A DNA stretch of 64,000 bases from Pedobacter sp. W3I1. Lineage in GTDB: Bacteria; Bacteroidota; Bacteroidia; Sphingobacteriales; Sphingobacteriaceae. The DNA lies in assembly GCF_030816015.1 (NCBI RefSeq), contig NZ_JAUSXN010000001.1:1550001-1614000 (forward strand), read 5' to 3'. Under the pieces are notes generated by a model. The model ran no database searches. It was not told where the DNA came from and saw only the letters and a program-made list of their open reading frames with translations. Both the position numbers and the translations under genes were made by a program. Below, in pieces: positions 1 to 64,000 of the stretch (position 1 is the stretch's first letter; every line of letters begins with the position of its first letter).

Positions 1-124
1 TAGAAACTCTGATGCCATTCCATATTTTTTCTGTGTCTTTAGAGCCAAAAGAAAGTATCATGCTAACTTTTTACGTTACTAACGTTAAAGGTAGGTAATT
101 GTTTTTTGAAATACTAATAAAAAC

Positions 125-156
125 AAAAAACCTCCCAGATTTTTAAATCGGGAGGC
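125..156 (-). terminator. Terminator of the atpD-atpC unit
   Basis: Read on the minus strand, a CCTCCC/GGGAGG stem extended by an A/T-rich helix (one bulged base) is followed by a run of six T. It lies about 25 bases after the atpC stop, where an intrinsic terminator is expected. Confidence 0.8.
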
Positions 157-181
157 TTTCTAAATGAGTTAATTATTTTGT

Positions 182-427
182 TTAAGCGATACCTTCGGCT
201 AAAACCACAATTTTGTTGTGGATAGCTTCAACTACACCGCCTTTAATAAAAAAGCGTTGCTCATCAGCTTTGTTTGCTTTTATAATAACTTCTCCATCTT
301 CTAAAGTAGAGATGATAGGGGCGTGGTCTTTTAAAATCTGGAAAGAACCTAAAGTACCAGGAACCGTAACAGCTGTTACTTCACCTTCGAAAACTTTTTT
401 ATCTGGAGTTAATATTTCTAAATTCAT
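182..427 (-). CDS. atpC: F1Fo ATP synthase subunit epsilon (short form)
   Basis: This is the epsilon subunit of the F1 central stalk, which links the rotor to the catalytic head. The 81 residues cover only the N-terminal beta-sandwich domain, opening with a typical LEILTPDKKVFEGEV start and containing the GxFQILKDHAPIISTLEDG segment. The C-terminal helical hairpin that inhibits ATP hydrolysis in E. coli is absent; short epsilon subunits are common in Bacteroidota. The gene follows atpD by 86 bases on the same strand and precedes a clear terminator, so the pair ends its own transcript. No other atp gene is in the window. Confidence 0.95.
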   Translation of the reverse strand: MNLEILTPDKKVFEGEVTAVTVPGTLGSFQILKDHAPIISTLEDGEVIIKANKADEQRFFIKGGVVEAIHNKIVVLAEGIA

Positions 428-513
428 TTTTTTTAGATTTAAGTATCAAGTAGCTAGTATCAAGTAGCAAGATCCTGTTTGTTGTCCTGATACTTAATAC
501 CCAAATCTCGATA

Positions 514-2100
<1,587 letters not shown>

Positions 2101-2177
2101 TTACTTAATTTTAAATATATATTATAAATTTTTTCAACATGGTTTTTATGGATAATTTAGTGCCCTAAATAAGGCAT

Positions 2178-3101
2178 ATGAAAACCATTTTAACAACAGG
2201 CAGCAACGGTCTTTTAGGACAGAAATTAACTGAAAAAGTGCTTGCCGAGAGAAGGGTGAAATTGGTAGCCACTTCAAAGGGCGTAAACCGCTATCCGGTA
2301 AAGGATGGTTATGAATATGCAGAAATGGATATTTTAAATGCGGTTCAGGTTAAGGAACTTATTGAAAGATACAGCCCTGACGCCATTGTGCACACCGCTG
2401 CCATGACCAATGTTGATACTTGTGAAGCCAATAAAGAGCTTTGTCGCCAGTTAAATGTAGATGCAGTCCAAACACTACTATCAATATGTGAAGAAAAAAA
2501 CATTCAGCTTATTCATTTAAGTACCGATTTTGTTTTTGATGGTGCCAACGGGCCTTATAAGGAAGAAGATGCCGTTAATCCGGTAAGTTACTACGGCGAA
2601 TCGAAAGTGCTGGCAGAAGATTTATTGAAAAATTCAAAAGCAAACTGGGCAATCTTAAGAACCATATTGGTATATGGGATCACCAGCGATATGAGCCGGA
2701 GTAATATTGTACTTTGGGCTAAAGGGGCTTTAGAAAAAGCATCACCTATTAATGTTGTAAACGATCAATGGCGTATGCCCACTTTGGCGGAAGATTTAGC
2801 TGAAGCTTGTTTGTTGGCTGTGGAAAAAAATGCAAAAGGAATTTACCACGTGTCGGGTAAAGATTACATGAGTATTGCAGATTTAGTGCGAAAAGTTGCC
2901 GATTATTGGGGGCTTGATCAATCTTTTATTAATGAAATAAGTTCTACAAGTTTAAACCAAACGGCTAAACGACCAATTAGAACAGGTTTTGTTTTGGATA
3001 AAACGATTAAAGATTTAGATTACCGTCCACATAGTTTTGAGGAGGGTTTAATAATTTTAAATCAGCAGATGAAAAAAGATAATCAGTTCACTAGTCATTA
3101 G
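2178..3101 (+). CDS. RmlD-like NAD(P)-dependent sugar nucleotide reductase
   Basis: This is an extended short-chain dehydrogenase related to dTDP-4-dehydrorhamnose reductase (RmlD). The N-terminus carries the Rossmann dinucleotide motif TTGSNGLLGQ (glycines 8, 11 and 14), DVDTCE-like and STDFVFDG segments typical of RmlD, and the catalytic pair Y139-x-x-x-K143 in YYGESK. Its 307 residues are the usual length. No other dTDP-rhamnose gene is near, so the substrate may not be dTDP-sugar; many Bacteroidota carry isolated RmlD-like proteins of unknown substrate. It is divergent from atpD and probably transcribed alone. Confidence 0.8.
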   Translation: MKTILTTGSNGLLGQKLTEKVLAERRVKLVATSKGVNRYPVKDGYEYAEMDILNAVQVKELIERYSPDAIVHTAAMTNVDTCEANKELCRQLNVDAVQTLLSICEEKNIQLIHLSTDFVFDGANGPYKEEDAVNPVSYYGESKVLAEDLLKNSKANWAILRTILVYGITSDMSRSNIVLWAKGALEKASPINVVNDQWRMPTLAEDLAEACLLAVEKNAKGIYHVSGKDYMSIADLVRKVADYWGLDQSFINEISSTSLNQTAKRPIRTGFVLDKTIKDLDYRPHSFEEGLIILNQQMKKDNQFTSH

Positions 3102-3185
3102 TTCACTGGAGGAATGCAATACTAATGAACAAATGACCAATGAACTACTGAACCAATTAATATATTTAACCCAAAAAAAAATACA

Positions 3186-3650
3186 ATGGCATTACAAGTT
3201 GGCGATACCGCCCCTGATTTTAAATTATACAGTTCTGATTTGACAGAAATTTCTCTTTCTGGTTTCAAAGGCAAAAAAGTAATCATTCACTTTTTCCCGA
3301 TGGCTTTTACCGGAACATGTACAGAACAGTTATGTACCATGCGTGATAATTTCAGTTATTACGAAGGAATAGATGCACAGGTAATCGGTATTTCAGTCGA
3401 TTCTCCATTTTCTCTGGGGAAATTTAAAGAAGTACAAAGCTATCAGTTCCCTTTATTATCTGATTTTAACAAAGAAGTATCAGCAGCTTACGGTGCTTTT
3501 TATAACGAATTTGTGTTTGGATTGAAAGGCGTTTCTAAAAGAGCAGCTTTTGTGATCGATGAAGAAGGAAAAATTGCTTATGCAGAAGTTTTAGAGGATG
3601 CACATGATTTGCCTGATTTTAAAGCAATTAATGATTCATTAAGCGCATAA
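3186..3650 (+). CDS. Thioredoxin-dependent peroxiredoxin (AhpC/TSA, Bcp/AhpE type)
   Basis: This cytoplasmic peroxidase would reduce hydrogen peroxide and alkyl hydroperoxides. The 154 residues show the peroxiredoxin fold with DTAPDFKLYS at the N-terminus and the active-site segment FFPMAFTGTCTEQLC. The peroxidatic cysteine is C45 in the PxxxTxxC context. C50 lies five residues on, where Bcp-type atypical 2-Cys enzymes place their resolving cysteine. There is no signal peptide. The start follows an A-rich stretch and is unambiguous. The gene stands alone about 85 bases after the reductase gene and just before the tRNA-Arg promoter. Confidence 0.88.
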   Translation: MALQVGDTAPDFKLYSSDLTEISLSGFKGKKVIIHFFPMAFTGTCTEQLCTMRDNFSYYEGIDAQVIGISVDSPFSLGKFKEVQSYQFPLLSDFNKEVSAAYGAFYNEFVFGLKGVSKRAAFVIDEEGKIAYAEVLEDAHDLPDFKAINDSLSA

Positions 3651-3694
3651 AGCATATCCTGCAAAGAATTATTTTTAGATTTTTTAAAATTTAA

Positions 3695-3725
3695 TTGGAA
3701 ATTAAAATATCAAATTATACCTTTG
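3695..3725 (+). promoter_or_regulatory. Promoter of tRNA-Arg (Bacteroidota -33/-7)
   Basis: ATTG ending at 3697 and TACCTTTG at 3718-3725 are 20 bases apart, matching the Bacteroidota promoter (TTTG, 19-21 bases, TAnnTTTG). Transcription would begin about 15-20 bases before the mature tRNA. Confidence 0.65.
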
Positions 3726-3748
3726 CAGTCCGTTAACGATACGGAAAC

Positions 3749-3822
3749 GCATTTGTAGCTCAATTGGATAGAGCATCTCACTACGGATGAGAAGGTTTGG
3801 GGTTCGAATCCCTACAAGTGCA
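3749..3822 (+). tRNA. tRNA-Arg (anticodon ACG)
   Basis: The 74 bases fold into a full cloverleaf. The acceptor stem GCATTTG/CAAGTGC has one G-T pair, the D-loop is AATTGGATA, and the anticodon stem TCTCA/TGAGA holds the loop CTACGGA with anticodon ACG. The T arm carries TTCGAAT. The discriminator is A, and CCA is not encoded. The ACG anticodon reads CGN arginine codons after deamination of the first base to inosine, so a TadA enzyme is expected elsewhere in the genome. A strong promoter lies upstream and a strong terminator directly downstream. Confidence 0.97.
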
Positions 3823-3824
3823 CT

Positions 3825-3856
3825 AAAAGGGGAAGATTTAAATCTTCCCCTTTTTT
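3825..3856 (+). terminator. Intrinsic terminator after tRNA-Arg
   Basis: A perfect palindrome with arms AAAAGGGGAAGATTT/AAATCTTCCCCTTTT ends in a run of T. It begins three bases after the tRNA. Because the arms carry A and T tracts on both sides it could also work on the minus strand. Confidence 0.9.
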
Positions 3857-3978
3857 GTCTACAACCGTCATCGCTAACTGTATCATTTTAAGGTAGTTAA
3901 TGTATCGCAGAAAAACAAATTTCCCTTCTTTTGTTTTAGAGTAAATACCTGATCTTATTTTTATGCTATTGTGATATT

Positions 3979-4704
3979 TTATATCATTTTTTTAATTTCA
4001 AGTGCATTAAATGCGGCATAACCTTCCTGGTCATTGTCAAAATAGATATAAACATCCTTTTTTTCATTCAGCCAGGCATTGCACATTTTAGCCCATCGTT
4101 CTAAGGCCGATCGGCTGTAAGAACCCTGATATTTTTCTCCAGGCCCATGTAGCCTGATGTATACAAAATCGGCCGTGGCAATAACAGGTGATTGATGCCC
4201 TGCCAAATCATAAATGCAGAAAGCACAATTGTATTTTTTTAAAAGGGCAAATACCTCATCATGGTACCAACTTGGATTTCTAAATTCAAATGTGTAGCGG
4301 TATTCTGGTGGAAGCATTTCTAAAAATCTTTCCAGGCGTTCGATATTAATGTTCCATTTTGGGGGCAACTGAAAAAGGATTGGCCCCAATTTCTTTTCCA
4401 GCCCCAGGCAGGCATTTAAAAATTCAACGATTTCGTTCCGTGCTACGTTCAGTTTTTTTAAATGGGTAAAATACCTGTTGGCTTTAACGGCATAAGCAAA
4501 ATTGGCTGGAGCTTGTTCCTGCCAGGCTTGAAAATTTTGTAGTGTTGGCTGGCGGTAAAAAGAATTGTTCAGTTCTACAGTATCGAAATGTGCTGTAAAA
4601 TATTTCAGTTGATCTTTCTTTTTAAGGTCTGATGGATAAAAAGTACCCTCCCAATGGCGGTATTTCCACCCCGATGTACCGATATAAGCTTTACCTAATT
4701 TCAT
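3979..4704 (-). CDS. DUF72 (YecE-like) family protein
   Basis: This belongs to the widespread DUF72/YecE family, a TIM-barrel fold of unknown biochemical role. Visible family marks are the N-terminal YIGTSGWKYRHWEGTFYP, then YFTAHFDTVELNNSFYRQP, ILFQLPPKWN, FEFRNPSW and the C-terminal VYIYFDNDQEGYAAFNA. At 241 residues it is full length. It lies in front of a small unknown gene on the same strand with a 57-base gap, so they may share a transcript. No neighbour explains its function. The family call is secure; no enzymatic role is claimed. Confidence 0.88.
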   Translation of the reverse strand: MKLGKAYIGTSGWKYRHWEGTFYPSDLKKKDQLKYFTAHFDTVELNNSFYRQPTLQNFQAWQEQAPANFAYAVKANRYFTHLKKLNVARNEIVEFLNACLGLEKKLGPILFQLPPKWNINIERLERFLEMLPPEYRYTFEFRNPSWYHDEVFALLKKYNCAFCIYDLAGHQSPVIATADFVYIRLHGPGEKYQGSYSRSALERWAKMCNAWLNEKKDVYIYFDNDQEGYAAFNALEIKKMI

Positions 4705-4761
4705 TTAGTCACTATTATTATTCAAAAATACTTGTCGTAGTAGGCTACAGCAGCAAACTGC

Positions 4762-5058
4762 CTATTCTATTTCACCATCAGCCAGTCCATCTAAGAACCA
4801 TCCTGATTTATAGTCGAATCTGGCAGATTCAGTTTTTGATTTATTGGTGACCTTGCCCGTAAAATCATGTGCAATATCACCTTCACTTTCAAGTATCTGT
4901 TTAGCCGCCAGCGCGTATTCATTTAAATCGAGCCCATCTTTGATGATATAGGTTAATTCTCCATTTTCGCTCCACAATGATTCTATTACCCCATCGTCGA
5001 ACTTCTTCTTTAATGCGTTTAAATCTTCTTTCGAAATGTTCCTTCGTAGATCTTCCAT
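4762..5058 (-). CDS. Hypothetical protein, 98 residues
   Basis: This small acidic soluble protein is not one I recognise. It starts with a helical, charged segment (EDLRRNISKEDLNALKKKF), followed by LWSENGELTYIIKDGLDLNEYA, which looks like a short strand-turn-strand unit, and a polar tail. There is no signal peptide or membrane segment. It sits 57 bases upstream of the DUF72 gene on the same strand, so co-transcription is likely. Coding potential is supported by the clean frame, an A-rich start context and absence of a better frame over it. Confidence 0.6.
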   Translation of the reverse strand: MEDLRRNISKEDLNALKKKFDDGVIESLWSENGELTYIIKDGLDLNEYALAAKQILESEGDIAHDFTGKVTNKSKTESARFDYKSGWFLDGLADGEIE

Positions 5059-5313
5059 GTTTATATTTTTTGTAAACGTTCTAATAAAACAAATGAATTG
5101 AGCCTTTGGTTCAGATTTGTTTTTATTTCTTTACGTAGGACTACCGTAATAAGGGGCTCCGTATCTTTCAGTCACTTGCTAAGGATATTTAACGCCATTT
5201 GAAAATTCTGTCCTGCTTGCTATTTGTAATAATATCTAAATATTTCAACAATGGCTGATATGTTTACAAAACCAACTTCCGGTAAATACTGTTGTTATAG
5301 AAAAAATGATATT

Positions 5314-5517
5314 ATGATACCGGATAACAATAACGAACAAGAAAATAAAGATAACCTGGCACATGAGGCTGGCCATGACCGATCTGATAACGCTGAGAAT
5401 GACAATAAAGAGCTGGAGGATAATGAACTTCAGCGGGGGCTTACAGGTGAGAGCGATGATGAGGAGGATGTATCTGGGGATCTGGCCGGAAACGCAGCAG
5501 GAAATCCAGACGAATAA
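5314..5517 (+). CDS. Small acidic, probably disordered protein
   Basis: From the ATG at 5314 this is a 67-residue protein dominated by Asn, Asp, Glu and Gln, starting MIPDNNNEQENKDN and ending AGNAAGNPDE. The frame is open 21 codons further up, but that extension (MADMFTKPTSGKYCCYRKND) differs strongly in composition and the internal ATG follows an A-rich leader. It has no hydrophobic core and is probably intrinsically disordered. Similar small acidic proteins occur at 18638 and 34187; the one at 34187 also has a GNPDE-like segment. I do not know its function; its place in a stress island suggests a hydrophilin-like role. Confidence 0.55.
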   Translation: MIPDNNNEQENKDNLAHEAGHDRSDNAENDNKELEDNELQRGLTGESDDEEDVSGDLAGNAAGNPDE

Positions 5518-5589
5518 GCAGGTGTTTATTACAAACTTTTGTCAGTCTGATCTTGTTGAAGACCTTTTAATAGTCAATCAAAAAGATAT

Positions 5590-5849
5590 TCTTTGACAAC
5601 TTGTCCCGGCTTTCTTAGGGGGGGCTGGCCATAAAAAATTAGAGATGTCGTTATTGCGAGGAGGAACGATGGAGCAATCTTACAACTATGGGTTATAGCG
5701 ACCGCATGGACTGCTTCAGCCGACGAAAAATGGATCTCGTAATTACAATTTTACTAAAAAATTATCACTAGCACTTCAATATTAACTGAATCTTCAGGAA
5801 GACAATTTTTTGATTTCCTTAAGTTAAGGGCATAGAAGAAGTGAAATGA
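5590..5849. repeat. Spacer with a degenerate intergenic repeat
   Basis: No gene is seen between the small acidic gene and glgX. Around 5647-5734 a sequence containing TTATTGCGAGGAGGAACGAT, GAGCAATCTTA and CTTCAGCCGACGAAAA resembles one arm and the internal part of the palindromic elements at 33511 and 57141, but its second arm is missing. The A+T-rich stretch after 5740 should hold the glgX promoter. Confidence 0.6.
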
Positions 5850-7982
5850 ATGCAATTAAAAACGAATATGCATACAGTTAGCCAGCTTCCTGGCCGTCCT
5901 CATCCGCTTGGATCAACCTGGGACGGCAGTGGGACTAATTTTGCACTCTTTGCGGCGCACGCTCAAAAAGTAGAACTCTGCCTTTACGATGAGCATGGCG
6001 TTGAAGTAGCTCGGGTTGATATCGCTGAACGCGATCACCATGTTTTTCACTGTTATATTCCCGATATCGGCCCGGGGCAGTTATATGGTTATCGGGTGCA
6101 TGGCGCTTACGAACCCATGAACGGCCACAGATTTAACCCGAATAAATTACTGATTGATCCCTATGCGAGGGCAATATCGGGTGATGTGGTATGGTGTGTT
6201 GAAGTTTTTGGATATGACCTGGAGGGAGAAGAGGCTGATTTGAGTTTCTCAGAAACCGATAGTGCACCTTACATGCCCAAGTCGGTAGTGGTTGATATGA
6301 CCTATGATTGGGGAAATGATAAGCCTCTACATATTCCCTATAACCAAAGTGTTATTTACGAGCTTCATGTTAAGGGTTTTTCCAAGTTAAATCCTTTAAT
6401 TCCCGAATCTTTGCGTGGTACTTATGCAGGGTTGGCCCATCCGGCAAGTATTCAATACCTCAAATCGCTTGGCATCACCGCTGTTGAGCTGATGCCTGTA
6501 CACCAATTTGTTTCTGACGGCCATCTCATTGATAGAGGGCTGAATAATTATTGGGGATATAATACCATTGGCTTTTTTGCGCCCGAATCCAGGTATTCTT
6601 CTTCTGGTACCAATGGAAACCAGGTAAAAGAGTTTAGGGATATGGTAAAAGCCCTGCATGCTGCCGGAATAGAGGTGATTTTAGATGTAGTTTACAATCA
6701 TACTGCCGAGGGCAACGAGAAAGGTCCAACACTTTCCTTTAAGGGAATAGATAATTTAACCTATTATAGATTGGAAGAAGAAAACAAACGATATTATACA
6801 GATTATACTGGAACGGGGAACACCTTAAATTCGAGAATGCCCACCGTACTCAGGTTTATTATGGATAGCCTGAGGTTTTGGATACAGGAGATGCATGTAG
6901 ATGGATTCAGGTTCGATCTGGCTTCAACTTTGGCAAGGGGCCTGCACGATGTTGACCGGTTGGGCGCATTTTTTGATATCATCCATCAGGATCCGATCAT
7001 TTCTATGGTAAAACTAATTGCTGAACCCTGGGATTTAGGAGAAGGAGGCTATCAGATAGGTAAGTTCCCGCCAGGCTGGGCAGAATGGAATGGCAAGTAC
7101 CGCGATCTGATGCGCCGTTTTTGGAAAGGTGACCATGGAACACTCGGGCAGTTTGCCAAACGGTTTTTAGGGAGTCCTGATATTTATATGCAGGACTATA
7201 GAAGACCAACTGCCAGCATCAATTTCATTACTGCGCATGATGGTTTTACCCTTCACGATTTGGTCAGCTATAATGAGCGGCACAATATAGCAAATGGCGA
7301 TAACAATACCGACGGCGAAGCGGAGAACCATTCGTGGAACTGCGGTGTGGAGGGGCAAACGGATGATGACGCTATAAATGCGCTCCGTGCACGACAAAAA
7401 CGCAATTTTTTGGCCACATTGTTGCTTTCGCAAGGCATCCCGATGATCACCTCGGGTGATGAAATGGGAAAGACCCAAAATGGTAACAACAATGCCTATT
7501 GCCAGGACAATGAAATTTCGTGGATCAATTGGCAGAATAAAGATGAGGGACTTTTAAAGTTCACCCAGGACCTGATTAAACTCCGCCTTAAACATCCTAG
7601 TCTGCGTAGAAAGGAATGGATAGTGGGTGATAGGATCGATTCGGACGGGCTTTTGGATATTGCCTGGTTTTCGCCAAGCGGTAAAATTATGGAAACAGCC
7701 GATTGGCAAGAGGATAGCTCCGGGAGTATCGGGATTTTTCTTCATGGAGAGGGGATACAGGGTAAAGCAGAAAATGGAGAGGATATTCTTGATGTTCATT
7801 TTTTTCTCATCATTAATGCCCATCATGATGGTGTAACCTTTAAACTGCCTGCAGCGGAGTACGCACTTAATTGGTCTGTTGAGATTTCTACAGACGAAAG
7901 TATTAATCAAAAAGCACAGTTTAGGGCAGAAAGCAGTGTTGAGGTTGGAGGAAGAACGTTAATGGTACTTAGGGCAGGGTAA
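5850..7982 (+). CDS. glgX: Glycogen debranching enzyme GlgX
   Basis: This GH13 isoamylase-type enzyme hydrolyses alpha-1,6 branches of glycogen and releases linear maltodextrins. The N-terminal 150 residues form a CBM48-like module (PGRPHPLGSTWDGSGTNFALF). The GH13 regions follow: DVVYNH at 279-284, DGFRFD with the nucleophile D356, AEPWDLG with the acid/base E392, and TAHDGFTLHD with D464. At 710 residues it is full length. Two starts are possible (5850 and an ATG six codons later). In this window TreZ and TreY-MalQ act on the linear products, so GlgX probably feeds trehalose synthesis. Confidence 0.95.
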   Translation: MQLKTNMHTVSQLPGRPHPLGSTWDGSGTNFALFAAHAQKVELCLYDEHGVEVARVDIAERDHHVFHCYIPDIGPGQLYGYRVHGAYEPMNGHRFNPNKLLIDPYARAISGDVVWCVEVFGYDLEGEEADLSFSETDSAPYMPKSVVVDMTYDWGNDKPLHIPYNQSVIYELHVKGFSKLNPLIPESLRGTYAGLAHPASIQYLKSLGITAVELMPVHQFVSDGHLIDRGLNNYWGYNTIGFFAPESRYSSSGTNGNQVKEFRDMVKALHAAGIEVILDVVYNHTAEGNEKGPTLSFKGIDNLTYYRLEEENKRYYTDYTGTGNTLNSRMPTVLRFIMDSLRFWIQEMHVDGFRFDLASTLARGLHDVDRLGAFFDIIHQDPIISMVKLIAEPWDLGEGGYQIGKFPPGWAEWNGKYRDLMRRFWKGDHGTLGQFAKRFLGSPDIYMQDYRRPTASINFITAHDGFTLHDLVSYNERHNIANGDNNTDGEAENHSWNCGVEGQTDDDAINALRARQKRNFLATLLLSQGIPMITSGDEMGKTQNGNNNAYCQDNEISWINWQNKDEGLLKFTQDLIKLRLKHPSLRRKEWIVGDRIDSDGLLDIAWFSPSGKIMETADWQEDSSGSIGIFLHGEGIQGKAENGEDILDVHFFLIINAHHDGVTFKLPAAEYALNWSVEISTDESINQKAQFRAESSVEVGGRTLMVLRAG

Positions 7983-8002
7983 CTGCCCTAATACCGTAAG
8001 AT

Positions 8003-8284
8003 TTATAAAAGACCCTGAAGGCCGTTTTTCGTTGCCAAAACGGTTAAAACCTTTATTTCTCCAGGAACATCGCGGGGATCTTTCAATTGGTTGGCGCTAA
8101 AATTGCGCAGTTGTAAAATGGTTGCAGATTTTTTTAGCTGCACTACACTTTCAGCACCCATTAAAGCATGTACTTTAAGCTCGGGCTGCCTGATGAGTGT
8201 ATTCATGGATCTATTATCCAGCCCAACTGATCTTTTCATTTTTTCCATATATTCTTTTTCTATTAAAACAATAAAATCTTTCAC
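8003..8284 (-). CDS. Hypothetical protein, 93 residues
   Basis: I do not recognise this small protein. It has a charged helical N-terminus (FIVLIEKEYMEKMKRSVG) and a central LKVHALMGAESVVQLKKSATILQLRNF segment that could form strands. It has no signal peptide and no cysteine. Its stop lies 20 bases from the convergent glgX stop. Upstream, on the same strand, is the FAD/Rieske oxidoreductase with a 47-base gap, so it may be the second gene of that transcript. It is probably real, given a clean frame and no competing frame. Confidence 0.55.
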   Translation of the reverse strand: MKDFIVLIEKEYMEKMKRSVGLDNRSMNTLIRQPELKVHALMGAESVVQLKKSATILQLRNFSANQLKDPRDVPGEIKVLTVLATKNGLQGLL

Positions 8285-8331
8285 TGGTTTTAAGGTGTTT
8301 ATTTTTTTTGCTCCTTTTTGCCGATTTTATT

Positions 8332-9879
8332 TCATTTTACTGGAACGACCTCGAGGTCTTTTTGCGGTGGTCCGCTTAGCACTTTTCCTGTAATGGAAAA
8401 TCTTCCTCCATGGCAGGGGCAGTCCCAGGTTTTTTCTGTAGGATTCCAGCTCACAATACAGCCAGCGTGCGTACATACCGGATTTAAGGCGGTTACTTTT
8501 CCGGCATCATCTTTATGTAATGCCAGTTTTTCTCCATCAAATTCTACTATTTTACCCTCACCTTTTGCCAGTTCACTGGTAGATCTGATTATTTCTGCAC
8601 CAAACCGATCTGCTACAAAATGGTAAGCCACATCTGCATTTTCCTTTACAAATTCAGAAAATCCAGATATAGGTTTCAACCTTGACGGGCTCAACAATTT
8701 TTCATAGGGGTTTTCTTTTTCTAAAATAAGATCGCTGATCAGCACAGCCGAAAGACTGCCCAGTATCATGCCGTTTCCGTTAAAACCTGTTGCAATGAAA
8801 ATCCCTTTGTCGCCACCGGGTAAATGGCCAATGTAAGGAAGGCCATCAACAGGTACATAGTATTGTGATGACCAGCGGTAATCGATCTGGCTGATGTCGA
8901 AATGTTTTCTGGCATAATGTTCAAGATCTTCAAATGCCTTTAATGGGTCTCCGTGGCCGGTTTTATGGTCGGCGCCTCCAATAATCAGATATTTTTGTCC
9001 ATCAATCTCATGGCTCCTAAAATAGTGATACGGTTCCTGCATATCGTATGCCAGGCAGTTGGGGTACTCGCCGCTGTTCAGTTTTACTGCAAGCACATAA
9101 CTGCGGTAAGGTGCATTGCGTAGCGACAGGATGTTTATACCGGGAGGAATGTGCGTGGCATAAACAATGTTTTTTGCTTTTAGTGTAAATTTATCGCTCT
9201 TTGCATAATGGATGTCTTCGTGCAGCTCGGTACTATGGATAAACGTTTGTTCGATAATTTTTCCGCCCAGTTTTTCAAATTCTTTGGCCAGGCCGAGGAT
9301 GTATTTTAATGGGTGGAACTGGGCCTGGTTTTTAAAACACAGCACATGCTCAAACGGGATCGGAACTCCATTTTCAAAAGCTTCGCTCACTTCTACACCA
9401 GCAGTTTGCGATGATTCTAGAATAGACTGGAGTTCTTCTGTTTCTTTTTCGTTCTGCGAGAAAAGATAACCTTCTTTAAACTCGAAGTCTGCATCAATTT
9501 TTAATTCCTTTATGTTTGCACTGATCATTTCGATCATTTCCTTTGAGCCTTTGGCCATCAGCCTTGAGGCTTCTTTGCTGAAATCGCTATCAATTTCGGG
9601 ATAGGTGGTATCCAGAAAAGTGTTTAAGTGTGCGGTGGTGCCCCCGGTTGTACCAAAGCCGAGATTTTTTGCTTCCACCAGTAAACATTTCTTTCCCTGT
9701 TTTTGCAGCAGCAGTGCGGTCGTTATACCTGTAATTCCTCCTCCGATAATCAGCGCATCGTATACCTCCTCGTGATCAGAATAGGAAGTTACAGGATTGT
9801 CTACTGAAGCAGATTGCCAGATACTGGTATTGGCCCCATCTCTCCCATTTGTTTCTGTTCCGTTGTTTTCCATTTTCAA
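8332..9879 (-). CDS. FAD-dependent oxidoreductase with C-terminal Rieske domain
   Basis: This 515-residue fusion joins a DAO-type FAD domain to a Rieske [2Fe-2S] domain. The FAD-binding segment ALIIGGGITGITTALLLQ lies near residue 40, and the second FAD segment (GIFIATGFNGNGMILG) near 370. The Rieske motifs are C469-T-H471-x-x-C474 and C487-P-C-H490, with the extra cysteines (C474, C489) that form a disulfide in the bc1/b6f-type Rieske fold. Proteins of this layout (like Bacillus YhfW) are common but their substrates are unknown. There is no signal peptide, so it is cytoplasmic. It may be co-transcribed with the 93-residue gene downstream. Confidence 0.88.
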   Translation of the reverse strand: MKMENNGTETNGRDGANTSIWQSASVDNPVTSYSDHEEVYDALIIGGGITGITTALLLQKQGKKCLLVEAKNLGFGTTGGTTAHLNTFLDTTYPEIDSDFSKEASRLMAKGSKEMIEMISANIKELKIDADFEFKEGYLFSQNEKETEELQSILESSQTAGVEVSEAFENGVPIPFEHVLCFKNQAQFHPLKYILGLAKEFEKLGGKIIEQTFIHSTELHEDIHYAKSDKFTLKAKNIVYATHIPPGINILSLRNAPYRSYVLAVKLNSGEYPNCLAYDMQEPYHYFRSHEIDGQKYLIIGGADHKTGHGDPLKAFEDLEHYARKHFDISQIDYRWSSQYYVPVDGLPYIGHLPGGDKGIFIATGFNGNGMILGSLSAVLISDLILEKENPYEKLLSPSRLKPISGFSEFVKENADVAYHFVADRFGAEIIRSTSELAKGEGKIVEFDGEKLALHKDDAGKVTALNPVCTHAGCIVSWNPTEKTWDCPCHGGRFSITGKVLSGPPQKDLEVVPVK

Positions 9880-10074
9880 AGCAGTTGATAAATTAATAAC
9901 CTGTTTTCAAACAGAAAGGTTTGTAGAATTTTGTTTTAACCGCTTATGCTATCCTGAATGTTATTCTGCAATGTTTCATGTAAATTTTTAGCGGCTATTT
10001 GATAACCTGGTATTTTTAATGTTTAAATAATCAAACCAACAACCCAGAATAATGGTTTTATAGAAAAAGAAACG

Positions 10075-10683
10075 ATGGGAAAATTAATTAATAGTCTGGT
10101 TCCCCGACAGGTTATCGGAAGCCAGATGGATGTGGTTGAAGAACGGAAATTAAGCAGCCTCACCCAGGCACAGGAATTTTTCTCAGCAGCTGCAAAAAGG
10201 TTACTCGCAGTGAATGAATGGGGCAGAATCTCCGGACTTTCGGACTTTAAGATTTTTGCGCCTGATGGAAAGGAAGCAATGCGATCAGCCCAAAAGGGAG
10301 ATTTTATTAAAATTGATATCCCTGGGCCAGGTCCGGTATCGGGAGGTGGGTTTGATTGGGTGAAGATTGAAGAAATCGAAAGCGAGCATGACGGCGATCA
10401 GGAAATGATCAGTATGCGTGTTCGTCCATGTCCTTCACCATTTAACAAGGATAAACAGACTGCTCATTTTTTGAAAGACCATGCCACTTCTACCTTTCTT
10501 ATCCGTAGGGATAGAATTACAGTATGGGCAGAGGAGCATGGCAGGAACGAGCAGGCGAATACTGATGAAGGAAATTTAATCGATAGGGCACGGAATCTCA
10601 TTGTTGGTTTTAGTGCCAAGCTGGGTTTATCCTATCCTCAATGGAAACTGTTGGTAAAAGGACTACTTGATGGCAAGCCTTAA
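10075..10683 (+). CDS. Conserved-looking hypothetical protein, 202 residues
   Basis: I cannot assign a family. The protein is soluble, with a central beta-rich part (DGKEAMRSAQKGDFIKIDIPG, FDWVKIEEIE, MISMRVRPCPSPF) reminiscent of a small barrel, then FLIRRDRITVWAEEHGRNE and a helical C-terminus ending near YPQWKLLVKGLLDGKP. No membrane segment or signal peptide is seen. The ATG at 10075 follows an A-rich stretch. Its stop overlaps the convergent ankyrin gene by four bases. Context (stress island) suggests no specific role. Confidence 0.7.
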   Translation: MGKLINSLVPRQVIGSQMDVVEERKLSSLTQAQEFFSAAAKRLLAVNEWGRISGLSDFKIFAPDGKEAMRSAQKGDFIKIDIPGPGPVSGGGFDWVKIEEIESEHDGDQEMISMRVRPCPSPFNKDKQTAHFLKDHATSTFLIRRDRITVWAEEHGRNEQANTDEGNLIDRARNLIVGFSAKLGLSYPQWKLLVKGLLDGKP

Positions 10684-11153
10684 TGCTGTAATATGGCAAG
10701 TCCTTCTTCGTTGCCCTGCATCGCTGCAAGCTCTGCGGCACGCTGTCCACGGATATCGGTAAGCGAAGGATCTGCACCTTTTTCAAGTAAGAGTTTCAGC
10801 AGATCGTTCCTTCCGAACATGGCTGCAAACATCAGGGCAGTTCCTCCGTTTCCATGTTGAAGATCTAATTTTGCACCCCTGGCTATAAGTAGTGCTGCAA
10901 TTGGAAGGTAGCCCTTAAAGCAAACGCCCATCAGTGCCGTGTTGCCGCCAAAATCTGCGGCATCTATATCAGCTCCTGCATCCAGGAGTATCTCTGCACT
11001 TGATAAACGGTTATTATAACAGGCGATGATTAACGGGGTATATCCTTTTTCATCTCTGAAATTAATGTTGGCTCCCCTTCTGATAAGCTCTTTTAATACT
11101 TCGGTTTCTCCCTGTCTTGCTGCAGGTATAATCAATAGGTCTAAATTTTCCAT
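10680..11153 (-). CDS. Ankyrin-repeat protein
   Basis: The 157 residues form four to five ankyrin repeats with little else. Repeat marks include GANINFRDEKGYTPLIIAC, AGADIDAADFGGNTALMGVC, RGAKLDLQHGNGGTALMFAA and KGADPSLTDIRGQRAAELAA, each with the G-x-TPL or TAL helix start. Such proteins mediate protein-protein contact; partners cannot be told from sequence. There is no signal peptide or membrane helix, so it is cytoplasmic. In pseudomonads small ankyrin proteins (AnkB) accompany catalases, and a catalase lies 4 kb away here, but that link is only suggestive. Confidence 0.88.
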   Translation of the reverse strand: MENLDLLIIPAARQGETEVLKELIRRGANINFRDEKGYTPLIIACYNNRLSSAEILLDAGADIDAADFGGNTALMGVCFKGYLPIAALLIARGAKLDLQHGNGGTALMFAAMFGRNDLLKLLLEKGADPSLTDIRGQRAAELAAMQGNEEGLAILQH

Positions 11154-11251
11154 GTAAATAAAACCGTACTTATAGAGAAAAGGTTTGCCGCTTAAAGTTA
11201 AAGTCGATTTTATTTTGTTCGCTGCTCCGGTAATTGGCTAATATGGATATG

Positions 11252-11719
11252 CTAATCGGACTTATCCCTGTTCATCCGCTTTTTGCCTGATGATTTTTCG
11301 CTGGAAAGTTTTTCTGCGGAATCAATAGAATGCGACACGTATATATTTTCATCTTTTTCTGCCGCATCAGAGAGTTTTTGATAAAATTTGTGTAGCACAT
11401 CAAGTTCAGCCTCTGAAAGATCTTCGATATCTACCATGCGGTTACTGGCATGCCGGCTCGCTGCCAACAGTTCGTTAAGCTTCAATTGTATTGCCTTCGA
11501 ATCTTTGTTCTGTGTTTTCTGGATTAGAAATACCATTAAAAAAGTAATAATGGTCGTCCCTGTATTGATAACCAGTTGCCAGGTATCAGAATAGTTGAAT
11601 ATAGGACCACTTATGCCCCAGATAATAATAACGCCTAAAGCCATGGTAAAAGCCCAGGCACTTCCTGTCCAATAAGTTATTTTATCGGATATACGCTCAA
11701 AAAAGTTTTGCTTATTCAT
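11252..11719 (-). CDS. Low-affinity iron permease family membrane protein
   Basis: This resembles the bacterial short members of the low-affinity iron permease family (Pfam Iron_permease, related to yeast Fet4). The N-terminus FFERISDKITYWTGSAWAF, two membrane helices around residues 20-38 and 46-65 (ending FLMVFLIQKTQNKDSKAIQLKLNELL) and the conserved cytoplasmic part NRMVDIEDLSEAELDVL match. At 155 residues it is the typical bacterial size. Iron transport by such short forms is unproven. It stands alone, about 100 bases from the ankyrin gene on the same strand. Confidence 0.82.
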   Translation of the reverse strand: MNKQNFFERISDKITYWTGSAWAFTMALGVIIIWGISGPIFNYSDTWQLVINTGTTIITFLMVFLIQKTQNKDSKAIQLKLNELLAASRHASNRMVDIEDLSEAELDVLHKFYQKLSDAAEKDENIYVSHSIDSAEKLSSEKSSGKKRMNRDKSD

Positions 11720-11812
11720 GATAAATTTTTAAAGCTATATACAAGGCTAACCTCATTTGGTTTTAATTTATATCAAAACATTGATTGAACGGCGCTTCAT
11801 GGAAAGATAAAG

Positions 11813-11854
11813 CAATAAAAATGCCCCCAGAAAGTGTCTAACTTTTTGGGGGCA
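11813..11854 (-). terminator. Terminator of the first YciE-like gene
   Basis: On the minus strand a TGCCCCC/GGGGGCA stem extended by AAAGT/ACTTT is followed by a T-rich stretch. It lies 24 bases after the stop of the gene at 11878-12435. Confidence 0.8.
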
Positions 11855-11877
11855 TAAAAAAGGAGTCTTTTTTATGA

Positions 11878-12435
11878 TTATTCTGTTACCGCCTCTGAAT
11901 TGACAGCGTTAACGGCTATTTCGGTCAGGGCTACATCTGTCGCCTTTTCATTTTCGAGCGTTTGCGTAAGTAGTTCTGCCACATCATCATGGCCAATATT
12001 CTGTGCAAATACCCTTAAAGTTCCGTAGGTTGCAATTTCATAGTGCTCAACCTTTTGAGCAGCCAGAATAAGCCCTGCATCGCGGATCATGGTGCCTTTA
12101 TCAGTATCAGCGATAATTCCGTTGGCCTCTTCAACTAAACCGGCCATGGCATCACATTTTTTTGCAGTGGCTTTTTCTCCTAAAAGGCTAAATACCTCTT
12201 CAAGGGTGTTGATATGTTGCTCGGTTTCCTGGGTATGCTTTTCAAAAGCTGCTGCCAGTTCAGGGCTTGTAGCAGCCTTCTTCATTTTTGGAAGTGCCTT
12301 TGCAAGGTGTTTCTCTGCCCAATAAATATCCTTTAACTCATCAATAAAAAAATCGTGGAACTCTGAATTCTCAATTTTTCCTGTTTTCCCCATAGGTTTT
12401 GAGGTTTTCTTTGCTGTTGTTTTTGTAGTTGCCAT
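11878..12435 (-). CDS. YciE/DUF892 ferritin-like protein (copy 1)
   Basis: This 185-residue member of the YciE/YciF family (DUF892) has a ferritin-like four-helix bundle. After a Lys/Thr-rich, probably disordered N-terminus of about 25 residues comes FFIDELKDIYWAEKHLAKALPKM, then HTQETEQHINTLEEVF, GLILAAQKVEHYEIATYGTL and ENEKATDVALTEIA. The Glu and His residues of the helices could bind two metal ions. These proteins are stress-induced in enterics; their reaction is unproven. The second copy at 14733-15287 is clearly paralogous. A strong terminator follows. Confidence 0.9.
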   Translation of the reverse strand: MATTKTTAKKTSKPMGKTGKIENSEFHDFFIDELKDIYWAEKHLAKALPKMKKAATSPELAAAFEKHTQETEQHINTLEEVFSLLGEKATAKKCDAMAGLVEEANGIIADTDKGTMIRDAGLILAAQKVEHYEIATYGTLRVFAQNIGHDDVAELLTQTLENEKATDVALTEIAVNAVNSEAVTE

Positions 12436-12501
12436 AATTATATTTTTAATCGGTTATTTATTATAGAACAGGTTAAAATTGTGATGGTTTTGAGTTTTTT
12501 A

Positions 12502-13296
12502 TTATATCATCCCGATATCAAGTGACCTGATCAGTATTTCTTTCTGATTGAACTGTTTTTCAAGACTGGTTTTAAGTTTCTGCCAAAATTTTTGGTCAAA
12601 AATTGGTACCATCACCTCAAACACCATCATTTTGTCTTTCTCTAATTGCCCTTTTTCCCTCCATTTGCCCGATACCGGGTTCTGGGCATAGATACTCAGC
12701 CCACCGAAATTTTTGATCAGCTTTTGCTCCAGCGCTTTTAGCTTTTTATCTGCAGATGGCGAATTTATTAAAGGCAAAAACAACTGAATGAGTTTTTGTT
12801 TGTCATTGTTGTTTCTACGGCCTTTGTCAATAAGTTTAAGTGCCAGATCGGTATTGATATGCCCCTGGACTTTAAAAGATTTTCCTGCCAGCAGATTATA
12901 GCTGATGAAAAACTGCTCAATTTCCTTCAATAGTTTTTCTGGTATATCCTTTAATGAATTTACCTTCGCATAAGTCAGGCTTATTTCTGGAACAGCAATA
13001 AAACGATCGTTACGCGTTATTTTTCCATCTTTCTCCCGCTGTTTGGCCTTTATTCCACCAATGATCCGACAATCGACCACACAGCCTGTGAAGGTGTTGA
13101 GTTCAGAGATCAGCATTACATCAAGCGGATCGCCATCATCTCCGACGGTGCCCGGGAGAAAACCAAAATCAAATGGAAAGACCATGCCTGCCGGCATCAG
13201 TTTGTTCAGTAAAAAGCTGCCGCTTTTGGGCTCATAATCGAATTTTTGGCGGGAGCCTTTTGGTGTCTCGATAATTACCTGTGTATATCTGCTCAT
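12502..13296 (-). CDS. Divergent inorganic pyrophosphatase-like protein
   Basis: The N-terminal 150 residues match family I inorganic pyrophosphatases, with the IETPKGSRQKFDYE opening and the signature DDGDPLDVMLI that supplies three metal-binding aspartates. Several other usual positions differ: the two active-site tyrosines of FxYGF-like strands appear as Phe (FPFDFGFLPG), and the usual MxDExxxDxK stretch is replaced by KQREKDGKITRNDR. A C-terminal part of about 100 residues (from LALKLIDKGRRNNND) is not in standard enzymes of about 175 residues. I infer a paralog of the housekeeping enzyme, perhaps with altered activity. The ATG at 13296 is preferred over the GTG before it. Confidence 0.75.
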   Translation of the reverse strand: MSRYTQVIIETPKGSRQKFDYEPKSGSFLLNKLMPAGMVFPFDFGFLPGTVGDDGDPLDVMLISELNTFTGCVVDCRIIGGIKAKQREKDGKITRNDRFIAVPEISLTYAKVNSLKDIPEKLLKEIEQFFISYNLLAGKSFKVQGHINTDLALKLIDKGRRNNNDKQKLIQLFLPLINSPSADKKLKALEQKLIKNFGGLSIYAQNPVSGKWREKGQLEKDKMMVFEVMVPIFDQKFWQKLKTSLEKQFNQKEILIRSLDIGMI

Positions 13297-13335
13297 CACA
13301 ATAAGCTTTTAATGTTATTATTTTGATCATCAGTT

Positions 13336-14013
13336 TTATTTCCCTGTTTCCATATGGGGTGCATCAACAGGTTTTGATTCAGGCGAACCCTTCTGCCTTA
13401 AAAAAATCGTCAGTATTACAATAGCGGCAACAGACAAGAATTCGCTCTGCCAGTTTTGAAAGGTTTCAAACCAGAAGTTGGCCTGCCCCAGGTATGCGCC
13501 CATGGTATCTGTAGGCTCTCCTTTTAGTACCTGTTCCATGTTGTGGTCTTGCCAGCTGCCATAAAAATGGAGGTACCAGCTTAGCAAAAAAAGTATGCTG
13601 AAAACAATAGAAAGTGAATTTGAATATAGTTTTAAGATCCATCCGCCCTGGCGTACTGCCCATGGTGCATCTTTCGAGGGTACGGGTTCCCGGTCTACTT
13701 CTTCCTCCTCATCAAGTTTTTTTGATTCAGCAGAACCAATCTGACGTAATTTTACGGTCAACAATACATAAAGCACCATCTGTAAAAATTCACTTTCGAA
13801 ATTTTCAAAGGTTGCGGAGATAAAATGACCTGTCTGCAGATAAGTGCCAAAATCAAGATCGGGTGCTCCATGTTCGTTCAGTTGGTTGTTGTGTTCATTC
13901 CAGCCAGTAAGGGCCTGCGCCAAAAGGGTAAGGATAAAAAGGCTGATAAAGACAACAGATAACCCATTTTTATATAACCAGGTCTTTTTGGGGAATACTT
14001 TTTTTGCTTTCAT
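13336..14013 (-). CDS. DUF6766-type membrane protein with internal duplication
   Basis: This 225-residue protein consists of two similar halves. Each has a membrane helix (LSVVFISLFILTLLAQALTGW; LSIVFSILFLLSWYLHFYGSW), a polar loop with HN, a FENFESEF or FQNWQSEF motif, a second helix, and LRQxGSxESK. Four membrane helices are therefore expected. It resembles DUF6766 proteins, found in stress-related islands of many Proteobacteria and Bacteroidota, of unknown role. It sits between the pyrophosphatase-like and CinA genes, all on the minus strand with short gaps (39 and 15 bases), so these three probably form one operon. Confidence 0.8.
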   Translation of the reverse strand: MKAKKVFPKKTWLYKNGLSVVFISLFILTLLAQALTGWNEHNNQLNEHGAPDLDFGTYLQTGHFISATFENFESEFLQMVLYVLLTVKLRQIGSAESKKLDEEEEVDREPVPSKDAPWAVRQGGWILKLYSNSLSIVFSILFLLSWYLHFYGSWQDHNMEQVLKGEPTDTMGAYLGQANFWFETFQNWQSEFLSVAAIVILTIFLRQKGSPESKPVDAPHMETGK

Positions 14014-14028
14014 AATACAGCTATTAAT

Positions 14029-14514
14029 TTAGATGGAACCGAGATAATCTATCAGCATCGCTGCACAGGCCTCTATGGTTGCTGAAACAATTTCCTCCGG
14101 TTCTCCGGTAAAATTAAACCTTTGCGAAAAGGCCAGCTCACTTTGGTGGCTAGCATAAATAAACATGGTACCTACAGGTTTTTCTTTGGTTTCGCTTCCG
14201 CCCGGAGTGGTAAGCCCGGTAATCCCGATATGGATGTCTGCGGGGATCAATCGTGCCAGCCCAAGGCTGATCGCCCGGGTTACCTCCATTGATTCGGGTG
14301 TATAGGTTTCAATAAGCGCATGATCAACCTGTAAAAGATCTTCCTTTAAGCAGGCATCATAACAGGCGATACCGCCTTTAAGAAATTTCCCTGCATTATC
14401 AATCATCGAAAATTCTGCTGAAAGCCGGCCGGCAGTGGCACTTTCGGCAAAGGCAATTGTTAAATTTTTATTAATGAGCATTTTGCCCACAATATCCATA
14501 TTGTCGCTTTTCAT
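14029..14514 (-). CDS. CinA C-terminal domain protein (NMN amidohydrolase, PncC-like)
   Basis: This stand-alone CinA C-terminal domain (161 residues) resembles PncC, which deamidates nicotinamide mononucleotide to recycle pyridine nucleotides. Visible marks are LTIAFAESATAGRLSAEFS with the catalytic-type Ser, GGIACYDACLKEDLL, the VTRAISLGLARL helix and IHIGITGLTTPGGSETKEKPVGTMFI. The canonical segment reads AESxTGG; here it is AESATAG, a small change. It heads the probable operon with DUF6766 and the pyrophosphatase-like gene. CinA-domain proteins recur in stress islands next to catalase and trehalose genes. Confidence 0.8.
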   Translation of the reverse strand: MKSDNMDIVGKMLINKNLTIAFAESATAGRLSAEFSMIDNAGKFLKGGIACYDACLKEDLLQVDHALIETYTPESMEVTRAISLGLARLIPADIHIGITGLTTPGGSETKEKPVGTMFIYASHQSELAFSQRFNFTGEPEEIVSATIEACAAMLIDYLGSI

Positions 14515-14732
14515 ATTAAGATCTGGCTAGTGGCCCATCACATTATCTGATTAGGGGCTTGTCGCCTAAATAACATCCTATTTTGGCAAATGGTTTTAAA
14601 GTGAATTTTGTAACAGGTAGCTATTATCATCCCTTATTAAAACACGAATAAATTTCGGAAACTAAATAGCGAAATAAAGGGTTTAATAAAGGATGGTTAA
14701 CGATGAAACATCTTACACTTAAAAAATATACC

Positions 14733-15287
14733 ATGAAAAAACAGGACAGTGGCAGTAAACCAAAACTGAGTGCCAAAGCCACGGTAGTGGCTTCTTCGGC
14801 CTTGAAAGAGCTTTTTACAGACGGAATCCGTGATCTTTATTGGGCCGAGAACCACTTGGTTAAAAATTTACCTAAAATGATTTCCAGCGCAACAGCTCCA
14901 GCGCTTAAAGGGGCGATTGAATCACATCTTACTGAAACCACGGGGCATGTAACCAGGCTTGAACAGGTTTTTGATCTCCTCGGCGAAAAAGCCATAGCGA
15001 AAAAATGTGATGCGATGGAAGGATTGGGTAAGGAGGGTGAAAGTATTATCGAAGAAACACAGGCCGGAACAGCAACACGTGATGTGGGCATTATACTGGC
15101 CTGCCAAAAGGTAGAACACTATGAAATTGCTTCTTATAATGGACTTTTTCAATTGGCAACAACATTGGGTTTAACAGAAATTGCAGACTTACTTGAACAA
15201 ACACTTGCTGAAGAAAAACTTGCCGATATAAAGCTTACCGATATTGCGGAGAGTGAGATTAATTATAAAGCAGCTGAGGAGGCTTAA
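14733..15287 (+). CDS. YciE/DUF892 ferritin-like protein (copy 2)
   Basis: A paralog of the gene at 11878, with the same four-helix pattern: LFTDGIRDLYWAENHLVKNLPKM, HLTETTGHVTRLEQVF, GIILACQKVEHYEIASYNGLF and AEEKLADIKLTDIAES. The frame opens at 14703, but the ATG at 14733 (MKKQDSGSKPK) gives an N-terminal tail of the same length and style as copy 1 and is preferred. The gene is followed after 14 bases by the large catalase, so the two are almost certainly co-transcribed. That pairing supports a role in handling oxidative stress or iron, though the reaction is not known. Confidence 0.9.
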   Translation: MKKQDSGSKPKLSAKATVVASSALKELFTDGIRDLYWAENHLVKNLPKMISSATAPALKGAIESHLTETTGHVTRLEQVFDLLGEKAIAKKCDAMEGLGKEGESIIEETQAGTATRDVGIILACQKVEHYEIASYNGLFQLATTLGLTEIADLLEQTLAEEKLADIKLTDIAESEINYKAAEEA

Positions 15288-15301
15288 AAAAGGAGACAAA
15301 A

Positions 15302-17494
15302 ATGGCAAAAAAAACAACAGTAAAAGATACCGGTCCGATAAAACAAGATAATGATAAGACAGCAAAACTTGAGGCCTTTGTTGCAGATTCTACCGGTAAA
15401 AAACTCACCACTAATCATGGAGTCAAAATAAACGACGATCAGAATTCGCTTAAGGCGGGCGATCGTGGTGCAACATTATTAGAAGATTTTATATTACGGG
15501 AAAAAATTACCCATTTCGACCATGAGCGGATACCCGAGCGTATTGTACATGCCAGAGGATCCGGAGCACATGGGGTGTTTAAGGTATATGAAGATATGTC
15601 TTCCATTACCAGGGCAGCATTCCTTTGCGATCCGGGCGCAGAAACGCCTGTTTTTGTTCGGTTTTCAACTGTAGCAGGATCAAGAGGTTCTACTGATCTT
15701 GCTCGTGATGTTCGTGGTTTTGCGGTAAAGTTTTATACTCAGGAAGGTAATTTTGACCTCGTAGGCAACAATATGCCCGTCTTTTTTATTCAGGATGCGG
15801 TTAAATTCCCTGATTTAGTGCACGCAGTAAAGCCCGAGCCAGACAATGAAATTCCCCAGGCTGCATCTGCGCATGATACTTTTTGGGATTTCATTTCCCA
15901 TATGCCCGAATCTGCACACATGATTATGTGGCTGATGAGTGACAGGGCCATTCCAAGAAGTTACAGGATGATGGAAGGTTTCGGGGTACATACCTTCCGC
16001 TTTGTTAATGCGTCGGGAGTGGCCAGTTTTGTAAAATTCCACTGGAAACCATTGCTAGGCGTACATTCGGTGGCATGGGATGAGGCGCAGAATATTTCTG
16101 GAAAAGATCCCGACTTTCATAGAAGGGATCTTTGGGATGCGATAGAAGCGGGCGCTTTTCCAGAGTGGGAACTTGGTGTTCAAATTGTTCCGGAGGAAGA
16201 CGAATTTAAGTTTGGCTTCGACTTATTGGATCCGACCAAAATTATCCCCGAAGAGCTGGTTCCCGTGCAACGCATTGGAAAAATGACTTTAAACCGCAAT
16301 CCCGATAATTTTTTTGCAGAAACTGAACAGGTTGCCTTTCATGTTGGGCATGTTGTTCCGGGAATAGATTTTACTAACGACCCACTTTTACAGGGAAGGC
16401 TGTTTTCTTATACTGATACGCAGCTGATCAGGCTGGGCGGACCAAATTTTCATGAGATTCCGATTAACAGACCGGTTGTGCCTGTAAACAATAATCAGCG
16501 CGATGGCTATATGCGCCAAACCATAAACCGCGGGAAGACCAGTTATGGTCCTAATGGAATAGCTGCGAACGATCCACAACAGGTTACAGCAGCAGATGGC
16601 GGTTTTGTAAGTTATAACGAACGTATTGATGCCAGGAAGATCCGTGCAAGAAGCAGGAGTTTTTTCGATCACTTTTCACAGGCGAGGTTATTTCTTAACA
16701 GTCAGTCTGAGGCCGAAAAAAATCACCTTATAGATGCCTTTAGCTTTGAATTGGGCAAGGTAAAAATGGTCGCAGTAAGAGAGCGCATGCTTGGGCTGCT
16801 TAACCATGTTGACAAAGGGCTTGCTGCGGCTGTTGCCTATGCCCTTGGGCTTCACGTTCCCCTTATTCCTTTGGAAGAACTTAATGGCAGTGTGCCGGCG
16901 GACGCTGATCCTGCTGATTATAGCCCCGAACAGAAAGAAGGTGAACTTACAAAATCGGAGGCATTAAGTATGGCCGGAACGGTTAAGGATACCATTGCTA
17001 CCAGAAAGATAGCCATCCTTGCCGCAGATGGCGTGGATGGTAAATCGCTTAGTAAGGTGAAGGATACACTTGTTGCCCAAGGTGCAATTGTGCATATTAT
17101 AGCGCCAAAGCTGGGCACTATCCTTTCACAGGAAGATCAGCAGATCGAAGTAGATGAGAGCTTCCTCACAGCTGCTTCGGTACTTTATGATGCCGTTTAT
17201 CTTCCAGGAGGAACGAATAGCTCTGCTACATTAGAAGCTGAGGCCAATGCGGTACATTTCCTGAACGAGGCTTTTAAGCACTGTAAGGCAATAGCTGCCG
17301 ATGCATCAGCAATACAGGTTTTGGAGGCTACGTATTTCTATAAAAAACTTCCAGACGAATATTCGCAGGAGACTGTGTTGCGCGAGGGGGTACTAGTTTC
17401 AGAAAATCTTTCTTCATTAGTGGAGCTTTTTATCAGGATGATTGCCCGGCATAGATTTTGGGATAGAGAGGTGCCAAGAAAAATTCCGGCATAG
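15302..17494 (+). CDS. katE: Large-subunit catalase, HPII type
   Basis: This 730-residue clade 2 catalase breaks down hydrogen peroxide. The heme-pocket histidine lies in IVHARGSGAHGVFKVYE near residue 80-85. The substrate Asn region is DLVGNNMPVFFIQD near 150, and the proximal Tyr is in GRLFSYTDTQLIRLGG near 365. The last 150 residues (KIAILAADGVDGKSLSKV onward) form the DJ-1/PfpI-like domain found only in large catalases such as E. coli KatE. It is preceded by a YciE-like gene at 14 bases and followed by a clear terminator. No signal peptide is present, so it is cytoplasmic. Confidence 0.96.
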   Translation: MAKKTTVKDTGPIKQDNDKTAKLEAFVADSTGKKLTTNHGVKINDDQNSLKAGDRGATLLEDFILREKITHFDHERIPERIVHARGSGAHGVFKVYEDMSSITRAAFLCDPGAETPVFVRFSTVAGSRGSTDLARDVRGFAVKFYTQEGNFDLVGNNMPVFFIQDAVKFPDLVHAVKPEPDNEIPQAASAHDTFWDFISHMPESAHMIMWLMSDRAIPRSYRMMEGFGVHTFRFVNASGVASFVKFHWKPLLGVHSVAWDEAQNISGKDPDFHRRDLWDAIEAGAFPEWELGVQIVPEEDEFKFGFDLLDPTKIIPEELVPVQRIGKMTLNRNPDNFFAETEQVAFHVGHVVPGIDFTNDPLLQGRLFSYTDTQLIRLGGPNFHEIPINRPVVPVNNNQRDGYMRQTINRGKTSYGPNGIAANDPQQVTAADGGFVSYNERIDARKIRARSRSFFDHFSQARLFLNSQSEAEKNHLIDAFSFELGKVKMVAVRERMLGLLNHVDKGLAAAVAYALGLHVPLIPLEELNGSVPADADPADYSPEQKEGELTKSEALSMAGTVKDTIATRKIAILAADGVDGKSLSKVKDTLVAQGAIVHIIAPKLGTILSQEDQQIEVDESFLTAASVLYDAVYLPGGTNSSATLEAEANAVHFLNEAFKHCKAIAADASAIQVLEATYFYKKLPDEYSQETVLREGVLVSENLSSLVELFIRMIARHRFWDREVPRKIPA

Positions 17495-17539
17495 AAACTC
17501 CGTTAAATTTTTAGAATAACATTGATTTAAAAATCATTT

Positions 17540-17571
17540 CAGCCAGGTCAGTCAGCCTGGCTGTTTTTTTT
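17540..17571 (+). terminator. Terminator after katE
   Basis: The arms CAGCCAGG and CCTGGCTG, with an eight-base loop, are followed by eight T. It closes the yciE-like/katE unit 45 bases after the catalase stop. Confidence 0.92.
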
Positions 17572-17691
17572 AATAAAATCAAACCGACAAAGGTTCTAGC
17601 TTGTTTGATAATGAAGAGAGGTTTTCCGGACAAAAGAAGTTCTGTCCGGGGATTAACTTATAGCGTATCATTTGTTCTTAAATTATTGGAC

Positions 17692-18585
17692 ATGGAAAAT
17701 TATAATAACACTGAAGATCCGAAAGAAAAATATCCAAAACCTGCATTTCCAACCCAGGACCAAGATCCCCCTGGTACCGAATCTGAATTAATTCCGAAAG
17801 CAGATCATGGAGAACTATCGTATAAAGGCAGCGGAAAACTGGCTGGAAAGAAAGCTGTTATTACGGGCGGCGACTCTGGAATAGGACGTGCTGTAGCCAT
17901 TGCTTTTGCAAGAGAGGGTGCAGATGTGCTGATCAGTTATTTAAATGAAACCGAAGATGATGATGCAAAGGAAACGGCCCATTGGGTAAACGAGGCAGGA
18001 AGAAAAGTAGTAACCCTGTCAGGAGACATCAGAAACCAGGAGCATTGTCAGAAAATTATCGATACAGCGGTTAGCGAACTAGGAGGCCTGGATATTCTGG
18101 TTAATAATGCTGCTTTCCAAATGGCCCGAAAAGGCCTGGATGATTTATCACCTGCTGAGTGGGAAAGGACCTTTGATACCAATATTACTGCAATGTTCTA
18201 TTTATGCAAGGCCGCAGAGCCTCATCTCAAGCCTGGTAGCAGCATTATCAATACCACTTCGGTTAATGCCTACTCACCAAGCGAGCAGCTTTTGGCTTAT
18301 GCCACAACCAAAGGCGCCATACAGAATTTTACAGCTAATCTGAGCCAGATATTATTGAAAAATGGTAAGGGGATCAGGGTAAACGCTGTAGCTCCGGGGC
18401 CAATATGGACACCACTGATTCCATCTACAATTCCAGATCATGAAGAATTCGGAAAGCAGTCGCCAATGGGCAGGCCGGGCCAACCCGTAGAGGTAGCCCC
18501 AGCATTTGTGTTCCTGGCCTCTGATGATGCAAGCTACGTTGCTGGCGCCACTATACCCGTTACCGGAGGGATGATTACAATCTAG
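17692..18585 (+). CDS. SDR family oxidoreductase (YhdF-like)
   Basis: A classical short-chain dehydrogenase of 297 residues from the ATG at 17692. The N-terminal tail (EDPKEKYPKPAFPTQDQDPPG) is that of the YhdF/glucose-dehydrogenase-like subgroup. Then come the nucleotide motif TGGDSGIGRAVA, LDILVNNAA, catalytic Ser in IINTTSVNAY and Y-x-x-x-K in YATTKGA. The frame opens 29 codons earlier, but that extension has no homologous character and the internal ATG is preferred. Its substrate is unknown; this subgroup is typical of general-stress regions. The Tat-tagged SDR at 21125 is a close paralog. Confidence 0.9.
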   Translation: MENYNNTEDPKEKYPKPAFPTQDQDPPGTESELIPKADHGELSYKGSGKLAGKKAVITGGDSGIGRAVAIAFAREGADVLISYLNETEDDDAKETAHWVNEAGRKVVTLSGDIRNQEHCQKIIDTAVSELGGLDILVNNAAFQMARKGLDDLSPAEWERTFDTNITAMFYLCKAAEPHLKPGSSIINTTSVNAYSPSEQLLAYATTKGAIQNFTANLSQILLKNGKGIRVNAVAPGPIWTPLIPSTIPDHEEFGKQSPMGRPGQPVEVAPAFVFLASDDASYVAGATIPVTGGMITI

Positions 18586-18637
18586 TAAAACGGCGATTCA
18601 TCCTACCTTTAAATATGATTTTAATAATCTTAAAACT

Positions 18638-18841
18638 ATGGAAAATAAAAAAACAGACATCGAAACAGAGAATGAGGATAAAGTAGGGGTTATCCCGACC
18701 TCGCAGATAAAAGGAAGTGATGCTGACAGTGCTCATCAGGATGAAGATGCTGTTGAGGAATTGGCTAAACAGGCCTCAAAATCTGATTCGGATATTGATG
18801 AGCAAACTGGTAAAAGCAATACCGGCCAAACAGATTCTTAA
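18638..18841 (+). CDS. Small acidic, probably disordered protein
   Basis: A 67-residue hydrophilic protein rich in Asp, Glu, Lys, Ser and Gln (starting MENKKTDIETENEDKVG and ending KSNTGQTDS) with no hydrophobic core. It follows the SDR gene by 52 bases and precedes a second SDR gene by 38 bases, all on the same strand, so the three likely form an operon. The start is backed by an A-rich leader. I do not know its function. Composition resembles that of the small acidic proteins at 5314 and 34187, without clear sequence identity. Confidence 0.6.
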   Translation: MENKKTDIETENEDKVGVIPTSQIKGSDADSAHQDEDAVEELAKQASKSDSDIDEQTGKSNTGQTDS

Positions 18842-18879
18842 TTTTTATAATGGTTTGACTAACATTAAAAATACGTTTT

Positions 18880-19677
18880 ATGGATAATAAAAGACATTTT
18901 GCCCTTATTACAGGGGCAAGCAGCGGCATTGGTTATGAACTTGCGAAGCTTTTTGCAAAAGATAACTTTAACCTGATTATTGTGGGCAGGGATGAGGCAA
19001 AGCTGAAACGGGCTGCAGTTGCGCTTGAAGCGCAGGGAGTTGAAGTAATAACAATTACTGCCGATCTTTTTGAGCCAGATGCAGCTTTTGATCTATATGA
19101 ACAAATAAAAGCGCAAAACATACAGATAGATGTGCTGGTTAATGATGCGGGGCAAGGTGTTTACGGCAAATTTGTAGATACCGATCTTAATAAAGAACTC
19201 GATATTATCCAGCTTAACATTTCCTCTTTAGTAACCTTAACCAAGTTGTATGTACGCGAAATGGTAGCGCGGGGAAGCGGCAAGATATTAAATGTGGCTT
19301 CGGTTGCAGGAAAAGTGCCTGGGCCTTATCAGGCAGTTTACCATGGAACAAAAGCATTTGTGCACTCCTTTAGCGAAGCTGTCCGTGCCGAAATTAAAGA
19401 TACACCTGTTAACATAACCTCTTTATTGCCAGGCCCTACAGATACCGACTTTTTCAGAAAAGCTGATATGCTGGATTCCAAGGTGGTGCAAGAGGGTGAA
19501 CTGGCAGATCCAGCAGATGTAGCTAAAGATGGCTATGAAGCGATGATTGCAGGAAAGGATATGGTAATCTCTGGATTTAAGAACAAATTACAGGTAGCGA
19601 TGGGAAATATAACACCTGATAGCATACTGGCAGAACAGACTGGTAAGATGCAGGAGCCGGTTGATGATAAATCATAA
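18880..19677 (+). CDS. SDR family oxidoreductase
   Basis: A 265-residue classical short-chain dehydrogenase of the YqjQ/DltE-like type. The nucleotide motif is ALITGASSGIGYELAKLFA, followed by VLVNDAGQGVYG (with Asp where most have Asn), NVASVAG and the Y-x-x-x-K pair in YHGTKAF. The C-terminal part, with LLPGPTDTDFFRKA and a stretch MVISGFKNKLQVAMGN, fits enzymes that act on hydrophobic or ketone substrates, but the substrate is not known. It is the last gene of the probable SDR/small-protein/SDR unit and is followed by a repeat-rich spacer. Confidence 0.88.
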   Translation: MDNKRHFALITGASSGIGYELAKLFAKDNFNLIIVGRDEAKLKRAAVALEAQGVEVITITADLFEPDAAFDLYEQIKAQNIQIDVLVNDAGQGVYGKFVDTDLNKELDIIQLNISSLVTLTKLYVREMVARGSGKILNVASVAGKVPGPYQAVYHGTKAFVHSFSEAVRAEIKDTPVNITSLLPGPTDTDFFRKADMLDSKVVQEGELADPADVAKDGYEAMIAGKDMVISGFKNKLQVAMGNITPDSILAEQTGKMQEPVDDKS

Positions 19678-20613
19678 GCCTTGAGCCTTCTGATAATTTG
19701 GCTAAAAGCCAGGTAAATATTACCGAAAATACGACTTAAAAATAGTTCTGTAGATATTAAACGCATAGCCGTCACCCTGAATTCATTTCAGGGTCTATTC
19801 TGTGGGAAAGATGAGTTGTATCATAAAGGCGATTTCGCCTCAGATGATGTCATGTTGAGCTTCCCGAAGAATCCTATCGTGTGGACACATCTTTTTAAGA
19901 ATGGTTTGGGCATCATGCTAGCTGGCTTTAATAAACCACAGTCTTTACCGAAGAACGCCGTCAATCCCAAGGGCCGGGAGAATCAAAAAAACAGGAGTAG
20001 TTCATTACAATTGGCACGAACAAACCTGAAACGTAGTGGTTTTGTGTTCGTAAGCACTGAATTAAAGCTCAAAAAAGCATTGAACACAAAACAAAGTGCC
20101 GCTGTTTTTTTGATGTGCGTGAGATGGTGTAAAGGGCCCATTGTTGGATTGACCAAGCGCTTTGGGTACTTTGGCGCTCCAAAATGCGCCAGCATTCTTG
20201 AGCACAGCTAAAAACAACGTTGACTGCGAAAAACTACCATGCCACCGCGGCATAGAGCGGAAAAAATCAACATTTGTGTCTAAAAATTAGTTTTTTAGAA
20301 CCATGATCTTTTAATAGCAGGAAAGATGCTGAAATAAATTCAGCATGACGATCGCCTTAGAAAAAGAGATTACAAACACAAATCTAGGTTAACAAAGATG
20401 TGTCCACACGATAGGAAGAATCGGGACAAGTAATCGAAACACCTTAAAGTGTATTTAAAAGGCCCTTTGACTACGCTCAGGATGACAAATCTATATTTTA
20501 ATACAACCTCATGACGACCGCGACAGGGGAAAGCAGCTAAAAATTGATCATTAATCCAAACTTCCAGATAGCTAAAACACCAAAAAATCTAATTGCTGAC
20601 TTAAATTAAAAAA
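19678..20613. repeat. Repeat-rich spacer
   Basis: This 936-base spacer holds no convincing gene. At 19771 a GTCACCCTGAATTCATTTCA element and at 20322-20350 its usual other half (TGCTGAAATAAATTCAGCAT) are present but separated by about 500 bases. A further piece near 20462 (TTTGACTACGCTCAGGATGA) belongs to another common intergenic family. The middle is the inverted-repeat unit annotated separately. A 131-codon open frame at 19816-20211 crosses these repeats and is not accepted as a gene. Confidence 0.7.
19862..20426. repeat. 565-base unit bounded by near-perfect inverted repeats
   Basis: The left end (19862-19894) and right end (20394-20426) are inverted copies of each other: 23 identical bases (19872-19894 against 20394-20416, core CGTGTGGACACATC), then a four-base mismatch, then six more identical bases (TCCCGA). 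The interior carries no intact transposase. It could be a MITE-like or decayed insertion element, or two opposed copies of an intergenic repeat. Confidence 0.7.
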
Positions 20614-21105
20614 TCAGGCATTAGGTTTCAGTATTATTGAAATCTTTCCATCACGCTCCATGAAAATTTTATCTACTTTTTCTAAATTTTCTGAATGAAG
20701 AATAGTTCTTATCTGTTGCATAATTTCTGCTTTGGATATTAATGCCCGCTTGAGTTTCACTTCCCTAAAATTTCCGTTTTCATACAGCAGAATTTTTTCG
20801 CCTTCCGCAAGTTTTCCGAATGTTGGATGGATACTGATGAGCCAACTCAATATACGGTGGATGACTACAATAACCAGACAGGTAACTACTACGGGTATAA
20901 AAGGGGAGGCGCCTACGGCGGCACGGCTTAAGATTGCGCCAAGCAGTATCACAATAATATTGTCCACAGGACTTTTCATGCCAAAAGACCTGCGGCCAGA
21001 AATCCTGATCAAAAGATAAGCTACTATAAAAACGAGTACGCCCCTTACTGCCATCTGCATTGCGGTTAAGTCGCTCTCCCGTCCGATCAGGTTATGAAAA
21101 TTCAT
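20614..21105 (-). CDS. DUF421 (YetF-like) membrane protein
   Basis: A 163-residue member of the DUF421/YetF family. Three membrane helices lie in the first 90 residues (AVRGVLVFIVAYLLIRISGRRSFGMKS; NIIVILLGAILSRAAVG; FIPVVVTCLVIVVIHRILSWL). The conserved R-I-S-G-R-R-S-F-G loop follows the first helix, and a cytoplasmic domain holds LLYENGNFREVKLKRALISKAEIMQQIR. Family members are stress- or sporulation-linked in Bacillus; their molecular role is not settled. It lies 19 bases downstream of the Tat-tagged SDR on the same strand, suggesting co-transcription. Confidence 0.88.
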   Translation of the reverse strand: MNFHNLIGRESDLTAMQMAVRGVLVFIVAYLLIRISGRRSFGMKSPVDNIIVILLGAILSRAAVGASPFIPVVVTCLVIVVIHRILSWLISIHPTFGKLAEGEKILLYENGNFREVKLKRALISKAEIMQQIRTILHSENLEKVDKIFMERDGKISIILKPNA

Positions 21106-21124
21106 ATCGCCTCTGCATCAATAG

Positions 21125-22132
21125 TTATGGTTGCCCGTTTCCACCAGCAGCACCGTATATCTGTCCGGTAGAAAAACTCGCATCATTTGCAGCAAGCTGA
21201 ACATAAATCGATGCCAGTTCTGCAGGTTGGCCAGGTCTGCCCAATGCTGTGTCTTTACCGAATTCTTTAAGTTTCTCTGGGGTTGATCCACCTCCCATTT
21301 GTAATGGGGTCCAGATAGGGCCGGGTGCAACGCCATTTACCCGAATGCCTTTGGGACCAAGTTGTTTAGCCAGCGATTTTACAAAATTTGTGGTTGCGGC
21401 TTTCGTTTGTGCATAATCATAAAGATCAGGAGAAGGATCAGTTGCTTGTACCGAGGTGGTTCCGATAATAGACGATCCGGGTTTTAAATGTGGCAAGGCC
21501 GCTTTAATAATCCAGAACGGGGCATATATGTTTGTTTTTATGGTCCAGTCAAACTGATCGCTGGTTAAATCAGCAAGTGATGGCGTACTCTGTTGTCTTG
21601 CCGCATTACTCACCAGGATATCGAGGCCACCCAACTGGCTTACAGCAGTATCTACCAGTTTTTTGCAAAAGGCTTCATCTCTGATATCGCCAGGAATTGC
21701 GACAGCTTTTCGGCCAGCTTTTTTTATCAATTCAATTACTTCTTTAGCATCTGGTTCTTCCTGTGGAAGATAGCCGATGGCAACATCTGCGCCTTCCCTG
21801 GCATAGGCGATGGCTGCGGCTCTCCCCATGCCGGAATCACCACCCGTTATGAGTGCCTTTCTGCCCGCCAGTCTTCCCGAACCTTTATAACTGGTTTCGC
21901 CGTGATCGGGCCTTGGCACCATTTTACTGGCTAATGCCGGCCAAGGCTGATTCTGGTGGTTAAAAGGCGGTCGTGGATACTTAGTTGTAGGATCTTCAAG
22001 CGCAGCGAGGGGCCAATCATTGTTTTGGCTTAATGTTGCTGCAGTTAAAGTAGGTGAAATGGCTATGCCAGCCAGTCCGATTCCGAGACCTCCAATTGCC
22101 TCGCGTCGTGTAACATTTTTTTTCCTGTCCAT
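21125..22132 (-). CDS. SDR family oxidoreductase with Tat signal
   Basis: A 335-residue paralog of the SDR at 17692 with an added N-terminal signal. Residues 1-35 read MDRKKNVTRREAIGG, then a hydrophobic GLGIGLAGIAISPTLTAA stretch, which fits a twin-arginine (Tat) signal. The SDR part has TGGDSGMGRAAAIAYA, LDILVSNAA, Ser in IIGTTSVQA and Y-x-x-x-K in YDYAQTKAA. Export of an NAD(P)-binding enzyme is odd because the cofactor is cytoplasmic; it may be exported with bound cofactor, as glucose-fructose oxidoreductase is. DUF421 follows after 19 bases. Confidence 0.88.
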   Translation of the reverse strand: MDRKKNVTRREAIGGLGIGLAGIAISPTLTAATLSQNNDWPLAALEDPTTKYPRPPFNHQNQPWPALASKMVPRPDHGETSYKGSGRLAGRKALITGGDSGMGRAAAIAYAREGADVAIGYLPQEEPDAKEVIELIKKAGRKAVAIPGDIRDEAFCKKLVDTAVSQLGGLDILVSNAARQQSTPSLADLTSDQFDWTIKTNIYAPFWIIKAALPHLKPGSSIIGTTSVQATDPSPDLYDYAQTKAATTNFVKSLAKQLGPKGIRVNGVAPGPIWTPLQMGGGSTPEKLKEFGKDTALGRPGQPAELASIYVQLAANDASFSTGQIYGAAGGNGQP

Positions 22133-22267
22133 AATGATGTCTTTAATAGGTATAGATATAACCAGATCAGGTTTTAGATGGTTTGGTTTTTTTGAACTTT
22201 AACGAATGAGTATGCCGTTTCCAAAACTTTTGGCCTGTTTTTTTTGTTTTTTTTCAAAAGAACTTCA

Positions 22268-24127
22268 ATGGAAAAAGATATACGAAAGAGAAATATTGGG
22301 TTAAATTTTAATGAAGACGGGGAAGCTGAAATCAGGCTTTGGGCACCGCTGGCAGCGCAGGTTTTTATTTTAACAGGAGATCGCGAACTGACTTTAGAGC
22401 TGCTAAAGGAGGATTATGGTTATTGGGTTTTGCAAACAGACCAGATCAAAGCACTTGATAAATATAGTTTTAAAATCAATCCTTTAACAGGTGAAGAAAC
22501 GCTCGATCGGGCAGATCCAGCTTCTTTATTTCAGGAAGCAGGACCTCATGGGCGCTCTACAGCATTTGATGTAAACGCTTTTCCCTGGACGGATGCTGAT
22601 TGGAAAGGGGTAGGCCTAAACGATCTCATTATCTATGAGCTCCACACCGGAACCTTTACGCCAAATGGAGATTTTGCAGCCATAGAAACTAAACTCGATT
22701 ATCTTGTTGAGCTTGGCATTACAGCCATAGAAATTATGCCGGTTGCACAATTTTCGGGCAACAGAAACTGGGGCTATGATGGCGTATTTCCCTTTGCAGT
22801 GCAAAATACTTATGGCGGACCATTGGCCTTACAACATTTGGTTAATGTCTGCCATGCTAAAGGTTTAGCAGTAATTTTAGACGTCGTTTATAACCATGTA
22901 GGGCCCGAAGGTAATTATTTTGCCGATTTTGGGAAATATTTTACCGATAAATACCATACCCCATGGGGAGAGGCCATTAATTTTGATGATGCAGGTTGTG
23001 ATGCCGTGCGCGATTTCTTTATCCAAAATGCCTTAATGTGGTTCAGGGATTTTCATATCGACGCCCTTAGGTTGGATGCGGTACATGCAATTAAAGATTT
23101 TAGTCCTGTTCATATTCTGGCGGAGATTAAAACGCATACCGAAAAACTTTCTCAATTTACCGGCAGGGCATACCAATTGATTGTTGAACTTGATTTAAAT
23201 GACGACCGTTATATCAGGTCTCAAAGCAAATATGGTTATGGAATGGATGCCCAGTGGGTCGATGAATTTCATCATGCACTTAGGGTTTGTACAGGGCAAA
23301 CAAAAGAGGGATATTATTCAGATTTTAATGGCGTAGCAGATCTGGCCAAATCTTATCAGGATGCTTATGTCTACACCGGACAGTATTCCGCACATCGGCA
23401 GAAAAAGTTTGGAGTGCCTGTACAAGATGTTTCAGGTGCTAAATTTGTTGTTTTTTCACAAAACCACGATCAGGTGGGTAACCGTATGCTGGGCGAAAGA
23501 AGCAGTACCCTGGTTAGTTTTGAAATGTTAAAGGTAATGGCTGCAGCAGTTTTTTGCAGTCCGTTTTTACCCTTAATATTTATGGGAGAAGAATGGGCAG
23601 AAACCAATCCTTTCCAGTTTTTTGTAAGCCATAGCGATGAGGAACTTGTAGAAGCGGTAAGGAAAGGAAGGAAGGCAGAATTTGCTGCTTTCCATAATAA
23701 TGGAGATACACCCGACCCCCAGGATGAATCTACTTTTAAACGGTCTAAGCTCGACTGGGAAAAAACCGGTGAATCGAAGCACGAAATCATGCTCAGTTAT
23801 TATAAAACTTTAATTGCATTGCGGAAACAACATCCCGTGCTCGCTAACCTGGATCGAAAAAATGTGCATGCGGAAGCCTTTTCTGAAAAAAAATGCCTTG
23901 TATTAAAACGCTGGAGAGGCAGCGACGAAATCATTGTTTTGTTCAATTTTTCTACGCAAATGCAGATGTTATCTATTGATCAGGCATTTCAACATGCGTC
24001 GGTGCTGTTAGATTCTGCTTTGATAAAATGGAACGGCCCAAACTTACAATCAAACACTATATCTGCTGAAAGCCAGATTACTTTATTTCCCGAATCAACT
24101 CTTATTCTTTTTAAAACAAATGTATAA
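22268..24127 (+). CDS. treZ: Malto-oligosyltrehalose trehalohydrolase TreZ
   Basis: This GH13 enzyme releases trehalose from maltooligosyl-trehalose. The protein of 619 residues has an N-terminal E-set/CBM48-like module (AEIRLWAPLAAQVFILTGD). The GH13 motifs follow: DVVYNHVGPEGNYF, DALRLDAVHAI with the nucleophile Asp, IVELDLND with the acid/base Glu, and FSQNHDQVGNR. The ATG at 22268 is preferred over an earlier start because MEKDIRKRN is followed directly by the conserved module. Its stop overlaps the treY-malQ start by eight bases, so the two are translationally coupled. It is divergent from the Tat-SDR gene. Confidence 0.95.
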   Translation: MEKDIRKRNIGLNFNEDGEAEIRLWAPLAAQVFILTGDRELTLELLKEDYGYWVLQTDQIKALDKYSFKINPLTGEETLDRADPASLFQEAGPHGRSTAFDVNAFPWTDADWKGVGLNDLIIYELHTGTFTPNGDFAAIETKLDYLVELGITAIEIMPVAQFSGNRNWGYDGVFPFAVQNTYGGPLALQHLVNVCHAKGLAVILDVVYNHVGPEGNYFADFGKYFTDKYHTPWGEAINFDDAGCDAVRDFFIQNALMWFRDFHIDALRLDAVHAIKDFSPVHILAEIKTHTEKLSQFTGRAYQLIVELDLNDDRYIRSQSKYGYGMDAQWVDEFHHALRVCTGQTKEGYYSDFNGVADLAKSYQDAYVYTGQYSAHRQKKFGVPVQDVSGAKFVVFSQNHDQVGNRMLGERSSTLVSFEMLKVMAAAVFCSPFLPLIFMGEEWAETNPFQFFVSHSDEELVEAVRKGRKAEFAAFHNNGDTPDPQDESTFKRSKLDWEKTGESKHEIMLSYYKTLIALRKQHPVLANLDRKNVHAEAFSEKKCLVLKRWRGSDEIIVLFNFSTQMQMLSIDQAFQHASVLLDSALIKWNGPNLQSNTISAESQITLFPESTLILFKTNV

Positions 24128-27100
24128 ACCAACTTCCACCTATCGGATCCAGTTTCATAAAAATTTTAACCTTAAATCGCTGGATCATATCATTCCTTAC
24201 CTAATAGAACTGGGGATTGGTACCTTATACGCTTCGCCGATTTTTGAGGCTGTGTCCGGGAGTACACACGGTTATGATGTGGTCAATCCCCTGAAGATCA
24301 ATCCCGAGATCGGCACCGAAGCAGAATTGCTAAAGGTTTCTAAAAAGTTAAAAGCCGCTGGCATCAACTGGCTTCAGGATATCGTTCCAAACCATATGGC
24401 CTTCCATCCAGATAATACCTGGTTAATGGATGTACTACAAAAAGGAAAGGCCTCTGATTTTGCCCGTTTTTTTGACATTGATCTGCAAAAAGGCGATGGA
24501 CGTTTGATGGTCCCTTTTTTAGGTGAGGGTCTTGAAGAAGCGATTGCCGAGCAGAAATTAAAGTTACTGGCGATTAAAGGCAAATACTACTTGAGTTACG
24601 GCGGTTCCAATTGGCCGGTTAATGCAGAAACCGCGAGTATGCTTTCGACACAGAACCTAAAAGAAATAAATAGCGATCCTACTGCTTTAACCAGGATTGT
24701 GCAAAATCAGCATTACCGCTTGTGCAACTGGCAGGAAACCGATTATAACATTAACTATCGCAGATTTTTTACCGTTAACGGCCTTATCTGCCTGAACATG
24801 CAGCATCAGGAAACCTTCGATCTTTATCACCGCTACATTTTTGAATTGCTTAATAAAGGCGTTTTCCAGGGCTTGCGAATCGATCATGTTGATGGCCTTT
24901 ACGATCCTAAAGAATATTTACAACAGCTTCGAAAAGCGGTGGGCAAAGACATTTATATCGTTGTAGAAAAAATTCTTGAAAACGGTGAGGAGTTGCCCAA
25001 AAACTGGAAAGTGCAGGGCAGTACCGGTTACGATTTTTTGGCAATGGTAAACAATCTTTTTACCAACCAAGCGGCAGAAAAGCCTTTTAATAAGCTTTAT
25101 CAGGAAGTAACAGGCAAAAAACTCGATCCAGCCAAGCTGATTTACGAAAAGAAAAGCAATATCTTGTTTGAACACATGCAGGGCGAACTGGATAATTTAT
25201 TCGAACTGTTTTTGGCGCTTAAACTGGCTGATTTTTCTAACATTAACCAGGCCGATCTTAAAATGGCACTTGCCGAAATGCTCATTGCCATGCCAGTATA
25301 CCGGTATTACAACTATCGTTTTCCGCTCGCAGAGGTTGAAGCGCTGAATATTCAAAATCTGCTTACACCCATTCTCCATGATAAAAAGCTGGCTAAAGCA
25401 GGAGAATTGTTGAATGAAATCTTTTTGGAAATCCCAAAAAAGGCAAATATTGCTTACAACAAAAAGCTGAGTAATTTTTTTCAGCGCTGTATGCAATTTA
25501 CAGGGCCGCTAATGGCTAAAGGGGTAGAAGATACTGTCATGTTTACCTATAACCGCTTCATAGGCCATACAGAGGTAGGTGATGCGCCAGATGCTTTTGG
25601 AATGGCCTTGCATGAGTTTCACAATGAAATGTATCAACGCCAACAAAACTGGCCATTCAGTATAAACGGAAGCTCCACCCACGACACCAAAAAAGGAGAA
25701 GATGTGAGGGCAAGATTAAGCGTACTTAGCGATCTTCCGGAGGAGTGGTCTCAATTGGTGCAGCAGCTAAAAAAAACTTTCATAGCATTACAAAAACAAA
25801 GTGCATCTTTTAAACTATTACATGATAATGATGTTTATTTGCTCCTGCAGACCATTATTGGCGTTTTGCCCTTTCAGGAAGAAGATGGTCATGGAATCGA
25901 AAACCGTTTGGCACAGTTTATTGTAAAAGCGTTGAGGGAATCGAAAAAGCGATCAGACTGGGCAAATCCTGATGAAGATTATGAGGATAAATTCACTGAA
26001 TTTTCGCAGACTATTTTAGCTGAAAAACAGGAGAGTTATAGCTTAATCAGAAATTTTTTAAAGCGAATCTCTGATTTTGCAGTCATCAATAGTTTAGGCC
26101 AGCTTACCCTGAAATTCACCTGTCCGGGCATTCCCGATATTTACCAGGGAACGGAATTGTGGGATTTAAGTCTAGTTGATCCCGATAACAGAAGGCCGGT
26201 TGATTATGACGAAAGGGCTGATCTGATCGCAGCATTTGATGTGCCTATTGATTTTAAAAGGCTCTGGGAAGAAAGATTTTCGGGAAAGATAAAAATGTGG
26301 CTCACTAAAACTCTATTAAAGATCAGAAAATCTGAGTCTGAAGTTTTTGAGCGTGGTGCGTACATTCCTCTGCAGGTACAGGGTAAGTATAGCCAACATA
26401 TTTGTGCTTTTGCAAGGCAATATAAACAGCAATGGCTAATCACGGTGGTTCCTTTGGGTTTCGCTAAATGCTGTAAAAATCAAAATGTAGCGGCCGATAA
26501 TTTTAATTGGGAAGATACCGAAGTGTTGTTGCCAAATGAAGCACCACTGAGCTGGCAAAACCTGCTGACCGGAAAAAAGGAGTATAAAGACCCCTTATGC
26601 GAAGGAATCCTGATCAGCCAATTGTTTAATCAGATTCAGTTAGCAGTGATTAAGTTAATCCCTAAAAACAATACACGTTCTGCAGGCGTACTCATGCATA
26701 TCAGTGCTTTGCCATCCCGTTTTGGTATTGGCGACTTAGGCCCTGGTGCATATAAATTTGTAGATTTTCTTGCTGCATCCCGGCAGCGGTACTGGCAGGT
26801 TTTACCGCTTAATCCCACCAAAAAAGAGAATGGATATTCGCCTTATTCCAGCAGTTCTGCAATGGCCGGAAATATGATGCTAGTTAGTCCTGAAAGCTTA
26901 TTTAACGAAGGGCTGCTGAGCGAAAGCGATCTTAATGCCTGTATGTTGCCCGAAACAGGACAGGTAGACTTTGGAAAAACAGAAGAAATGAAACAGCAGG
27001 TATTAAATAAAGCCTATCAGCTGTTTAAAAGCACAGACGATAAAAATCTGGTCAATGAATATAATTTGTTTTGCAAAACTGAACAAAGCTGGTTAGCTGA

Positions 27101-28172
27101 TTTTTCAGTTTATACCCGTATAAAGCAATGTTATCAAGGCAAAGCATGGTTTAACTGGCCAGAAAAATTTAAGTTAAAAGATCCCCAAACCATCATTGAT
27201 TTTGAAAAAAGCAATCAGGCCGAAATTGAAGAAATAAAATGGAATCAGTTTGTTTTTTATCGCCAGTGGTACAGGTTAAAAGAATATGCAAATACGAAAG
27301 GGATAGCCCTAATCGGCGATCTTCCATTTTACCTGGATTATGATTCAGTTGAAGTATGGGCGCAGCGCGAAAATTTTCTGCTGGATAAAAACGGAAACCG
27401 AACCGAGGTTGCTGCCGTTCCTCCTGATTATTTTAATGAAAAAGGACAACTCTGGGGCATGCCCATATATAACTGGGAAAAGATGAAAGCGGATGGTTTT
27501 AAATGGTGGGGAAACCGGTTGAAGAAAAGCCAACAAATCTATGACCTCATCCGTTTAGATCATTTTAGGGCCTTTTCTACTTATTGGCAGGTTGCTGCTG
27601 GTCATGACGATGCTGTTGAGGGTACATGGCAGATTGGTGCTGGCGCCACATTTTTTAAATCGATGAAGCGTAAATTGGGGAAACTTCCCTTTATTGCCGA
27701 AGATCTGGGTGAAATTACAGCGGACGTAGAGCAGTTGAGAAAACAGTTTCGATTGCCAGGGATGAAAGTCCTGCAGTTTGCTTTTGGCGAAGATTTGGCC
27801 GGATCGGTGCATATCCCACATCAATTCGACTCACCAAATTTTATTGTTTACACGGGAACGCATGATAACAATACAAGCCTGGGCTGGTTTAAAAATGAAA
27901 CAGATGCAAACCTTAAAAAGCGGCTTTCAAAGTATGTATGTGCTGAGGTTAATGAAAGTAACATCAATACCATCCTGATCAGACTTTGTTATGCTTCCAT
28001 TGCTAAAGTTGCAATTATCCCCATGCAGGATATTCTGCGCTTGGATGAAACTGCCCGAATGAATATACCCGGCAATGCAACAGGGAATTGGGCATGGAGG
28101 GCCAATAAAGAATTTATAGATGAGAAAACAATAAACTGGCTGAAAGCAGAAACCGAACTCTACGGGCGCTAA
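24120..28172 (+). CDS. TreY-MalQ fusion: maltooligosyltrehalose synthase / 4-alpha-glucanotransferase
   Basis: One 1350-residue frame holds two complete enzymes. Residues 1 to about 850 are TreY (GH13), which turns the reducing end of a maltodextrin into a trehalose unit: YRIQFHKNFNL, YASPIFEAVSGSTHGYD, LRIDHVDGLYDP and IVVEKILENGEELP, with FTCPGIPDIYQGTEL near 665. From about 853 a GH77 MalQ amylomaltase begins (GVLMHISALPSRFGIGDLGPG), with IRLDHFRAF (nucleophile), IAEDLGEI (acid/base) and YTGTHDNNTSLGW. No stop or frame change lies between. MalQ would extend short maltodextrins for reuse by TreY. Coupled to treZ by an eight-base overlap. Confidence 0.95.
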   Translation: MYKPTSTYRIQFHKNFNLKSLDHIIPYLIELGIGTLYASPIFEAVSGSTHGYDVVNPLKINPEIGTEAELLKVSKKLKAAGINWLQDIVPNHMAFHPDNTWLMDVLQKGKASDFARFFDIDLQKGDGRLMVPFLGEGLEEAIAEQKLKLLAIKGKYYLSYGGSNWPVNAETASMLSTQNLKEINSDPTALTRIVQNQHYRLCNWQETDYNINYRRFFTVNGLICLNMQHQETFDLYHRYIFELLNKGVFQGLRIDHVDGLYDPKEYLQQLRKAVGKDIYIVVEKILENGEELPKNWKVQGSTGYDFLAMVNNLFTNQAAEKPFNKLYQEVTGKKLDPAKLIYEKKSNILFEHMQGELDNLFELFLALKLADFSNINQADLKMALAEMLIAMPVYRYYNYRFPLAEVEALNIQNLLTPILHDKKLAKAGELLNEIFLEIPKKANIAYNKKLSNFFQRCMQFTGPLMAKGVEDTVMFTYNRFIGHTEVGDAPDAFGMALHEFHNEMYQRQQNWPFSINGSSTHDTKKGEDVRARLSVLSDLPEEWSQLVQQLKKTFIALQKQSASFKLLHDNDVYLLLQTIIGVLPFQEEDGHGIENRLAQFIVKALRESKKRSDWANPDEDYEDKFTEFSQTILAEKQESYSLIRNFLKRISDFAVINSLGQLTLKFTCPGIPDIYQGTELWDLSLVDPDNRRPVDYDERADLIAAFDVPIDFKRLWEERFSGKIKMWLTKTLLKIRKSESEVFERGAYIPLQVQGKYSQHICAFARQYKQQWLITVVPLGFAKCCKNQNVAADNFNWEDTEVLLPNEAPLSWQNLLTGKKEYKDPLCEGILISQLFNQIQLAVIKLIPKNNTRSAGVLMHISALPSRFGIGDLGPGAYKFVDFLAASRQRYWQVLPLNPTKKENGYSPYSSSSAMAGNMMLVSPESLFNEGLLSESDLNACMLPETGQVDFGKTEEMKQQVLNKAYQLFKSTDDKNLVNEYNLFCKTEQSWLADFSVYTRIKQCYQGKAWFNWPEKFKLKDPQTIIDFEKSNQAEIEEIKWNQFVFYRQWYRLKEYANTKGIALIGDLPFYLDYDSVEVWAQRENFLLDKNGNRTEVAAVPPDYFNEKGQLWGMPIYNWEKMKADGFKWWGNRLKKSQQIYDLIRLDHFRAFSTYWQVAAGHDDAVEGTWQIGAGATFFKSMKRKLGKLPFIAEDLGEITADVEQLRKQFRLPGMKVLQFAFGEDLAGSVHIPHQFDSPNFIVYTGTHDNNTSLGWFKNETDANLKKRLSKYVCAEVNESNINTILIRLCYASIAKVAIIPMQDILRLDETARMNIPGNATGNWAWRANKEFIDEKTINWLKAETELYGR

Positions 28173-28852
28173 AAATTTCGGAAAAGTTAGAGCCTGTTTA
28201 AATTTGATACAATTATTTTACTTATCTAACATTTTTGTCACCCTGAGGGGCAATTTATTGTATAAAAATCAATATAAATGGCGTTTAAATTTTAGGCGGT
28301 ATATAATTCCCCTCTTTTAGAGGGGTGTCCGCAGGACGGGGTGTTTTATTTGTCCTAGCCGGACAGGCTTCTTTCTTTTTGGTGTCAAAAAGACCAGCGT
28401 AGCTAGCTTGAACCCAATTGAAAATATAAACACATGTGAAAAAACAAAAACCGAGGCTCCGCCGAGTTCATTAATACAAATGAAAACAATAAAAAACCAT
28501 TAATAAACACCGGCTGAAAATTTATTCATTTGTATTATAGTTTTCAGCTGCATTCATGAGGGCTTCGCCGTTTTCTTTTGAAGCTAGTGGGTTGGCTTGA
28601 GCAGTGCGGCCCGAAAAATTTGTTAGGCCGTATTTAAGTAGAACGGGGATACGGTGCTACGGCCTAGTTGGGTGGAAATACAAAATCGGAATAATAGCTC
28701 ATATTTAGATGATTATAAAATAACGTCAATGGTAGCGGAGTCGATTGCTTTTAATATATCGAAAAACGGGTTTTCGACTACGCTCAGACTGACATACTAA
28801 TAATTTATAATAAAATTAAACAGGCTCTTAATTTCCCGCTGGGCAAGCGTTA
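28173..28852. repeat. Repeat-rich spacer after treY-malQ
   Basis: No gene is seen. At 28231-28280 a CACCCTGAGGGGCAATTTAT element with a tail like ATAAAAATCAATATAAAT resembles a copy at 57058-57108. A CCCCTCT/AGAGGGG hairpin (28309-28325) could end the treZ/treY-malQ transcript. Around 28610-28680 a segment with TTTAAGTAGAACGGGGATAC and CGGCCTAGTTGG is repeated near 55370-55420. Near 28770 lies TTCGACTACGCTCAGACTGA, of a third family. Confidence 0.7.
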
Positions 28853-29818
28853 TCACTTTTTAGTGAGCAAAAACGCAGTACCGAAAAAGAGCAGCACAGC
28901 ACCTGCTAAATATTTACGGTGTGCCTTAGGCTTTCCGGCTATTCCCCAGCCGCCATATATGGCATTGCCAAAAGGAAGCGGGGAAAAGATATTACCGTTT
29001 GTTTTTTCGATACCTGGCGCATGCTTTAAATAACTACTGATTACTTTTCCTGCTATTCCCCTTGTAAGTGCCGGAAAAATGGCATAAGAGAGCCGGAGCA
29101 GTATAGAAGTACTTCCGATCATCGTTTGTGATTTTGGCGTTTTAGAAAGTTTGAGTATACTTAATGCAACACGCATCGGATCATAAACAGGTGGTGCAGG
29201 TTTTAAACTTTTTCCGGTATAATTTGCTGCATGTTGTATGCCCGGAGTATCTAAAAATGCAGGGAAAGCATCACAAATATAAATGTTAGGGAACTTAGAT
29301 AGTTCCGCTTTAAGGGCTGCACTGAAACCCCTTAAACCAAATTTGCTTGCAGAATAGGCAACACCATAAGGTACAGGAAGAAAACCGCCGATAGAGATGT
29401 TGTTAATGATGATGCCGGATCCCTGTTTTTTAAAATAAGGAAGTACCGCATGTGCGCCATTCATATAACCAAGCAGGTTGGTGCGTAAAACCTGTTCCGA
29501 AACTTCCATCGGTGTGGTATCAAATTCGCCGATGGCAAGCACCCCTGCATTGTTTATCCAAATATCAATACCCGACCCAAAATCATCAGCCGAAGCGGCC
29601 AGATTGATTACCGATTTATAATCAGATACATCTGCTTCTACAGCCATTACTTCAGCACCTAATAACTCACATTCCTTAGCTAGTAATCCGAGTTCGTCTT
29701 TATTACGGGAGGAGATGACCAACCGATCTCCGTTTTGAGCAAATACTGCTGCAATTGCCCTTCCTGCGCCACTGGAAGCACCAGTAATGACAACTGTTCT
29801 TTTTTCTTTCATCATCAT
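28853..29818 (-). CDS. SDR family oxidoreductase with C-terminal membrane helix
   Basis: A short-chain dehydrogenase of 321 residues. Motifs: VVITGASSGAGRAIAAVFA, IWINNAGVLAIGEF, catalytic Ser in INNISIGG, and Y-x-x-x-K in YSASKFGLRG. The last 30 residues (HRKYLAGAVLLFFGTAFLLTKK) form one membrane helix with a basic end, so the enzyme is probably anchored to the inner membrane. Three ATG codons in a row begin the frame; the exact start is uncertain by two codons. Substrate unknown. It is the fourth SDR of the island and not a close paralog of the YhdF-like pair. Confidence 0.87.
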   Translation of the reverse strand: MMMKEKRTVVITGASSGAGRAIAAVFAQNGDRLVISSRNKDELGLLAKECELLGAEVMAVEADVSDYKSVINLAASADDFGSGIDIWINNAGVLAIGEFDTTPMEVSEQVLRTNLLGYMNGAHAVLPYFKKQGSGIIINNISIGGFLPVPYGVAYSASKFGLRGFSAALKAELSKFPNIYICDAFPAFLDTPGIQHAANYTGKSLKPAPPVYDPMRVALSILKLSKTPKSQTMIGSTSILLRLSYAIFPALTRGIAGKVISSYLKHAPGIEKTNGNIFSPLPFGNAIYGGWGIAGKPKAHRKYLAGAVLLFFGTAFLLTKK

Positions 29819-30095
29819 TATACAACCTGTTTATAACAATAAATGTTTTCTAGCTCATTCTCCGTCACCAATTTAAGTACGGTGCCTGGCTAATTTATTA
29901 AGCCGGGATTGAATGTTTCTTAAAAATTTAAAATTGACTAAACCATAGCTGATTTTGTATTGTTGATTCTTAATCACCATAGGTTATTTATGAAAATTTT
30001 AAAATACTTTTTTATTCTGCTTCTTCTTATTCACTGTTCTTAACAGTAAACGAGCAATCAGATGATAAAAAGGCTTTTCCAATAAAACAAAGAAC

Positions 30096-30647
30096 ATGAA
30101 CATTCAACGTGCTTTTCATAGCAATACTTTTTTTTCGCCACACTTCAAACCAATATTGTATAGCCTGGTTTGTTGCTGGTTGCTGTGTACATCCTGCCAT
30201 AAGGAAGATACCAGGGCATATATCGTCACATCCGAAGCTTTTTATGAGATGGCTATGCCGGAGCAGAATTATCAGCAGCTTCTGAATGAGGAACTTTCCA
30301 AAGTTAGTGCTGATCCGCGTTTTCCTTTACTTGCAAAAAAAAGAATAGAGCAGTCAAAAAAATACATTTCGGAGCTGAACTCGCTGTTAGGAATAATTGG
30401 GTCTGATTCTTCCATGGTTATCAGTGATGAAAACCGGCAAAGGCTTGTTGAGTTAAAAAAACTGACAGGAGATGGCTTTATAAAGGAGCTGGTTAGGCTA
30501 ACTGTTGAATCGGATCAGCAACTTATCGGGCTTCATGTAAAGGCGATTTCTTCTGAAGGGGCAAAAGATCCTGCATTAAGAGCATGGGCCCAGGAAAAAC
30601 TTCCAATGCTCACCGAGAACCTTACAGAGAGCCAGACGCTCAAATAG
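30096..30647 (+). CDS. DUF4142-like lipoprotein
   Basis: A 183-residue probable outer-membrane or periplasmic lipoprotein. A hydrophobic stretch (ILYSLVCCWLLCTSC) ends in a lipobox-like cysteine near residue 34. The rest is helical. The C-terminal half (NRQRLVELKKLTGDGFIKELVRLTVESDQQLIGLHV, then KDPALRAWAQEKLPMLTENL) follows the pattern of DUF4142, a ferritin-like fold of unknown role. The N-terminal half is less typical. The gene stands alone, 90 bases before the methyltransferase gene on the same strand. Confidence 0.65.
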   Translation: MNIQRAFHSNTFFSPHFKPILYSLVCCWLLCTSCHKEDTRAYIVTSEAFYEMAMPEQNYQQLLNEELSKVSADPRFPLLAKKRIEQSKKYISELNSLLGIIGSDSSMVISDENRQRLVELKKLTGDGFIKELVRLTVESDQQLIGLHVKAISSEGAKDPALRAWAQEKLPMLTENLTESQTLK

Positions 30648-30736
30648 AATGGGTAAGGTGCCCCCGAATTGTGATGGGCAACAGGGCAGAGATTTATCAA
30701 AATTGAATTTATGACCAACTCTTTTAAACGAAATCT

Positions 30737-31834
30737 GTGAAATTATCGGAGTGTATTGCAGACAGGATCCGCCGGACTGGGCCGGTTTCATTTCATGAAT
30801 TTATGGAATGGTGCCTTTATGACCCCGAATTGGGCTATTATACCTCAAAAAACAATCCTATAGGTACACAAGGAGATTTTTATACCAGTCCGGTACTTAC
30901 TCCGGTTTTCGGGACGCTTCTGGGCAAGCAGCTTGAAGAAATGTGGAAACAAATGGGCCGCCTTCCGTTTACAATTGTAGAATATGGAGCAGGAACAGGT
31001 CATCTTTGCAGAGACATCATGAATTACCTTGAATCAAATCGAGAGATGTATGCCGAAATGCGTTATTGTATCATTGAAAAAAGCTTACCGATGCGCGAGC
31101 GCGCCAGAAAACTGGTAAATGATAAAGTTAAATGGTACAATTCGATCTCGGAAATAGACCAGATACATGGCTGTGTGCTCTCTAATGAGCTTGTTGATAA
31201 TTTCGCAGTACATCGGGTAGTGATGAAACAGGAGCTGATGGAGGTTTATGTCGATTATCAAAATGGTTTTGCTGAATGCTTGCTGCCGGCAAAACAGGAG
31301 CTTAAAAACTATCTGGCTGAAATGGAGATCTGTCTTGCCAGGGATTACGCAACAGAGATCAATCTGGATGCGCTGGGCTGGATTTGTGAGGTGGCCTCAG
31401 CCCTGAAGAGCGGATATGTGATTACTATTGATTATGGTTGCAGAAATCCGGATCTGTACAGTCCAATCAGGAGCCAGGGAACGCTGGTGTGTTATTACCA
31501 GCACTCCGTGAATGATTCTTTTTATGAGCATATCGGTGAGCAGGACATCACTTCTCATGTGAATTTTTCTGCACTAAGTCATTGGGGGCAAAAGAACGGT
31601 TTAAAAGAATCTGGCTATACCGAACAGGGGTATTTTCTAAGTTCGCTCGGATTCAGGAACGAACTGATGAAAACACTTTCGAATGAACCCAATATAGTCC
31701 GCGCTGCTCAAAAGGCAGCCGGTTTAAGCCATACCCTACTGATGGATATGGGAAGCAAATATAAAGTATTGATACAGGAAAAAGGAGTAGTGTGCGATAA
31801 GCTCTCAGGTCTTGAAATTTTTCGTGGCGCTTAA
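30737..31834 (+). CDS. MidA/NDUFAF7-family SAM-dependent methyltransferase
   Basis: A 365-residue class I methyltransferase of the MidA/NDUFAF7 family (old DUF185). Marks: GPVSFHEFMEWCLYDPELGYYTS, GDFYTSPVLTPVFGTLLGKQ, the SAM motif IVEYGAGTGHLCRDIM, GCVLSNELVDNFAVHRV and VITIDYGC. The mitochondrial homolog methylates an arginine of a complex I subunit; the bacterial substrate is unproven. The start is GTG at 30737, placing the conserved DRIRRTGPVSF right at the N-terminus as in relatives. It follows the DUF4142-like gene but with a 90-base gap. Confidence 0.9.
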   Translation: MKLSECIADRIRRTGPVSFHEFMEWCLYDPELGYYTSKNNPIGTQGDFYTSPVLTPVFGTLLGKQLEEMWKQMGRLPFTIVEYGAGTGHLCRDIMNYLESNREMYAEMRYCIIEKSLPMRERARKLVNDKVKWYNSISEIDQIHGCVLSNELVDNFAVHRVVMKQELMEVYVDYQNGFAECLLPAKQELKNYLAEMEICLARDYATEINLDALGWICEVASALKSGYVITIDYGCRNPDLYSPIRSQGTLVCYYQHSVNDSFYEHIGEQDITSHVNFSALSHWGQKNGLKESGYTEQGYFLSSLGFRNELMKTLSNEPNIVRAAQKAAGLSHTLLMDMGSKYKVLIQEKGVVCDKLSGLEIFRGA

Positions 31835-32000
31835 ATATTCTCAAAAATATCATAAGGCCATGCGCTTAGATACAATTGTAACCCCATTAGGTAAAATAGT
31901 CGAAATCGGTTAAGTAAAATATATTGTTATCAATACTTATCATCCTATTTTCTATTGAGTCCTCTGTTTTACAGGATACTTAAATAGTCTGTTATAGCCA

Positions 32001-32162
32001 TTACTTTTGTTCCGGGTGGATCAGCTTTTTAACTTCATCTTTTAAAGCTTTTAACCTTTTTCTGCATTCATTTGCACGCTGCCGTAATTCAGCCGATTTT
32101 TCGAATAAGAGCGCATTTTCCAATGCATGCTCCTTTGTCAATTGCCTTGCTTCATTTTCCAT
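32001..32162 (-). CDS. Hypothetical small helical protein
   Basis: A small charged protein of 53 residues from the ATG at 32162 (MENEARQLTKEHALENALLFEKSAELRQ and on); the frame opens eight codons earlier. It is predicted almost fully helical, with heptad-like spacing of Leu and Ala, so a coiled coil is possible. No family is recognised. It stands alone between two spacers. Coding status is plausible from the A-rich start context and helical amphipathic pattern, but not certain. Confidence 0.4.
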   Translation of the reverse strand: MENEARQLTKEHALENALLFEKSAELRQRANECRKRLKALKDEVKKLIHPEQK

Positions 32163-32186
32163 AGCTTTTGTTTTTTGTTTAATCAA

Positions 32187-32870
32187 ATTACAAAAATTAA
32201 ACGATATGGAATCGTGTGGTTTGAAAATCAGGTATTTAACCGATTTGTAAAAGCTTAATTGCGCTTTATACCTGCGCGCTTCTTTTTATCTGTAATATTG
32301 CTGTGGTTTAATCAGGTAGAAAGAGGTTATGAGGTTTGCAATTGGTTTTAGGTTTACAACTAACTTTTCGGCTGCCAGGCGGAATGGCAATGTTAGCTTA
32401 TCTGGTATAGTGATAAAATATTTACTAATAGAAAAAAAGCCCTCCATCTCTGGCAGGGCTAATTGTTTAATCTAAATCGTCCCGTTGATTTTGATCTAAT
32501 GTGACAAATTTAACTGATAGACAGCCTGTTGAGAAGCGTTTTAATACTGGAATTGCAAGGGGTAAATACGCTTTTTGTCATGGATTTCCGGGCGTAACAG
32601 AACTCGTTTTGTGATGATGAGTTACCAATATCAGATTTTTCGCAAATGAGCTGTAGTATAAAATGTACTGTTATTACTTATTACGGAATAGTATCGTATA
32701 AAATGTGATTAAGATAATTTGTATCCAGATACATAGCGTATAATTACGCTTTTTGATTTTATAGTACGCGATCTTGGGATCACGGGCAAAAGCGTTCTTT
32801 TACTGCCGTCGGTTTTTGTATTTTGTGGTATTAATTTGCGCCACCATTAGATAAGGGACGGGAGAGGCCT
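32187..32870. other. 684-base spacer, no protein gene
   Basis: No protein-coding frame is supported. The spacer is A+T-rich and holds one clear structure, the minus-strand terminator and candidate small RNA described separately. The last 150 bases should contain the promoter of the receiver gene at 32871. Confidence 0.6.
32431..32498 (-). ncRNA. Candidate small RNA with its own terminator
   Basis: On the minus strand a textbook intrinsic terminator (AGCCCT, 11-base loop, AGGGCT, then seven T; 32438-32460 plus the T tract) stands in a spacer with no minus-strand gene ahead of it. About 45 bases upstream is TAAATTTG (32505-32512), a perfect match to the -7 consensus TAnnTTTG. Transcription from there would give an RNA of about 68 bases. 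No RNA family is recognised and no good -33 box is seen. Confidence 0.35.
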
Positions 32871-33236
32871 ATGTATAAAATTTTAATACAGGAAACAGAA
32901 GAATCGATTCTGGAAGTACTTACCATTGCACTCGAAGCAGAAGGGTTTATGGTAAAAGGGATGCTGGGTGTTAATCCTGGATTTTTGAACATCATTAACG
33001 ATTTTAGGCCGCATGTAGTCATACTTGATTTCCGCTTACGCGGAGATGATGCTATTGAAATATGCAGCACAATTAAAAAGCAGTATCCCTTTCTTCCTAT
33101 ACTCGCTTTAAGCTGCAACTCAAATATCCACCTCGATTATGAAAAAAATGGTTTTGATGACTATATCAGTAAACCATTTGATCTGAACCTTTTATATCAT
33201 GTACTGCGCAAACATATCCCAAAAGTTGAAAGTTAA
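32871..33236 (+). CDS. Stand-alone response regulator receiver domain
   Basis: A single receiver (REC) domain of 121 residues without output domain. The phosphoacceptor Asp is in VVILDFRLRG, the Thr/Ser switch in ILALSCNS, and the Lys in ISKPFDLN. The usual acidic pair after strand 1 (DD or DE) is replaced by QETEES, so Mg binding may be altered. Such proteins can relay phosphate or bind partners. It lies alone and is related in style to the damaged receiver gene at 34710. Confidence 0.82.
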   Translation: MYKILIQETEESILEVLTIALEAEGFMVKGMLGVNPGFLNIINDFRPHVVILDFRLRGDDAIEICSTIKKQYPFLPILALSCNSNIHLDYEKNGFDDYISKPFDLNLLYHVLRKHIPKVES

Positions 33237-33873
33237 GGCAGCATTCAAAGCCTGGAGCATTTAGTCGGCTTTACAGTTTAGATTTCATTCCATAAAATGG
33301 TTCTACAGTCGATTTATTGCTTACCTCTTTTTTTTAACGGCTTAACCAGTCATGGGCTGTCGGTCAATGAGATATTAAGTTAAGCACCATGGCCGTCAGC
33401 CTGAGCATAGTCGAAGACTTCTTGAGATTAGTAAAACGCAAATAAGTGCCCTTTACTTCGACTGCGCTCAGCACAAGCTCGCTATCATTGACAGATTCGA
33501 ATAGAAAGGTCGTCATTGCGAGGAGGAATCCCGAACTTTCGGGAAAGCAATCTTTCATGCTAGTGATTCTTGCCATTAAGATTGCTTCCCCGAAAATCGG
33601 GGCAGGCTGTCGGCTGAAAAAGCCTTCCCGCAATGACGATAATCAGAGGAGAATTGTTTTTCTTAAATTCTCCTGTCATTTATATTTAATAACATTAGGC
33701 TGTCGGTTGCAATCTTAATCCCACAATAAAACTAATAGCCATATAAAGTTCTAGGGGTTAATAGGATAAATACCTAAGCGTAAGCGTGGTTAACACCTGT
33801 TTTGAAGTAATACGCCTGAAAAGTAAAACTTTTGCGTAGCGTAGCTGATTGTTCTTTATATAACTCATCAGAT
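33237..33873. repeat. Repeat-rich spacer
   Basis: A cluster of intergenic repeats with no gene. Around 33397-33470 are inverted pieces of the TCGACTGCGCTCAG family (AGCATAGTCGAAGACTT and its opposite). The long palindromic element at 33511-33638 is listed separately. Bases from about 33640 to 33873 are A+T-rich and should hold the promoter of the small lipoprotein gene at 33874. Confidence 0.65.
33511..33638. repeat. Palindromic intergenic element (GTCATTGCGAGG family)
   Basis: Outer arms CGTCATTGCG and CGCAATGACG invert each other. Inner pairs AAGCAATCTT/AAGATTGCTT and CCCGAACTTTCGGG-like segments give a large imperfect hairpin. A similar element lies at 57141 and a half copy at 5647. Confidence 0.8.
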
Positions 33874-34092
33874 ATGAAAAAACAGATTTTATTATTGTCA
33901 GCAGGATTAATGGCCATGTTAATGGCCTGTAACTCCGAAAACCGCGCTACATCAGGCGATTCCACTTCAAATGATACTTCAATGAGCTCAATGAGTGCTA
34001 CTGATCCTATGCAGGATAGCACCGCCGGAGACACCACGCGAACCGATTCTACACGACAAGATAGTATCAGCGGGCAGCGATCAAAGCAATAA
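33874..34092 (+). CDS. Small Ser/Thr/Asp-rich lipoprotein
   Basis: A 72-residue putative lipoprotein from the ATG at 33874. The signal MKKQILLLSAGLMAMLMAC ends in a lipobox with C19 as the lipidated residue. The mature part is almost entirely Ser, Thr, Asp, Asn and Met (SMSSMSATDPMQDSTAGD), low in complexity and probably disordered. Such short low-complexity lipoproteins are common in Sphingobacteriaceae; role unknown. The frame opens 14 codons upstream, but the signal peptide fixes the start. Confidence 0.75.
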   Translation: MKKQILLLSAGLMAMLMACNSENRATSGDSTSNDTSMSSMSATDPMQDSTAGDTTRTDSTRQDSISGQRSKQ

Positions 34093-34186
34093 CATTGCTG
34101 CATGCAGTATAGCCTTTGCCATGCATAGGGTAAACTTATGTTTAGGAAAGCACAGAAATTATGCTTTAAACTTAAAATTATAAAAT

Positions 34187-34453
34187 ATGGAACAGCAAGA
34201 AAATCAAACCAACCCAGAACAAAATGAAAACTGGCAAGGTGGAAGTACCGGTGGAGATTTTGGCCGGCCCAATGGGAATGAAAATTCTACAGAAAATGGG
34301 AACGACCAGGAAAATGACCTTCAGGAAGAAACACCCGATCAACAAACGGATAATAACGGGAATCCAGATGAAACCAACGGAACGTCAGAAGAGCCCTTTG
34401 AAAGCAGTGAACTGGATACGGATGAAAGTACCGGAAATCCGGCATTGGATTAG
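34187..34453 (+). CDS. Small acidic, probably disordered protein
   Basis: An 88-residue protein made mostly of Asn, Gln, Glu, Asp, Gly and Thr (starting MEQQENQTNPEQNEN, ending STGNPALD). No hydrophobic core, signal or cysteine. Segments such as NNGNPDETNG recall the tail of the small protein at 5314 (AGNPDE). The start has a typical A-rich leader, and a strong terminator lies 50 bases after the stop, supporting a real transcript. Function unknown; a hydrophilin-like stress protein is one possibility. Confidence 0.65.
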   Translation: MEQQENQTNPEQNENWQGGSTGGDFGRPNGNENSTENGNDQENDLQEETPDQQTDNNGNPDETNGTSEEPFESSELDTDESTGNPALD

Positions 34454-34501
34454 CGCATTTGGTAAAAGGCACAATAGCCAGATCGCCAGTGGCATTTATA
34501 A

Positions 34502-34540
34502 CGTCAGATAAGCAGATTTACACTTATCTGGCGTTTTTTT
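34502..34540 (+). terminator. Terminator after the small acidic gene
   Basis: An 11-base-pair stem (CGTCAGATAAG/CTTATCTGGCG, one G-T pair) with a ten-base loop is followed by seven T. It closes the transcript of the gene at 34187, and perhaps of the lipoprotein gene before it. Confidence 0.92.
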
Positions 34541-34709
34541 GTCTCAGATCCCTGATTATTTTTTATTTTAAGTTGCTTAATCTTTCTGCTTGTTTATAGT
34601 ATAAAAACGCTGTTAATCAGGTAGTTTAGGAAGAGCGAAAAAGTATAAATCACCTTGTTCCTGATATTGGTGTTTGGTAAATTGCTAAGGGTAATATAAC
34701 AATGGCGAT

Positions 34710-35185
34710 ATGGAACAAAAAATGCATAACAGACCAGTAGAATGCCTAAAGTCTTTTCCACAGCGGCTAATGATAATCGAGGATGACCTCGCGCTTTCTG
34801 AGGTGCTGGATAACCTGTTTACTGATTTGGGTTACCACTGTAGAATGGAGACAGATGCCCCTGAAATAAATACCATCGAAGGATTTAGGCCTGATCTGGT
34901 TATTATCGATTATCATTTACCAAAAGTAAACGGTGGAGAGATTTGCGCAGCGCTTAAAAATAATAAGCTTTTAGCTAAAACCCCTGTCATCATTATTTCA
35001 CAGCCTATAGCAGTATATTACTTCACCTGGAAGGATATGCTTTTGATAGTTTTATTGAGAAACCCTTTAGTATTCAGGAGATATTACGGCCTGTTGAGCG
35101 ATTATTGTTCAGAAAGAACCTGGTAAGCCAAAAAAGGACCCGGATGCCATTTTACTTTAAAACTAACCGCACAGAATTTCACTAA
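34710..35185 (+). pseudogene. Response regulator receiver gene broken by a frameshift
   Basis: The first frame reads a good receiver domain: RLMIIEDDLALSEVL with the acidic pair, VIIDYHLPKVNG with the phosphoacceptor Asp, and TPVIIIS. It then turns into unrelated sequence and stops at 35126. From about 35025 the next frame restores the missing end: LEGYAFDSFIEKPFSIQEIL with the conserved Lys, then RPVERLLFRKNLVSQ, ending at 35185. A single-base deletion between about 35000 and 35025 explains this. It is either a decayed gene or a sequencing error; the intact form would be about 158 residues. Confidence 0.8.
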
Positions 35186-35570
35186 GCTCTTTATATCTTT
35201 AAAATCTGATCTTATGGTAGTCCTCAAAGAGGCTATTTGCACTTGCTGCTTAAGCTATTCGGAAAATACTTATTAATCTGAGTTCGATTAATAATGTTTT
35301 TTTATTTGTTTTGTATGAACATTTTGAATGAACGGGTCGTCACCCTGAATTTTTCATTGTCTGTTTATATTTTCAATTGTATTCAAGAGTGCTGCGCAGT
35401 TTATTTCAGGGTCTTTCCTGCAAATAAGATGCTGACCACGAAGTAGCTATTAGGCCTTTGAAGCAATAAAATCTACTAATAAAATAAATTCAGCATGACG
35501 CGACGCCTAGCCTAGAAGTGGTAAAAACAGATAATTACTGCAAATATCAATCGAAATCAGGTTATTAAGC
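35186..35570. repeat. Spacer with intergenic repeat
   Basis: No gene is seen. At 35338-35500 the outer parts GTCACCCTGAATTTTTCA, TTTCAGGGTCTTTCCTGC and AATAAATTCAGCATGACG belong to the same family as 19771 and 20322, here interrupted by an A+T-rich piece. The remaining bases are A+T-rich without structure. Confidence 0.65.
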
Positions 35571-35766
35571 TTATCGGTTCTGTTCAGCATCTGGAACTTT
35601 ACGGCTTTTAGGTATGCCAAACTGGGTGTTGGCAGCTATAGGGATCGCCTGAGGGGAATTTTCTTCTGTCAACAATACTACCATCCTCGAGGATGCCCCC
35701 GAATCCGCTCTTATAAACAGATCGAATGGCAAGAAGTACCTGTAATCTTTCTTGTTTTGTCACCAT
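35571..35766 (-). pseudogene. Small gene apparently broken by a one-base frameshift
   Basis: On the minus strand an ATG at 35766 (MVTK) would, after one base is skipped near 35752, run into KKDYRYFLPFDLFIRADSG, then ASSRMVVLLTEENSPQAI and PIAANTQFGIPKSRKVPD, stopping at 35571. That gives 64 residues with a protein-like composition, whereas the unshifted frame gives a poor sequence. No database was available to confirm it. I do not recognise the family. It lies 117 bases downstream of the NarL regulator on the same strand. A sequencing error, or use of a non-ATG start, is equally possible. Confidence 0.45.
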
Positions 35767-35882
35767 TTCCTTTTTTGCTAGAAATACGAAAATGGTGTTA
35801 ACCTGGATTTACAGCGTTTTTATTGCGCTAAAATTATTTTTTAATCATCCTTTTGGTTCATTATGCTCAACAGAAAAGCATG

Positions 35883-36530
35883 TTAATTGATAAATCCGTT
35901 AACCAATGCAAAGCGGATCAGTGCAGCCGTATTTTTTGTGCCGGTTTTGTCAATTAGTGCCTGGCGGTGCCCCTCAACCGTACGTTTGCTTAAAAATAAT
36001 TTTTCGGCCATCTCACTATTGGTAAAACCCTCTGCAATCAGGTGCAGTACTTCCATTTCCCTTAAAGAAAAATCAATATGCTGCCCATTTGTTTCTGGTT
36101 GGTGCACTGTGGTTTGTATAAGCCTGTCTAATAGTTTTTCGGCAAGTTCCGCGCATAGGTATTTACCGCCTCCTGCTACATAACGAAGTGCAAAAATCAG
36201 CTCTTCTTCACCAACATTTTTAAGGAGGTAACCCCGTGCACCTTCCATAAATGCTTGTGCTACATATTTTTCGTTATCAAGCATAGAAAGCATCACTACG
36301 TGGGTAGCGGGGCTAAGTGTTTTGAGTTCGCCGATTAAACTGATACCATCCATTTCAGGCATATTAATATCGGCGATCACAATATCAGCCTGATTCCCTT
36401 CCGAAAAGTATGTAATCACTTCGAGCCCATTGCCTGCCTCGGCAACGACGCTTATCTCCCCCTGCGATTCCAATAGCATCCTGATGCCGTTACGGACAAT
36501 ATTATGATCTTCTGCTAGTATAATTTTCAA
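35883..36530 (-). CDS. NarL/LuxR-type response regulator
   Basis: A 215-residue transcriptional regulator. Residues 1-120 form a receiver domain (IILAEDHNIV, phosphoacceptor Asp in IADINMPEMDG, Lys in YLLKNVGEEE). Residues 145-210 form a LuxR helix-turn-helix (LREMEVLHLIAEGFTNSEMAEKLF and KRTVEGHRQALIDKTG). It starts with TTG at 36530, and the TTGA overlaps the stop of the CheB gene ahead of it. It is the last gene of the four-gene CheBR/kinase/CheB/regulator operon and is presumably phosphorylated by the kinase at 37555. The regulator at 44582 is a paralog. Confidence 0.92.
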   Translation of the reverse strand: MKIILAEDHNIVRNGIRMLLESQGEISVVAEAGNGLEVITYFSEGNQADIVIADINMPEMDGISLIGELKTLSPATHVVMLSMLDNEKYVAQAFMEGARGYLLKNVGEEELIFALRYVAGGGKYLCAELAEKLLDRLIQTTVHQPETNGQHIDFSLREMEVLHLIAEGFTNSEMAEKLFLSKRTVEGHRQALIDKTGTKNTAALIRFALVNGFIN

Positions 36531-37555
36531 GATTCTATTTTTTTATGATCTGATTTAGTTAATTCCTGGCGGCTCTTAGCCACTTCTTGCATGATGGTTT
36601 TTAGCCTTTCTATATGTACAAGAATTTCCTGGTCGCGTTCCTCTCTTTCTTTCTTATTAATATCATTCTTGCGCATGGTATTAATAAAGTTTCTGCGTTC
36701 TTCCATCATGCGGATAGCCACCCAGAGTGTTTCTTCGGTTTTATCTGCATATTGATTATCCAAAAAGCTTTCGCTAAAAACATGGCCTGTAAAACACCTG
36801 TATCGGGTTTCTCCATTCGGTTCGTCTATTTGGGTAAGCACACCACCACAGTCTGGGCAGGTAAATGGAGTAAGTGTGCCGAGCTGTGCGGTTACAGGCA
36901 AGCTGGTTGCCATTCTTAATGTAATCGCCGATTCCAGCTTTACATCATCCGGAACGCTCGCCGCATCGCAATCGTTTCTCGAATAGAGGTCGCTAAGGAT
37001 ATAGCCCATTTCTTCAATCTGAACCCTGTAGTCAACTTCAATATTGTTTAAAACATTATTGGGCATGTCTGGAAATTCTGCATTATCAGGCTCTTGTACA
37101 ATACAGCGGCCACCACATTTTTTTATTGCCGCCATTCCAGATGTGCCATCATCCAATAAGCCGGTAAGTATAATGCCCGTTACGCAAGAATTGTAAGCAG
37201 CAGCGGCGGTACGGAACAATACATCAATAGAGGGGCGCCAGTGGTTCTCTTTCGCGCCCTGTTTGATCAAAATATGCCCTTTCTCCAACATCATATGCGA
37301 ATCGGCTGGTGCAAGATAAACCCGCCCGGTGTTTATCGGCGTTCCATCTTCGGGTACAGAGATCTTTAAAGCCGAATTTTTGCCCAGCATATTGAGTACG
37401 ACATCTACAATTGCAGCTTTGCCCAAATGGATAACGATAAACACTGCAGCATCAAGATCTGCAGGCAATTTGGTTAACAACTTGGAAACAGCTGATAATC
37501 CTCCTGCCGAAGCACCAATAGTAATAATATTTCTAACGGTTTTTGCCATAAACAT
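36527..37555 (-). CDS. CheB-type methylesterase with C-terminal zinc-ribbon-like motif
   Basis: A CheB methylesterase domain without a receiver domain. The triad is visible: S16 in ITIGASAGG, H43 in VFIVIHLG, and the Asp in ILTGLLDDGTSGM near residue 135. After it comes a Cys-rich part (FTCPDCGG, about 20 residues, then YRCFTGH) that looks like a zinc ribbon and is usual in this subgroup, and a helical tail. The ATG at 37555 shares a base with the kinase stop (TGATG), showing translational coupling. In such operons CheB probably acts on signalling partners rather than on chemoreceptors; no receptor gene is in the window. Confidence 0.88.
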   Translation of the reverse strand: MFMAKTVRNIITIGASAGGLSAVSKLLTKLPADLDAAVFIVIHLGKAAIVDVVLNMLGKNSALKISVPEDGTPINTGRVYLAPADSHMMLEKGHILIKQGAKENHWRPSIDVLFRTAAAAYNSCVTGIILTGLLDDGTSGMAAIKKCGGRCIVQEPDNAEFPDMPNNVLNNIEVDYRVQIEEMGYILSDLYSRNDCDAASVPDDVKLESAITLRMATSLPVTAQLGTLTPFTCPDCGGVLTQIDEPNGETRYRCFTGHVFSESFLDNQYADKTEETLWVAIRMMEERRNFINTMRKNDINKKEREERDQEILVHIERLKTIMQEVAKSRQELTKSDHKKIES

Positions 37556-39168
37556 CAATATTCTTTAAGTTCAAACGGATCGAAAGAAATACTGAAACAG
37601 GCACCTTCATTGTTATAAGCCCTGAAAGTTCCGTTAAGCATGGCTACCCTGTTTTTAATTCCCCTCAGTCCCGATCCGTTTCGAAGGTGGGTCTCGTTGT
37701 TGAGCTCAATTCCTTTTCCGTTATCGCAAACCGTAAGGTTTACCCGGCCGCCCTCTGTACATACCGATACCGAGGCCTGTGTTGCGCCAGAATGTTTGAT
37801 ACTGTTATTAAGAAGTTCCTGGATAATACGAAAGGCGTATAACTGTACAGCTGCAGGAAGCTGATCTGCATCCCTGTGAATTTTACTATCTACTTTGAAA
37901 AATTTGTTGCTTAACCGTTGGCTCATCTCTTTAACACCTGCGATAAATCCAAAATCTTTTAATACCGAAGGGGTAAGCTCATAAGAAATGTCCCTGATTT
38001 CCCGTATGGTCTGATCAAGGAGTTTGGTGATGGTTCCCATTTCGGCTTTTAGCTGGGCATCATTTGCCTTTTTTAAGTGGTTGATGTTAAATCTTATTCC
38101 ATAGAGAAGCTGGCAGATACTATCATGTAATGCTGCACTGATTTTTGCCCTTTCTTTTTCCTGTGCATCAAGCGCTGCCTGCGTTAAGAGCCGTTGCTGG
38201 CTGCGTTTGGTGGCTTCTTCAATGTCCAGAGCGCGTTTGCGCTCAGAAATATCAAATAAAATTCCCGTAAAATAACAGGCTTCACCAGGATTTGAAATTT
38301 CCCTGCCTTTTGCCATAATGATTTTTGGCATTCCATGATCTGACTTTAAGCGGAATTCCATATCAATTTCCCGAAGTGCACCACTTTTGTCACATACCGA
38401 TCTTATTTTTTCCTGGTCTTCGCGCACCACCAGTTCCAATAAACTGGCTAAGGTATTGTCAAAGCTGACCGAATTAATGGAAAGTATGTTTTTACTAAAT
38501 TCGTCAAAAAACACCTCTTGCCGGTCGGGCCAGATACTCCAGGTGCCGGTTACCGAGGCTTTAAGGGTTTGGTTAAGACGTTCGGTTGTTTCTTTAAGTA
38601 CCTGGGCGGCATTTCTTGATTCGGTGACATCGGTAAGTGTAATATAGTATTCTGGGGCAGAAGTGAGCGGGTTTATCATCGCTATTCCGCCAAGTTGTAC
38701 GTGCATCACCTGTCCCTGTGAGCTGCGCATCAGGGTTTCGTAATTCCGCCTGCTGCCCACAGCTTCGAGGCTGTTGATAAAAACATAAAAATCTTCTTTT
38801 ACCTCGGGTACAATCCAATAAGAAAGGTGTTTGCCCAATATGGCATCTTTACCAGCATCTAATAATTCGATGCCGCTGCGGTTAATTTCTCTTATCGTAC
38901 CTAATGAGTCGAGAATGAAATAGCCGATTGGAGCCGCGTCGAAAAATCCGGTAAACCTCGAACGCTCCATATCGATTGAACGGTACGATTGGCGCAGTTC
39001 ATCGTTCTGCATATCCACTTCCAGTTCGTGAATTTCCAGTTCATTGAGCAATACAGCCAGTTCGCTGTCGGGCAATGTCCGATGTTCTGCACCAGATCTT
39101 ACACTTAAAAGCTCTTCAGCTTTAGACCTCAGCGCAGAAAGAATAACCTCTTTTGATGTCCTGTTCAC
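37555..39168 (-). CDS. PAS-domain sensor histidine kinase (HisKA_3)
   Basis: A soluble 537-residue kinase. An N-terminal helical part of about 70 residues is followed by two PAS domains (about 75-190, with FDAAPIGYFILDSLGTI, and 195-310, ending FTGILFDISERKRAL). Then come the HisKA_3 dimerisation helix with the phosphoacceptor His in AALHDSICQLLYG (near 344) and the ATPase domain with VCDNGKGIEL. No membrane helix is seen, so it senses inside the cell. The start codon is GTG at 39168, seven bases after the CheB-CheR stop. The NarL regulator two genes on is its likely partner. Confidence 0.9.
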   Translation of the reverse strand: MNRTSKEVILSALRSKAEELLSVRSGAEHRTLPDSELAVLLNELEIHELEVDMQNDELRQSYRSIDMERSRFTGFFDAAPIGYFILDSLGTIREINRSGIELLDAGKDAILGKHLSYWIVPEVKEDFYVFINSLEAVGSRRNYETLMRSSQGQVMHVQLGGIAMINPLTSAPEYYITLTDVTESRNAAQVLKETTERLNQTLKASVTGTWSIWPDRQEVFFDEFSKNILSINSVSFDNTLASLLELVVREDQEKIRSVCDKSGALREIDMEFRLKSDHGMPKIIMAKGREISNPGEACYFTGILFDISERKRALDIEEATKRSQQRLLTQAALDAQEKERAKISAALHDSICQLLYGIRFNINHLKKANDAQLKAEMGTITKLLDQTIREIRDISYELTPSVLKDFGFIAGVKEMSQRLSNKFFKVDSKIHRDADQLPAAVQLYAFRIIQELLNNSIKHSGATQASVSVCTEGGRVNLTVCDNGKGIELNNETHLRNGSGLRGIKNRVAMLNGTFRAYNNEGACFSISFDPFELKEY

Positions 39169-39175
39169 CTGTTTT

Positions 39176-42109
39176 TTATTTTTCTTTAAAACTAAGTACT
39201 ATGATTAAAGTATTCTCTGTTCCTTTTTCCATTATCCTGTCTATTTTAATCTGTAAGTGTTTAATACCCATCCCATTAAAATGATGCTGTACATAAACCT
39301 CTTCGTTCGCAGGTGATGAATCAGAGAGCTTATCAGAGAGAAGATCCATCTGCCATTTATTAATAACAATTTCGGTGAAAGAAAGTTCTCTGATTTCGTA
39401 TTCTTGTATACGGAACATGTTCTGGAACTTTTCATTACATACCAGTACCTTACGGTCGGCATCCAGTACCACGGTGGCCTGCGGATGTAAATCGGCGGTC
39501 GACTGTGCATACTGCAGGAGTCCGAGCATCCTGGCATTCATGGATTTAATCGGTGTAATTTTGGTAAAGGCTAATACTGCACCGTTTATAAAATTGTCCA
39601 TGGTGCGGTATGGCATAATGCGCAGGTTGTACCACTCGCCTTTTTTAGTTTTAATTTCGAGTTCCTTGCCAGAGAGGCTATCGATCACCTCTTTGATGGT
39701 GAGTTCGATCGATGGATATTCAAAATTGGAAACAATATGGGTGATGGAACGGCCAATATCCGAAGAAATAACATTAAATAGTCTGGTTACCTGTGGGGTA
39801 AAACGTAATATATTAAGCTGGTTATCGAGAAATATAGTGCCAATTTCCGTATTATCCAGCAGATTTTTCATGTCGTTGTTGAGCTGGGTAAGTTCCTCTG
39901 CCTTGTTCTGGTATTGCAGGTTAATGGTCATCAATTCTTCATTGAGCGACTGCATTTCTTCTTTGGTCGTAAGTGCTTCCTCATTGGTGCTCTGCAATTC
40001 TTCGTTGGTGCTTTGGAGCTCCTCATTGGTCGACTTAAGTTCTTCGAGAGAGGTTTCCATCTGTTCGATGGTGGTATGGAGCTGCTGCTTGGTGTAAGTA
40101 AGCTCTTTCTCCAATTCCTCAACGACTCCTTCACTGATGTTGCCTGAAGATTTAGATTTTCTTCCAGGTAGTTTCTTTACCGGACCTTTTTCATGAAAAC
40201 TAACCAATAAGAGGCCATGCAGTGCTGGCTCTGTCAGGTAATCAACAGAAAAGTCCATCAGGTAGGTGCGGTTGTCTTCCTTGATCTTAATGTCAGTAAT
40301 TTCGACCTTCGACTGGTTCATTATACAGAGGTGGATGGCGTTGCCCAGTACATATTTAAGTTCTTCCCTTACCATCCTGTGGATATTCATTACCGCCTCG
40401 CCAGGGTTTAATTGAATAAACCGGTTTGTTTTGCCGTTGATATATAGTATTTCTCCTTTTTCATTAAGCAATAATGAAGCTGGCGTGTAGTTTTCGATTA
40501 ATACCTTGTTAAAGTTTTCTGCGATTGGGTTTTTGGCCACGGCTTTAGCCAGCCCGTCTGTTTTACTCAGTTTATCCTGATTGGCGATATGGAAAGGGAA
40601 ATCGAGAATTTTGCCAAGTGAGCTAACCCCTTCTTTTCTTTCAAAGATTTTCCACTTCGAATCTACACTGTTAAAAATATCATGAAATGTACCTACAGAT
40701 TCTGCAGGGCCAAGGAAAAGCAGCCCGTTTGGCTGCAACGAGTAATGGAAAACGGGAATGATCTTTTTCTGCAGTTCTGTGGTCAGGTAAATCATTACGT
40801 TACGGCAGCAGAGTAAATCAAGCCTGGTAAAAGGTGCATCTTTGATCAGGTTATGCTGTGCAAACACGATCATCTCGCGGATTTCTTTTTTTACTGTATA
40901 ACCGTTTGGTTTTTTAACAAAAAACCTTTCGAGCTGTTGTGAAGATAACTCTGCGACAATGTTAGAAAAATAAAAACCTGCACGGGCGTGTTCTATGGCG
41001 TTTGGATCCAGATCGGTAGCAAAAATCTGTGCCTTTGGTTTCCGCTTCGATTTAAGGCTGTCGAGATATTCAGTGATAATGATGGCCACCGAGTAGGCTT
41101 CCTCTCCGGTTGAACAGCCTGCAATCCATACCCTGATTGGTTCTTCTACGCTTTTTTGCCTAAGCAACCTGGATATCTGATCTTTTAAGCTTTCGAAGGC
41201 ATGGCGGTCTCTAAAAAATTTGGTCACCCCGATCAACAGTTCATTAAAAAGAATCTCAATCTCTCCAGGGTTTTCCCTTAGGTAATTTACATAACTTTCA
41301 TAGTCTGCCAGTTGATGGAAGGCAATGCGGCGTTCAATACGCCTGGAAATGGTATTTTTTTTATATAAGGTGAAATCATGTCCGGTTTGCGAACGCAATA
41401 ACATCAGTATTTTTTGGATATGTACTTTATTGGTTTGTGGTGATACCAGTTCTTCATTGGCCCCGGCCAACGCCGGGTGGTTAAGGTACTGGATCAGTTT
41501 TAAAGGCATTTCTTCTGGCGGAAGAATATAATCTGACAGATGGGTTTTGATCGCCGCAGAAGGCATGCTCGGATACTCGGCTGTATCAGGGTCTTGTACC
41601 ATGGCCATACCCAGTTTTTCCTTAATCATCCTGAGCCCCGTTTCCCCGTCAGCGCCCAAACCCGAAAAGATAACGGCTACCGCCTTATTCCACTGGTCTT
41701 CTGCCAGGCTTTGTAAGAAATAATCGATGGACATGTGTGCACCTTTTTGCCGGGATGCACTAAAGAGCAAAAGATGCCCGTTATGGATACCCATATCTGT
41801 GCGGGGAGGAATAATATAAATATGATTTTCACGTACCTCAGTTCCATCTTCTGCAGTTAATATGGGCATGCTGGTTGAGCCCTTAAGCAATTTAATGTAA
41901 TCGAGTCCTTCGGCTTCATCCTGGTGAACAATTATTACGAATGCCATTCCCGACCTGGCAGGCATATGGGTGAAGAATTTTTGATAAGCAGATAAAGACC
42001 CACTGGCCCCACCCATACCAATTATTGGAAAAGTTCCTGTTTTTTGTGGCATTTCCATGTTCAGTTCTGCTGCGGGATGTGACAGCGCACCATCTTGGTT
42101 TTCTTGCAT
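39176..42109 (-). CDS. CheB-CheR-PAS fusion signalling protein
   Basis: A soluble multi-domain protein of about 977 residues. In order: CheB-like domain (about 28-200), CheR methyltransferase (about 240-485, with VWIAGCSTGEEAYSVA for SAM and DLLCCRNVMIYL), a PAS-like region, a long coiled coil (about 665-755, with repeated TNEELQS units) and one or two PAS domains. The CheB nucleophile segment reads GGASGSL instead of GASxGG, so Ser is displaced by one; His (IIVHQD) and Asp (SGLGADGETG) remain. The frame opens at a TTG at 42205; the ATG near 42109 is preferred. First gene of the operon. Confidence 0.88.
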   Translation of the reverse strand: MQENQDGALSHPAAELNMEMPQKTGTFPIIGMGGASGSLSAYQKFFTHMPARSGMAFVIIVHQDEAEGLDYIKLLKGSTSMPILTAEDGTEVRENHIYIIPPRTDMGIHNGHLLLFSASRQKGAHMSIDYFLQSLAEDQWNKAVAVIFSGLGADGETGLRMIKEKLGMAMVQDPDTAEYPSMPSAAIKTHLSDYILPPEEMPLKLIQYLNHPALAGANEELVSPQTNKVHIQKILMLLRSQTGHDFTLYKKNTISRRIERRIAFHQLADYESYVNYLRENPGEIEILFNELLIGVTKFFRDRHAFESLKDQISRLLRQKSVEEPIRVWIAGCSTGEEAYSVAIIITEYLDSLKSKRKPKAQIFATDLDPNAIEHARAGFYFSNIVAELSSQQLERFFVKKPNGYTVKKEIREMIVFAQHNLIKDAPFTRLDLLCCRNVMIYLTTELQKKIIPVFHYSLQPNGLLFLGPAESVGTFHDIFNSVDSKWKIFERKEGVSSLGKILDFPFHIANQDKLSKTDGLAKAVAKNPIAENFNKVLIENYTPASLLLNEKGEILYINGKTNRFIQLNPGEAVMNIHRMVREELKYVLGNAIHLCIMNQSKVEITDIKIKEDNRTYLMDFSVDYLTEPALHGLLLVSFHEKGPVKKLPGRKSKSSGNISEGVVEELEKELTYTKQQLHTTIEQMETSLEELKSTNEELQSTNEELQSTNEEALTTKEEMQSLNEELMTINLQYQNKAEELTQLNNDMKNLLDNTEIGTIFLDNQLNILRFTPQVTRLFNVISSDIGRSITHIVSNFEYPSIELTIKEVIDSLSGKELEIKTKKGEWYNLRIMPYRTMDNFINGAVLAFTKITPIKSMNARMLGLLQYAQSTADLHPQATVVLDADRKVLVCNEKFQNMFRIQEYEIRELSFTEIVINKWQMDLLSDKLSDSSPANEEVYVQHHFNGMGIKHLQIKIDRIMEKGTENTLIIVLSFKEK

Positions 42110-42779
42110 GTTTTTTTGTTTTTTGCGGATCGCGATTACCATCGGGAATTGGTAGTCTGCAATTAGCATCCTTCTTATATTGCTCACTGGGAGCATTGCC
42201 TTCAAGTTGGAATTTAGACCACATCTGGGCGTACAAGTGCATTAGCCAGGCATCCGCATGAAAGTTAAGGCATAAATATAGGCGAAATTTCCTATGTGTC
42301 AAAGCAGGTAAACGCTTCTGTAAAAAATCAGGAAGCTTCCATTTTAGTGCTGCAAAGGCTTTTTATGCCTTAAATCCTGTTCGAAAAGAATACAATATGG
42401 ATTTAAAGGTTTTTGAAAGACAGTACCACTAAAAAAATAAAAGGCGCGCGAGGTACTGTTACGTGTTAAAAATGTTACAATTTGAATGATTGGGCTCATC
42501 TTTAATTTGATTTTGACAATGCTTTCTGCCTTTGGTTTTATGGTATAGAATAGCGGTAAAACTGTGTTTACATAAAGGAATCTCTTAATTTTCAAACATG
42601 GATCAAATTTCCTTGTCAATTTTTTTTCAATCGTGCCGGGCCATCTGAGTAAAATTGTAGTACTTCTTTCAGGTGATAAAAAACCATTTTTATTCCATAG
42701 AAAGCGTATTAACCTCCTTCAGAACGGGTATAAATTACGTTAACCAATCTGCAAATTGTGCTGTTATTTATATAGCAAA
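42110..42779. other. Spacer between divergent genes
   Basis: About 670 bases between the CheB-CheR start and the small gene at 42780 hold no supported gene. No hairpin or repeat stands out. Promoters for both directions must lie here; no strong match to the -33/-7 pair was found by eye. Confidence 0.5.
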
Positions 42780-43001
42780 ATGAAGATGGATATGGGAAAT
42801 CATAATTCAGGGAAAAACAGCAAAAATGCGCTGGCAAACGAACGCATTGGTGCACAGTGTAATAAAGGTAAAATACCTGCAGATTCTTCAGGTACCGTGG
42901 GTTCAAATAGGTCAGTAGGGAATTTAAAAAAGAAACTGACCAGCGATGGAGGCAAAGATCAAAGCCAGGAATGGGAGAGTCCATTAATCAGGGGAATATG
43001 A
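42780..43001 (+). CDS. Small hydrophilic protein, 73 residues
   Basis: A basic to neutral hydrophilic protein from the ATG at 42780 (MKMDMGNHNSGKNSKNALANE), rich in Asn, Lys, Ser and Gly, with one Cys and no hydrophobic segment. The frame opens eight codons upstream, but those codons (MCCYLYSK) look unlike the rest. It precedes the MFS transporter by 77 bases on the same strand. Function unknown; probably disordered like the other small proteins of the window. Confidence 0.5.
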   Translation: MKMDMGNHNSGKNSKNALANERIGAQCNKGKIPADSSGTVGSNRSVGNLKKKLTSDGGKDQSQEWESPLIRGI

Positions 43002-43078
43002 ATTGAAAACGCTCCGGATTTGTCGATCAGTTGAAAGCATAGCCAAACAGCCGGGTGCTTTTAATTAAACCAATTGTT

Positions 43079-44581
43079 ATGCTATTACCAAAGGAAGCGC
43101 TTAGCGAGCAGGATGTACAAAAAGGATTAAAAATTGTAATATGGGACGGTTTGGCCGCAGAGGTGATGACCGTTTTTTCCAGTGGCGCTTTTTTGGTTTC
43201 GATGGCCTTGCTTTTAGGGGCAAACAGTATGCAGATCGGATTATTGGCAGCACTGCCGTTGGCCACAAATGTTTTTCAACTGGCATCGATATGGCTGGTT
43301 AGCCGCTATCACAACAGGCGTATTGTTGCTGTTTTATGTGCTTACTTTGCACGGGTTCCATTGTTGTTGGTTGGTTTAAGCGTACTCGTATTTTCCGGGC
43401 TTTCACTGAATCTACTGATTTTTATGCTTTTCTTTCATTATGTATTTGGTTCGATAGCCGGGCCAAGCTGGAACTCCTGGATGAAAGATATGGTGCCGGA
43501 AAATATGCTTGGTGAATATTTTTCCAGGCGCAGCCGTTACACACAAACACTTAATGTAGTTTTGAGCATAGCGCTGGCACTCCTGTTAGATTGGGTTAAA
43601 AATCGGTATCCAGACTATCAGCTTAGTGTTTATGCCCTGTTTTTTATGATTGCGGGAAGCATTGGCCTCATTGGTAGTTTTGTCCTTTCCAAGGCTCAGG
43701 AACCCCAGTCATATCTTTCAGACAGTAATATTTTTGCGCTGTTTAAAAGTCCGCTCAAGAATCCTAACTTTCGCAGATTGCTGGTTTTCAATTGTGCCTG
43801 GGCATTTGCACTTAATATGGCAACGCCATTTTTTACTGTTTTTATGTTAACCTCTTTAAAACTCCCGATCTCTTATGTGATCATTTTGGGTGTTGCTGGT
43901 CAGCTTGCAGGTATTTTGACACTTCAGCTCTGGGGAACATTTTCTGACCGTTACAGTAATAAAAGTATTATCGCGGCCGCCGCACCACTTTACATTCTGT
44001 GTATTTTGGCCTGGTGTTTTGTTGGTATTTATACCCACCAGTACGCTAATGTGTTATTATTATTGGCTATTCACGTGTTTAGTGGTTTCGCGGCTGCAGG
44101 CATTAACCTTTCCCTTAATAATATCGGGCTCAAATTGGCGCCAAAAAAAGATGCAATCGTCTATCTTTCAGTTAAAAATATTGTTGTTGCTGTAGCCTCT
44201 TCTTTAGGGCCATTGGCAGGCGGAATGCTTGCAGTTTACTTTGCCGAACGAAAACTATTGATGACGATAGACTGGAGCAGCCCGGTAATCCATAAGACTT
44301 TTAAACTGCTCGAACTGCATGAGTGGAACTTCCTCTTTATAATTGGTGCATTGCTTGCCCTGGTTGCGCTCAACAGGCTTTCGCGTGTAAAAGAGCTCGG
44401 AGAAATCCATAAAGACATCGTCCGCAGGATTATGCGTAAAACCATCAAAAACAATCTACGGGATTATTTTCTGATCGGAGATCTCATCTCCATTAACGAA
44501 CAGTTAAAAGCCACTGTCAGGGCGAGGCGCAACAGGCATAAAGGCACTGGAACGGTTGATGACCAAACACCTCTGGCTTAG
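43079..44581 (+). CDS. MFS transporter
   Basis: A 500-residue membrane protein with about 12 hydrophobic helices, starting MLLPKEALSEQDVQKGLKIV. A first helix at about 25-45 (TVFSSGAFLVSMALLLGANS) is followed by helices through residue 430, and the cytoplasmic C-terminus is long and basic. An MFS loop motif is visible as WGTFSDRYSNKS between helices 8 and 9. The substrate cannot be inferred. The frame also opens at a GTG at 43055. Its stop directly abuts the convergent regulator stop at 44582. A role in exporting a product of the heptose cluster is possible but unproven. Confidence 0.87.
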   Translation: MLLPKEALSEQDVQKGLKIVIWDGLAAEVMTVFSSGAFLVSMALLLGANSMQIGLLAALPLATNVFQLASIWLVSRYHNRRIVAVLCAYFARVPLLLVGLSVLVFSGLSLNLLIFMLFFHYVFGSIAGPSWNSWMKDMVPENMLGEYFSRRSRYTQTLNVVLSIALALLLDWVKNRYPDYQLSVYALFFMIAGSIGLIGSFVLSKAQEPQSYLSDSNIFALFKSPLKNPNFRRLLVFNCAWAFALNMATPFFTVFMLTSLKLPISYVIILGVAGQLAGILTLQLWGTFSDRYSNKSIIAAAAPLYILCILAWCFVGIYTHQYANVLLLLAIHVFSGFAAAGINLSLNNIGLKLAPKKDAIVYLSVKNIVVAVASSLGPLAGGMLAVYFAERKLLMTIDWSSPVIHKTFKLLELHEWNFLFIIGALLALVALNRLSRVKELGEIHKDIVRRIMRKTIKNNLRDYFLIGDLISINEQLKATVRARRNRHKGTGTVDDQTPLA

Positions 44582-45226
44582 TTAGTTTAAAATAAGCCCA
44601 TAACGGAAAGCGAAGCCGATCAGTTCTGCGGTATTTTTTGAAGTAGTTTTTTCGATAAGATTCTGACGGTGGCCTTCTACTGTGCGCCTGCTGATGAAAA
44701 GTTTCTCTGCAATTTCATTATTGGTACATCCCTGCGCAATAAGTTGCAGGATTTCGCTCTCGCGTGAGGTAAAAGTAATATCCGGAGAAAGTTCCGGTTT
44801 TTTCTCCTGCATTACGCGGTCTACCATTTTTACACTTAAGTCTGCACCAAGATAACGCCCGCCAGAATGGATATGCCTGATGGCAAAAATAAGTTCGCTC
44901 GGTTGAACACTTTTACTCAGATAACCAAGGCAGCCATTTTGAAAAGCCTGGGCCACATAATTTTCATCATCAGAAACAGACAGTACCATGGTTTTAATTG
45001 AAGGCCGTTCTGTTTTGAGTTTGCTGATCAGTGAAAAGCCATCCATAACAGGCATACTCAGATCTGAAATCACAATATCAGGATCCAAACCCGAATCGAT
45101 CAATCCCAACACCTGATGTCCGTCTGATGCCTCTCCTATAACTTTAATTTCCTCTCCGGAATTTAACAGCATCTTAATGCCATCTCTTACTACATGATGG
45201 TCATCAGCCAATATTACTTTAATCAT
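44582..45226 (-). CDS. NarL/LuxR-type response regulator
   Basis: A 214-residue regulator with receiver domain (VILADDHHVVRDGIKMLL, phosphoacceptor Asp in VISDLSMPVMDG, Lys in YLSKSVQPSE) and LuxR helix-turn-helix (SRESEILQLIAQGCTNNEIAEKLF, RRTVEGHRQNLIEKT). It is close in sequence style to the regulator at 35883, so the two are paralogs. No kinase gene is adjacent, so it is an orphan. Divergently placed 218 bases from the carbamoyltransferase gene, it could control the heptose cluster; that is only inference from position. Confidence 0.92.
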   Translation of the reverse strand: MIKVILADDHHVVRDGIKMLLNSGEEIKVIGEASDGHQVLGLIDSGLDPDIVISDLSMPVMDGFSLISKLKTERPSIKTMVLSVSDDENYVAQAFQNGCLGYLSKSVQPSELIFAIRHIHSGGRYLGADLSVKMVDRVMQEKKPELSPDITFTSRESEILQLIAQGCTNNEIAEKLFISRRTVEGHRQNLIEKTTSKNTAELIGFAFRYGLILN

Positions 45227-45444
45227 AATAATTTAAAATGTAATCGTTCGCCAGTAATGGTCATTAATACTAAAATAACATAGCTGAAAAAACAAAAGTT
45301 TTACGCGGGGTAAAAACTCCCGCACTTTAGGTATTTATACGATTACCGGTAGTGGTTATACCTGTTTAAAAAAAAACAAAATCCTCTGACAATAGAAGAT
45401 GTTTATAAGCTGAACTACTTCCTTCACTTAAACCTAATATCAAT

Positions 45445-47220
45445 ATGATTACACTCGGTATTAATGCAGTATTTCATGATTCTGCTGCCTGTATTTTTAA
45501 AGATGGAATGCTCCTGGCAGCTGTAGAAGATGAGCGCTTTACCCATTTTAAACACGGAAAACGACCTATTCCATTTAACACCTACGAACTTCCTTTTCAC
45601 GCGATAGATTATTGTTTAAAGATTGCAGGCATCCATTTGAGCGATGTAGACCACATTGCCTACTCTTTCGATCCAAACCTTTTGGTTCCACCGGCCTTGC
45701 AAAACAACCCGGAATGCAAAATTCCATTTTATCCCAGTCAGGATTTTATCAGTTCCACCCCACAGCCATGGGACAACCTGTTCCTTTCTTCTATACTTCA
45801 TGCACCTCACCAGTTGGTTGATGGTTATCCTCACCACCTGCAGAAACGTTTTTATGGCGCAAAGACCAGTGATTGGGAATGGCATTATGTTGATCACCAT
45901 GTTGCCCATGCTGCCAGTGCCTTTTTCCCTTCACCCTATGATGAAGCAGCTATCCTAACCTTAGACGGAAGGGGCGAAGTAGCTTCTACCACCTATGGCA
46001 TTGGGAATGGAACAACAATGACGAGGATTAATCAGGTAGATCTTCCACATTCGCTGGGCCTGCTTTATGAGAGGCTTACCACTCATCTCGGTTTCCTGCA
46101 TTCATCTGATGAATATAAGGTAATGGCGTTGGCATCGTACGGGGAGCCCCGGTTCGCTTCCGATTTCAGGGATATCATCCGGTTGGGAAGTAATGGCCAG
46201 TACACGGTAAGTGGCGAAAACCTGAGCGAACGCTTTGGCCCTGCCAGATTGAAAGATGAGCCATTTACCGCTTTTCACTTCGATCTTGCGCGTTCATTAC
46301 AATTGGTTTTGGAAGAAACGGTGCTCAAGCTTGTTGATTATCTTTATCAGGTTACTAAAGTTCCTAACCTGGTGATGGCCGGTGGGGTAGCCTTAAATTG
46401 CGTGTTAAATGCCAGGATCAGGGATTTAGGCCCTTTCGAAAATGTATGGGTACAACCTGCTGCAGGCGATTCGGGAACAGCATTAGGGGCAGCCATGTAT
46501 GTAGATATCAATGAACGTAAAGTGAATAAAAAAGAATTTATAATGGACCATGTTTACTGGGGGCCAGAATATAGCGATGTGGAGATTGAACGTTTTTTAA
46601 ACTGGGCAAAAGTACCTTTTACAAAAATGGAAGATGTGGCCCTGGAAGCAGCATCGCTGCTGGCTGATAACCAGATTATTGGCTGGTACCAGGGCAGGAT
46701 GGAATTTGGGCCAAGGGCATTAGGCAGCCGCTCTATTCTGGCCTCGCCAATTGACCCCCGGATGCAAGCCATGCTAAATGAGGTGAAAGACCGTGAGGAT
46801 TTCCGTCCGGTTGCACCCGTGGTGTTAGAGGAAGATGCCCATCTGTGGTTTAAAGATGCACATTTTTCGCCTTTTATGCTTTTTATCTACGATGTGCTAA
46901 AGGAAAAAGAAGATCAGATTCCTGCCGTACGGCATACAGATGGCACTGCACGGGTACAAACCATTAACGAGGAGCAACACCCGCGTTATTATCAGTTATT
47001 AAAGGCTTTTAAAGCGATAACCGGGGTTCCTGTTTTAATCAATACATCTTTCAATACCCTGGGCAAACCCATTGTATGTACACCAAGAGATGCAGTGGAG
47101 TGTTTCTGGACATCGCCCTTCGACGCACTTATTATCGGATCATATTTAATTACCAAAACAGATGCAAAAAAGAATATCAGTAGTCATTCCAACCTACAAC
47201 AGGTTGAACCTCTTATGTAA
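45445..47220 (+). CDS. NodU/CmcH-family carbamoyltransferase
   Basis: A 591-residue O-carbamoyltransferase of the NodU/CmcH family, which transfers carbamoyl from carbamoyl phosphate by way of carbamoyl-adenylate to a hydroxyl. The N-terminal Kae1-like half shows LGINAVFHDSAACIFKDG, VEDERFTHFKHGKRPIP, HHVAHAASAFF and LTLDGRGE. The C-terminal YrdC-like half shows GRMEFGPRALGSRSILASP, FRPVAPVVLEED and NTSFNTLGKPIVCTP. The acceptor is probably a sugar made by the neighbouring glycosyltransferase and heptose genes. Its 3' end overlaps the GT2 gene by 59 bases. Confidence 0.92.
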   Translation: MITLGINAVFHDSAACIFKDGMLLAAVEDERFTHFKHGKRPIPFNTYELPFHAIDYCLKIAGIHLSDVDHIAYSFDPNLLVPPALQNNPECKIPFYPSQDFISSTPQPWDNLFLSSILHAPHQLVDGYPHHLQKRFYGAKTSDWEWHYVDHHVAHAASAFFPSPYDEAAILTLDGRGEVASTTYGIGNGTTMTRINQVDLPHSLGLLYERLTTHLGFLHSSDEYKVMALASYGEPRFASDFRDIIRLGSNGQYTVSGENLSERFGPARLKDEPFTAFHFDLARSLQLVLEETVLKLVDYLYQVTKVPNLVMAGGVALNCVLNARIRDLGPFENVWVQPAAGDSGTALGAAMYVDINERKVNKKEFIMDHVYWGPEYSDVEIERFLNWAKVPFTKMEDVALEAASLLADNQIIGWYQGRMEFGPRALGSRSILASPIDPRMQAMLNEVKDREDFRPVAPVVLEEDAHLWFKDAHFSPFMLFIYDVLKEKEDQIPAVRHTDGTARVQTINEEQHPRYYQLLKAFKAITGVPVLINTSFNTLGKPIVCTPRDAVECFWTSPFDALIIGSYLITKTDAKKNISSHSNLQQVEPLM

Positions 47221-48133
47221 CTGCCTGGATGCACTTAACGGGCAAAGCCTTAATGCCAGCGATTTCGAGGTCATCGTGGTTCATGATGGACCGGATGAGC
47301 GGATTTTTAAGGCACTGGAAAACCTACGCGACCGCTATGCCTTTCGACTACTGGTTCGTTGTACGGAAGAAAAAAAAGGACCGGCAGCCGCACGTAATTT
47401 AGGATGGCTTTTGGCTAGTGGAAAATTGGTTGCTTTTACTGATGATGATTGCCTGCCGGGACCAAACTGGTTGACCGGATTTTTAGATGGTTATCAAAAT
47501 CAGGAATTTATTGCTTTTAGCGGTAAAACAGTTGTTCCTCTTGATCCGGAGCCTACAGATTTTGCGCTGAATACCGCAAGGCTCTCAGAAGCGGAATTTA
47601 TTACTGCAAATTGTGCCTGTACAAAACCTGCGCTGCTTAAGGTTGGCGGTTTTGACGAAAGGTTTAGCATGGCCTGGCGTGAAGATTCTGACCTGGAATT
47701 TAAATTATTGCTGGCCCAGGTACCAGTATACAGAAACGAGAAGGCCGTTGTGGTGCATCCGGTGCGGAAAGCGCCTTGGGGAGTAAGTTTAAAGGAGCAG
47801 CGCAAAGGCATATTCGATGTGCTGCTATTCAAAAAATACCCAACACTCTACAGGCAAAAGATACAAAAAAGACCTTTGTGGAATTATTATCTGATCGTAT
47901 TGTTAGGCGTACTTGCCCTGCTTACAGGGATTCGGCGATACGATGTATTATCGAAATCAATGCTGCTTTGTATGTTTCTGATCATCGTAATCTTCGCCTA
48001 TCAGCGACTCAGGAAAAGTAGCCGCTCTGGCAGTCATGTAGCCGAAATGTTGATTACCTCTCTTTTTATTCCTTTCCTGTCTGTTTATTACCGTATTTAC
48101 GGAAGTATCCGTTATAGAAAACTTCTTTTTTAA
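47162..48133 (+). CDS. Glycosyltransferase family 2 with C-terminal membrane helices
   Basis: A 323-residue GT2 (GT-A fold) enzyme. Marks: VVIPTYNRLNLLCNCLDAL, the metal-binding DDD in AFTDDDCLPGPNWL, and the acceptor-site-like WREDSDLEFKLL. After residue 230 two hydrophobic stretches (YYLIVLLGVLALLTGI and MLLCMFLIIVIFAYQ) suggest membrane attachment. The ATG at 47162 lies inside the carbamoyltransferase frame (59-base overlap), a sign of coupled translation. The GT9 gene follows after two bases. Donor and acceptor are unknown. Confidence 0.9.
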   Translation: MQKRISVVIPTYNRLNLLCNCLDALNGQSLNASDFEVIVVHDGPDERIFKALENLRDRYAFRLLVRCTEEKKGPAAARNLGWLLASGKLVAFTDDDCLPGPNWLTGFLDGYQNQEFIAFSGKTVVPLDPEPTDFALNTARLSEAEFITANCACTKPALLKVGGFDERFSMAWREDSDLEFKLLLAQVPVYRNEKAVVVHPVRKAPWGVSLKEQRKGIFDVLLFKKYPTLYRQKIQKRPLWNYYLIVLLGVLALLTGIRRYDVLSKSMLLCMFLIIVIFAYQRLRKSSRSGSHVAEMLITSLFIPFLSVYYRIYGSIRYRKLLF

Positions 48134-48135
48134 GT

Positions 48136-49113
48136 ATGGGATACGCAATCAGGCAGTTTAAAAAGATTGCCATTTTCAGGGCATTGCAGCTTGGCGACCT
48201 TTTATGCGCAATGCCTGCCCTTAAAAATCTTCGTCTCGCTTGCCCGGATGCCGAAATAGTTTTCATTGGCCTGCCATCCAGCCAGAAACTGATTGAACGT
48301 TATGCAGCGCTATTTGATAGGTTTATGGAGTTTCCAGGCTTTCCGGGACTGCCAGAAAGGGAATTTGATGAAGATGGTTTTGTCCGTTTTGAACGGCAAA
48401 TGCGTTTGGAAGCATTCGATATCATTTTGCAGATGCATGGTAATGGAAGTATTGTGAATGCTATGCTGGGTAAACTCTCGGGTAGTCTCCTTGGTGGTTT
48501 TTCACTAGATCGCACCGAGCTGGAAGGAAATCCTTTATTGATGCCTTATCCTGATTCGGGCCACGAAAGCTTAAGGCATATCGCACTCATGAAACACCTT
48601 GGCGTGCCGATTGAAACGACAGAGATGTTTTTTCCATTACACGAAAACGACTTTAAAGCGCTTGACAGATCTGCTATTCATAAAAAATATATCTGTATGC
48701 ACTGTGGTTCGCGCGGTGCATGGCGGCAGTGGCCACCAGTCAATTTTGCAAAAATGGCCGACTATTGTATAGAGCAAGATTATGAGGTTGTGCTCACCGG
48801 GTCGGCAGATGAACTTGGACTTATTGACCAGGTAAGCGCATTGATGAAGGGAAGCCCAGTTGTGGTGGCAGGTAAAACAGATTTGGGTACACTAGGCGTG
48901 CTACTTAAAGGCGCTAAAGGACTAATTGCCAATTGTACAGGCGTATCGCATATGGCTGCCGCACTCAAAGTGCACAGTGTGATCATCAGTATGGATGGCG
49001 AACCTGGCCGTTGGGGACCGCTCGATGTATCAAGACATACCACTATCGACTGGACAAAAACGCCAGAATATAACCTGGTTAAACAAGCAGTTAACGAGAT
49101 GCTGTTTCGTTGA
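48136..49113 (+). CDS. Glycosyltransferase family 9 (heptosyltransferase-like), plus strand
   Basis: A 325-residue GT-B enzyme of the ADP-heptose:LPS heptosyltransferase family. The N-terminus has AIFRALQLGDLLCAMPALKNL, and the C-terminal donor domain has MHCGSRGAWRQWPP, VVLTGSADELGL and LIANCTGVSHMAAAL, all typical for GT9. It probably transfers a heptose from the ADP-heptose that this cluster encodes. It follows GT2 by two bases. Its 3' end overlaps the convergent GT9 gene by 23 bases. Confidence 0.9.
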   Translation: MGYAIRQFKKIAIFRALQLGDLLCAMPALKNLRLACPDAEIVFIGLPSSQKLIERYAALFDRFMEFPGFPGLPEREFDEDGFVRFERQMRLEAFDIILQMHGNGSIVNAMLGKLSGSLLGGFSLDRTELEGNPLLMPYPDSGHESLRHIALMKHLGVPIETTEMFFPLHENDFKALDRSAIHKKYICMHCGSRGAWRQWPPVNFAKMADYCIEQDYEVVLTGSADELGLIDQVSALMKGSPVVVAGKTDLGTLGVLLKGAKGLIANCTGVSHMAAALKVHSVIISMDGEPGRWGPLDVSRHTTIDWTKTPEYNLVKQAVNEMLFR

Positions 49114-50164
49114 GCAGATCTTCAAATGCCTTCAGTATTTTTTCCGCACCCGGAAATGTAATTGGAGAAGAATAAGCTTTTACGGATTGATACCTCAAAA
49201 CCTGATTATTACTCTGCAAAGCGGAGGGAACATCAAACTCGATAGTTCTATGCGGTACCATCCAAGGGCTGTGCTGTGGGTTGGTTCTGGCATATAAACT
49301 TAGAACGGGGGTGTCTGTTGCTGCAGCCAGGTGCATGGGGCCGCTGTTTACGCTCATCATAGCTCGTGCCATGGCAATGCAGGCTGCCAGTTCTTTTAAA
49401 TTTAGCAAACCTGCTATGGGCAGTGCACCTTCGCCAACATTGGTGGCAACACGCTCGATTAACGGCTGCTCTGTTTTGCTTCCGGTTAGTAATATTGGAA
49501 GCCCTTGTATCCGGATCAGTTCTTTGGCTATTTTTATCCATTCTGCTTCCGGGTATTGTCGTTTTTTTTCTGAAACACTGATATGGAAAACAAAGAACTG
49601 GTTCTTTTTAAGGTTAAGAGGTTTTAATTTTTCCTGGAGAATATCCTGAGGTAAACTGCCAATTCTGATCTGTCTATCTGCGGTATGGGCACCTATAAAT
49701 GCACAAAGTCTCAAATCCCGCTCTACCTGATGTATGATTTCGAAATAGGGTTCCTTATCTGGTAACCAGTGGGTAAGCAGGCTATAAAGGTTTTCTCTGC
49801 TGTATGCTGCCCGCAAAGGAATGCCGGCCATAAAAGCGATCATTAATGAAGGGGCGGGGTTCTGGGTAGAAACGTTGAAAACGATACATCCGTCAAATGC
49901 CCTGGCTTTAACCTCTTCAATTACTTTGGTTAACGCTTCACCAGGCATTGCTTCATTTGTTTTTACCCAGGGAAGATCGTAGCAAATCACCTCTTGTATC
50001 CAGGGCAGTAAAGCCGATGCTTCCACTGCCATTTGCGAGGTGAGCAGGGTTATCTTACAGCCAAAACTTTCGCTCAAGGCCCTGATGGCCGGGGCCGACA
50101 TCAGTAGGTCGCCCATATTGTCTGGCCGGATAACCAGGATATGCTTGCAGGATTTCCAGTCCAT
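49091..50164 (-). CDS. Glycosyltransferase family 9 (heptosyltransferase-like), minus strand
   Basis: A second GT9 enzyme, 357 residues, with HILVIRPDNMGDLLMSAPAIRAL at the N-terminus, FHISVSEKKRQYPEAEWIKIA, LTGSKTEQPLI and MMSVNSGPMHLAAATDTPVLSLY in the donor domain. It is closer to heptosyltransferases of LPS core than the plus-strand GT9, to judge by the SGPMHLA motif. It is the last gene of the minus-strand heptose operon; its ATG shares a base with the HldE stop (TAATG). Confidence 0.92.
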   Translation of the reverse strand: MDWKSCKHILVIRPDNMGDLLMSAPAIRALSESFGCKITLLTSQMAVEASALLPWIQEVICYDLPWVKTNEAMPGEALTKVIEEVKARAFDGCIVFNVSTQNPAPSLMIAFMAGIPLRAAYSRENLYSLLTHWLPDKEPYFEIIHQVERDLRLCAFIGAHTADRQIRIGSLPQDILQEKLKPLNLKKNQFFVFHISVSEKKRQYPEAEWIKIAKELIRIQGLPILLTGSKTEQPLIERVATNVGEGALPIAGLLNLKELAACIAMARAMMSVNSGPMHLAAATDTPVLSLYARTNPQHSPWMVPHRTIEFDVPSALQSNNQVLRYQSVKAYSSPITFPGAEKILKAFEDLLNETASR

Positions 50165-51666
50165 TAATTTACGATATTTTGGCCGGCAAAACTCAGGTTT
50201 TCCTGGATTTTGCTAATTACATTGCTGGTTGATCTGTTGGCTACCGTTGGCAGGAAAATAATTTTACAACCTATGCTATCCAGTAGTTCTTTTTCAGGCA
50301 AGAATTTATGGCGATAGTCGCCACCCTTAACAAAAAAATGTGGTTTTATCAGTTTAAGGAGCGGTATTGGCGTGTCGTCACCATGCTCACCAAAGGGAAT
50401 AATGTGGTCAATGCAACTCAGTTCAGAAAGTACTTCAGTACGGTCATCTAAAGAATTAATCGGGCGTTGCAGCCCTTTTAACCTTTTAATACTTTCATCG
50501 GTATTCAATCCAACGATGAGTACATCTCCCTGTGCTTTTGATCCTTTCAGGTAGCTAACATGCCCGCTATGCAGAATATCAAAGCAGCCATTGGTAAATA
50601 CAATGCGTTTGCCCTGCGCTTTATACCCGGCGATTAATTCTTTTATTTCCTGTTTGGCCAGGAGTAATTTTTGTTTCTCGCCCAGGTTTTTCTTCAAATG
50701 CTCAATATCACATACGGCGGTGTGTGGCTTGCTGATCACCATAGCGGCTGCGCTTACGGCCAGCTCGGTAGTAGCGATAACATCAGCACCACCAAGAAGT
50801 GCCATCAGGGCCGTGGCAATAAATGTATCGCCGGCCCCGCTCACCTGTGGGTTGACAACCGTTGGCGCGGGCTGGTGTAAGCAAAAGTTACCTTCTTTAA
50901 AACAGCATACGCCGTCTTTATCCATACTGAGGAAAATATGCTTTGCACCGCTATACTGGTAAAGGGTTTTACCCCAGTTTTTTACTTGTTCGGCCCGTTT
51001 ATCATGGGTAGTTTTAAACTGGCATAAGGATACAGCTTCACTATAATTGGGTTTGATCAACGTAGGTTCCAAAGCTGCATAAAGCGCAAAGTCGCGGGCA
51101 TCAACAGCAATTATTTGGGTAGAATTTTTTCGTAACGAAATTAATGTGTCAATAAGCGCATCAGTGAGCACGCCTTTGCCATAATCAGAAATGAAAACGG
51201 CATCAACCTGATCAAAACCAGCTATAATATTTTGTTTAAGCTGTTCCACAGTAGCCAGTGAAATAGGATCGCAACTGCCTTCGTCATAACGTACAATCAA
51301 CTGTGAACCGGAGCTTACACGGGTTTTGCAGATGGTTGATCTTTCTTGGTCCTGGATGATAAGGTCGGTATTTATGCCATGCTCTTTTAACAGGTTAGTT
51401 AAGCTGTGGCCATGTGTGTCAGTTCCTATTACAGAACAAAGCAGAACGTTTGCGCCCAATGCACGTAGGTTTGCTGCAACATTGGCGGCACCGCCAAGGC
51501 ATTCTCTACTGGAATTTAAATCGACCACTGGTACCGTTGCTTCAGGCGCAATGCGCGAGCAGCTCCCTTGAAGGTAACGGTCTAGCATCAGATCTCCAAT
51601 GACCAATATCTTTTTTCCTGTGAATTTTTTTAGGTAACGATCGTATTTATTTGCTGTATTTTTCAT
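50164..51666 (-). CDS. hldE: Bifunctional heptose kinase / adenylyltransferase HldE
   Basis: HldE phosphorylates D-glycero-D-manno-heptose-7-phosphate at C1, and after GmhB action adds AMP to give ADP-D-glycero-D-manno-heptose. Residues 1 to about 320 are the PfkB-type kinase (ILVIGDLMLDRYLQG, CLGGAANVAANLRALGA, VSGAGDTFIATALMAL with the catalytic Asp). The remainder is the nucleotidyltransferase (IVFTNGCFDILHSGHVSYL with the HxGH motif, IVGLNTDESIKRLKG, RPINSLDDR). The ATG at 51666 gives 500 residues; the longer frame overlaps GmhB heavily and is rejected. It overlaps gmhB by 20 bases. Confidence 0.95.
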   Translation of the reverse strand: MKNTANKYDRYLKKFTGKKILVIGDLMLDRYLQGSCSRIAPEATVPVVDLNSSRECLGGAANVAANLRALGANVLLCSVIGTDTHGHSLTNLLKEHGINTDLIIQDQERSTICKTRVSSGSQLIVRYDEGSCDPISLATVEQLKQNIIAGFDQVDAVFISDYGKGVLTDALIDTLISLRKNSTQIIAVDARDFALYAALEPTLIKPNYSEAVSLCQFKTTHDKRAEQVKNWGKTLYQYSGAKHIFLSMDKDGVCCFKEGNFCLHQPAPTVVNPQVSGAGDTFIATALMALLGGADVIATTELAVSAAAMVISKPHTAVCDIEHLKKNLGEKQKLLLAKQEIKELIAGYKAQGKRIVFTNGCFDILHSGHVSYLKGSKAQGDVLIVGLNTDESIKRLKGLQRPINSLDDRTEVLSELSCIDHIIPFGEHGDDTPIPLLKLIKPHFFVKGGDYRHKFLPEKELLDSIGCKIIFLPTVANRSTSNVISKIQENLSFAGQNIVN

Positions 51667-52234
51667 TTTTTTCAGTTCTAAGAATATACTTGCCTGCATC
51701 AGCGAAATCTTTGCTGATGTAATCGGGAATGCGCTCCGGACTTGCCATAAAATCCCACTCGGTTTCGTTTCCATTATCAATCAATATCGACTTGCAGCCT
51801 GCCGCTTTTCCGGCTTGTACATCGTTCAGGATATCGCCAATCATCCAGGAGTCACTTAAAGAAAGGCTGTGTTCTCCAGCCGCCTTAATGATCAGACCAG
51901 GACCTGGTTTCCGGCAGGTACAAGATTTCGCATACGGGGCGCTACTGCCTTGTGGATGGTGCGGACAATAATAGAAACCGCTTAGTCTTACACCATAATG
52001 CTGCAGTAAATCTGCAATTCTTTTTTCTACACCGATAAGATCTTTTTCGGTGAAACGGCCAAATGCAATCCCAGCCTGATTGGTGATGACGATCAGCTGG
52101 AAATATTCAGCCAGTTGCGCCAGTGTTTCACCAACGCCGGTTTCAAGGCTAATCAGGTCGGGATCGGCATTATAAGGGATATCGGGAATAAGGGTTCCAT
52201 CTTTATCTAAAAATACTGCCTTTTTAACTGCCAT
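51647..52234 (-). CDS. gmhB: D-glycero-D-manno-heptose-1,7-bisphosphate phosphatase GmhB
   Basis: A HAD-IIIA phosphatase of 195 residues that removes the C7 phosphate of heptose bisphosphate. Motif 1 is AVFLDKDGTLIPD with the nucleophile DxD, motif 2 is IVITNQAGI, and a zinc-binding set is visible (YYCPHHPQG and SCTCRKPGPGLI). The helical end SWMIGDILNDVQAGKAAGC holds motif 4. The ATG at 52234 is chosen because conserved sequence starts there. It overlaps the upstream GT4-GmhA gene by 11 bases and the downstream hldE by 20 bases. Confidence 0.95.
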   Translation of the reverse strand: MAVKKAVFLDKDGTLIPDIPYNADPDLISLETGVGETLAQLAEYFQLIVITNQAGIAFGRFTEKDLIGVEKRIADLLQHYGVRLSGFYYCPHHPQGSSAPYAKSCTCRKPGPGLIIKAAGEHSLSLSDSWMIGDILNDVQAGKAAGCKSILIDNGNETEWDFMASPERIPDYISKDFADAGKYILRTEKNEKYSK

Positions 52235-54128
52235 AACTGCTGTTGTAGGCTGTTTCAGTATGAGAAAAAGCCGGTAATGTGCGTTCTTTTGCTGCGGTCT
52301 TGTTGGTAAAGGCAACATTGAACATGCGGTTTTCGATAATGCTGCAAAGCAGGTGTACCAGGTGTAAGTGCATTTCCTGGATGCGCTGGGTGCTTTGCGA
52401 AGGCACGATGAGATTCAGTTCTCCAAAGGCTGCTGCGCGACCACCATCTTTACCCAGCATATTGATACAGCTAATCCCTTTCTTTTTTGCCATTTGTATG
52501 GCTTTGATAATATTGTCAGAGTTCCCGCTGGTACTCAGGCAGAGCAGTATATCTCCTTCAGCACCATAAGCCTGAACCTGCCTCGCAAATACATCATCAT
52601 ATCCAAAATCGTTTGCCCACGCGGTTATAATGGCCATGTCCGAATTGAGCGATATAGCTGGGAGCCCTTTTCGGTGCGGTACCTCGAAACGGCCAACGAG
52701 CTCGGCAACGAAGTGTTGGCTTTCGGCAGCACTTCCGCCGTTTCCGCAAACCAGGATCTTGTTTCCTGCTTTGAGTGCCCTGCTCATCAATTCGCCGGCA
52801 AATGCAATTTTTGTGCTTAATTCTCTGGAAGTGCGTTCGAAAGTTCTTGCACCTTCTTCAAAGGCATGCTGGATCATTTTAAATTCCTGCTCCTGCATTT
52901 TCTGCTGATTGGCATGGATTGCCTCGTAACAGTCGTGTATCTGTCTGGCAATTTTTTCCCAGGTAAAGTTTTCCTGTACATGGTTAAGCGCTTTGGCAGA
53001 CATTTCGCTGAGCAGGGCAGGGTCAGACAATAACCGGTCAATTTTCTGCGCAAGAATTTCCGGCTGCTGAGGCGGAATTAAATAGCCGGTATGGCCATCT
53101 TTTACAGTATATTTTATGCCACCAACTGCCGCACCAATAACCGGGGTGCCACAGGCCATGGCCTCTAATGGCGTAATACCAAAAGGTTCGTACCATGGAG
53201 TGGTGATAAAAATATCGGCAGCACTGTAATAATACCTTAACAGTTCACGGTTTTTGCGACCTACAAAGCTTACAGTGGCCTCAACTCCATGATCGGCAGC
53301 GAGCTGTTTTAATCTTTTCAGTTCCGGATCAGCACTTGGATCATCTTGCTCTCCACCAACCACAATAAGTCGAGCCCGATGCTTGGAGCCTAATTTGGCA
53401 AACGCCTCAATAACATTGTCTATGCCTTTTCGTTTAACCATCCTGCCAAGCTGGAGTACTATTTTTTCCTGTTCATCTATTTCGAGCAATGACTTTGCTG
53501 TAGGTTTTGCAATAGGGTAAAAGTCCTCAGGATTAAATCCACAAGGAATCATCACGGTTTTTTCCGGATCCGCCCTGTAGTAAGTACTGAGATCGGCTTC
53601 ATCCTGTGGGCATTCAGCGATGATCTTGTCTGCTCTTTGTACAATGGCACGTTCGATTTCTACACGCTCCGGAGGAAAACGGTCAGCTTCTTTCTGGTAT
53701 ATTTTTCTGATGTGCCCAAGGGCATGAAAGGTAATCACAAAAGGGATATCGAGCCTTTCTTTAAGCTCCATTGCCACCAGGCCCGACATCCAGAAGTTGG
53801 CGTGGATGAGCCGGTAAGAAATTTTATTTCTAAGGATAAAATATTCCATTTCCTTTCTGAAATCTTTCATATAGGGTAACAGATCTTCTTTATCTACAGG
53901 TTCTTTGGGGCCTGCCTCTACTAATATCACCCGTACGTTTTCACTAAATGTGTTAACTTCCTCCGAGATGAGGTCCTCCCTACGGGTGAAGATATCAATC
54001 TGGTATCCTTGCTGCCCCAATTGTTTTGCAATTTCGGCCACGTAAACGTTCTGGCCGCCATTGTCTTTTCCCCCAAGCAGGGCAAGTGGTGAAGCATGTT
54101 CACTTATAAATGCAATTCTATTTGTCAT
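52224..54128 (-). CDS. Fusion: GT4 glycosyltransferase + GmhA sedoheptulose-7-phosphate isomerase
   Basis: One 634-residue frame with two enzymes. Residues 1 to about 415 are a GT4 glycosyltransferase of the sucrose-synthase-like type (ISEHASPLALLGGKDNGGQNVYVAEIAKQL; VLQLGRMVKRKGIDNVIEAFA; YEPFGITPLEAMACGTPVIG). Residues about 430-610 are GmhA, a SIS-domain isomerase that makes D-glycero-D-manno-heptose-7-phosphate (KILVCGNGGSAAESQHFVAELVGRF; ISLNSDMAIITAWANDFGY; CLSTSGNSDNIIKAI; EMHLHLVHLLCSIIE). A helical linker joins them. The next genes, gmhB and hldE, continue the pathway. GmhA and GT fused in one chain is unusual and may channel the sugar. Confidence 0.93.
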   Translation of the reverse strand: MTNRIAFISEHASPLALLGGKDNGGQNVYVAEIAKQLGQQGYQIDIFTRREDLISEEVNTFSENVRVILVEAGPKEPVDKEDLLPYMKDFRKEMEYFILRNKISYRLIHANFWMSGLVAMELKERLDIPFVITFHALGHIRKIYQKEADRFPPERVEIERAIVQRADKIIAECPQDEADLSTYYRADPEKTVMIPCGFNPEDFYPIAKPTAKSLLEIDEQEKIVLQLGRMVKRKGIDNVIEAFAKLGSKHRARLIVVGGEQDDPSADPELKRLKQLAADHGVEATVSFVGRKNRELLRYYYSAADIFITTPWYEPFGITPLEAMACGTPVIGAAVGGIKYTVKDGHTGYLIPPQQPEILAQKIDRLLSDPALLSEMSAKALNHVQENFTWEKIARQIHDCYEAIHANQQKMQEQEFKMIQHAFEEGARTFERTSRELSTKIAFAGELMSRALKAGNKILVCGNGGSAAESQHFVAELVGRFEVPHRKGLPAISLNSDMAIITAWANDFGYDDVFARQVQAYGAEGDILLCLSTSGNSDNIIKAIQMAKKKGISCINMLGKDGGRAAAFGELNLIVPSQSTQRIQEMHLHLVHLLCSIIENRMFNVAFTNKTAAKERTLPAFSHTETAYNSSYGS

Positions 54129-54145
54129 CGGATTCTTTTTAGGTA

Positions 54146-55120
54146 TCAGTTAGTTAATTTATACATGGCCTTTTTTGCAGCTACTTCTTTGAATAAGTTA
54201 TGCCATTGTAGGGTAAACCGTTCGATGCTGAAGCGTTCTTCGGCGGTTTTTCGGGCGTTATTACCCAATTGTTGCGCAAGTTCAGGGCGCTCCAAAAGAA
54301 GTTCCATATCTTTTCTAAGCATCCCCATGTCTGTTCGTACAAAACCTGAATAACCATTTTTGATGGTCACCGACATTTCTGTGGTAGCCAGGCCAACTAT
54401 AGGCATACCTTGCATCATTGCCTCACATACGGCAAGGCCAAGGCTGGTGTAGCGGATGGGGTTAAAAAAGAAACGGTAGTTGGATATAAATGCCGGTAAT
54501 TGTGGATGAAGTACTTCGCCTATTCCGTATTGTTCTGCACCCATACCCACCAGATCCAGGGGAAGTACCTTACTAAGTTGTTCGAAAATATCGAAACCCA
54601 AAAGACGTCCCCTTGTTGGCAAATTGTTAATCACCACTATTCCACGTTCGAGTGTGCCTTTATACGGATGGTTACTGGCGGTTACGCCATGTTCAATAAC
54701 CAGGGTCTGTACACCTGGACTATGCCACATCAATTGGTTAAAATGTGTTACATGGACAAGTGTTACCGTTGGGTCTTTTACCGGATGTTGTGCATTGGTA
54801 GGGTGGTCCCAGGGTGGATCATGTTCGAGATAAATCTTTGGTAAAGTACGCTGGGATTCAGAAAGGACGTCGAACTGGTCGCGGAGATAGTTCTCATCGG
54901 TCTGGAATAAAATGACATCGAAATCCATATTGCGGACTTCAGCTGCAGGGATTTCATGGACATTGTTGCCAAAAGGGAAAGTCGTGCCCCGGCCAACATA
55001 TCCTTCGCTCTTAGCCTCGTTTACGGGTATATAAATATCATAGTCACCCTGTGAAAGATAAAAAAGATAACTACCGTGGATGTGCCATGTAAAAATTTTT
55101 AGCCTGTTATATTGTTGCAT
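54146..55120 (-). CDS. GT4-like glycosyltransferase
   Basis: A 324-residue GT-B glycosyltransferase, first gene of the minus-strand operon. The N-terminus LKIFTWHIHGSYLFYLSQGDYDIYIPV is distinctive; the donor domain shows FFFNPIRYTSLGLAVCEAMMQGMPIVGLATTEMSVTI with the GT4 E-x7-E element, followed by NGYSGFVRTDM. It is shorter than usual GT4 enzymes (about 370-400). The next gene starts 17 bases downstream. Donor and acceptor are unknown; the operon suggests a heptose-containing product. Confidence 0.88.
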   Translation of the reverse strand: MQQYNRLKIFTWHIHGSYLFYLSQGDYDIYIPVNEAKSEGYVGRGTTFPFGNNVHEIPAAEVRNMDFDVILFQTDENYLRDQFDVLSESQRTLPKIYLEHDPPWDHPTNAQHPVKDPTVTLVHVTHFNQLMWHSPGVQTLVIEHGVTASNHPYKGTLERGIVVINNLPTRGRLLGFDIFEQLSKVLPLDLVGMGAEQYGIGEVLHPQLPAFISNYRFFFNPIRYTSLGLAVCEAMMQGMPIVGLATTEMSVTIKNGYSGFVRTDMGMLRKDMELLLERPELAQQLGNNARKTAEERFSIERFTLQWHNLFKEVAAKKAMYKLTN

Positions 55121-55887
55121 AAAAGATCTGAATAATGGACAAGATATTAAGCAAAAAAGCTAGATACCTGCCCGGGTAATACTGTTTTAAACAACTACGC
55201 TTAGAAGCGTTTTGTTCGTTGTGCAACTACCTGTTTTAACGTGGAATATACCTGAATCATGACCAGGAATACCTTGTTTCAGGTTTAAACAAAACTCAAG
55301 GCGGTTAATACAAATTGATTTTTGTTAATTAATGTATAGGAAGCGAAGCGTGCTTTACTAAAAACTGGCCGGATTTAAGTAGAACCGAGATACGGTGGTA
55401 TGGCCTAGTTGGAAGATCAGTTTTTTAGCCAAAAACAAAGGAGTTGGATGACAGGTTAAGATAAATCGTCATCTCGACCGCAGTGGAGAGATCTTTTAAA
55501 CATAGTTAAAAGATCTCTCCACTCCGCATTGAAAAGGAGATGACGCCGATTTTTAGTGTCTGTCAATGTTAGCCTGTCGAAGGAAAAATGTTTTTGTTTT
55601 CGACAATTAAAGGTCTTTGACAAGCTCAGACTGACAGCTTCTACTTAACTTAATGACATTAGGAAAGCTCGTGCTATATAGATTGCCTGATTTATCCTGA
55701 GGAATAGGAATCCGGGTAGTTGGTTTAAGCCTGGGGATATAGCATTACATTCAGACAGGATTTACCAGGTGCTTTTAGGTATAAGTTACGTAAGATCACG
55801 TAATTTGCGCAACAACAGCGCAGGCAATAGGCTGTCTGTATTTGTGGTCAGGCCTGCATGCCATAGGACAGCAGCAGGCCATTATAG
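55121..55887. repeat. Repeat-rich spacer
   Basis: No gene is seen. Around 55370-55420 is a segment (TTTAAGTAGAACCGAGATAC and ATGGCCTAGTTGG) nearly repeated at 28610-28680. The palindrome at 55467-55545 is listed separately. Near 55575-55640 are opposed pieces (TTAGCCTGTCGAAGG and GACAAGCTCAGACTGACA). Promoters for the heptose operon should lie at its left end. Confidence 0.65.
55467..55545. repeat. Palindromic intergenic element (CGTCATCTCGAC family)
   Basis: Arms CGTCATCTCGACCGCAGTGG and its imperfect reverse complement enclose the perfect inner pair GTGGAGAGATCTTTT/AAAAGATCTCTCCAC, with a short A+T-rich loop. It is a different family from the GTCATTGCGAGG elements. Confidence 0.8.
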
Positions 55888-56397
55888 TTATTGCGTTTTA
55901 TATTGTTTAAGTTGCTTTTTAAGCAGTAACCTGGCCTGATGGATATGTGTTTTAACTGTACCCACCGGGATACCCAGTTCTTCGGCTATTTCCTTATATT
56001 TATATCCTTCGAAATACCGGATAAAAGGTACTGAATATGCTGCCGGAAGCCTGTTTAAAGCATTTTTAATGTCTTCCATCGCAAACCTGTGTTCTGCATG
56101 GTTTGAGGTTGCACTATGGCAAAGGTTCGCTGAAGAGATTTCTTCTACCTGAACAATGCGGTCGCGATGTCTTTGGTTTTGGCGATAAGAATTGATAAAG
56201 GTATTGCGCATGATTACAAACAGCCATCCCTTTATATTGGTGCCATGATTAAAGTTTTTAGCAAACCGGATGGCTTTAACAAGCGTATCCTGTAACAGGT
56301 CATTTGCGTCATCAGGATCTTTAGTAAAATTGAGGGCATGTAATTGCAGCGCTCTCGAATAGAGGTTTACGCTTTGGGTGAATTCGGATTGTGTCAT
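55888..56397 (-). CDS. ECF-type RNA polymerase sigma factor
   Basis: A 169-residue sigma-70 family ECF factor. Region 2 is seen as LYSRALQLHALNFTKDPDDANDLLQDTLVKAI then NIKGWLFVIMRNTFIN; region 4 is ALNRLPAAYSVPFIRYFEGYKYKEIAEELGIPVGTVKTHIHQAR. No anti-sigma gene is adjacent, and the next gene downstream is a small secreted protein after a 253-base gap (upstream on the map is the repeat spacer). It resembles the large group of EcfG-unrelated ECF factors of Bacteroidota that act on stress or surface genes. Confidence 0.93.
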   Translation of the reverse strand: MTQSEFTQSVNLYSRALQLHALNFTKDPDDANDLLQDTLVKAIRFAKNFNHGTNIKGWLFVIMRNTFINSYRQNQRHRDRIVQVEEISSANLCHSATSNHAEHRFAMEDIKNALNRLPAAYSVPFIRYFEGYKYKEIAEELGIPVGTVKTHIHQARLLLKKQLKQYKTQ

Positions 56398-56620
56398 AGC
56401 AAAAAATGTTTTAAGGTATAATAAAGTTCATCAAAGGGTATACCATTTGGCATGCGTCATTTTTTGGCTTACTAGTGCCCTAGGTATAAACCGCAACGAG
56501 GAAAAATACCTGAGGAACATGGTGTTAAGTCAAAAAGAAGTTTGATTAAATTAACTTGGGTGAGTTTTGCATTTTTCGCAATGCAATATTGAAAGCTGCT
56601 ATCCACGAAAATAAGTAGCA

Positions 56621-56646
56621 ACAAAAAGCCCGGATTAACCGGGCTT
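56621..56646 (-). terminator. Terminator after the small secreted protein gene
   Basis: On the minus strand the arms AAGCCCGG/CCGGGCTT (loop TTAAT) are followed by TTTTTG. It begins four bases after the stop of the gene at 56651 and so ends a single-gene transcript. Confidence 0.92.
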
Positions 56647-56650
56647 AGTC

Positions 56651-56845
56651 CTATAGTGGTGGGATTGTTTTTTTTATGGTGTCACGTTTCAGCGTGTCAC
56701 GCTTGGTCGTATCCCTTTTGCCGGGAACATTTTTCTTTGCCGGTTTGGTTTTTTCCGTTTTCTTTTTAGTGGTGTCCTGACGGGTTTGGGCAGAAGAGGC
56801 TAAGCCTATTCCTAATGCCAATAAGATAATCATCAGCTTTTTCAT
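56651..56845 (-). CDS. Small secreted Lys/Thr-rich repeat protein
   Basis: A 64-residue protein with a clean signal peptide (MKKLMIILLALGIGLASSAQ, cleavage after Ala-Gln region) and a very basic mature part. The latter repeats RDTTK, RDTLK, RDTIK units and ends IPPL. It is low in complexity and has no Cys. Similar short Lys/Thr/Pro-rich secreted proteins are common in Pedobacter; role unknown. Its own terminator follows after four bases. Confidence 0.75.
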   Translation of the reverse strand: MKKLMIILLALGIGLASSAQTRQDTTKKKTEKTKPAKKNVPGKRDTTKRDTLKRDTIKKTIPPL

Positions 56846-57140
56846 AGATTTTGTGATTTAAGGTAAAACATATAAAAAGTAACAGGGAATTTTTTAAAAA
56901 GGTTTTAGGCTGTTTAACCGAATGAGTAAAACAGGTATATCTACTTGTGTTTTGGATATATTGCGGTGTTAAATACTTCTTTTTAGATAGTGGTTAATCC
57001 ATTTGTAGTTAAAATTGATTGGTTAAGAAACTGCTTAAGGTTTCGTTTTATATTTTACTTATCATCCTGAGGGACAATTTATTTCATAAAAAGCAATATA
57101 AATAATAGGAATTTTAAAGAAGATAAATCTCCTCATATTT

Positions 57141-57238
57141 TCGTTATTGCGAAAAGGCTTTTTCAGCCGACAAAGCAATCTTTATAGCAGGATCAATAGC
57201 AGGAAAGATTGCTTCGTCGTTCCTCCTCGCAATGACGA
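57141..57238. repeat. Palindromic intergenic element (GTCATTGCGAGG family)
   Basis: The arms TCGTTATTGCG and CGCAATGACGA, and the inner pair AAAGCAATCTTT/AAAGATTGCTT, form a large hairpin. It is related to 33511-33638, and both have the piece TTTTTCAGCCGAC or its complement inside. Confidence 0.8.
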
Positions 57239-57330
57239 CTTTTCTATAGGATTCTGTCAATGGTTAATATTTTGTATGAAATCAATATAAATAATATGAG
57301 ATTTTAAGGAAGTGAATAGCATCGGGGTAT

Positions 57331-57424
57331 CGTCATTCCCAACTCGATTGGGAACCACGAAGTGCTCATTGCAGATAATCTTAATGCAAGCGATTTTAAG
57401 ATTCCCGCATGCGCGGGAATGACG
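57331..57424. repeat. Palindromic intergenic element (CGTCATTCCC family)
   Basis: Arms CGTCATTCCC and GGGAATGACG close the unit, with inner short palindromes (CCCAACTCGATTGGG and TTCCCGCATGCGCGGGAA). It differs from the two other palindromic families in this window. Confidence 0.8.
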
Positions 57425-57702
57425 ACCACACTAACGGATTCTGTCATTCTTAGCTTGTCGAAGGATCAGTTTAAGGCGTTTCGACAGACTCAACGTAACA
57501 ACCTGCGTAAATTTTCATCATCTTTTAACAGTTTCTAATAAAATGTGAAAGGAATTGTTTGGTCAGGCCGCCTTGTATTTGAAGAAAATTCTGTTAAATA
57601 TAAAAATGGCACAAGATTCTTCGTAGCATAAGATAAATGTCATTAAAATAGCCCCTTTTTAAATAAATTATCAATTTTAAATGGCATCTAAATTAATAAT
57701 GA

Positions 57703-57710
57703 TATATTTG
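57703..57710 (+). promoter_or_regulatory. Putative -7 box of the adk promoter
   Basis: TATATTTG fits the Bacteroidota consensus TAnnTTTG and is followed by a purine about seven bases on. It lies 115 bases before the adk start. The -33 region is T-rich but lacks a clear TTTG. Confidence 0.5.
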
Positions 57711-57825
57711 CAGCCTTGAAAGTAAGCAATGTCTAATCCTATTAATCAGTGATTTGAATATTACTTTTGACTGAGCCATAGGAATAAGGCTTTTTTAATT
57801 TTTGAAGACAACCTAAACAACTTGA

Positions 57826-58401
57826 ATGCTTAATTTAGTTCTCTTTGGCCCTCCAGGGGCGGGTAAAGGCACCCAATCTGAAAAGCTGATAGAAAAATAT
57901 CAGTTGGTACACGTTTCAACAGGCGATCTTTTTAGAGCACACGTTAAAGGAGAAACCGAATTAGGAAAAAAAGTGAGTCAATTGTTAGCTGATGGAGAAT
58001 TGGTTCCTGATGCCCTTACAATTGCCATGCTTGAAGAAGAGGTAGATAAAAATCCTGATGCTAAAGGATTTGTGTTTGATGGATTTCCGCGTACCGTTCC
58101 GCAAGCAATTGAACTTGATTTATTTTTAGAGCGTAAAGGCAGTAAAATTGCTGGTGTTATTGCTTTAGATGTTGATCAGGACGAGTTGACAAAACGTATT
58201 GCCGAACGCCATAAAACCAGCGGTCGTCCAGATGATGACGCTGAAAAATTGAAAAAACGAATTTCAGAATACTTTGATAAAACCATCCACGTATTGCCTT
58301 ATTATGAAGAGCAGGGAAAGTTGAATAAAGTAAACGGAATTGGTGATATAGAAACAGTATATAATGATCTTTGCGCTGTAATAGATCAGTATAAAGTATA
58401 A
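57826..58401 (+). CDS. adk: Adenylate kinase
   Basis: Interconverts ATP plus AMP and two ADP. The protein of 191 residues has the P-loop GPPGAGKGT at 8-16, the AMP-binding STGDLFRAHV and FDGFPRTVPQA, and a short LID (RHKTSGRPDDD) without zinc-binding cysteines, as in other Bacteroidota. It precedes obg by 140 bases on the same strand; the pair is common in this phylum. A weak palindrome (GTTATAA/TTATAAC) lies between them near 58455-58478. Confidence 0.97.
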   Translation: MLNLVLFGPPGAGKGTQSEKLIEKYQLVHVSTGDLFRAHVKGETELGKKVSQLLADGELVPDALTIAMLEEEVDKNPDAKGFVFDGFPRTVPQAIELDLFLERKGSKIAGVIALDVDQDELTKRIAERHKTSGRPDDDAEKLKKRISEYFDKTIHVLPYYEEQGKLNKVNGIGDIETVYNDLCAVIDQYKV

Positions 58402-58541
58402 GTGCCAGATCAGGATTAATTTTCAGATCCGGTATATTTCAAAACATACAAAGAGTTATAATGTTAAAACGTTATAACTTTTTAATTTTAAAGGAGTTGT
58501 TATTTCAACGCTCCGAGAGTAAAACATTTCAATATTAAAAT

Positions 58542-59537
58542 ATGTCGCAGGGTTCGAATTTCGTAGATTATGTAAAAATTTGTTGCCGTTCTGGTAAAGG
58601 CGGGGCAGGTTCGGCACATTTACATCGTGATATTTTAACGTCAATGGGTGGTCCTGATGGTGGTGACGGCGGTCGTGGCGGCCACATTATCGTTAAAGGC
58701 AGTATTCATATCTGGACATTATTACACCTTAAATACCGTAAGCACATTATTGCTGAAGATGGTGGAGCAGGTGGGAGTTCCCATAAATTCGGTAAACAAG
58801 GTAAGGATGAAATCTTAGAGGTTCCGCTTGGTACCATCGCCAAAGATGCTGAAACCGGAGAAGTCCTTTTCGAAATTACCAAAGATGGCGAAACTAAGAT
58901 CTTAACACCAGGTGGCCGTGGCGGTTTGGGTAATGCGCATTTTAAAAACTCTGTTCAACAAACACCACGTTTTGCACAACCGGGTGAGCAGGGACAAGAG
59001 GTTTGGAACATTTTAGAATTAAAAGTTTTAGCCGATGTAGGCCTGGTGGGTTTTCCAAATGCGGGAAAATCTACTTTACTTTCAGTAGTTTCGGCTGCTA
59101 AGCCAGAAATTGCCGATTATCCTTTTACAACCATTGTTCCTAACCTGGGTATTGTAAGTTACAGAGGTGGAAAATCTTTTGTAATGGCCGATATTCCTGG
59201 GATTATAGAAGGTGCATCAAAAGGTAAAGGTTTAGGCTACCGTTTCCTGCGTCATATCGAGCGTAATTCAGTGCTGTTGTTCATGGTTCCGGCTGATACA
59301 AGCCGTTCAGTTAAAGAAGAATACGAAATTCTTAAAAGCGAACTGGAATCTTACAATCCTGAATTAATGCAGAAACCGCATGTTTTAGCCATTACCAAAT
59401 CAGATATGTTAGATGAAGAATTAATGGAAGAAATGAAACAGGATCTGCCAAATATTCCATCTATATTTATTTCGTCAGTAGCTGAAAAAAATATTTTAGA
59501 GCTAAAGGATATGCTTTGGAAAGCAATTGAAGGGTAA
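58542..59537 (+). CDS. obg: GTPase Obg
   Basis: An essential ribosome-associated GTPase that helps 50S assembly and the stringent response. The N-terminal Obg fold (residues 1-160) shows the glycine-rich stretches [17 protein letters not shown] and [15 protein letters not shown]. The G domain has [12 protein letters not shown] (P-loop), [10 protein letters not shown], and TKSD near residue 285. At 331 residues it lacks the C-terminal OCT domain of Firmicutes Obg, as do other Bacteroidota forms. It ends at the bidirectional terminator. Confidence 0.96.
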
Positions 59538-59557
59538 TATAAACAAGTTTTAATAAA

Positions 59558-59608
59558 TAATTTTGGTGTGCAGAACATTGCTGCCATATTCTGCATTTAC
59601 CAAAATTA
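59558..59608. terminator. Bidirectional hairpin between obg and the DCC gene
   Basis: Ten base pairs (TAATTTTGGT/ACCAAAATTA) and, inside, seven more (TGCAGAA/TTCTGCA) give a long interrupted stem. It lies between two convergent genes and has A+T runs on both sides, so it can serve both. Confidence 0.75.
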
Positions 59609-59624
59609 AGCCGCCGATCGAAGT

Positions 59625-60044
59625 CTATATCAAAAATTTACTTCGAATATGTTCAGTAGGCAGCATACAACTGTCTGTTCGCCCAAATAAAGCATAGCGG
59701 TTATCGGCGAATGCTTTATACAGCCGGTTTCTTATAAAACCGGGTACCAAATAACCCACATTGATTAACGGAGCCCACCAGGCATTTAAATTTTTTAGGA
59801 TATAAGCTACTGCATTAGATTGGCTAAGAAACTCGTTGTTGCGTACCACAATAATGCTATTTAGTTTTATAAAATTAACCTGATGGACTTTGCCCAGTTG
59901 CACTGCGGTTTCACTGTCAAGCGGAGCAAAGCTAAACCTGTTTGCCTGATCATGAGTGATTATATAATTGATAAAGCCATTGCAAAAATTACAAACACCA
60001 TCAAATAGGATGATGTCTTTTGTTGTGTCTAAAATAGGTGCCAT
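59625..60044 (-). CDS. DCC-family (DUF393) thiol-disulfide oxidoreductase
   Basis: A 139-residue DCC protein. The family motif D15-G-V-C18-N-F-C21 lies at the N-terminus (IILFDGVCNFCNGFINYII), followed by FAPLDSETAVQL, SIIVVRNNEFLSQSNAVAYIL and the C-terminal RLYKAFADNRYALFGR. The fold is thioredoxin-like and the CxxC pair could do disulfide exchange. It overlaps the HTTM-like gene ahead of it by 16 bases, and is last in the four-gene unit with the small precursor-like protein at 61468. DCC proteins often lie next to or are fused with HTTM-domain membrane proteins; the joint reaction is not known. Confidence 0.9.
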   Translation of the reverse strand: MAPILDTTKDIILFDGVCNFCNGFINYIITHDQANRFSFAPLDSETAVQLGKVHQVNFIKLNSIIVVRNNEFLSQSNAVAYILKNLNAWWAPLINVGYLVPGFIRNRLYKAFADNRYALFGRTDSCMLPTEHIRSKFLI

Positions 60045-60850
60045 GTTATTTGGTGGTTAATAAAATAAATTGCTGGATAAGTAGCCATAAAAGCCCAGAA
60101 AAACGAATTCAAGCCCATAATAAGCGCTGTAAAGAAATGGAATATAAATCCCCAGATCAGAAATACTATGGCATACTGCCAGGGCAGAATAAGGCATAAT
60201 GGAAATATGGTTTCCATAACAATAACGTTCCAACACAGAAAACGGTTTGCAGAAGGGTATTTTTGCAATAAAAGACTTGCTTTTTTGGAGCCATATGTTT
60301 TGGTCGAGAATACATCTTTTATTGCTGTTCCCGAACGCCACTCAGCAGATACAAGTTTGGCAATACCCGCAACAGTATAAGAAAGACAGGCCTGTAATCC
60401 GATAAACCATATACCGATATCTCTCAATTTACCAGTTGTAAAAGCAGGAAGATTGCATAGGATCAATGTGATGATAATGAGCATGCTCATCTGGTCTGAA
60501 CCATCACTTCCATAATAAGTAACCAGTGATGCCGCCAGTAAGCTGAATCCTAACAAACTGATCAGTACCCATCCTGTTGTACTCTGTAACGGAAAGAACA
60601 ATAATCCAACAATAAGCAGGCACCTGATGATAAAAAGGGCAGCCAGGCCTGGTGCGCTAAACAGTTTAAAAAGAGGTTTAAAAAAAGACTTTTCGTTCTG
60701 TTTGGTCCATTTTAGCTGCATTACATTCCAGGATAACAAACCATTAGGAGAAAATATCTGCACTTTCTTGAGGTACTCCAGCGTAGAAATTAATAAACCT
60801 ATACTCAATATAATGAGTACGGTTTGTGATATATCATTTAATAAAATCAT
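60029..60850 (-). CDS. HTTM-like multi-pass membrane protein
   Basis: A 273-residue membrane protein with about six helices. The loop between the first helices reads GLLSWNVMQLKWTKQNEKS. The middle has LQACLSYTVAGIAKLVSAEWRSGTAIKDVF, which fits the HTTM family (distant relatives of vitamin K-dependent gamma-carboxylase): a helix with Y-x-x-AG-x-AKL, then a W-R-SG-A segment. The DCC gene overlaps it by 16 bases, and the unknown membrane protein lies eight bases ahead. The family call is from pattern, not from a search. What it modifies is not known. Confidence 0.7.
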   Translation of the reverse strand: MILLNDISQTVLIILSIGLLISTLEYLKKVQIFSPNGLLSWNVMQLKWTKQNEKSFFKPLFKLFSAPGLAALFIIRCLLIVGLLFFPLQSTTGWVLISLLGFSLLAASLVTYYGSDGSDQMSMLIIITLILCNLPAFTTGKLRDIGIWFIGLQACLSYTVAGIAKLVSAEWRSGTAIKDVFSTKTYGSKKASLLLQKYPSANRFLCWNVIVMETIFPLCLILPWQYAIVFLIWGFIFHFFTALIMGLNSFFWAFMATYPAIYFINHQITWHLF

Positions 60851-60857
60851 GACTATT

Positions 60858-61409
60858 TTATATTTGATGAAAAACGGATAATAGAATTAATGATGGCGCA
60901 GTTTCTTTTTGATAACCTGATGATTCTGCAAGCATAAACTGCCGATAGCAATTTTGTGATTGTTTTTTGTATTGGCTAACCGCATGTAATACTATGATAT
61001 AAGGCATAGAAAACATCAGTAAATTTAGGTTCCCTGCTTTTTCGCGGTAAGAAGGGATGCTTGATACCAGGCTTTGTACTACGTCTGATAATATTTTTTT
61101 ATCACGTTTTTCGGGATTCCAAAGCCATGACCATATTGTACGTTCTTCGGTAATTTCCATTTCCTGCCAATCGCTATAATCGATGTCGGTTATTTTATCC
61201 CGATACAGTAGATGGTAATCCCTTTTACCGGGGTGTGGGGCAAAGAATGTCCATAGCGGGATCAGGTTAAAATAATCAATTTTATATCTGATAAACGAGG
61301 ATATTTTGGTTTCCTTAAACTGACACAATATGGTTGCTAAAAACCAAAAGGCCAGAAAAATAGTTACTACAAGCTCGTAAATAACTACAGGGTCTAATTT
61401 CAGCATCAT
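60858..61409 (-). CDS. Unknown membrane-anchored protein in the HTTM/DCC cassette
   Basis: A 183-residue protein I do not recognise. One membrane helix lies at about 8-30 (VVIYELVVTIFLAFWFLATIL). Then comes a conserved-looking segment (YFNLIPLWTFFAPHPGKRDYHLLYRDK), a Trp-rich part (RTIWSWLWNPEKRDKKILSD) and a C-terminal helix (LLMFSMPYIIVLHAVSQYKKQSQ). It lies between the precursor-like gene (59 bases upstream) and the HTTM-like gene (eight bases downstream). By position it is a partner of the HTTM-like and DCC proteins. Confidence 0.65.
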   Translation of the reverse strand: MMLKLDPVVIYELVVTIFLAFWFLATILCQFKETKISSFIRYKIDYFNLIPLWTFFAPHPGKRDYHLLYRDKITDIDYSDWQEMEITEERTIWSWLWNPEKRDKKILSDVVQSLVSSIPSYREKAGNLNLLMFSMPYIIVLHAVSQYKKQSQNCYRQFMLAESSGYQKETAPSLILLSVFHQI

Positions 61410-61430
61410 AATTTCGAATTAGTTGAGGAA

Positions 61431-61458
61431 AAGGGGGGTAGATATACTTCCCCTCCTT
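61431..61458 (-). terminator. Hairpin between the precursor-like gene and the membrane gene
   Basis: On the minus strand AAGGAGGGG pairs with CCCCCCTT (one mismatch) over an 11-base loop and is followed by TTTTCC. It begins about ten bases after the stop of the 101-residue gene. It could be a partial terminator that lowers downstream expression relative to the small protein. Confidence 0.55.
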
Positions 61459-61467
61459 TTCAAATTG

Positions 61468-61773
61468 TTAATTGAATTTTTTACGAAGTTCGATCAGCTT
61501 ATCTAAAGACAAACCATCTTTGGCTTCTTTAGAAAGCGCGCCAATTTCAGCTTCATTTAAAGCATTAGCAGCACCGATAGCCTCAATTACCTGGGTAACT
61601 ACCGGGGTGGCTTGAATGGTTACCTTAACAGCTTGGAGCGCTGTACGGGCTATTGCAGCAATAAAAAGTGGTTCTGCTGAATTCGCTTCAACAATTTCGT
61701 TGTCGCCTTTTAAATTAGCGATTAATGCATCAAGAATTGCTAATTCTGATTTTGATAAACTTGACTTTGCCAT
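61468..61773 (-). CDS. Small precursor-like protein, 101 residues
   Basis: I do not recognise this family. Three parts can be told apart: a polar N-terminus (SSLSKSELAILDALIANLKGD), a hydrophobic, Ala/Val/Thr-rich centre (FIAAIARTALQAVKVTIQAT, then PVVTQVIEAIGAANAL), and a charged C-terminal helix (SLDKLIELRKKFN). No Cys, no signal peptide. The layout (leader-like N-terminus, hydrophobic centre) recalls peptide precursors. A hairpin follows, then genes for a membrane protein, an HTTM-like protein and a DCC oxidoreductase. A two-component system lies upstream. All this is compatible with a modified or exported small protein, but no activity is shown. Confidence 0.7.
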   Translation of the reverse strand: MAKSSLSKSELAILDALIANLKGDNEIVEANSAEPLFIAAIARTALQAVKVTIQATPVVTQVIEAIGAANALNEAEIGALSKEAKDGLSLDKLIELRKKFN

Positions 61774-62030
61774 TTTGTTTTCTTTTTGAGGTAAATAAAA
61801 AATTGTTTAGTGTGCCTTGTTTTGAAGCTTCATTTGCACAACATAAAGTTCGGTACACCATAATTTTTTTACCAGAGTGGTAATACTCATTTAAAATATT
61901 GAGTATTTCTACGTAGTTACTAGGATAAAATGGCCTTTTGGGTGTATGCTTAAAATAAGATAGATGCTGATAGAAAGGCAAAAGAATGTTTTAGCCTTGT
62001 ATTTAGCTTAAGAAAGAGGATTTGATACGG

Positions 62031-62681
62031 TTATATTACACCGTTTTTAATGGCAAACATCACCAGGCCCGCAGTATTGCGAACGCCTGTTTTTTCGATA
62101 ATGCGCATTCTGATACCTTCAACTGAACGGGGACTCAAAAAAAGTTCTGTGCCAATTTCAGTCGCAGTTTTCTCATCACAGATCATTTTTAAAACATCCA
62201 GTTCACGTTCTGAGAATTCTATATTCTGATCGAGCGAGGGCCTGGTAGAACCTTTAATTGTTAATTTTTTTAATAATGCTTTGGTTACAATATCGTTAAA
62301 GTAGTAGCCGCTTTCGTGTACCGAATAAATAGCTTTCCTGATTTCTTTAGGATCTGTATTTTTTAATAGATAGCCGTTAGCCCCGTTTTCCATTAAATGA
62401 ATAATAAATTTAACCTCATCATACATGGTTAGAACAAGAATTTTAATACTCTCAGCATATTTTTTGCGGATTAATTTCATGGCTTCCATCCCGTCCATTA
62501 CTGGCATTTTCAGGTCCATTAAAATAACGTCCGGCTGTACATCTTCGAGTTTGCATATCAGTTCTTCACCGTTTGATGCCTCAAATATTACTTCCAGATT
62601 TTTATCACGGTTAAAGCCTACCCTTAAACCGTCTCTAAAAATGCTATAATCATCTGCTATGGCTATCCTTATTTTGAGCAT
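62031..62681 (-). CDS. NarL/LuxR-type response regulator
   Basis: A 216-residue regulator. The receiver domain shows RIAIADDYSIFRDGL, the phosphoacceptor in ILMDLKMPVMDG and Lys in YLLKNTDPKE. The LuxR helix-turn-helix shows SERELDVLKMICDEKTATEIGTELF and PRSVEGIRMRIIEKTG. It is third in a unit with a membrane protein (63636 onward) and a histidine kinase (62855). It is separated from the kinase gene by 173 bases. The precursor-like gene lies 257 bases downstream on the same strand and is a possible target. Confidence 0.92.
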   Translation of the reverse strand: MLKIRIAIADDYSIFRDGLRVGFNRDKNLEVIFEASNGEELICKLEDVQPDVILMDLKMPVMDGMEAMKLIRKKYAESIKILVLTMYDEVKFIIHLMENGANGYLLKNTDPKEIRKAIYSVHESGYYFNDIVTKALLKKLTIKGSTRPSLDQNIEFSERELDVLKMICDEKTATEIGTELFLSPRSVEGIRMRIIEKTGVRNTAGLVMFAIKNGVI

Positions 62682-62854
62682 TATTATTTTAATTGAGCAC
62701 TTAAAATTACTTAATATTTATCTTAATGTACACTAATTGTCTATTAATACTATCTTATTTGTATTTATTATTATTTTCTTTTAGGTTTTAACTTTATAAC
62801 TTGTGAAGTTTTATTATTACATTTTAATATAATTTATATTACATAGTAAGATGT

Positions 62855-63652
62855 TTAACTAGCAGGAATGGTAATTTTAATAAAATACCGACCTCCATAC
62901 TGTGAAAAAACAAGGTCTGCTTTTAACAGGATCATTCTATTTTGAATATTTTTCAAACCTAATCCATCTTTTATAAAGCGCAATTCTTCAAATTGATTTT
63001 GTGTAAGACCATTGCCGTTATGCGAAATGGTAAATACCAAATTATGATTAACACTCACAGATTGAATATGGATAAGGCTGGCTTTTGCATGTTTGGTTAT
63101 GTTATGGATAAGCTCCTGAATGATTCTGTAAATACTGATATCGTTCCGGCTTACCTTTATGCAGTGATCGTCTGTTAAACTTAAACTGATTTCGGCAACA
63201 TTACTATGGCTGATTTTACTACAGAAGTGTGAAATGGCCTCTTTTAAACCTAATTCTTGTAAAATGGTGGAGTGGAGGTTGTGCGAAATGCCGCGGATTT
63301 TATAAATTCCGTCGTCAAGCAAACTTTTGCCTTTTTGATACATTTCCTTACTTATTTCGTCGCAACCGTTGATATCGGTTCCATAGAAATACAAGCTAGC
63401 CGACCCTAAAATTGCACCAACCTCATCGTGTAATTCTTCAGCAATACGGTGCCGCTCAATTTCCTCGCTCCTTACTGCTGCTTCGATCAACTGATTTTTT
63501 TGTATATTCTGTAAGGTTTGTAGGTTAAGTTTGTATTGAAGTTTTTTGCGCTGCATGAATATAAAAATGAGCAGTACACTGATAAATAACATAAGCATAG
63601 CAGCAATGCCAACCATTAATATCTGCATAATCTCATTATTTACCTGATTCAT
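62855..63652 (-). CDS. Membrane-bound histidine kinase (HisKA_3)
   Basis: A 265-residue kinase with one N-terminal membrane helix (residues 9-33) and no sensing domain outside the membrane. The phosphoacceptor is H75 in RIAEELHDEVGAILG. The ATPase domain has QELIHNITKHAKAS (N box) and ISHNGNGLT, in which the usual Asp of the DNGxG box is His (H211); GLGLKNIQNRM (G2 box) is normal. Its start lies 17 bases inside the end of the membrane protein gene ahead, so the two are coupled. The regulator at 62031 is its likely partner. Confidence 0.88.
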   Translation of the reverse strand: MNQVNNEIMQILMVGIAAMLMLFISVLLIFIFMQRKKLQYKLNLQTLQNIQKNQLIEAAVRSEEIERHRIAEELHDEVGAILGSASLYFYGTDINGCDEISKEMYQKGKSLLDDGIYKIRGISHNLHSTILQELGLKEAISHFCSKISHSNVAEISLSLTDDHCIKVSRNDISIYRIIQELIHNITKHAKASLIHIQSVSVNHNLVFTISHNGNGLTQNQFEELRFIKDGLGLKNIQNRMILLKADLVFSQYGGRYFIKITIPAS

Positions 63653-64000
63653 AAAATCCTTTCGCTATAAATAGGTTAAAAATGATGTAAGAGATATTGT
63701 GCACACTCCACAAGCTAATGGCAAAATTTTGAAAACGCAATGTAAGTTCGTTGTATAATAGAAAAATGAAAAAATTTAAGGTAACAAAAATGCCAAGTCC
63801 GGTGATTATCCAAAAATCGCTGTTCGTAATTTTGGTAGCCGTGCTATCGTTTATTTTGAATAAGTAATATTGAAGCGTATAGAACAAAAGAAAAATGGCC
63901 TCGGTTGAGAGCAAACGGCTGCTTAATTTCCAATAATCAAAAAAGTGTTCGTAAAAAGTAAAATTGATGATGATGAAAACCGTAAAGCAGATAGGGATAA
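63636..64000 (-). CDS. Membrane protein, partial (runs off the right edge)
   Basis: The frame stays open on the minus strand to the end of the window, so the true start is beyond 64000. The visible 120 residues hold about four hydrophobic helices (ICFTVFIIINFTFY; AIFLLFYTLQYYLF; FWIITGLGIFVTLNFFIFLLY; AISLWSVHNISYIIFNLFIA). It overlaps the histidine kinase start by 17 bases. It may be the sensor or membrane partner of the kinase, which lacks an input domain. No family is assigned. A TTG at 63914 could also start a shorter form, but homologous-looking codons continue upstream. Confidence 0.75.
   Translation of the reverse strand, partial: IPICFTVFIIINFTFYEHFFDYWKLSSRLLSTEAIFLLFYTLQYYLFKINDSTATKITNSDFWIITGLGIFVTLNFFIFLLYNELTLRFQNFAISLWSVHNISYIIFNLFIAKGFYESGK

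Follow-up and report, generated by a model that had tools for sequence, protein, structure and literature searches.

A candidate two-component-regulated, linaridin-like peptide maturation cassette in Pedobacter

Genes and features of the cassette

The window analysed here is a stretch of 64,000 nucleotides from the soil bacterium Pedobacter sp. W3I1. It carries a cassette with the order N-M-HK-RR / S-A-B-D, whose genes and accompanying features are as follows.

59625-60044, minus strand: D, DCC thiol-disulfide oxidoreductase of 139 aa with the motif DGVCNFCN
60029-60850, minus strand: B, HTTM-superfamily membrane protein of 273 aa, similar to the HTTM portion of linaridin clusters
60858-61409, minus strand: A, LinL-like protein of 183 aa with one transmembrane segment and the motif PLWTFFAPxP
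61428-61461, minus strand: hairpin in the S-A gap, resembling an attenuator or terminator, -17.5 kcal/mol
61468-61773, minus strand: S, precursor-like protein of 101 aa, without Cys
61603-61620, minus strand: residues 52-57 of S, TIQATP, resembling the PVMATP-type PxxxTP of actinobacterial precursors
61876-61913, minus strand: candidate inverted-repeat operator, CGTAGAAATAC-N16-GTATTACCACT, beginning 140 bp ahead of the S start codon
62031-62681, minus strand: RR, response regulator with receiver and LuxR-type HTH (Pfam), which travels with the cassette
62855-63652, minus strand: HK, histidine kinase with HisKA_3 and HATPase_c and one transmembrane segment
63636-64000, minus strand: M, multi-transmembrane protein of 220 aa, cut by the window end; the full gene runs to window-equivalent position 64298
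64321-64803, outside the window, upstream of M: N, 160 aa

A first-pass annotation had described four minus-strand genes in tight order. All four open reading frames are present where it placed them, with gaps of 58, 7 and -16 bp between S, A, B and D, and the last of them is indeed a DCC oxidoreductase, matching PF04134 (DCC1-like) at E 3.1e-24 with 86.8 bits against a Pfam cut-off of 27.8. As a four-gene cassette, however, the description was too short, since the set continues upstream with the co-travelling RR, HK and M and, beyond the window, N. A simple Kyte-Doolittle scan gives one segment of transmembrane strength for A, six for B and none for D or S.

S, A, B and D are real and conserved genes under purifying selection. 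Their median dN/dS is 0.143 for S (36/36 pairs usable), 0.056 for A (19/36), 0.050 for B (12/28) and 0.136 for D (10/28), leaving out pairs for which dS was at least 2 or not computable. The order HK-RR-S-A-B-D is the same in all 13 loci that hold close relatives of A (74-98% identity, GTDB contig collection). The first-pass annotation had also suggested checking whether S co-occurs with its neighbours, and this held: S is found in 17 of 145 Pedobacter genomes and adjoins A and B in all 17, as it does in 6/6 cases of a family sample. A single S match without A or B nearby came from a phylum search (G267, E 0.0028) and was judged spurious, the region having neither gene. In these samples, then, the outcome that the annotation had named as refuting, homologues of S widespread without the other genes, did not arise. 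When the phylum was searched with the A profile, 4 of 395 genomes gave a match, but no more than eight first-look candidates were scored in each genome, so we do not claim that A is absent across the phylum.

In S, the N-terminal 31 residues and the C-terminal tail, LSLDKLIELRKKFN, are conserved and the middle is variable, with mean pairwise identities of 0.69, 0.55, 0.44 and 0.77 among 19 sequences. An ATP motif near residue 55 is kept in 18 of these, and none of the 19 has a strict PxxxTP. No Pfam or NCBIfam family matches S at E<=1. With conserved ends, a variable middle and, in the Pedobacter sample, a constant place beside A and B, S behaves like a precursor.

Relatives of A and B

A had initially been taken for an unknown membrane protein, a label that can be dropped, as recognisable relatives exist. 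Compared by hhalign with a profile of its actinobacterial homologues (A12), A reaches 99.85% (E 1.3e-30, 167 columns), and B reaches 100% (E 8.7e-43, 257 columns) with a profile of the HTTM proteins of actinobacterial clusters (A13). In these alignments A and B match, over the larger part of their length, the genes that take the LinL and HTTM positions in PxxxTP (linaridin-type) RiPP clusters of actinobacterial plasmids. The earlier suggestion of a small substrate followed by modification genes thus gains support, modification itself remaining an inference. The A12 members are named LinL only by their position in PxxxTP clusters, and no reference CypL, CrdL or GrmL sequence was compared.

Among the plasmid records, a B match accompanies the A match in 16/16. 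Of the 6 records whose annotated small open reading frames were examined, 4 have frames with PxxxTP in the stretches fetched (9 of 13 frames); the other four frames beside the actinobacterial genes have none, and those of S. californicus with PxxxTP belong to a second cluster of its record. In S. globosus the row comprises small frames, HTTM, hydrolase, A homologue, methyltransferase and ABC genes. In a tree, B falls on the side of the linaridin HTTM proteins, apart from SdpB and DUF5819-type partners (100/99). The linaridin cluster covered in the available part of one report (PMC9927463) contains LinL together with an HTTM protein and a hydrolase of the alpha/beta type, and the exact mechanism of the latter two is said there to remain unclear.

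The cassette thus resembles linaridin clusters such as that of corynaridin in having a LinL-position-like A and an HTTM-like B, both near a small precursor-like gene, and the -ATP motif of S resembles the PVMATP of linaridin precursors. Unlike these clusters, it lacks genes for a hydrolase, a methyltransferase, a decarboxylase and an ABC transporter and instead has a DCC gene and its own two-component system, its S carries a conserved charged tail, and its host belongs to Bacteroidota. Pfam detects no alpha/beta hydrolase among S, A, B, D, RR, HK and the window part of M, nor among the N and M homologues of L026, L038 and L111 (the N of W3I1 itself was not scanned); in G073, such a hydrolase stands after A-B. 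We do not file the cassette as linaridin, given that S is without a strict PxxxTP and that the cassette encodes neither hydrolase nor transporter.

The first-pass annotation had further related the 273-residue B, as an HTTM-like protein, to vitamin K-dependent carboxylase, a claim that a fold match separating B from HTTM would have undone. No such match occurred, and profiles of the wider HTTM superfamily retrieve gamma-carboxylase as their only relatives in the PDB (best E 4.4e-9 with the profile A10). Profiles of B's own class (A4, A15) do not recover it there at E<=10, and the relationship of B to gamma-carboxylase runs through other HTTM families. B itself has no match to PF05090 (HTTM) at E<=1, the only Pfam hit being MauE at 0.036, while its relatives in L046 and L067 do match PF05090. 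Six residues of B are invariant in an 18-protein alignment (Y158, K165, W171, G174, H238 and F250). Through A10, Lys218 of the carboxylase GGCX aligns with K165, the invariant Lys, Trp, His and Phe positions correspond to GGCX, and the Lys, Trp and Phe align with the vitamin K site (residue roles as given in the accessible portion of PMC12589487). AlphaFold models of B and A were too poor for use (pLDDT 54 and 45). A Foldseek search of B gave no match at E<=0.001, and a gamma-carboxylase match at E of only about 2 to 4 was discarded.

Proposed pathway and its regulation

We regard it as probable, though well short of certain, that the cassette is a two-component-regulated, linaridin-like RiPP (peptide maturation) system in Bacteroidota, its chemistry, export, immunity and bioactivity being inferred. 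S would be the precursor, with conserved ends that the enzymes recognise, and A and B may assemble in the membrane into a complex that alters the middle of S at Ser/Thr or backbone positions. The likeliest reaction would be abstraction of a proton from the peptide, leading to dehydration, L-to-D epimerisation or both, with the invariant Lys165 as the means; menaquinol is a putative cofactor by analogy with gamma-carboxylase, and D might keep the site or the cofactor reduced. Cleavage is likewise inferred, and the product would probably leave the cell, either as a bacteriocin acting on membranes or as a peptide signal. If it is one of these, Pedobacter and Mucilaginibacter would possess a regulated modified-peptide system. 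The mode of action of LinL and HTTM proteins in linaridin maturation has not been settled, and a small, switch-controlled system without a hydrolase, made up of one precursor and one LinL-like, one HTTM and one redox protein, would open that chemistry to direct tests.

Several points speak against the linaridin-like reading. If cleavage followed the ATP motif, the highly conserved tail of S would fall in the core. The LinL name rests on gene position alone, strict PxxxTP and the tailoring and transport genes are missing, and for B there are the silent class profiles, the lack of a Pfam HTTM match and the poor models described above. Furthermore, linaridin dehydration is attributed to kinase and lyase enzymes in the part of PMC10880069 available, which counts against a dehydrating role for LinL and HTTM proteins. 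We found no description of the cassette in the titles and abstract openings that searches of the openly licensed literature returned. The main linaridin surveys are reportedly those of Georgiou in 2020 and of Ma and Zhang in 2020, and Bacteroidota LinL genes may already be listed there.

Two features observed near S bear on regulation. The inverted repeat, with its 16-bp spacing, lies upstream of S in 15 of the 16 regions scored (G051 is arranged otherwise) and upstream of N in 7 of 8. These counts cannot serve as independent proof, since the motif was derived from the same related sequences that it scored, the shuffles were of single letters, and some loci, among them L027, L035 and the region upstream of N in W3I1, were left out; for the last, a reading of the sequence alone suggests that the repeat is absent. 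A strong hairpin stands between S and A in 16 of the 17 loci folded, the exception being the distant G178; L027 and L138 were among the loci left unfolded, and covariation was assessed visually. A scan for sigma-70 promoters did not rise above shuffles (9 found against a mean of 10.0). In the maturation system that we propose, RR would turn S on via the repeat, and the hairpin 3′ of S would yield more precursor than enzyme.

A further possibility, tentative at best, is a self-sensing circuit, which could coexist with peptide maturation: matured S would be the ligand of M/HK, and RR would then raise S, giving a peptide quorum-sensing loop. Autoinduction in the agr and nisin systems is analogous. 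The position of the repeat before both S and N fits such a loop, as do the overlap of the M and HK genes and the adjoining of N-M-HK-RR to S-A-B-D, before S in Pedobacter and Mucilaginibacter or after D in G051. Within the family, HK at 50% identity or more is confined to the five genomes with S-A-B-D among 23 searched. However, there is no evidence that S is sensed, and the kinase may sense something else; G178 (locus L108) holds S-A-B-D without this HK; and the repeat is weak in L138-L140 (6/22 mismatches, with 2 of 200 shuffles equally good), while L026 lacks it upstream of N, where 139 of 200 shuffles did as well.

SDP-type, redox and carboxylase alternatives

Our first reading, given up after the search of actinobacterial plasmids, was a cannibalism-toxin system of the SDP type, in which A and B would act as SdpA and SdpB and process S to a hydrophobic toxin without linaridin-type modification. 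We now consider it unlikely. B does match the SdpB family TIGR04033 (NCBIfam, E 1.7e-6), but with 27.9 bits against a cut-off of 178.4, and canonical SdpB by hhalign (98.3%, E 2e-14, 147 columns), but its place in the tree is on the linaridin side. SdpA and A can be linked through DUF5819-like partners (95.4% and 92.4%), yet A compared directly with canonical SdpA reaches 13.7% and its actinobacterial homologues 0.6%, unrelated control profiles giving 0.2% and 0.9%. Because these direct comparisons are weak, A was rejected as an SdpA; nor does it match SdpA (TIGR04034, PF17418) at E<=1 in Pfam or NCBIfam. By these scores SdpA and SdpB are more distant from A and B than the linaridin-cluster genes are.

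The general layout remains similar to SdpABC and YitPOM of Bacillus subtilis, with a precursor-like protein with a hydrophobic centre and a membrane pair. According to the part of PMC6818787 available, SdpC processing requires SdpA and SdpB, and the paralogous yitPOM operon is regulated by DegS-DegU, a two-component system of similar type. Unlike its counterpart, S has no SdpC match in NCBIfam and no N-terminal segment of transmembrane strength (Kyte-Doolittle scan, no signal-peptide program), and Pfam finds no SdpI or SdpR among the cassette proteins or the N and M homologues, the rest of the genome being left out. A search of the openly licensed literature yielded nothing on SdpC together with Bacteroidetes. 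In other Bacteroidota pairs, too, an HTTM gene directly follows that of a DUF5819-like partner with one transmembrane segment and the motif W-x-[FM]FAP; of six such partners scanned, four pass the DUF5819 cut-off. These pairs stand on the other side of the tree, and some have small secreted-looking frames and ABC genes.

That there is no peptide pathway, A-B-D being a membrane redox or envelope module with S as an accessory subunit, seems to us decidedly unlikely: no product has been seen, and the DCC and HTTM families are without a settled role, but the RiPP context of the A and B homologues, the variable middle of S and the hairpin after S tell against it. Gamma-glutamyl carboxylation of S by B, for which the A10 retrieval and the Lys218-Lys165 alignment could be cited, has hardly any chance of being correct, as B is far shorter than GGCX (273 vs 758 residues) and, in an alignment locally less certain here, apparently does not keep the Glu-binding residues, Asn158/Asn159/His160 being Gly117/Ser118/Asp119.

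A broader conjecture, which we think rather improbable, is that the HTTM proteins of linaridins, SDP toxins and the cassette share gamma-carboxylase's menaquinol-driven strong-base site, with the cassette being a self-sensing modified-peptide circuit in which the DCC protein recycles quinone or site thiols, replacing human vitamin K reductase. The residue correspondence with gamma-carboxylase singles out Lys165 as a concrete target for mutation.

Extent and conservation of the cassette

The four minus-strand open reading frames (ORFs) proposed in the first-pass annotation were borne out in both coordinates and strand:

61468-61773, minus strand: S, 101-residue precursor-like protein
60858-61409, minus strand: A, 183-residue LinL-like protein
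60029-60850, minus strand: B, 273-residue HTTM-superfamily membrane protein
59625-60044, minus strand: D, 139-residue DCC oxidoreductase

The intergenic gaps are 58 bp (S/A), 7 bp (A/B) and -16 bp (B/D). Median dN/dS values are low (S 0.143, A 0.056, B 0.050 and D 0.136, from 36 of 36, 19 of 36, 12 of 28 and 10 of 28 usable pairs, respectively), and all four are therefore coding genes under purifying selection. In Pfam, D scores 86.8 bits with the DCC1-like model PF04134, whose cut-off is 27.8, and no match to S, A or B exceeds its cut-off. The Pfam HTTM model does not match B at E<=1, and the NCBIfam SdpB model matches it below threshold (E 1.7e-6, 27.9/178.4 bits).

The cassette is larger than S-A-B-D. 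All 13 GTDB-contig loci recovered via close relatives of A (10 from Pedobacter or Sphingobacteriaceae, 3 from Mucilaginibacter) have the order histidine kinase (HK), response regulator (RR), S, A, B, D. The genes obg and adk adjoin 10 of these loci, but not the three from Mucilaginibacter, in which lipase-like genes lie directly 3' of D (L036-L038, approximately 7826-9646; the one tested, in L038, matches PF01764). Upstream of HK-RR are M (220 residues, multiple transmembrane segments) and N (160 residues, one weak hydrophobic segment), which in W3I1 lie partly or wholly past the window end. In genome G051, S-A-B-D comes first and N-M-HK-RR after, and in a second Pedobacter group (three regions) the cassette occupies a different chromosomal place. 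Among 23 genomes searched, HK has a match of at least 50% identity in all five that hold S-A-B-D within the family, while the best match in the remaining 18 has E 1.9e-32 and 34% identity; this distribution indicates that M-HK-RR travels with the cassette in the Sphingobacteriaceae. The linkage is not universal: the distant genome G178 belongs to these 18 and carries S-A-B-D but lacks M-HK-RR.

A is present in 7 of 151 family genomes, and S in six of the same seven. The seventh (G073; locus L110, 4139-7194) has a different precursor-like ORF of 258 residues, with two cysteines flanking a hydrophobic stretch, followed by A, B and an alpha/beta hydrolase gene. Within Pedobacter, S occurs in 17 of 145 genomes. 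The grouping first proposed for S held for A and B, which, like HK and RR, are found at all 17 loci; D lay beyond the ends of the short loci checked. A phylum-wide sample (198 genomes) gave S matches in W3I1 itself, in G178 and in one further place, which was set aside as spurious. Elsewhere, in L109 of G408 (2986-7484), two tandem A-B pairs are preceded by a 412-residue ORF whose leader is of the GG type, together with a leucine-repeat-like ORF.

Linaridin-type relatives and the putative precursor

Homology and layout give good support to the reading of this Bacteroidota cassette as a regulated, linaridin-like system for peptide maturation; its chemistry and biology are inferred, with no product, activity or modification seen. 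A tblastn search of a plasmid collection with A found 16 records (15 actinobacterial, 1 archaeal; E 2e-14 to 2e-4), all included in the 17 found with B. Several of the 13 plasmid regions (of 17) whose gene neighbourhoods were examined are RiPP clusters. That of S. globosus contains three small ORFs, an HTTM gene, an alpha/beta hydrolase, an A homologue, a methyltransferase and an ABC transporter; others have an HTTM-hydrolase fusion, or lantibiotic dehydratase genes close by. Three regions are not RiPP clusters: those of Rhodococcus and Haloplanus have A-B and no hydrolase, and in that of Paroceanicella the HTTM gene is not accompanied by any match to A. On the archaeal Haloplanus plasmid an ATP-grasp gene and the A and B homologues are consecutive (L145, 2768-5378).

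The corynaridin paper describes a linaridin layout in which LinL, used as the marker gene, is accompanied by a PxxxTP-containing precursor, an HTTM protein and an alpha/beta hydrolase (PMC9927463). PxxxTP (e.g. PVMATP) occurs in 9 of 13 small ORFs from six plasmid records, and is absent from all small ORFs of two of these, Tsukamurella and NBC_00158. The A homologue is named LinL from its place in these clusters alone, without comparison to a reference LinL sequence. Profile comparisons link A to the plasmid A homologues (99.85%, E 1.3e-30, 167 columns) and B to the plasmid HTTMs (100%, E 8.7e-43, 257 columns). A 32-row tree groups B with linaridin HTTMs, apart from SdpB and the DUF5819-type partners (support 100/99), with weak branching within the linaridin-HTTM side and several long rows. 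On sequence grounds, A and B are thus classed as linaridin-type.

S, as far as its sequence can tell, looks like a precursor. Across 19 S sequences (a selection omitting identical or near-identical ones), mean pairwise identity falls from 0.69 (residues 1-31) to 0.55 (32-72) and 0.44 (73-86) and rises to 0.77 in the tail (87-101); none contains cysteine. The G178 protein retains both ends around a longer Ala/Gly-rich middle. The middle of S is hydrophobic (GRAVY 1.00; the two ends score 0.14 and -0.63), and no segment of transmembrane strength was found, without use of a signal-peptide program. The ATP of a TIQATP-like motif is present in 18 of the 19, none of which has a strict PxxxTP. Shuffling the W3I1 protein 20000 times produced ATP in 302 cases, so the likeness to PxxxTP is suggestive only. 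Within the cassette, to which the check was confined, no gene for a transporter, a protease or immunity was recognised; M could be a sensor or an immunity protein.

Relationship to gamma-carboxylase and candidate chemistry

In a PDB search with a profile of 18 HTTM proteins, vitamin K-dependent gamma-carboxylase (GGCX) entries were the only relatives (E 4.4e-9 to 4.6e-7). The enzyme matched SdpB alone at E 0.0013 and the DUF5819-type partners at E 5.8e-7. Profiles built only from B's own class gave no PDB match at E<=10; an alignment of this class with the DUF5819-type HTTMs scores 98.9% (E 1.5e-17). Six residues are invariant in all 18 proteins (Y158, K165, W171, G174, H238 and F250 of B), and align with GGCX Y211, K218, W223, G226, H287 and F299 (our numbering, chain offset 31). 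According to one study, K218 is the active base that deprotonates vitamin K hydroquinone, and W223 and F299 lie in the naphthoquinone pocket (PMC12589487). In contrast, the Glu-binding N159/H160 are not retained (S118/D119 in B). We infer that B provides a menaquinol-assisted base, acting on a peptide site other than that of GGCX.

Linaridins are reported to contain dehydrated Thr/Ser (PMC9927463) and also D-residues, for which grmL is described as indispensable and as a possible epimerase (PMC10373908), which makes dehydration and D-residue formation the leading candidate chemistries. Against the former, cypemycin dehydration is ascribed to kinases and lyases (PMC10880069). D may be a redox partner, a role that is inferred. 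A DCC gene was flagged in 2 of 17 non-cassette partner-HTTM loci (L067 and L075, short flanks only), and is also found in L021.

Candidate control elements and other loci with related genes

Of 16 regions scored, 15 have an inverted repeat, CGTAGAAATAC-N16-GTATTTTTACG, at 132-142 bp before S, with 2 to 6 mismatches of 22; the exception is G051, whose arrangement differs. With 200 shuffles per region, none was as good in 13 of the 16, and two were as good in the other three. Ahead of N, eight regions were scored (W3I1 not among them), and the repeat is there in seven but not in L026. The 6.4-Mb W3I1 genome contains the core pattern ACGTAGWRATAC a single time, at the S promoter, against seven times for the reversed control. 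Because the motif was derived from the same related sequences on which it was scored, these counts are consistent evidence and not independent proof; that RR binds the repeat is inferred. Folding of the S-A gap in 17 loci gave a hairpin (-16.8 to -22.3 kcal/mol, z -3.8 to -6.4) in 16, all but G178. Its stem letters vary among loci with pairing retained, as judged by eye. A hairpin at this place fits production of more precursor than enzymes.

Several other loci carry related genes. L020 (G347, 1453-3668) is a canonical-looking operon of SdpC-like, SdpA and SdpB genes in Bacteroidota (TIGR04032 E 2e-16 but below cut-off, TIGR04034 above cut-off, TIGR04033 174.2/178.4 bits). Three candidate peptide-toxin systems (L105, 69-3366; L067, 131-3479; L088, 3-3147) have small hydrophobic, possibly secreted ORFs, then DUF5819-like or similar and HTTM proteins, with ABC genes in L105 and L088 and DCC in L067. 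In L021 (G393, 926-2879), SdpA-like, SdpB-like and DCC genes are followed consecutively by an ORF that we take to be CPBP-protease-like. Near a partial B match in L112 (G979, 8256-12740) are what are presumably a peptidase-type ABC transporter and grasp-with-spasm-like genes.
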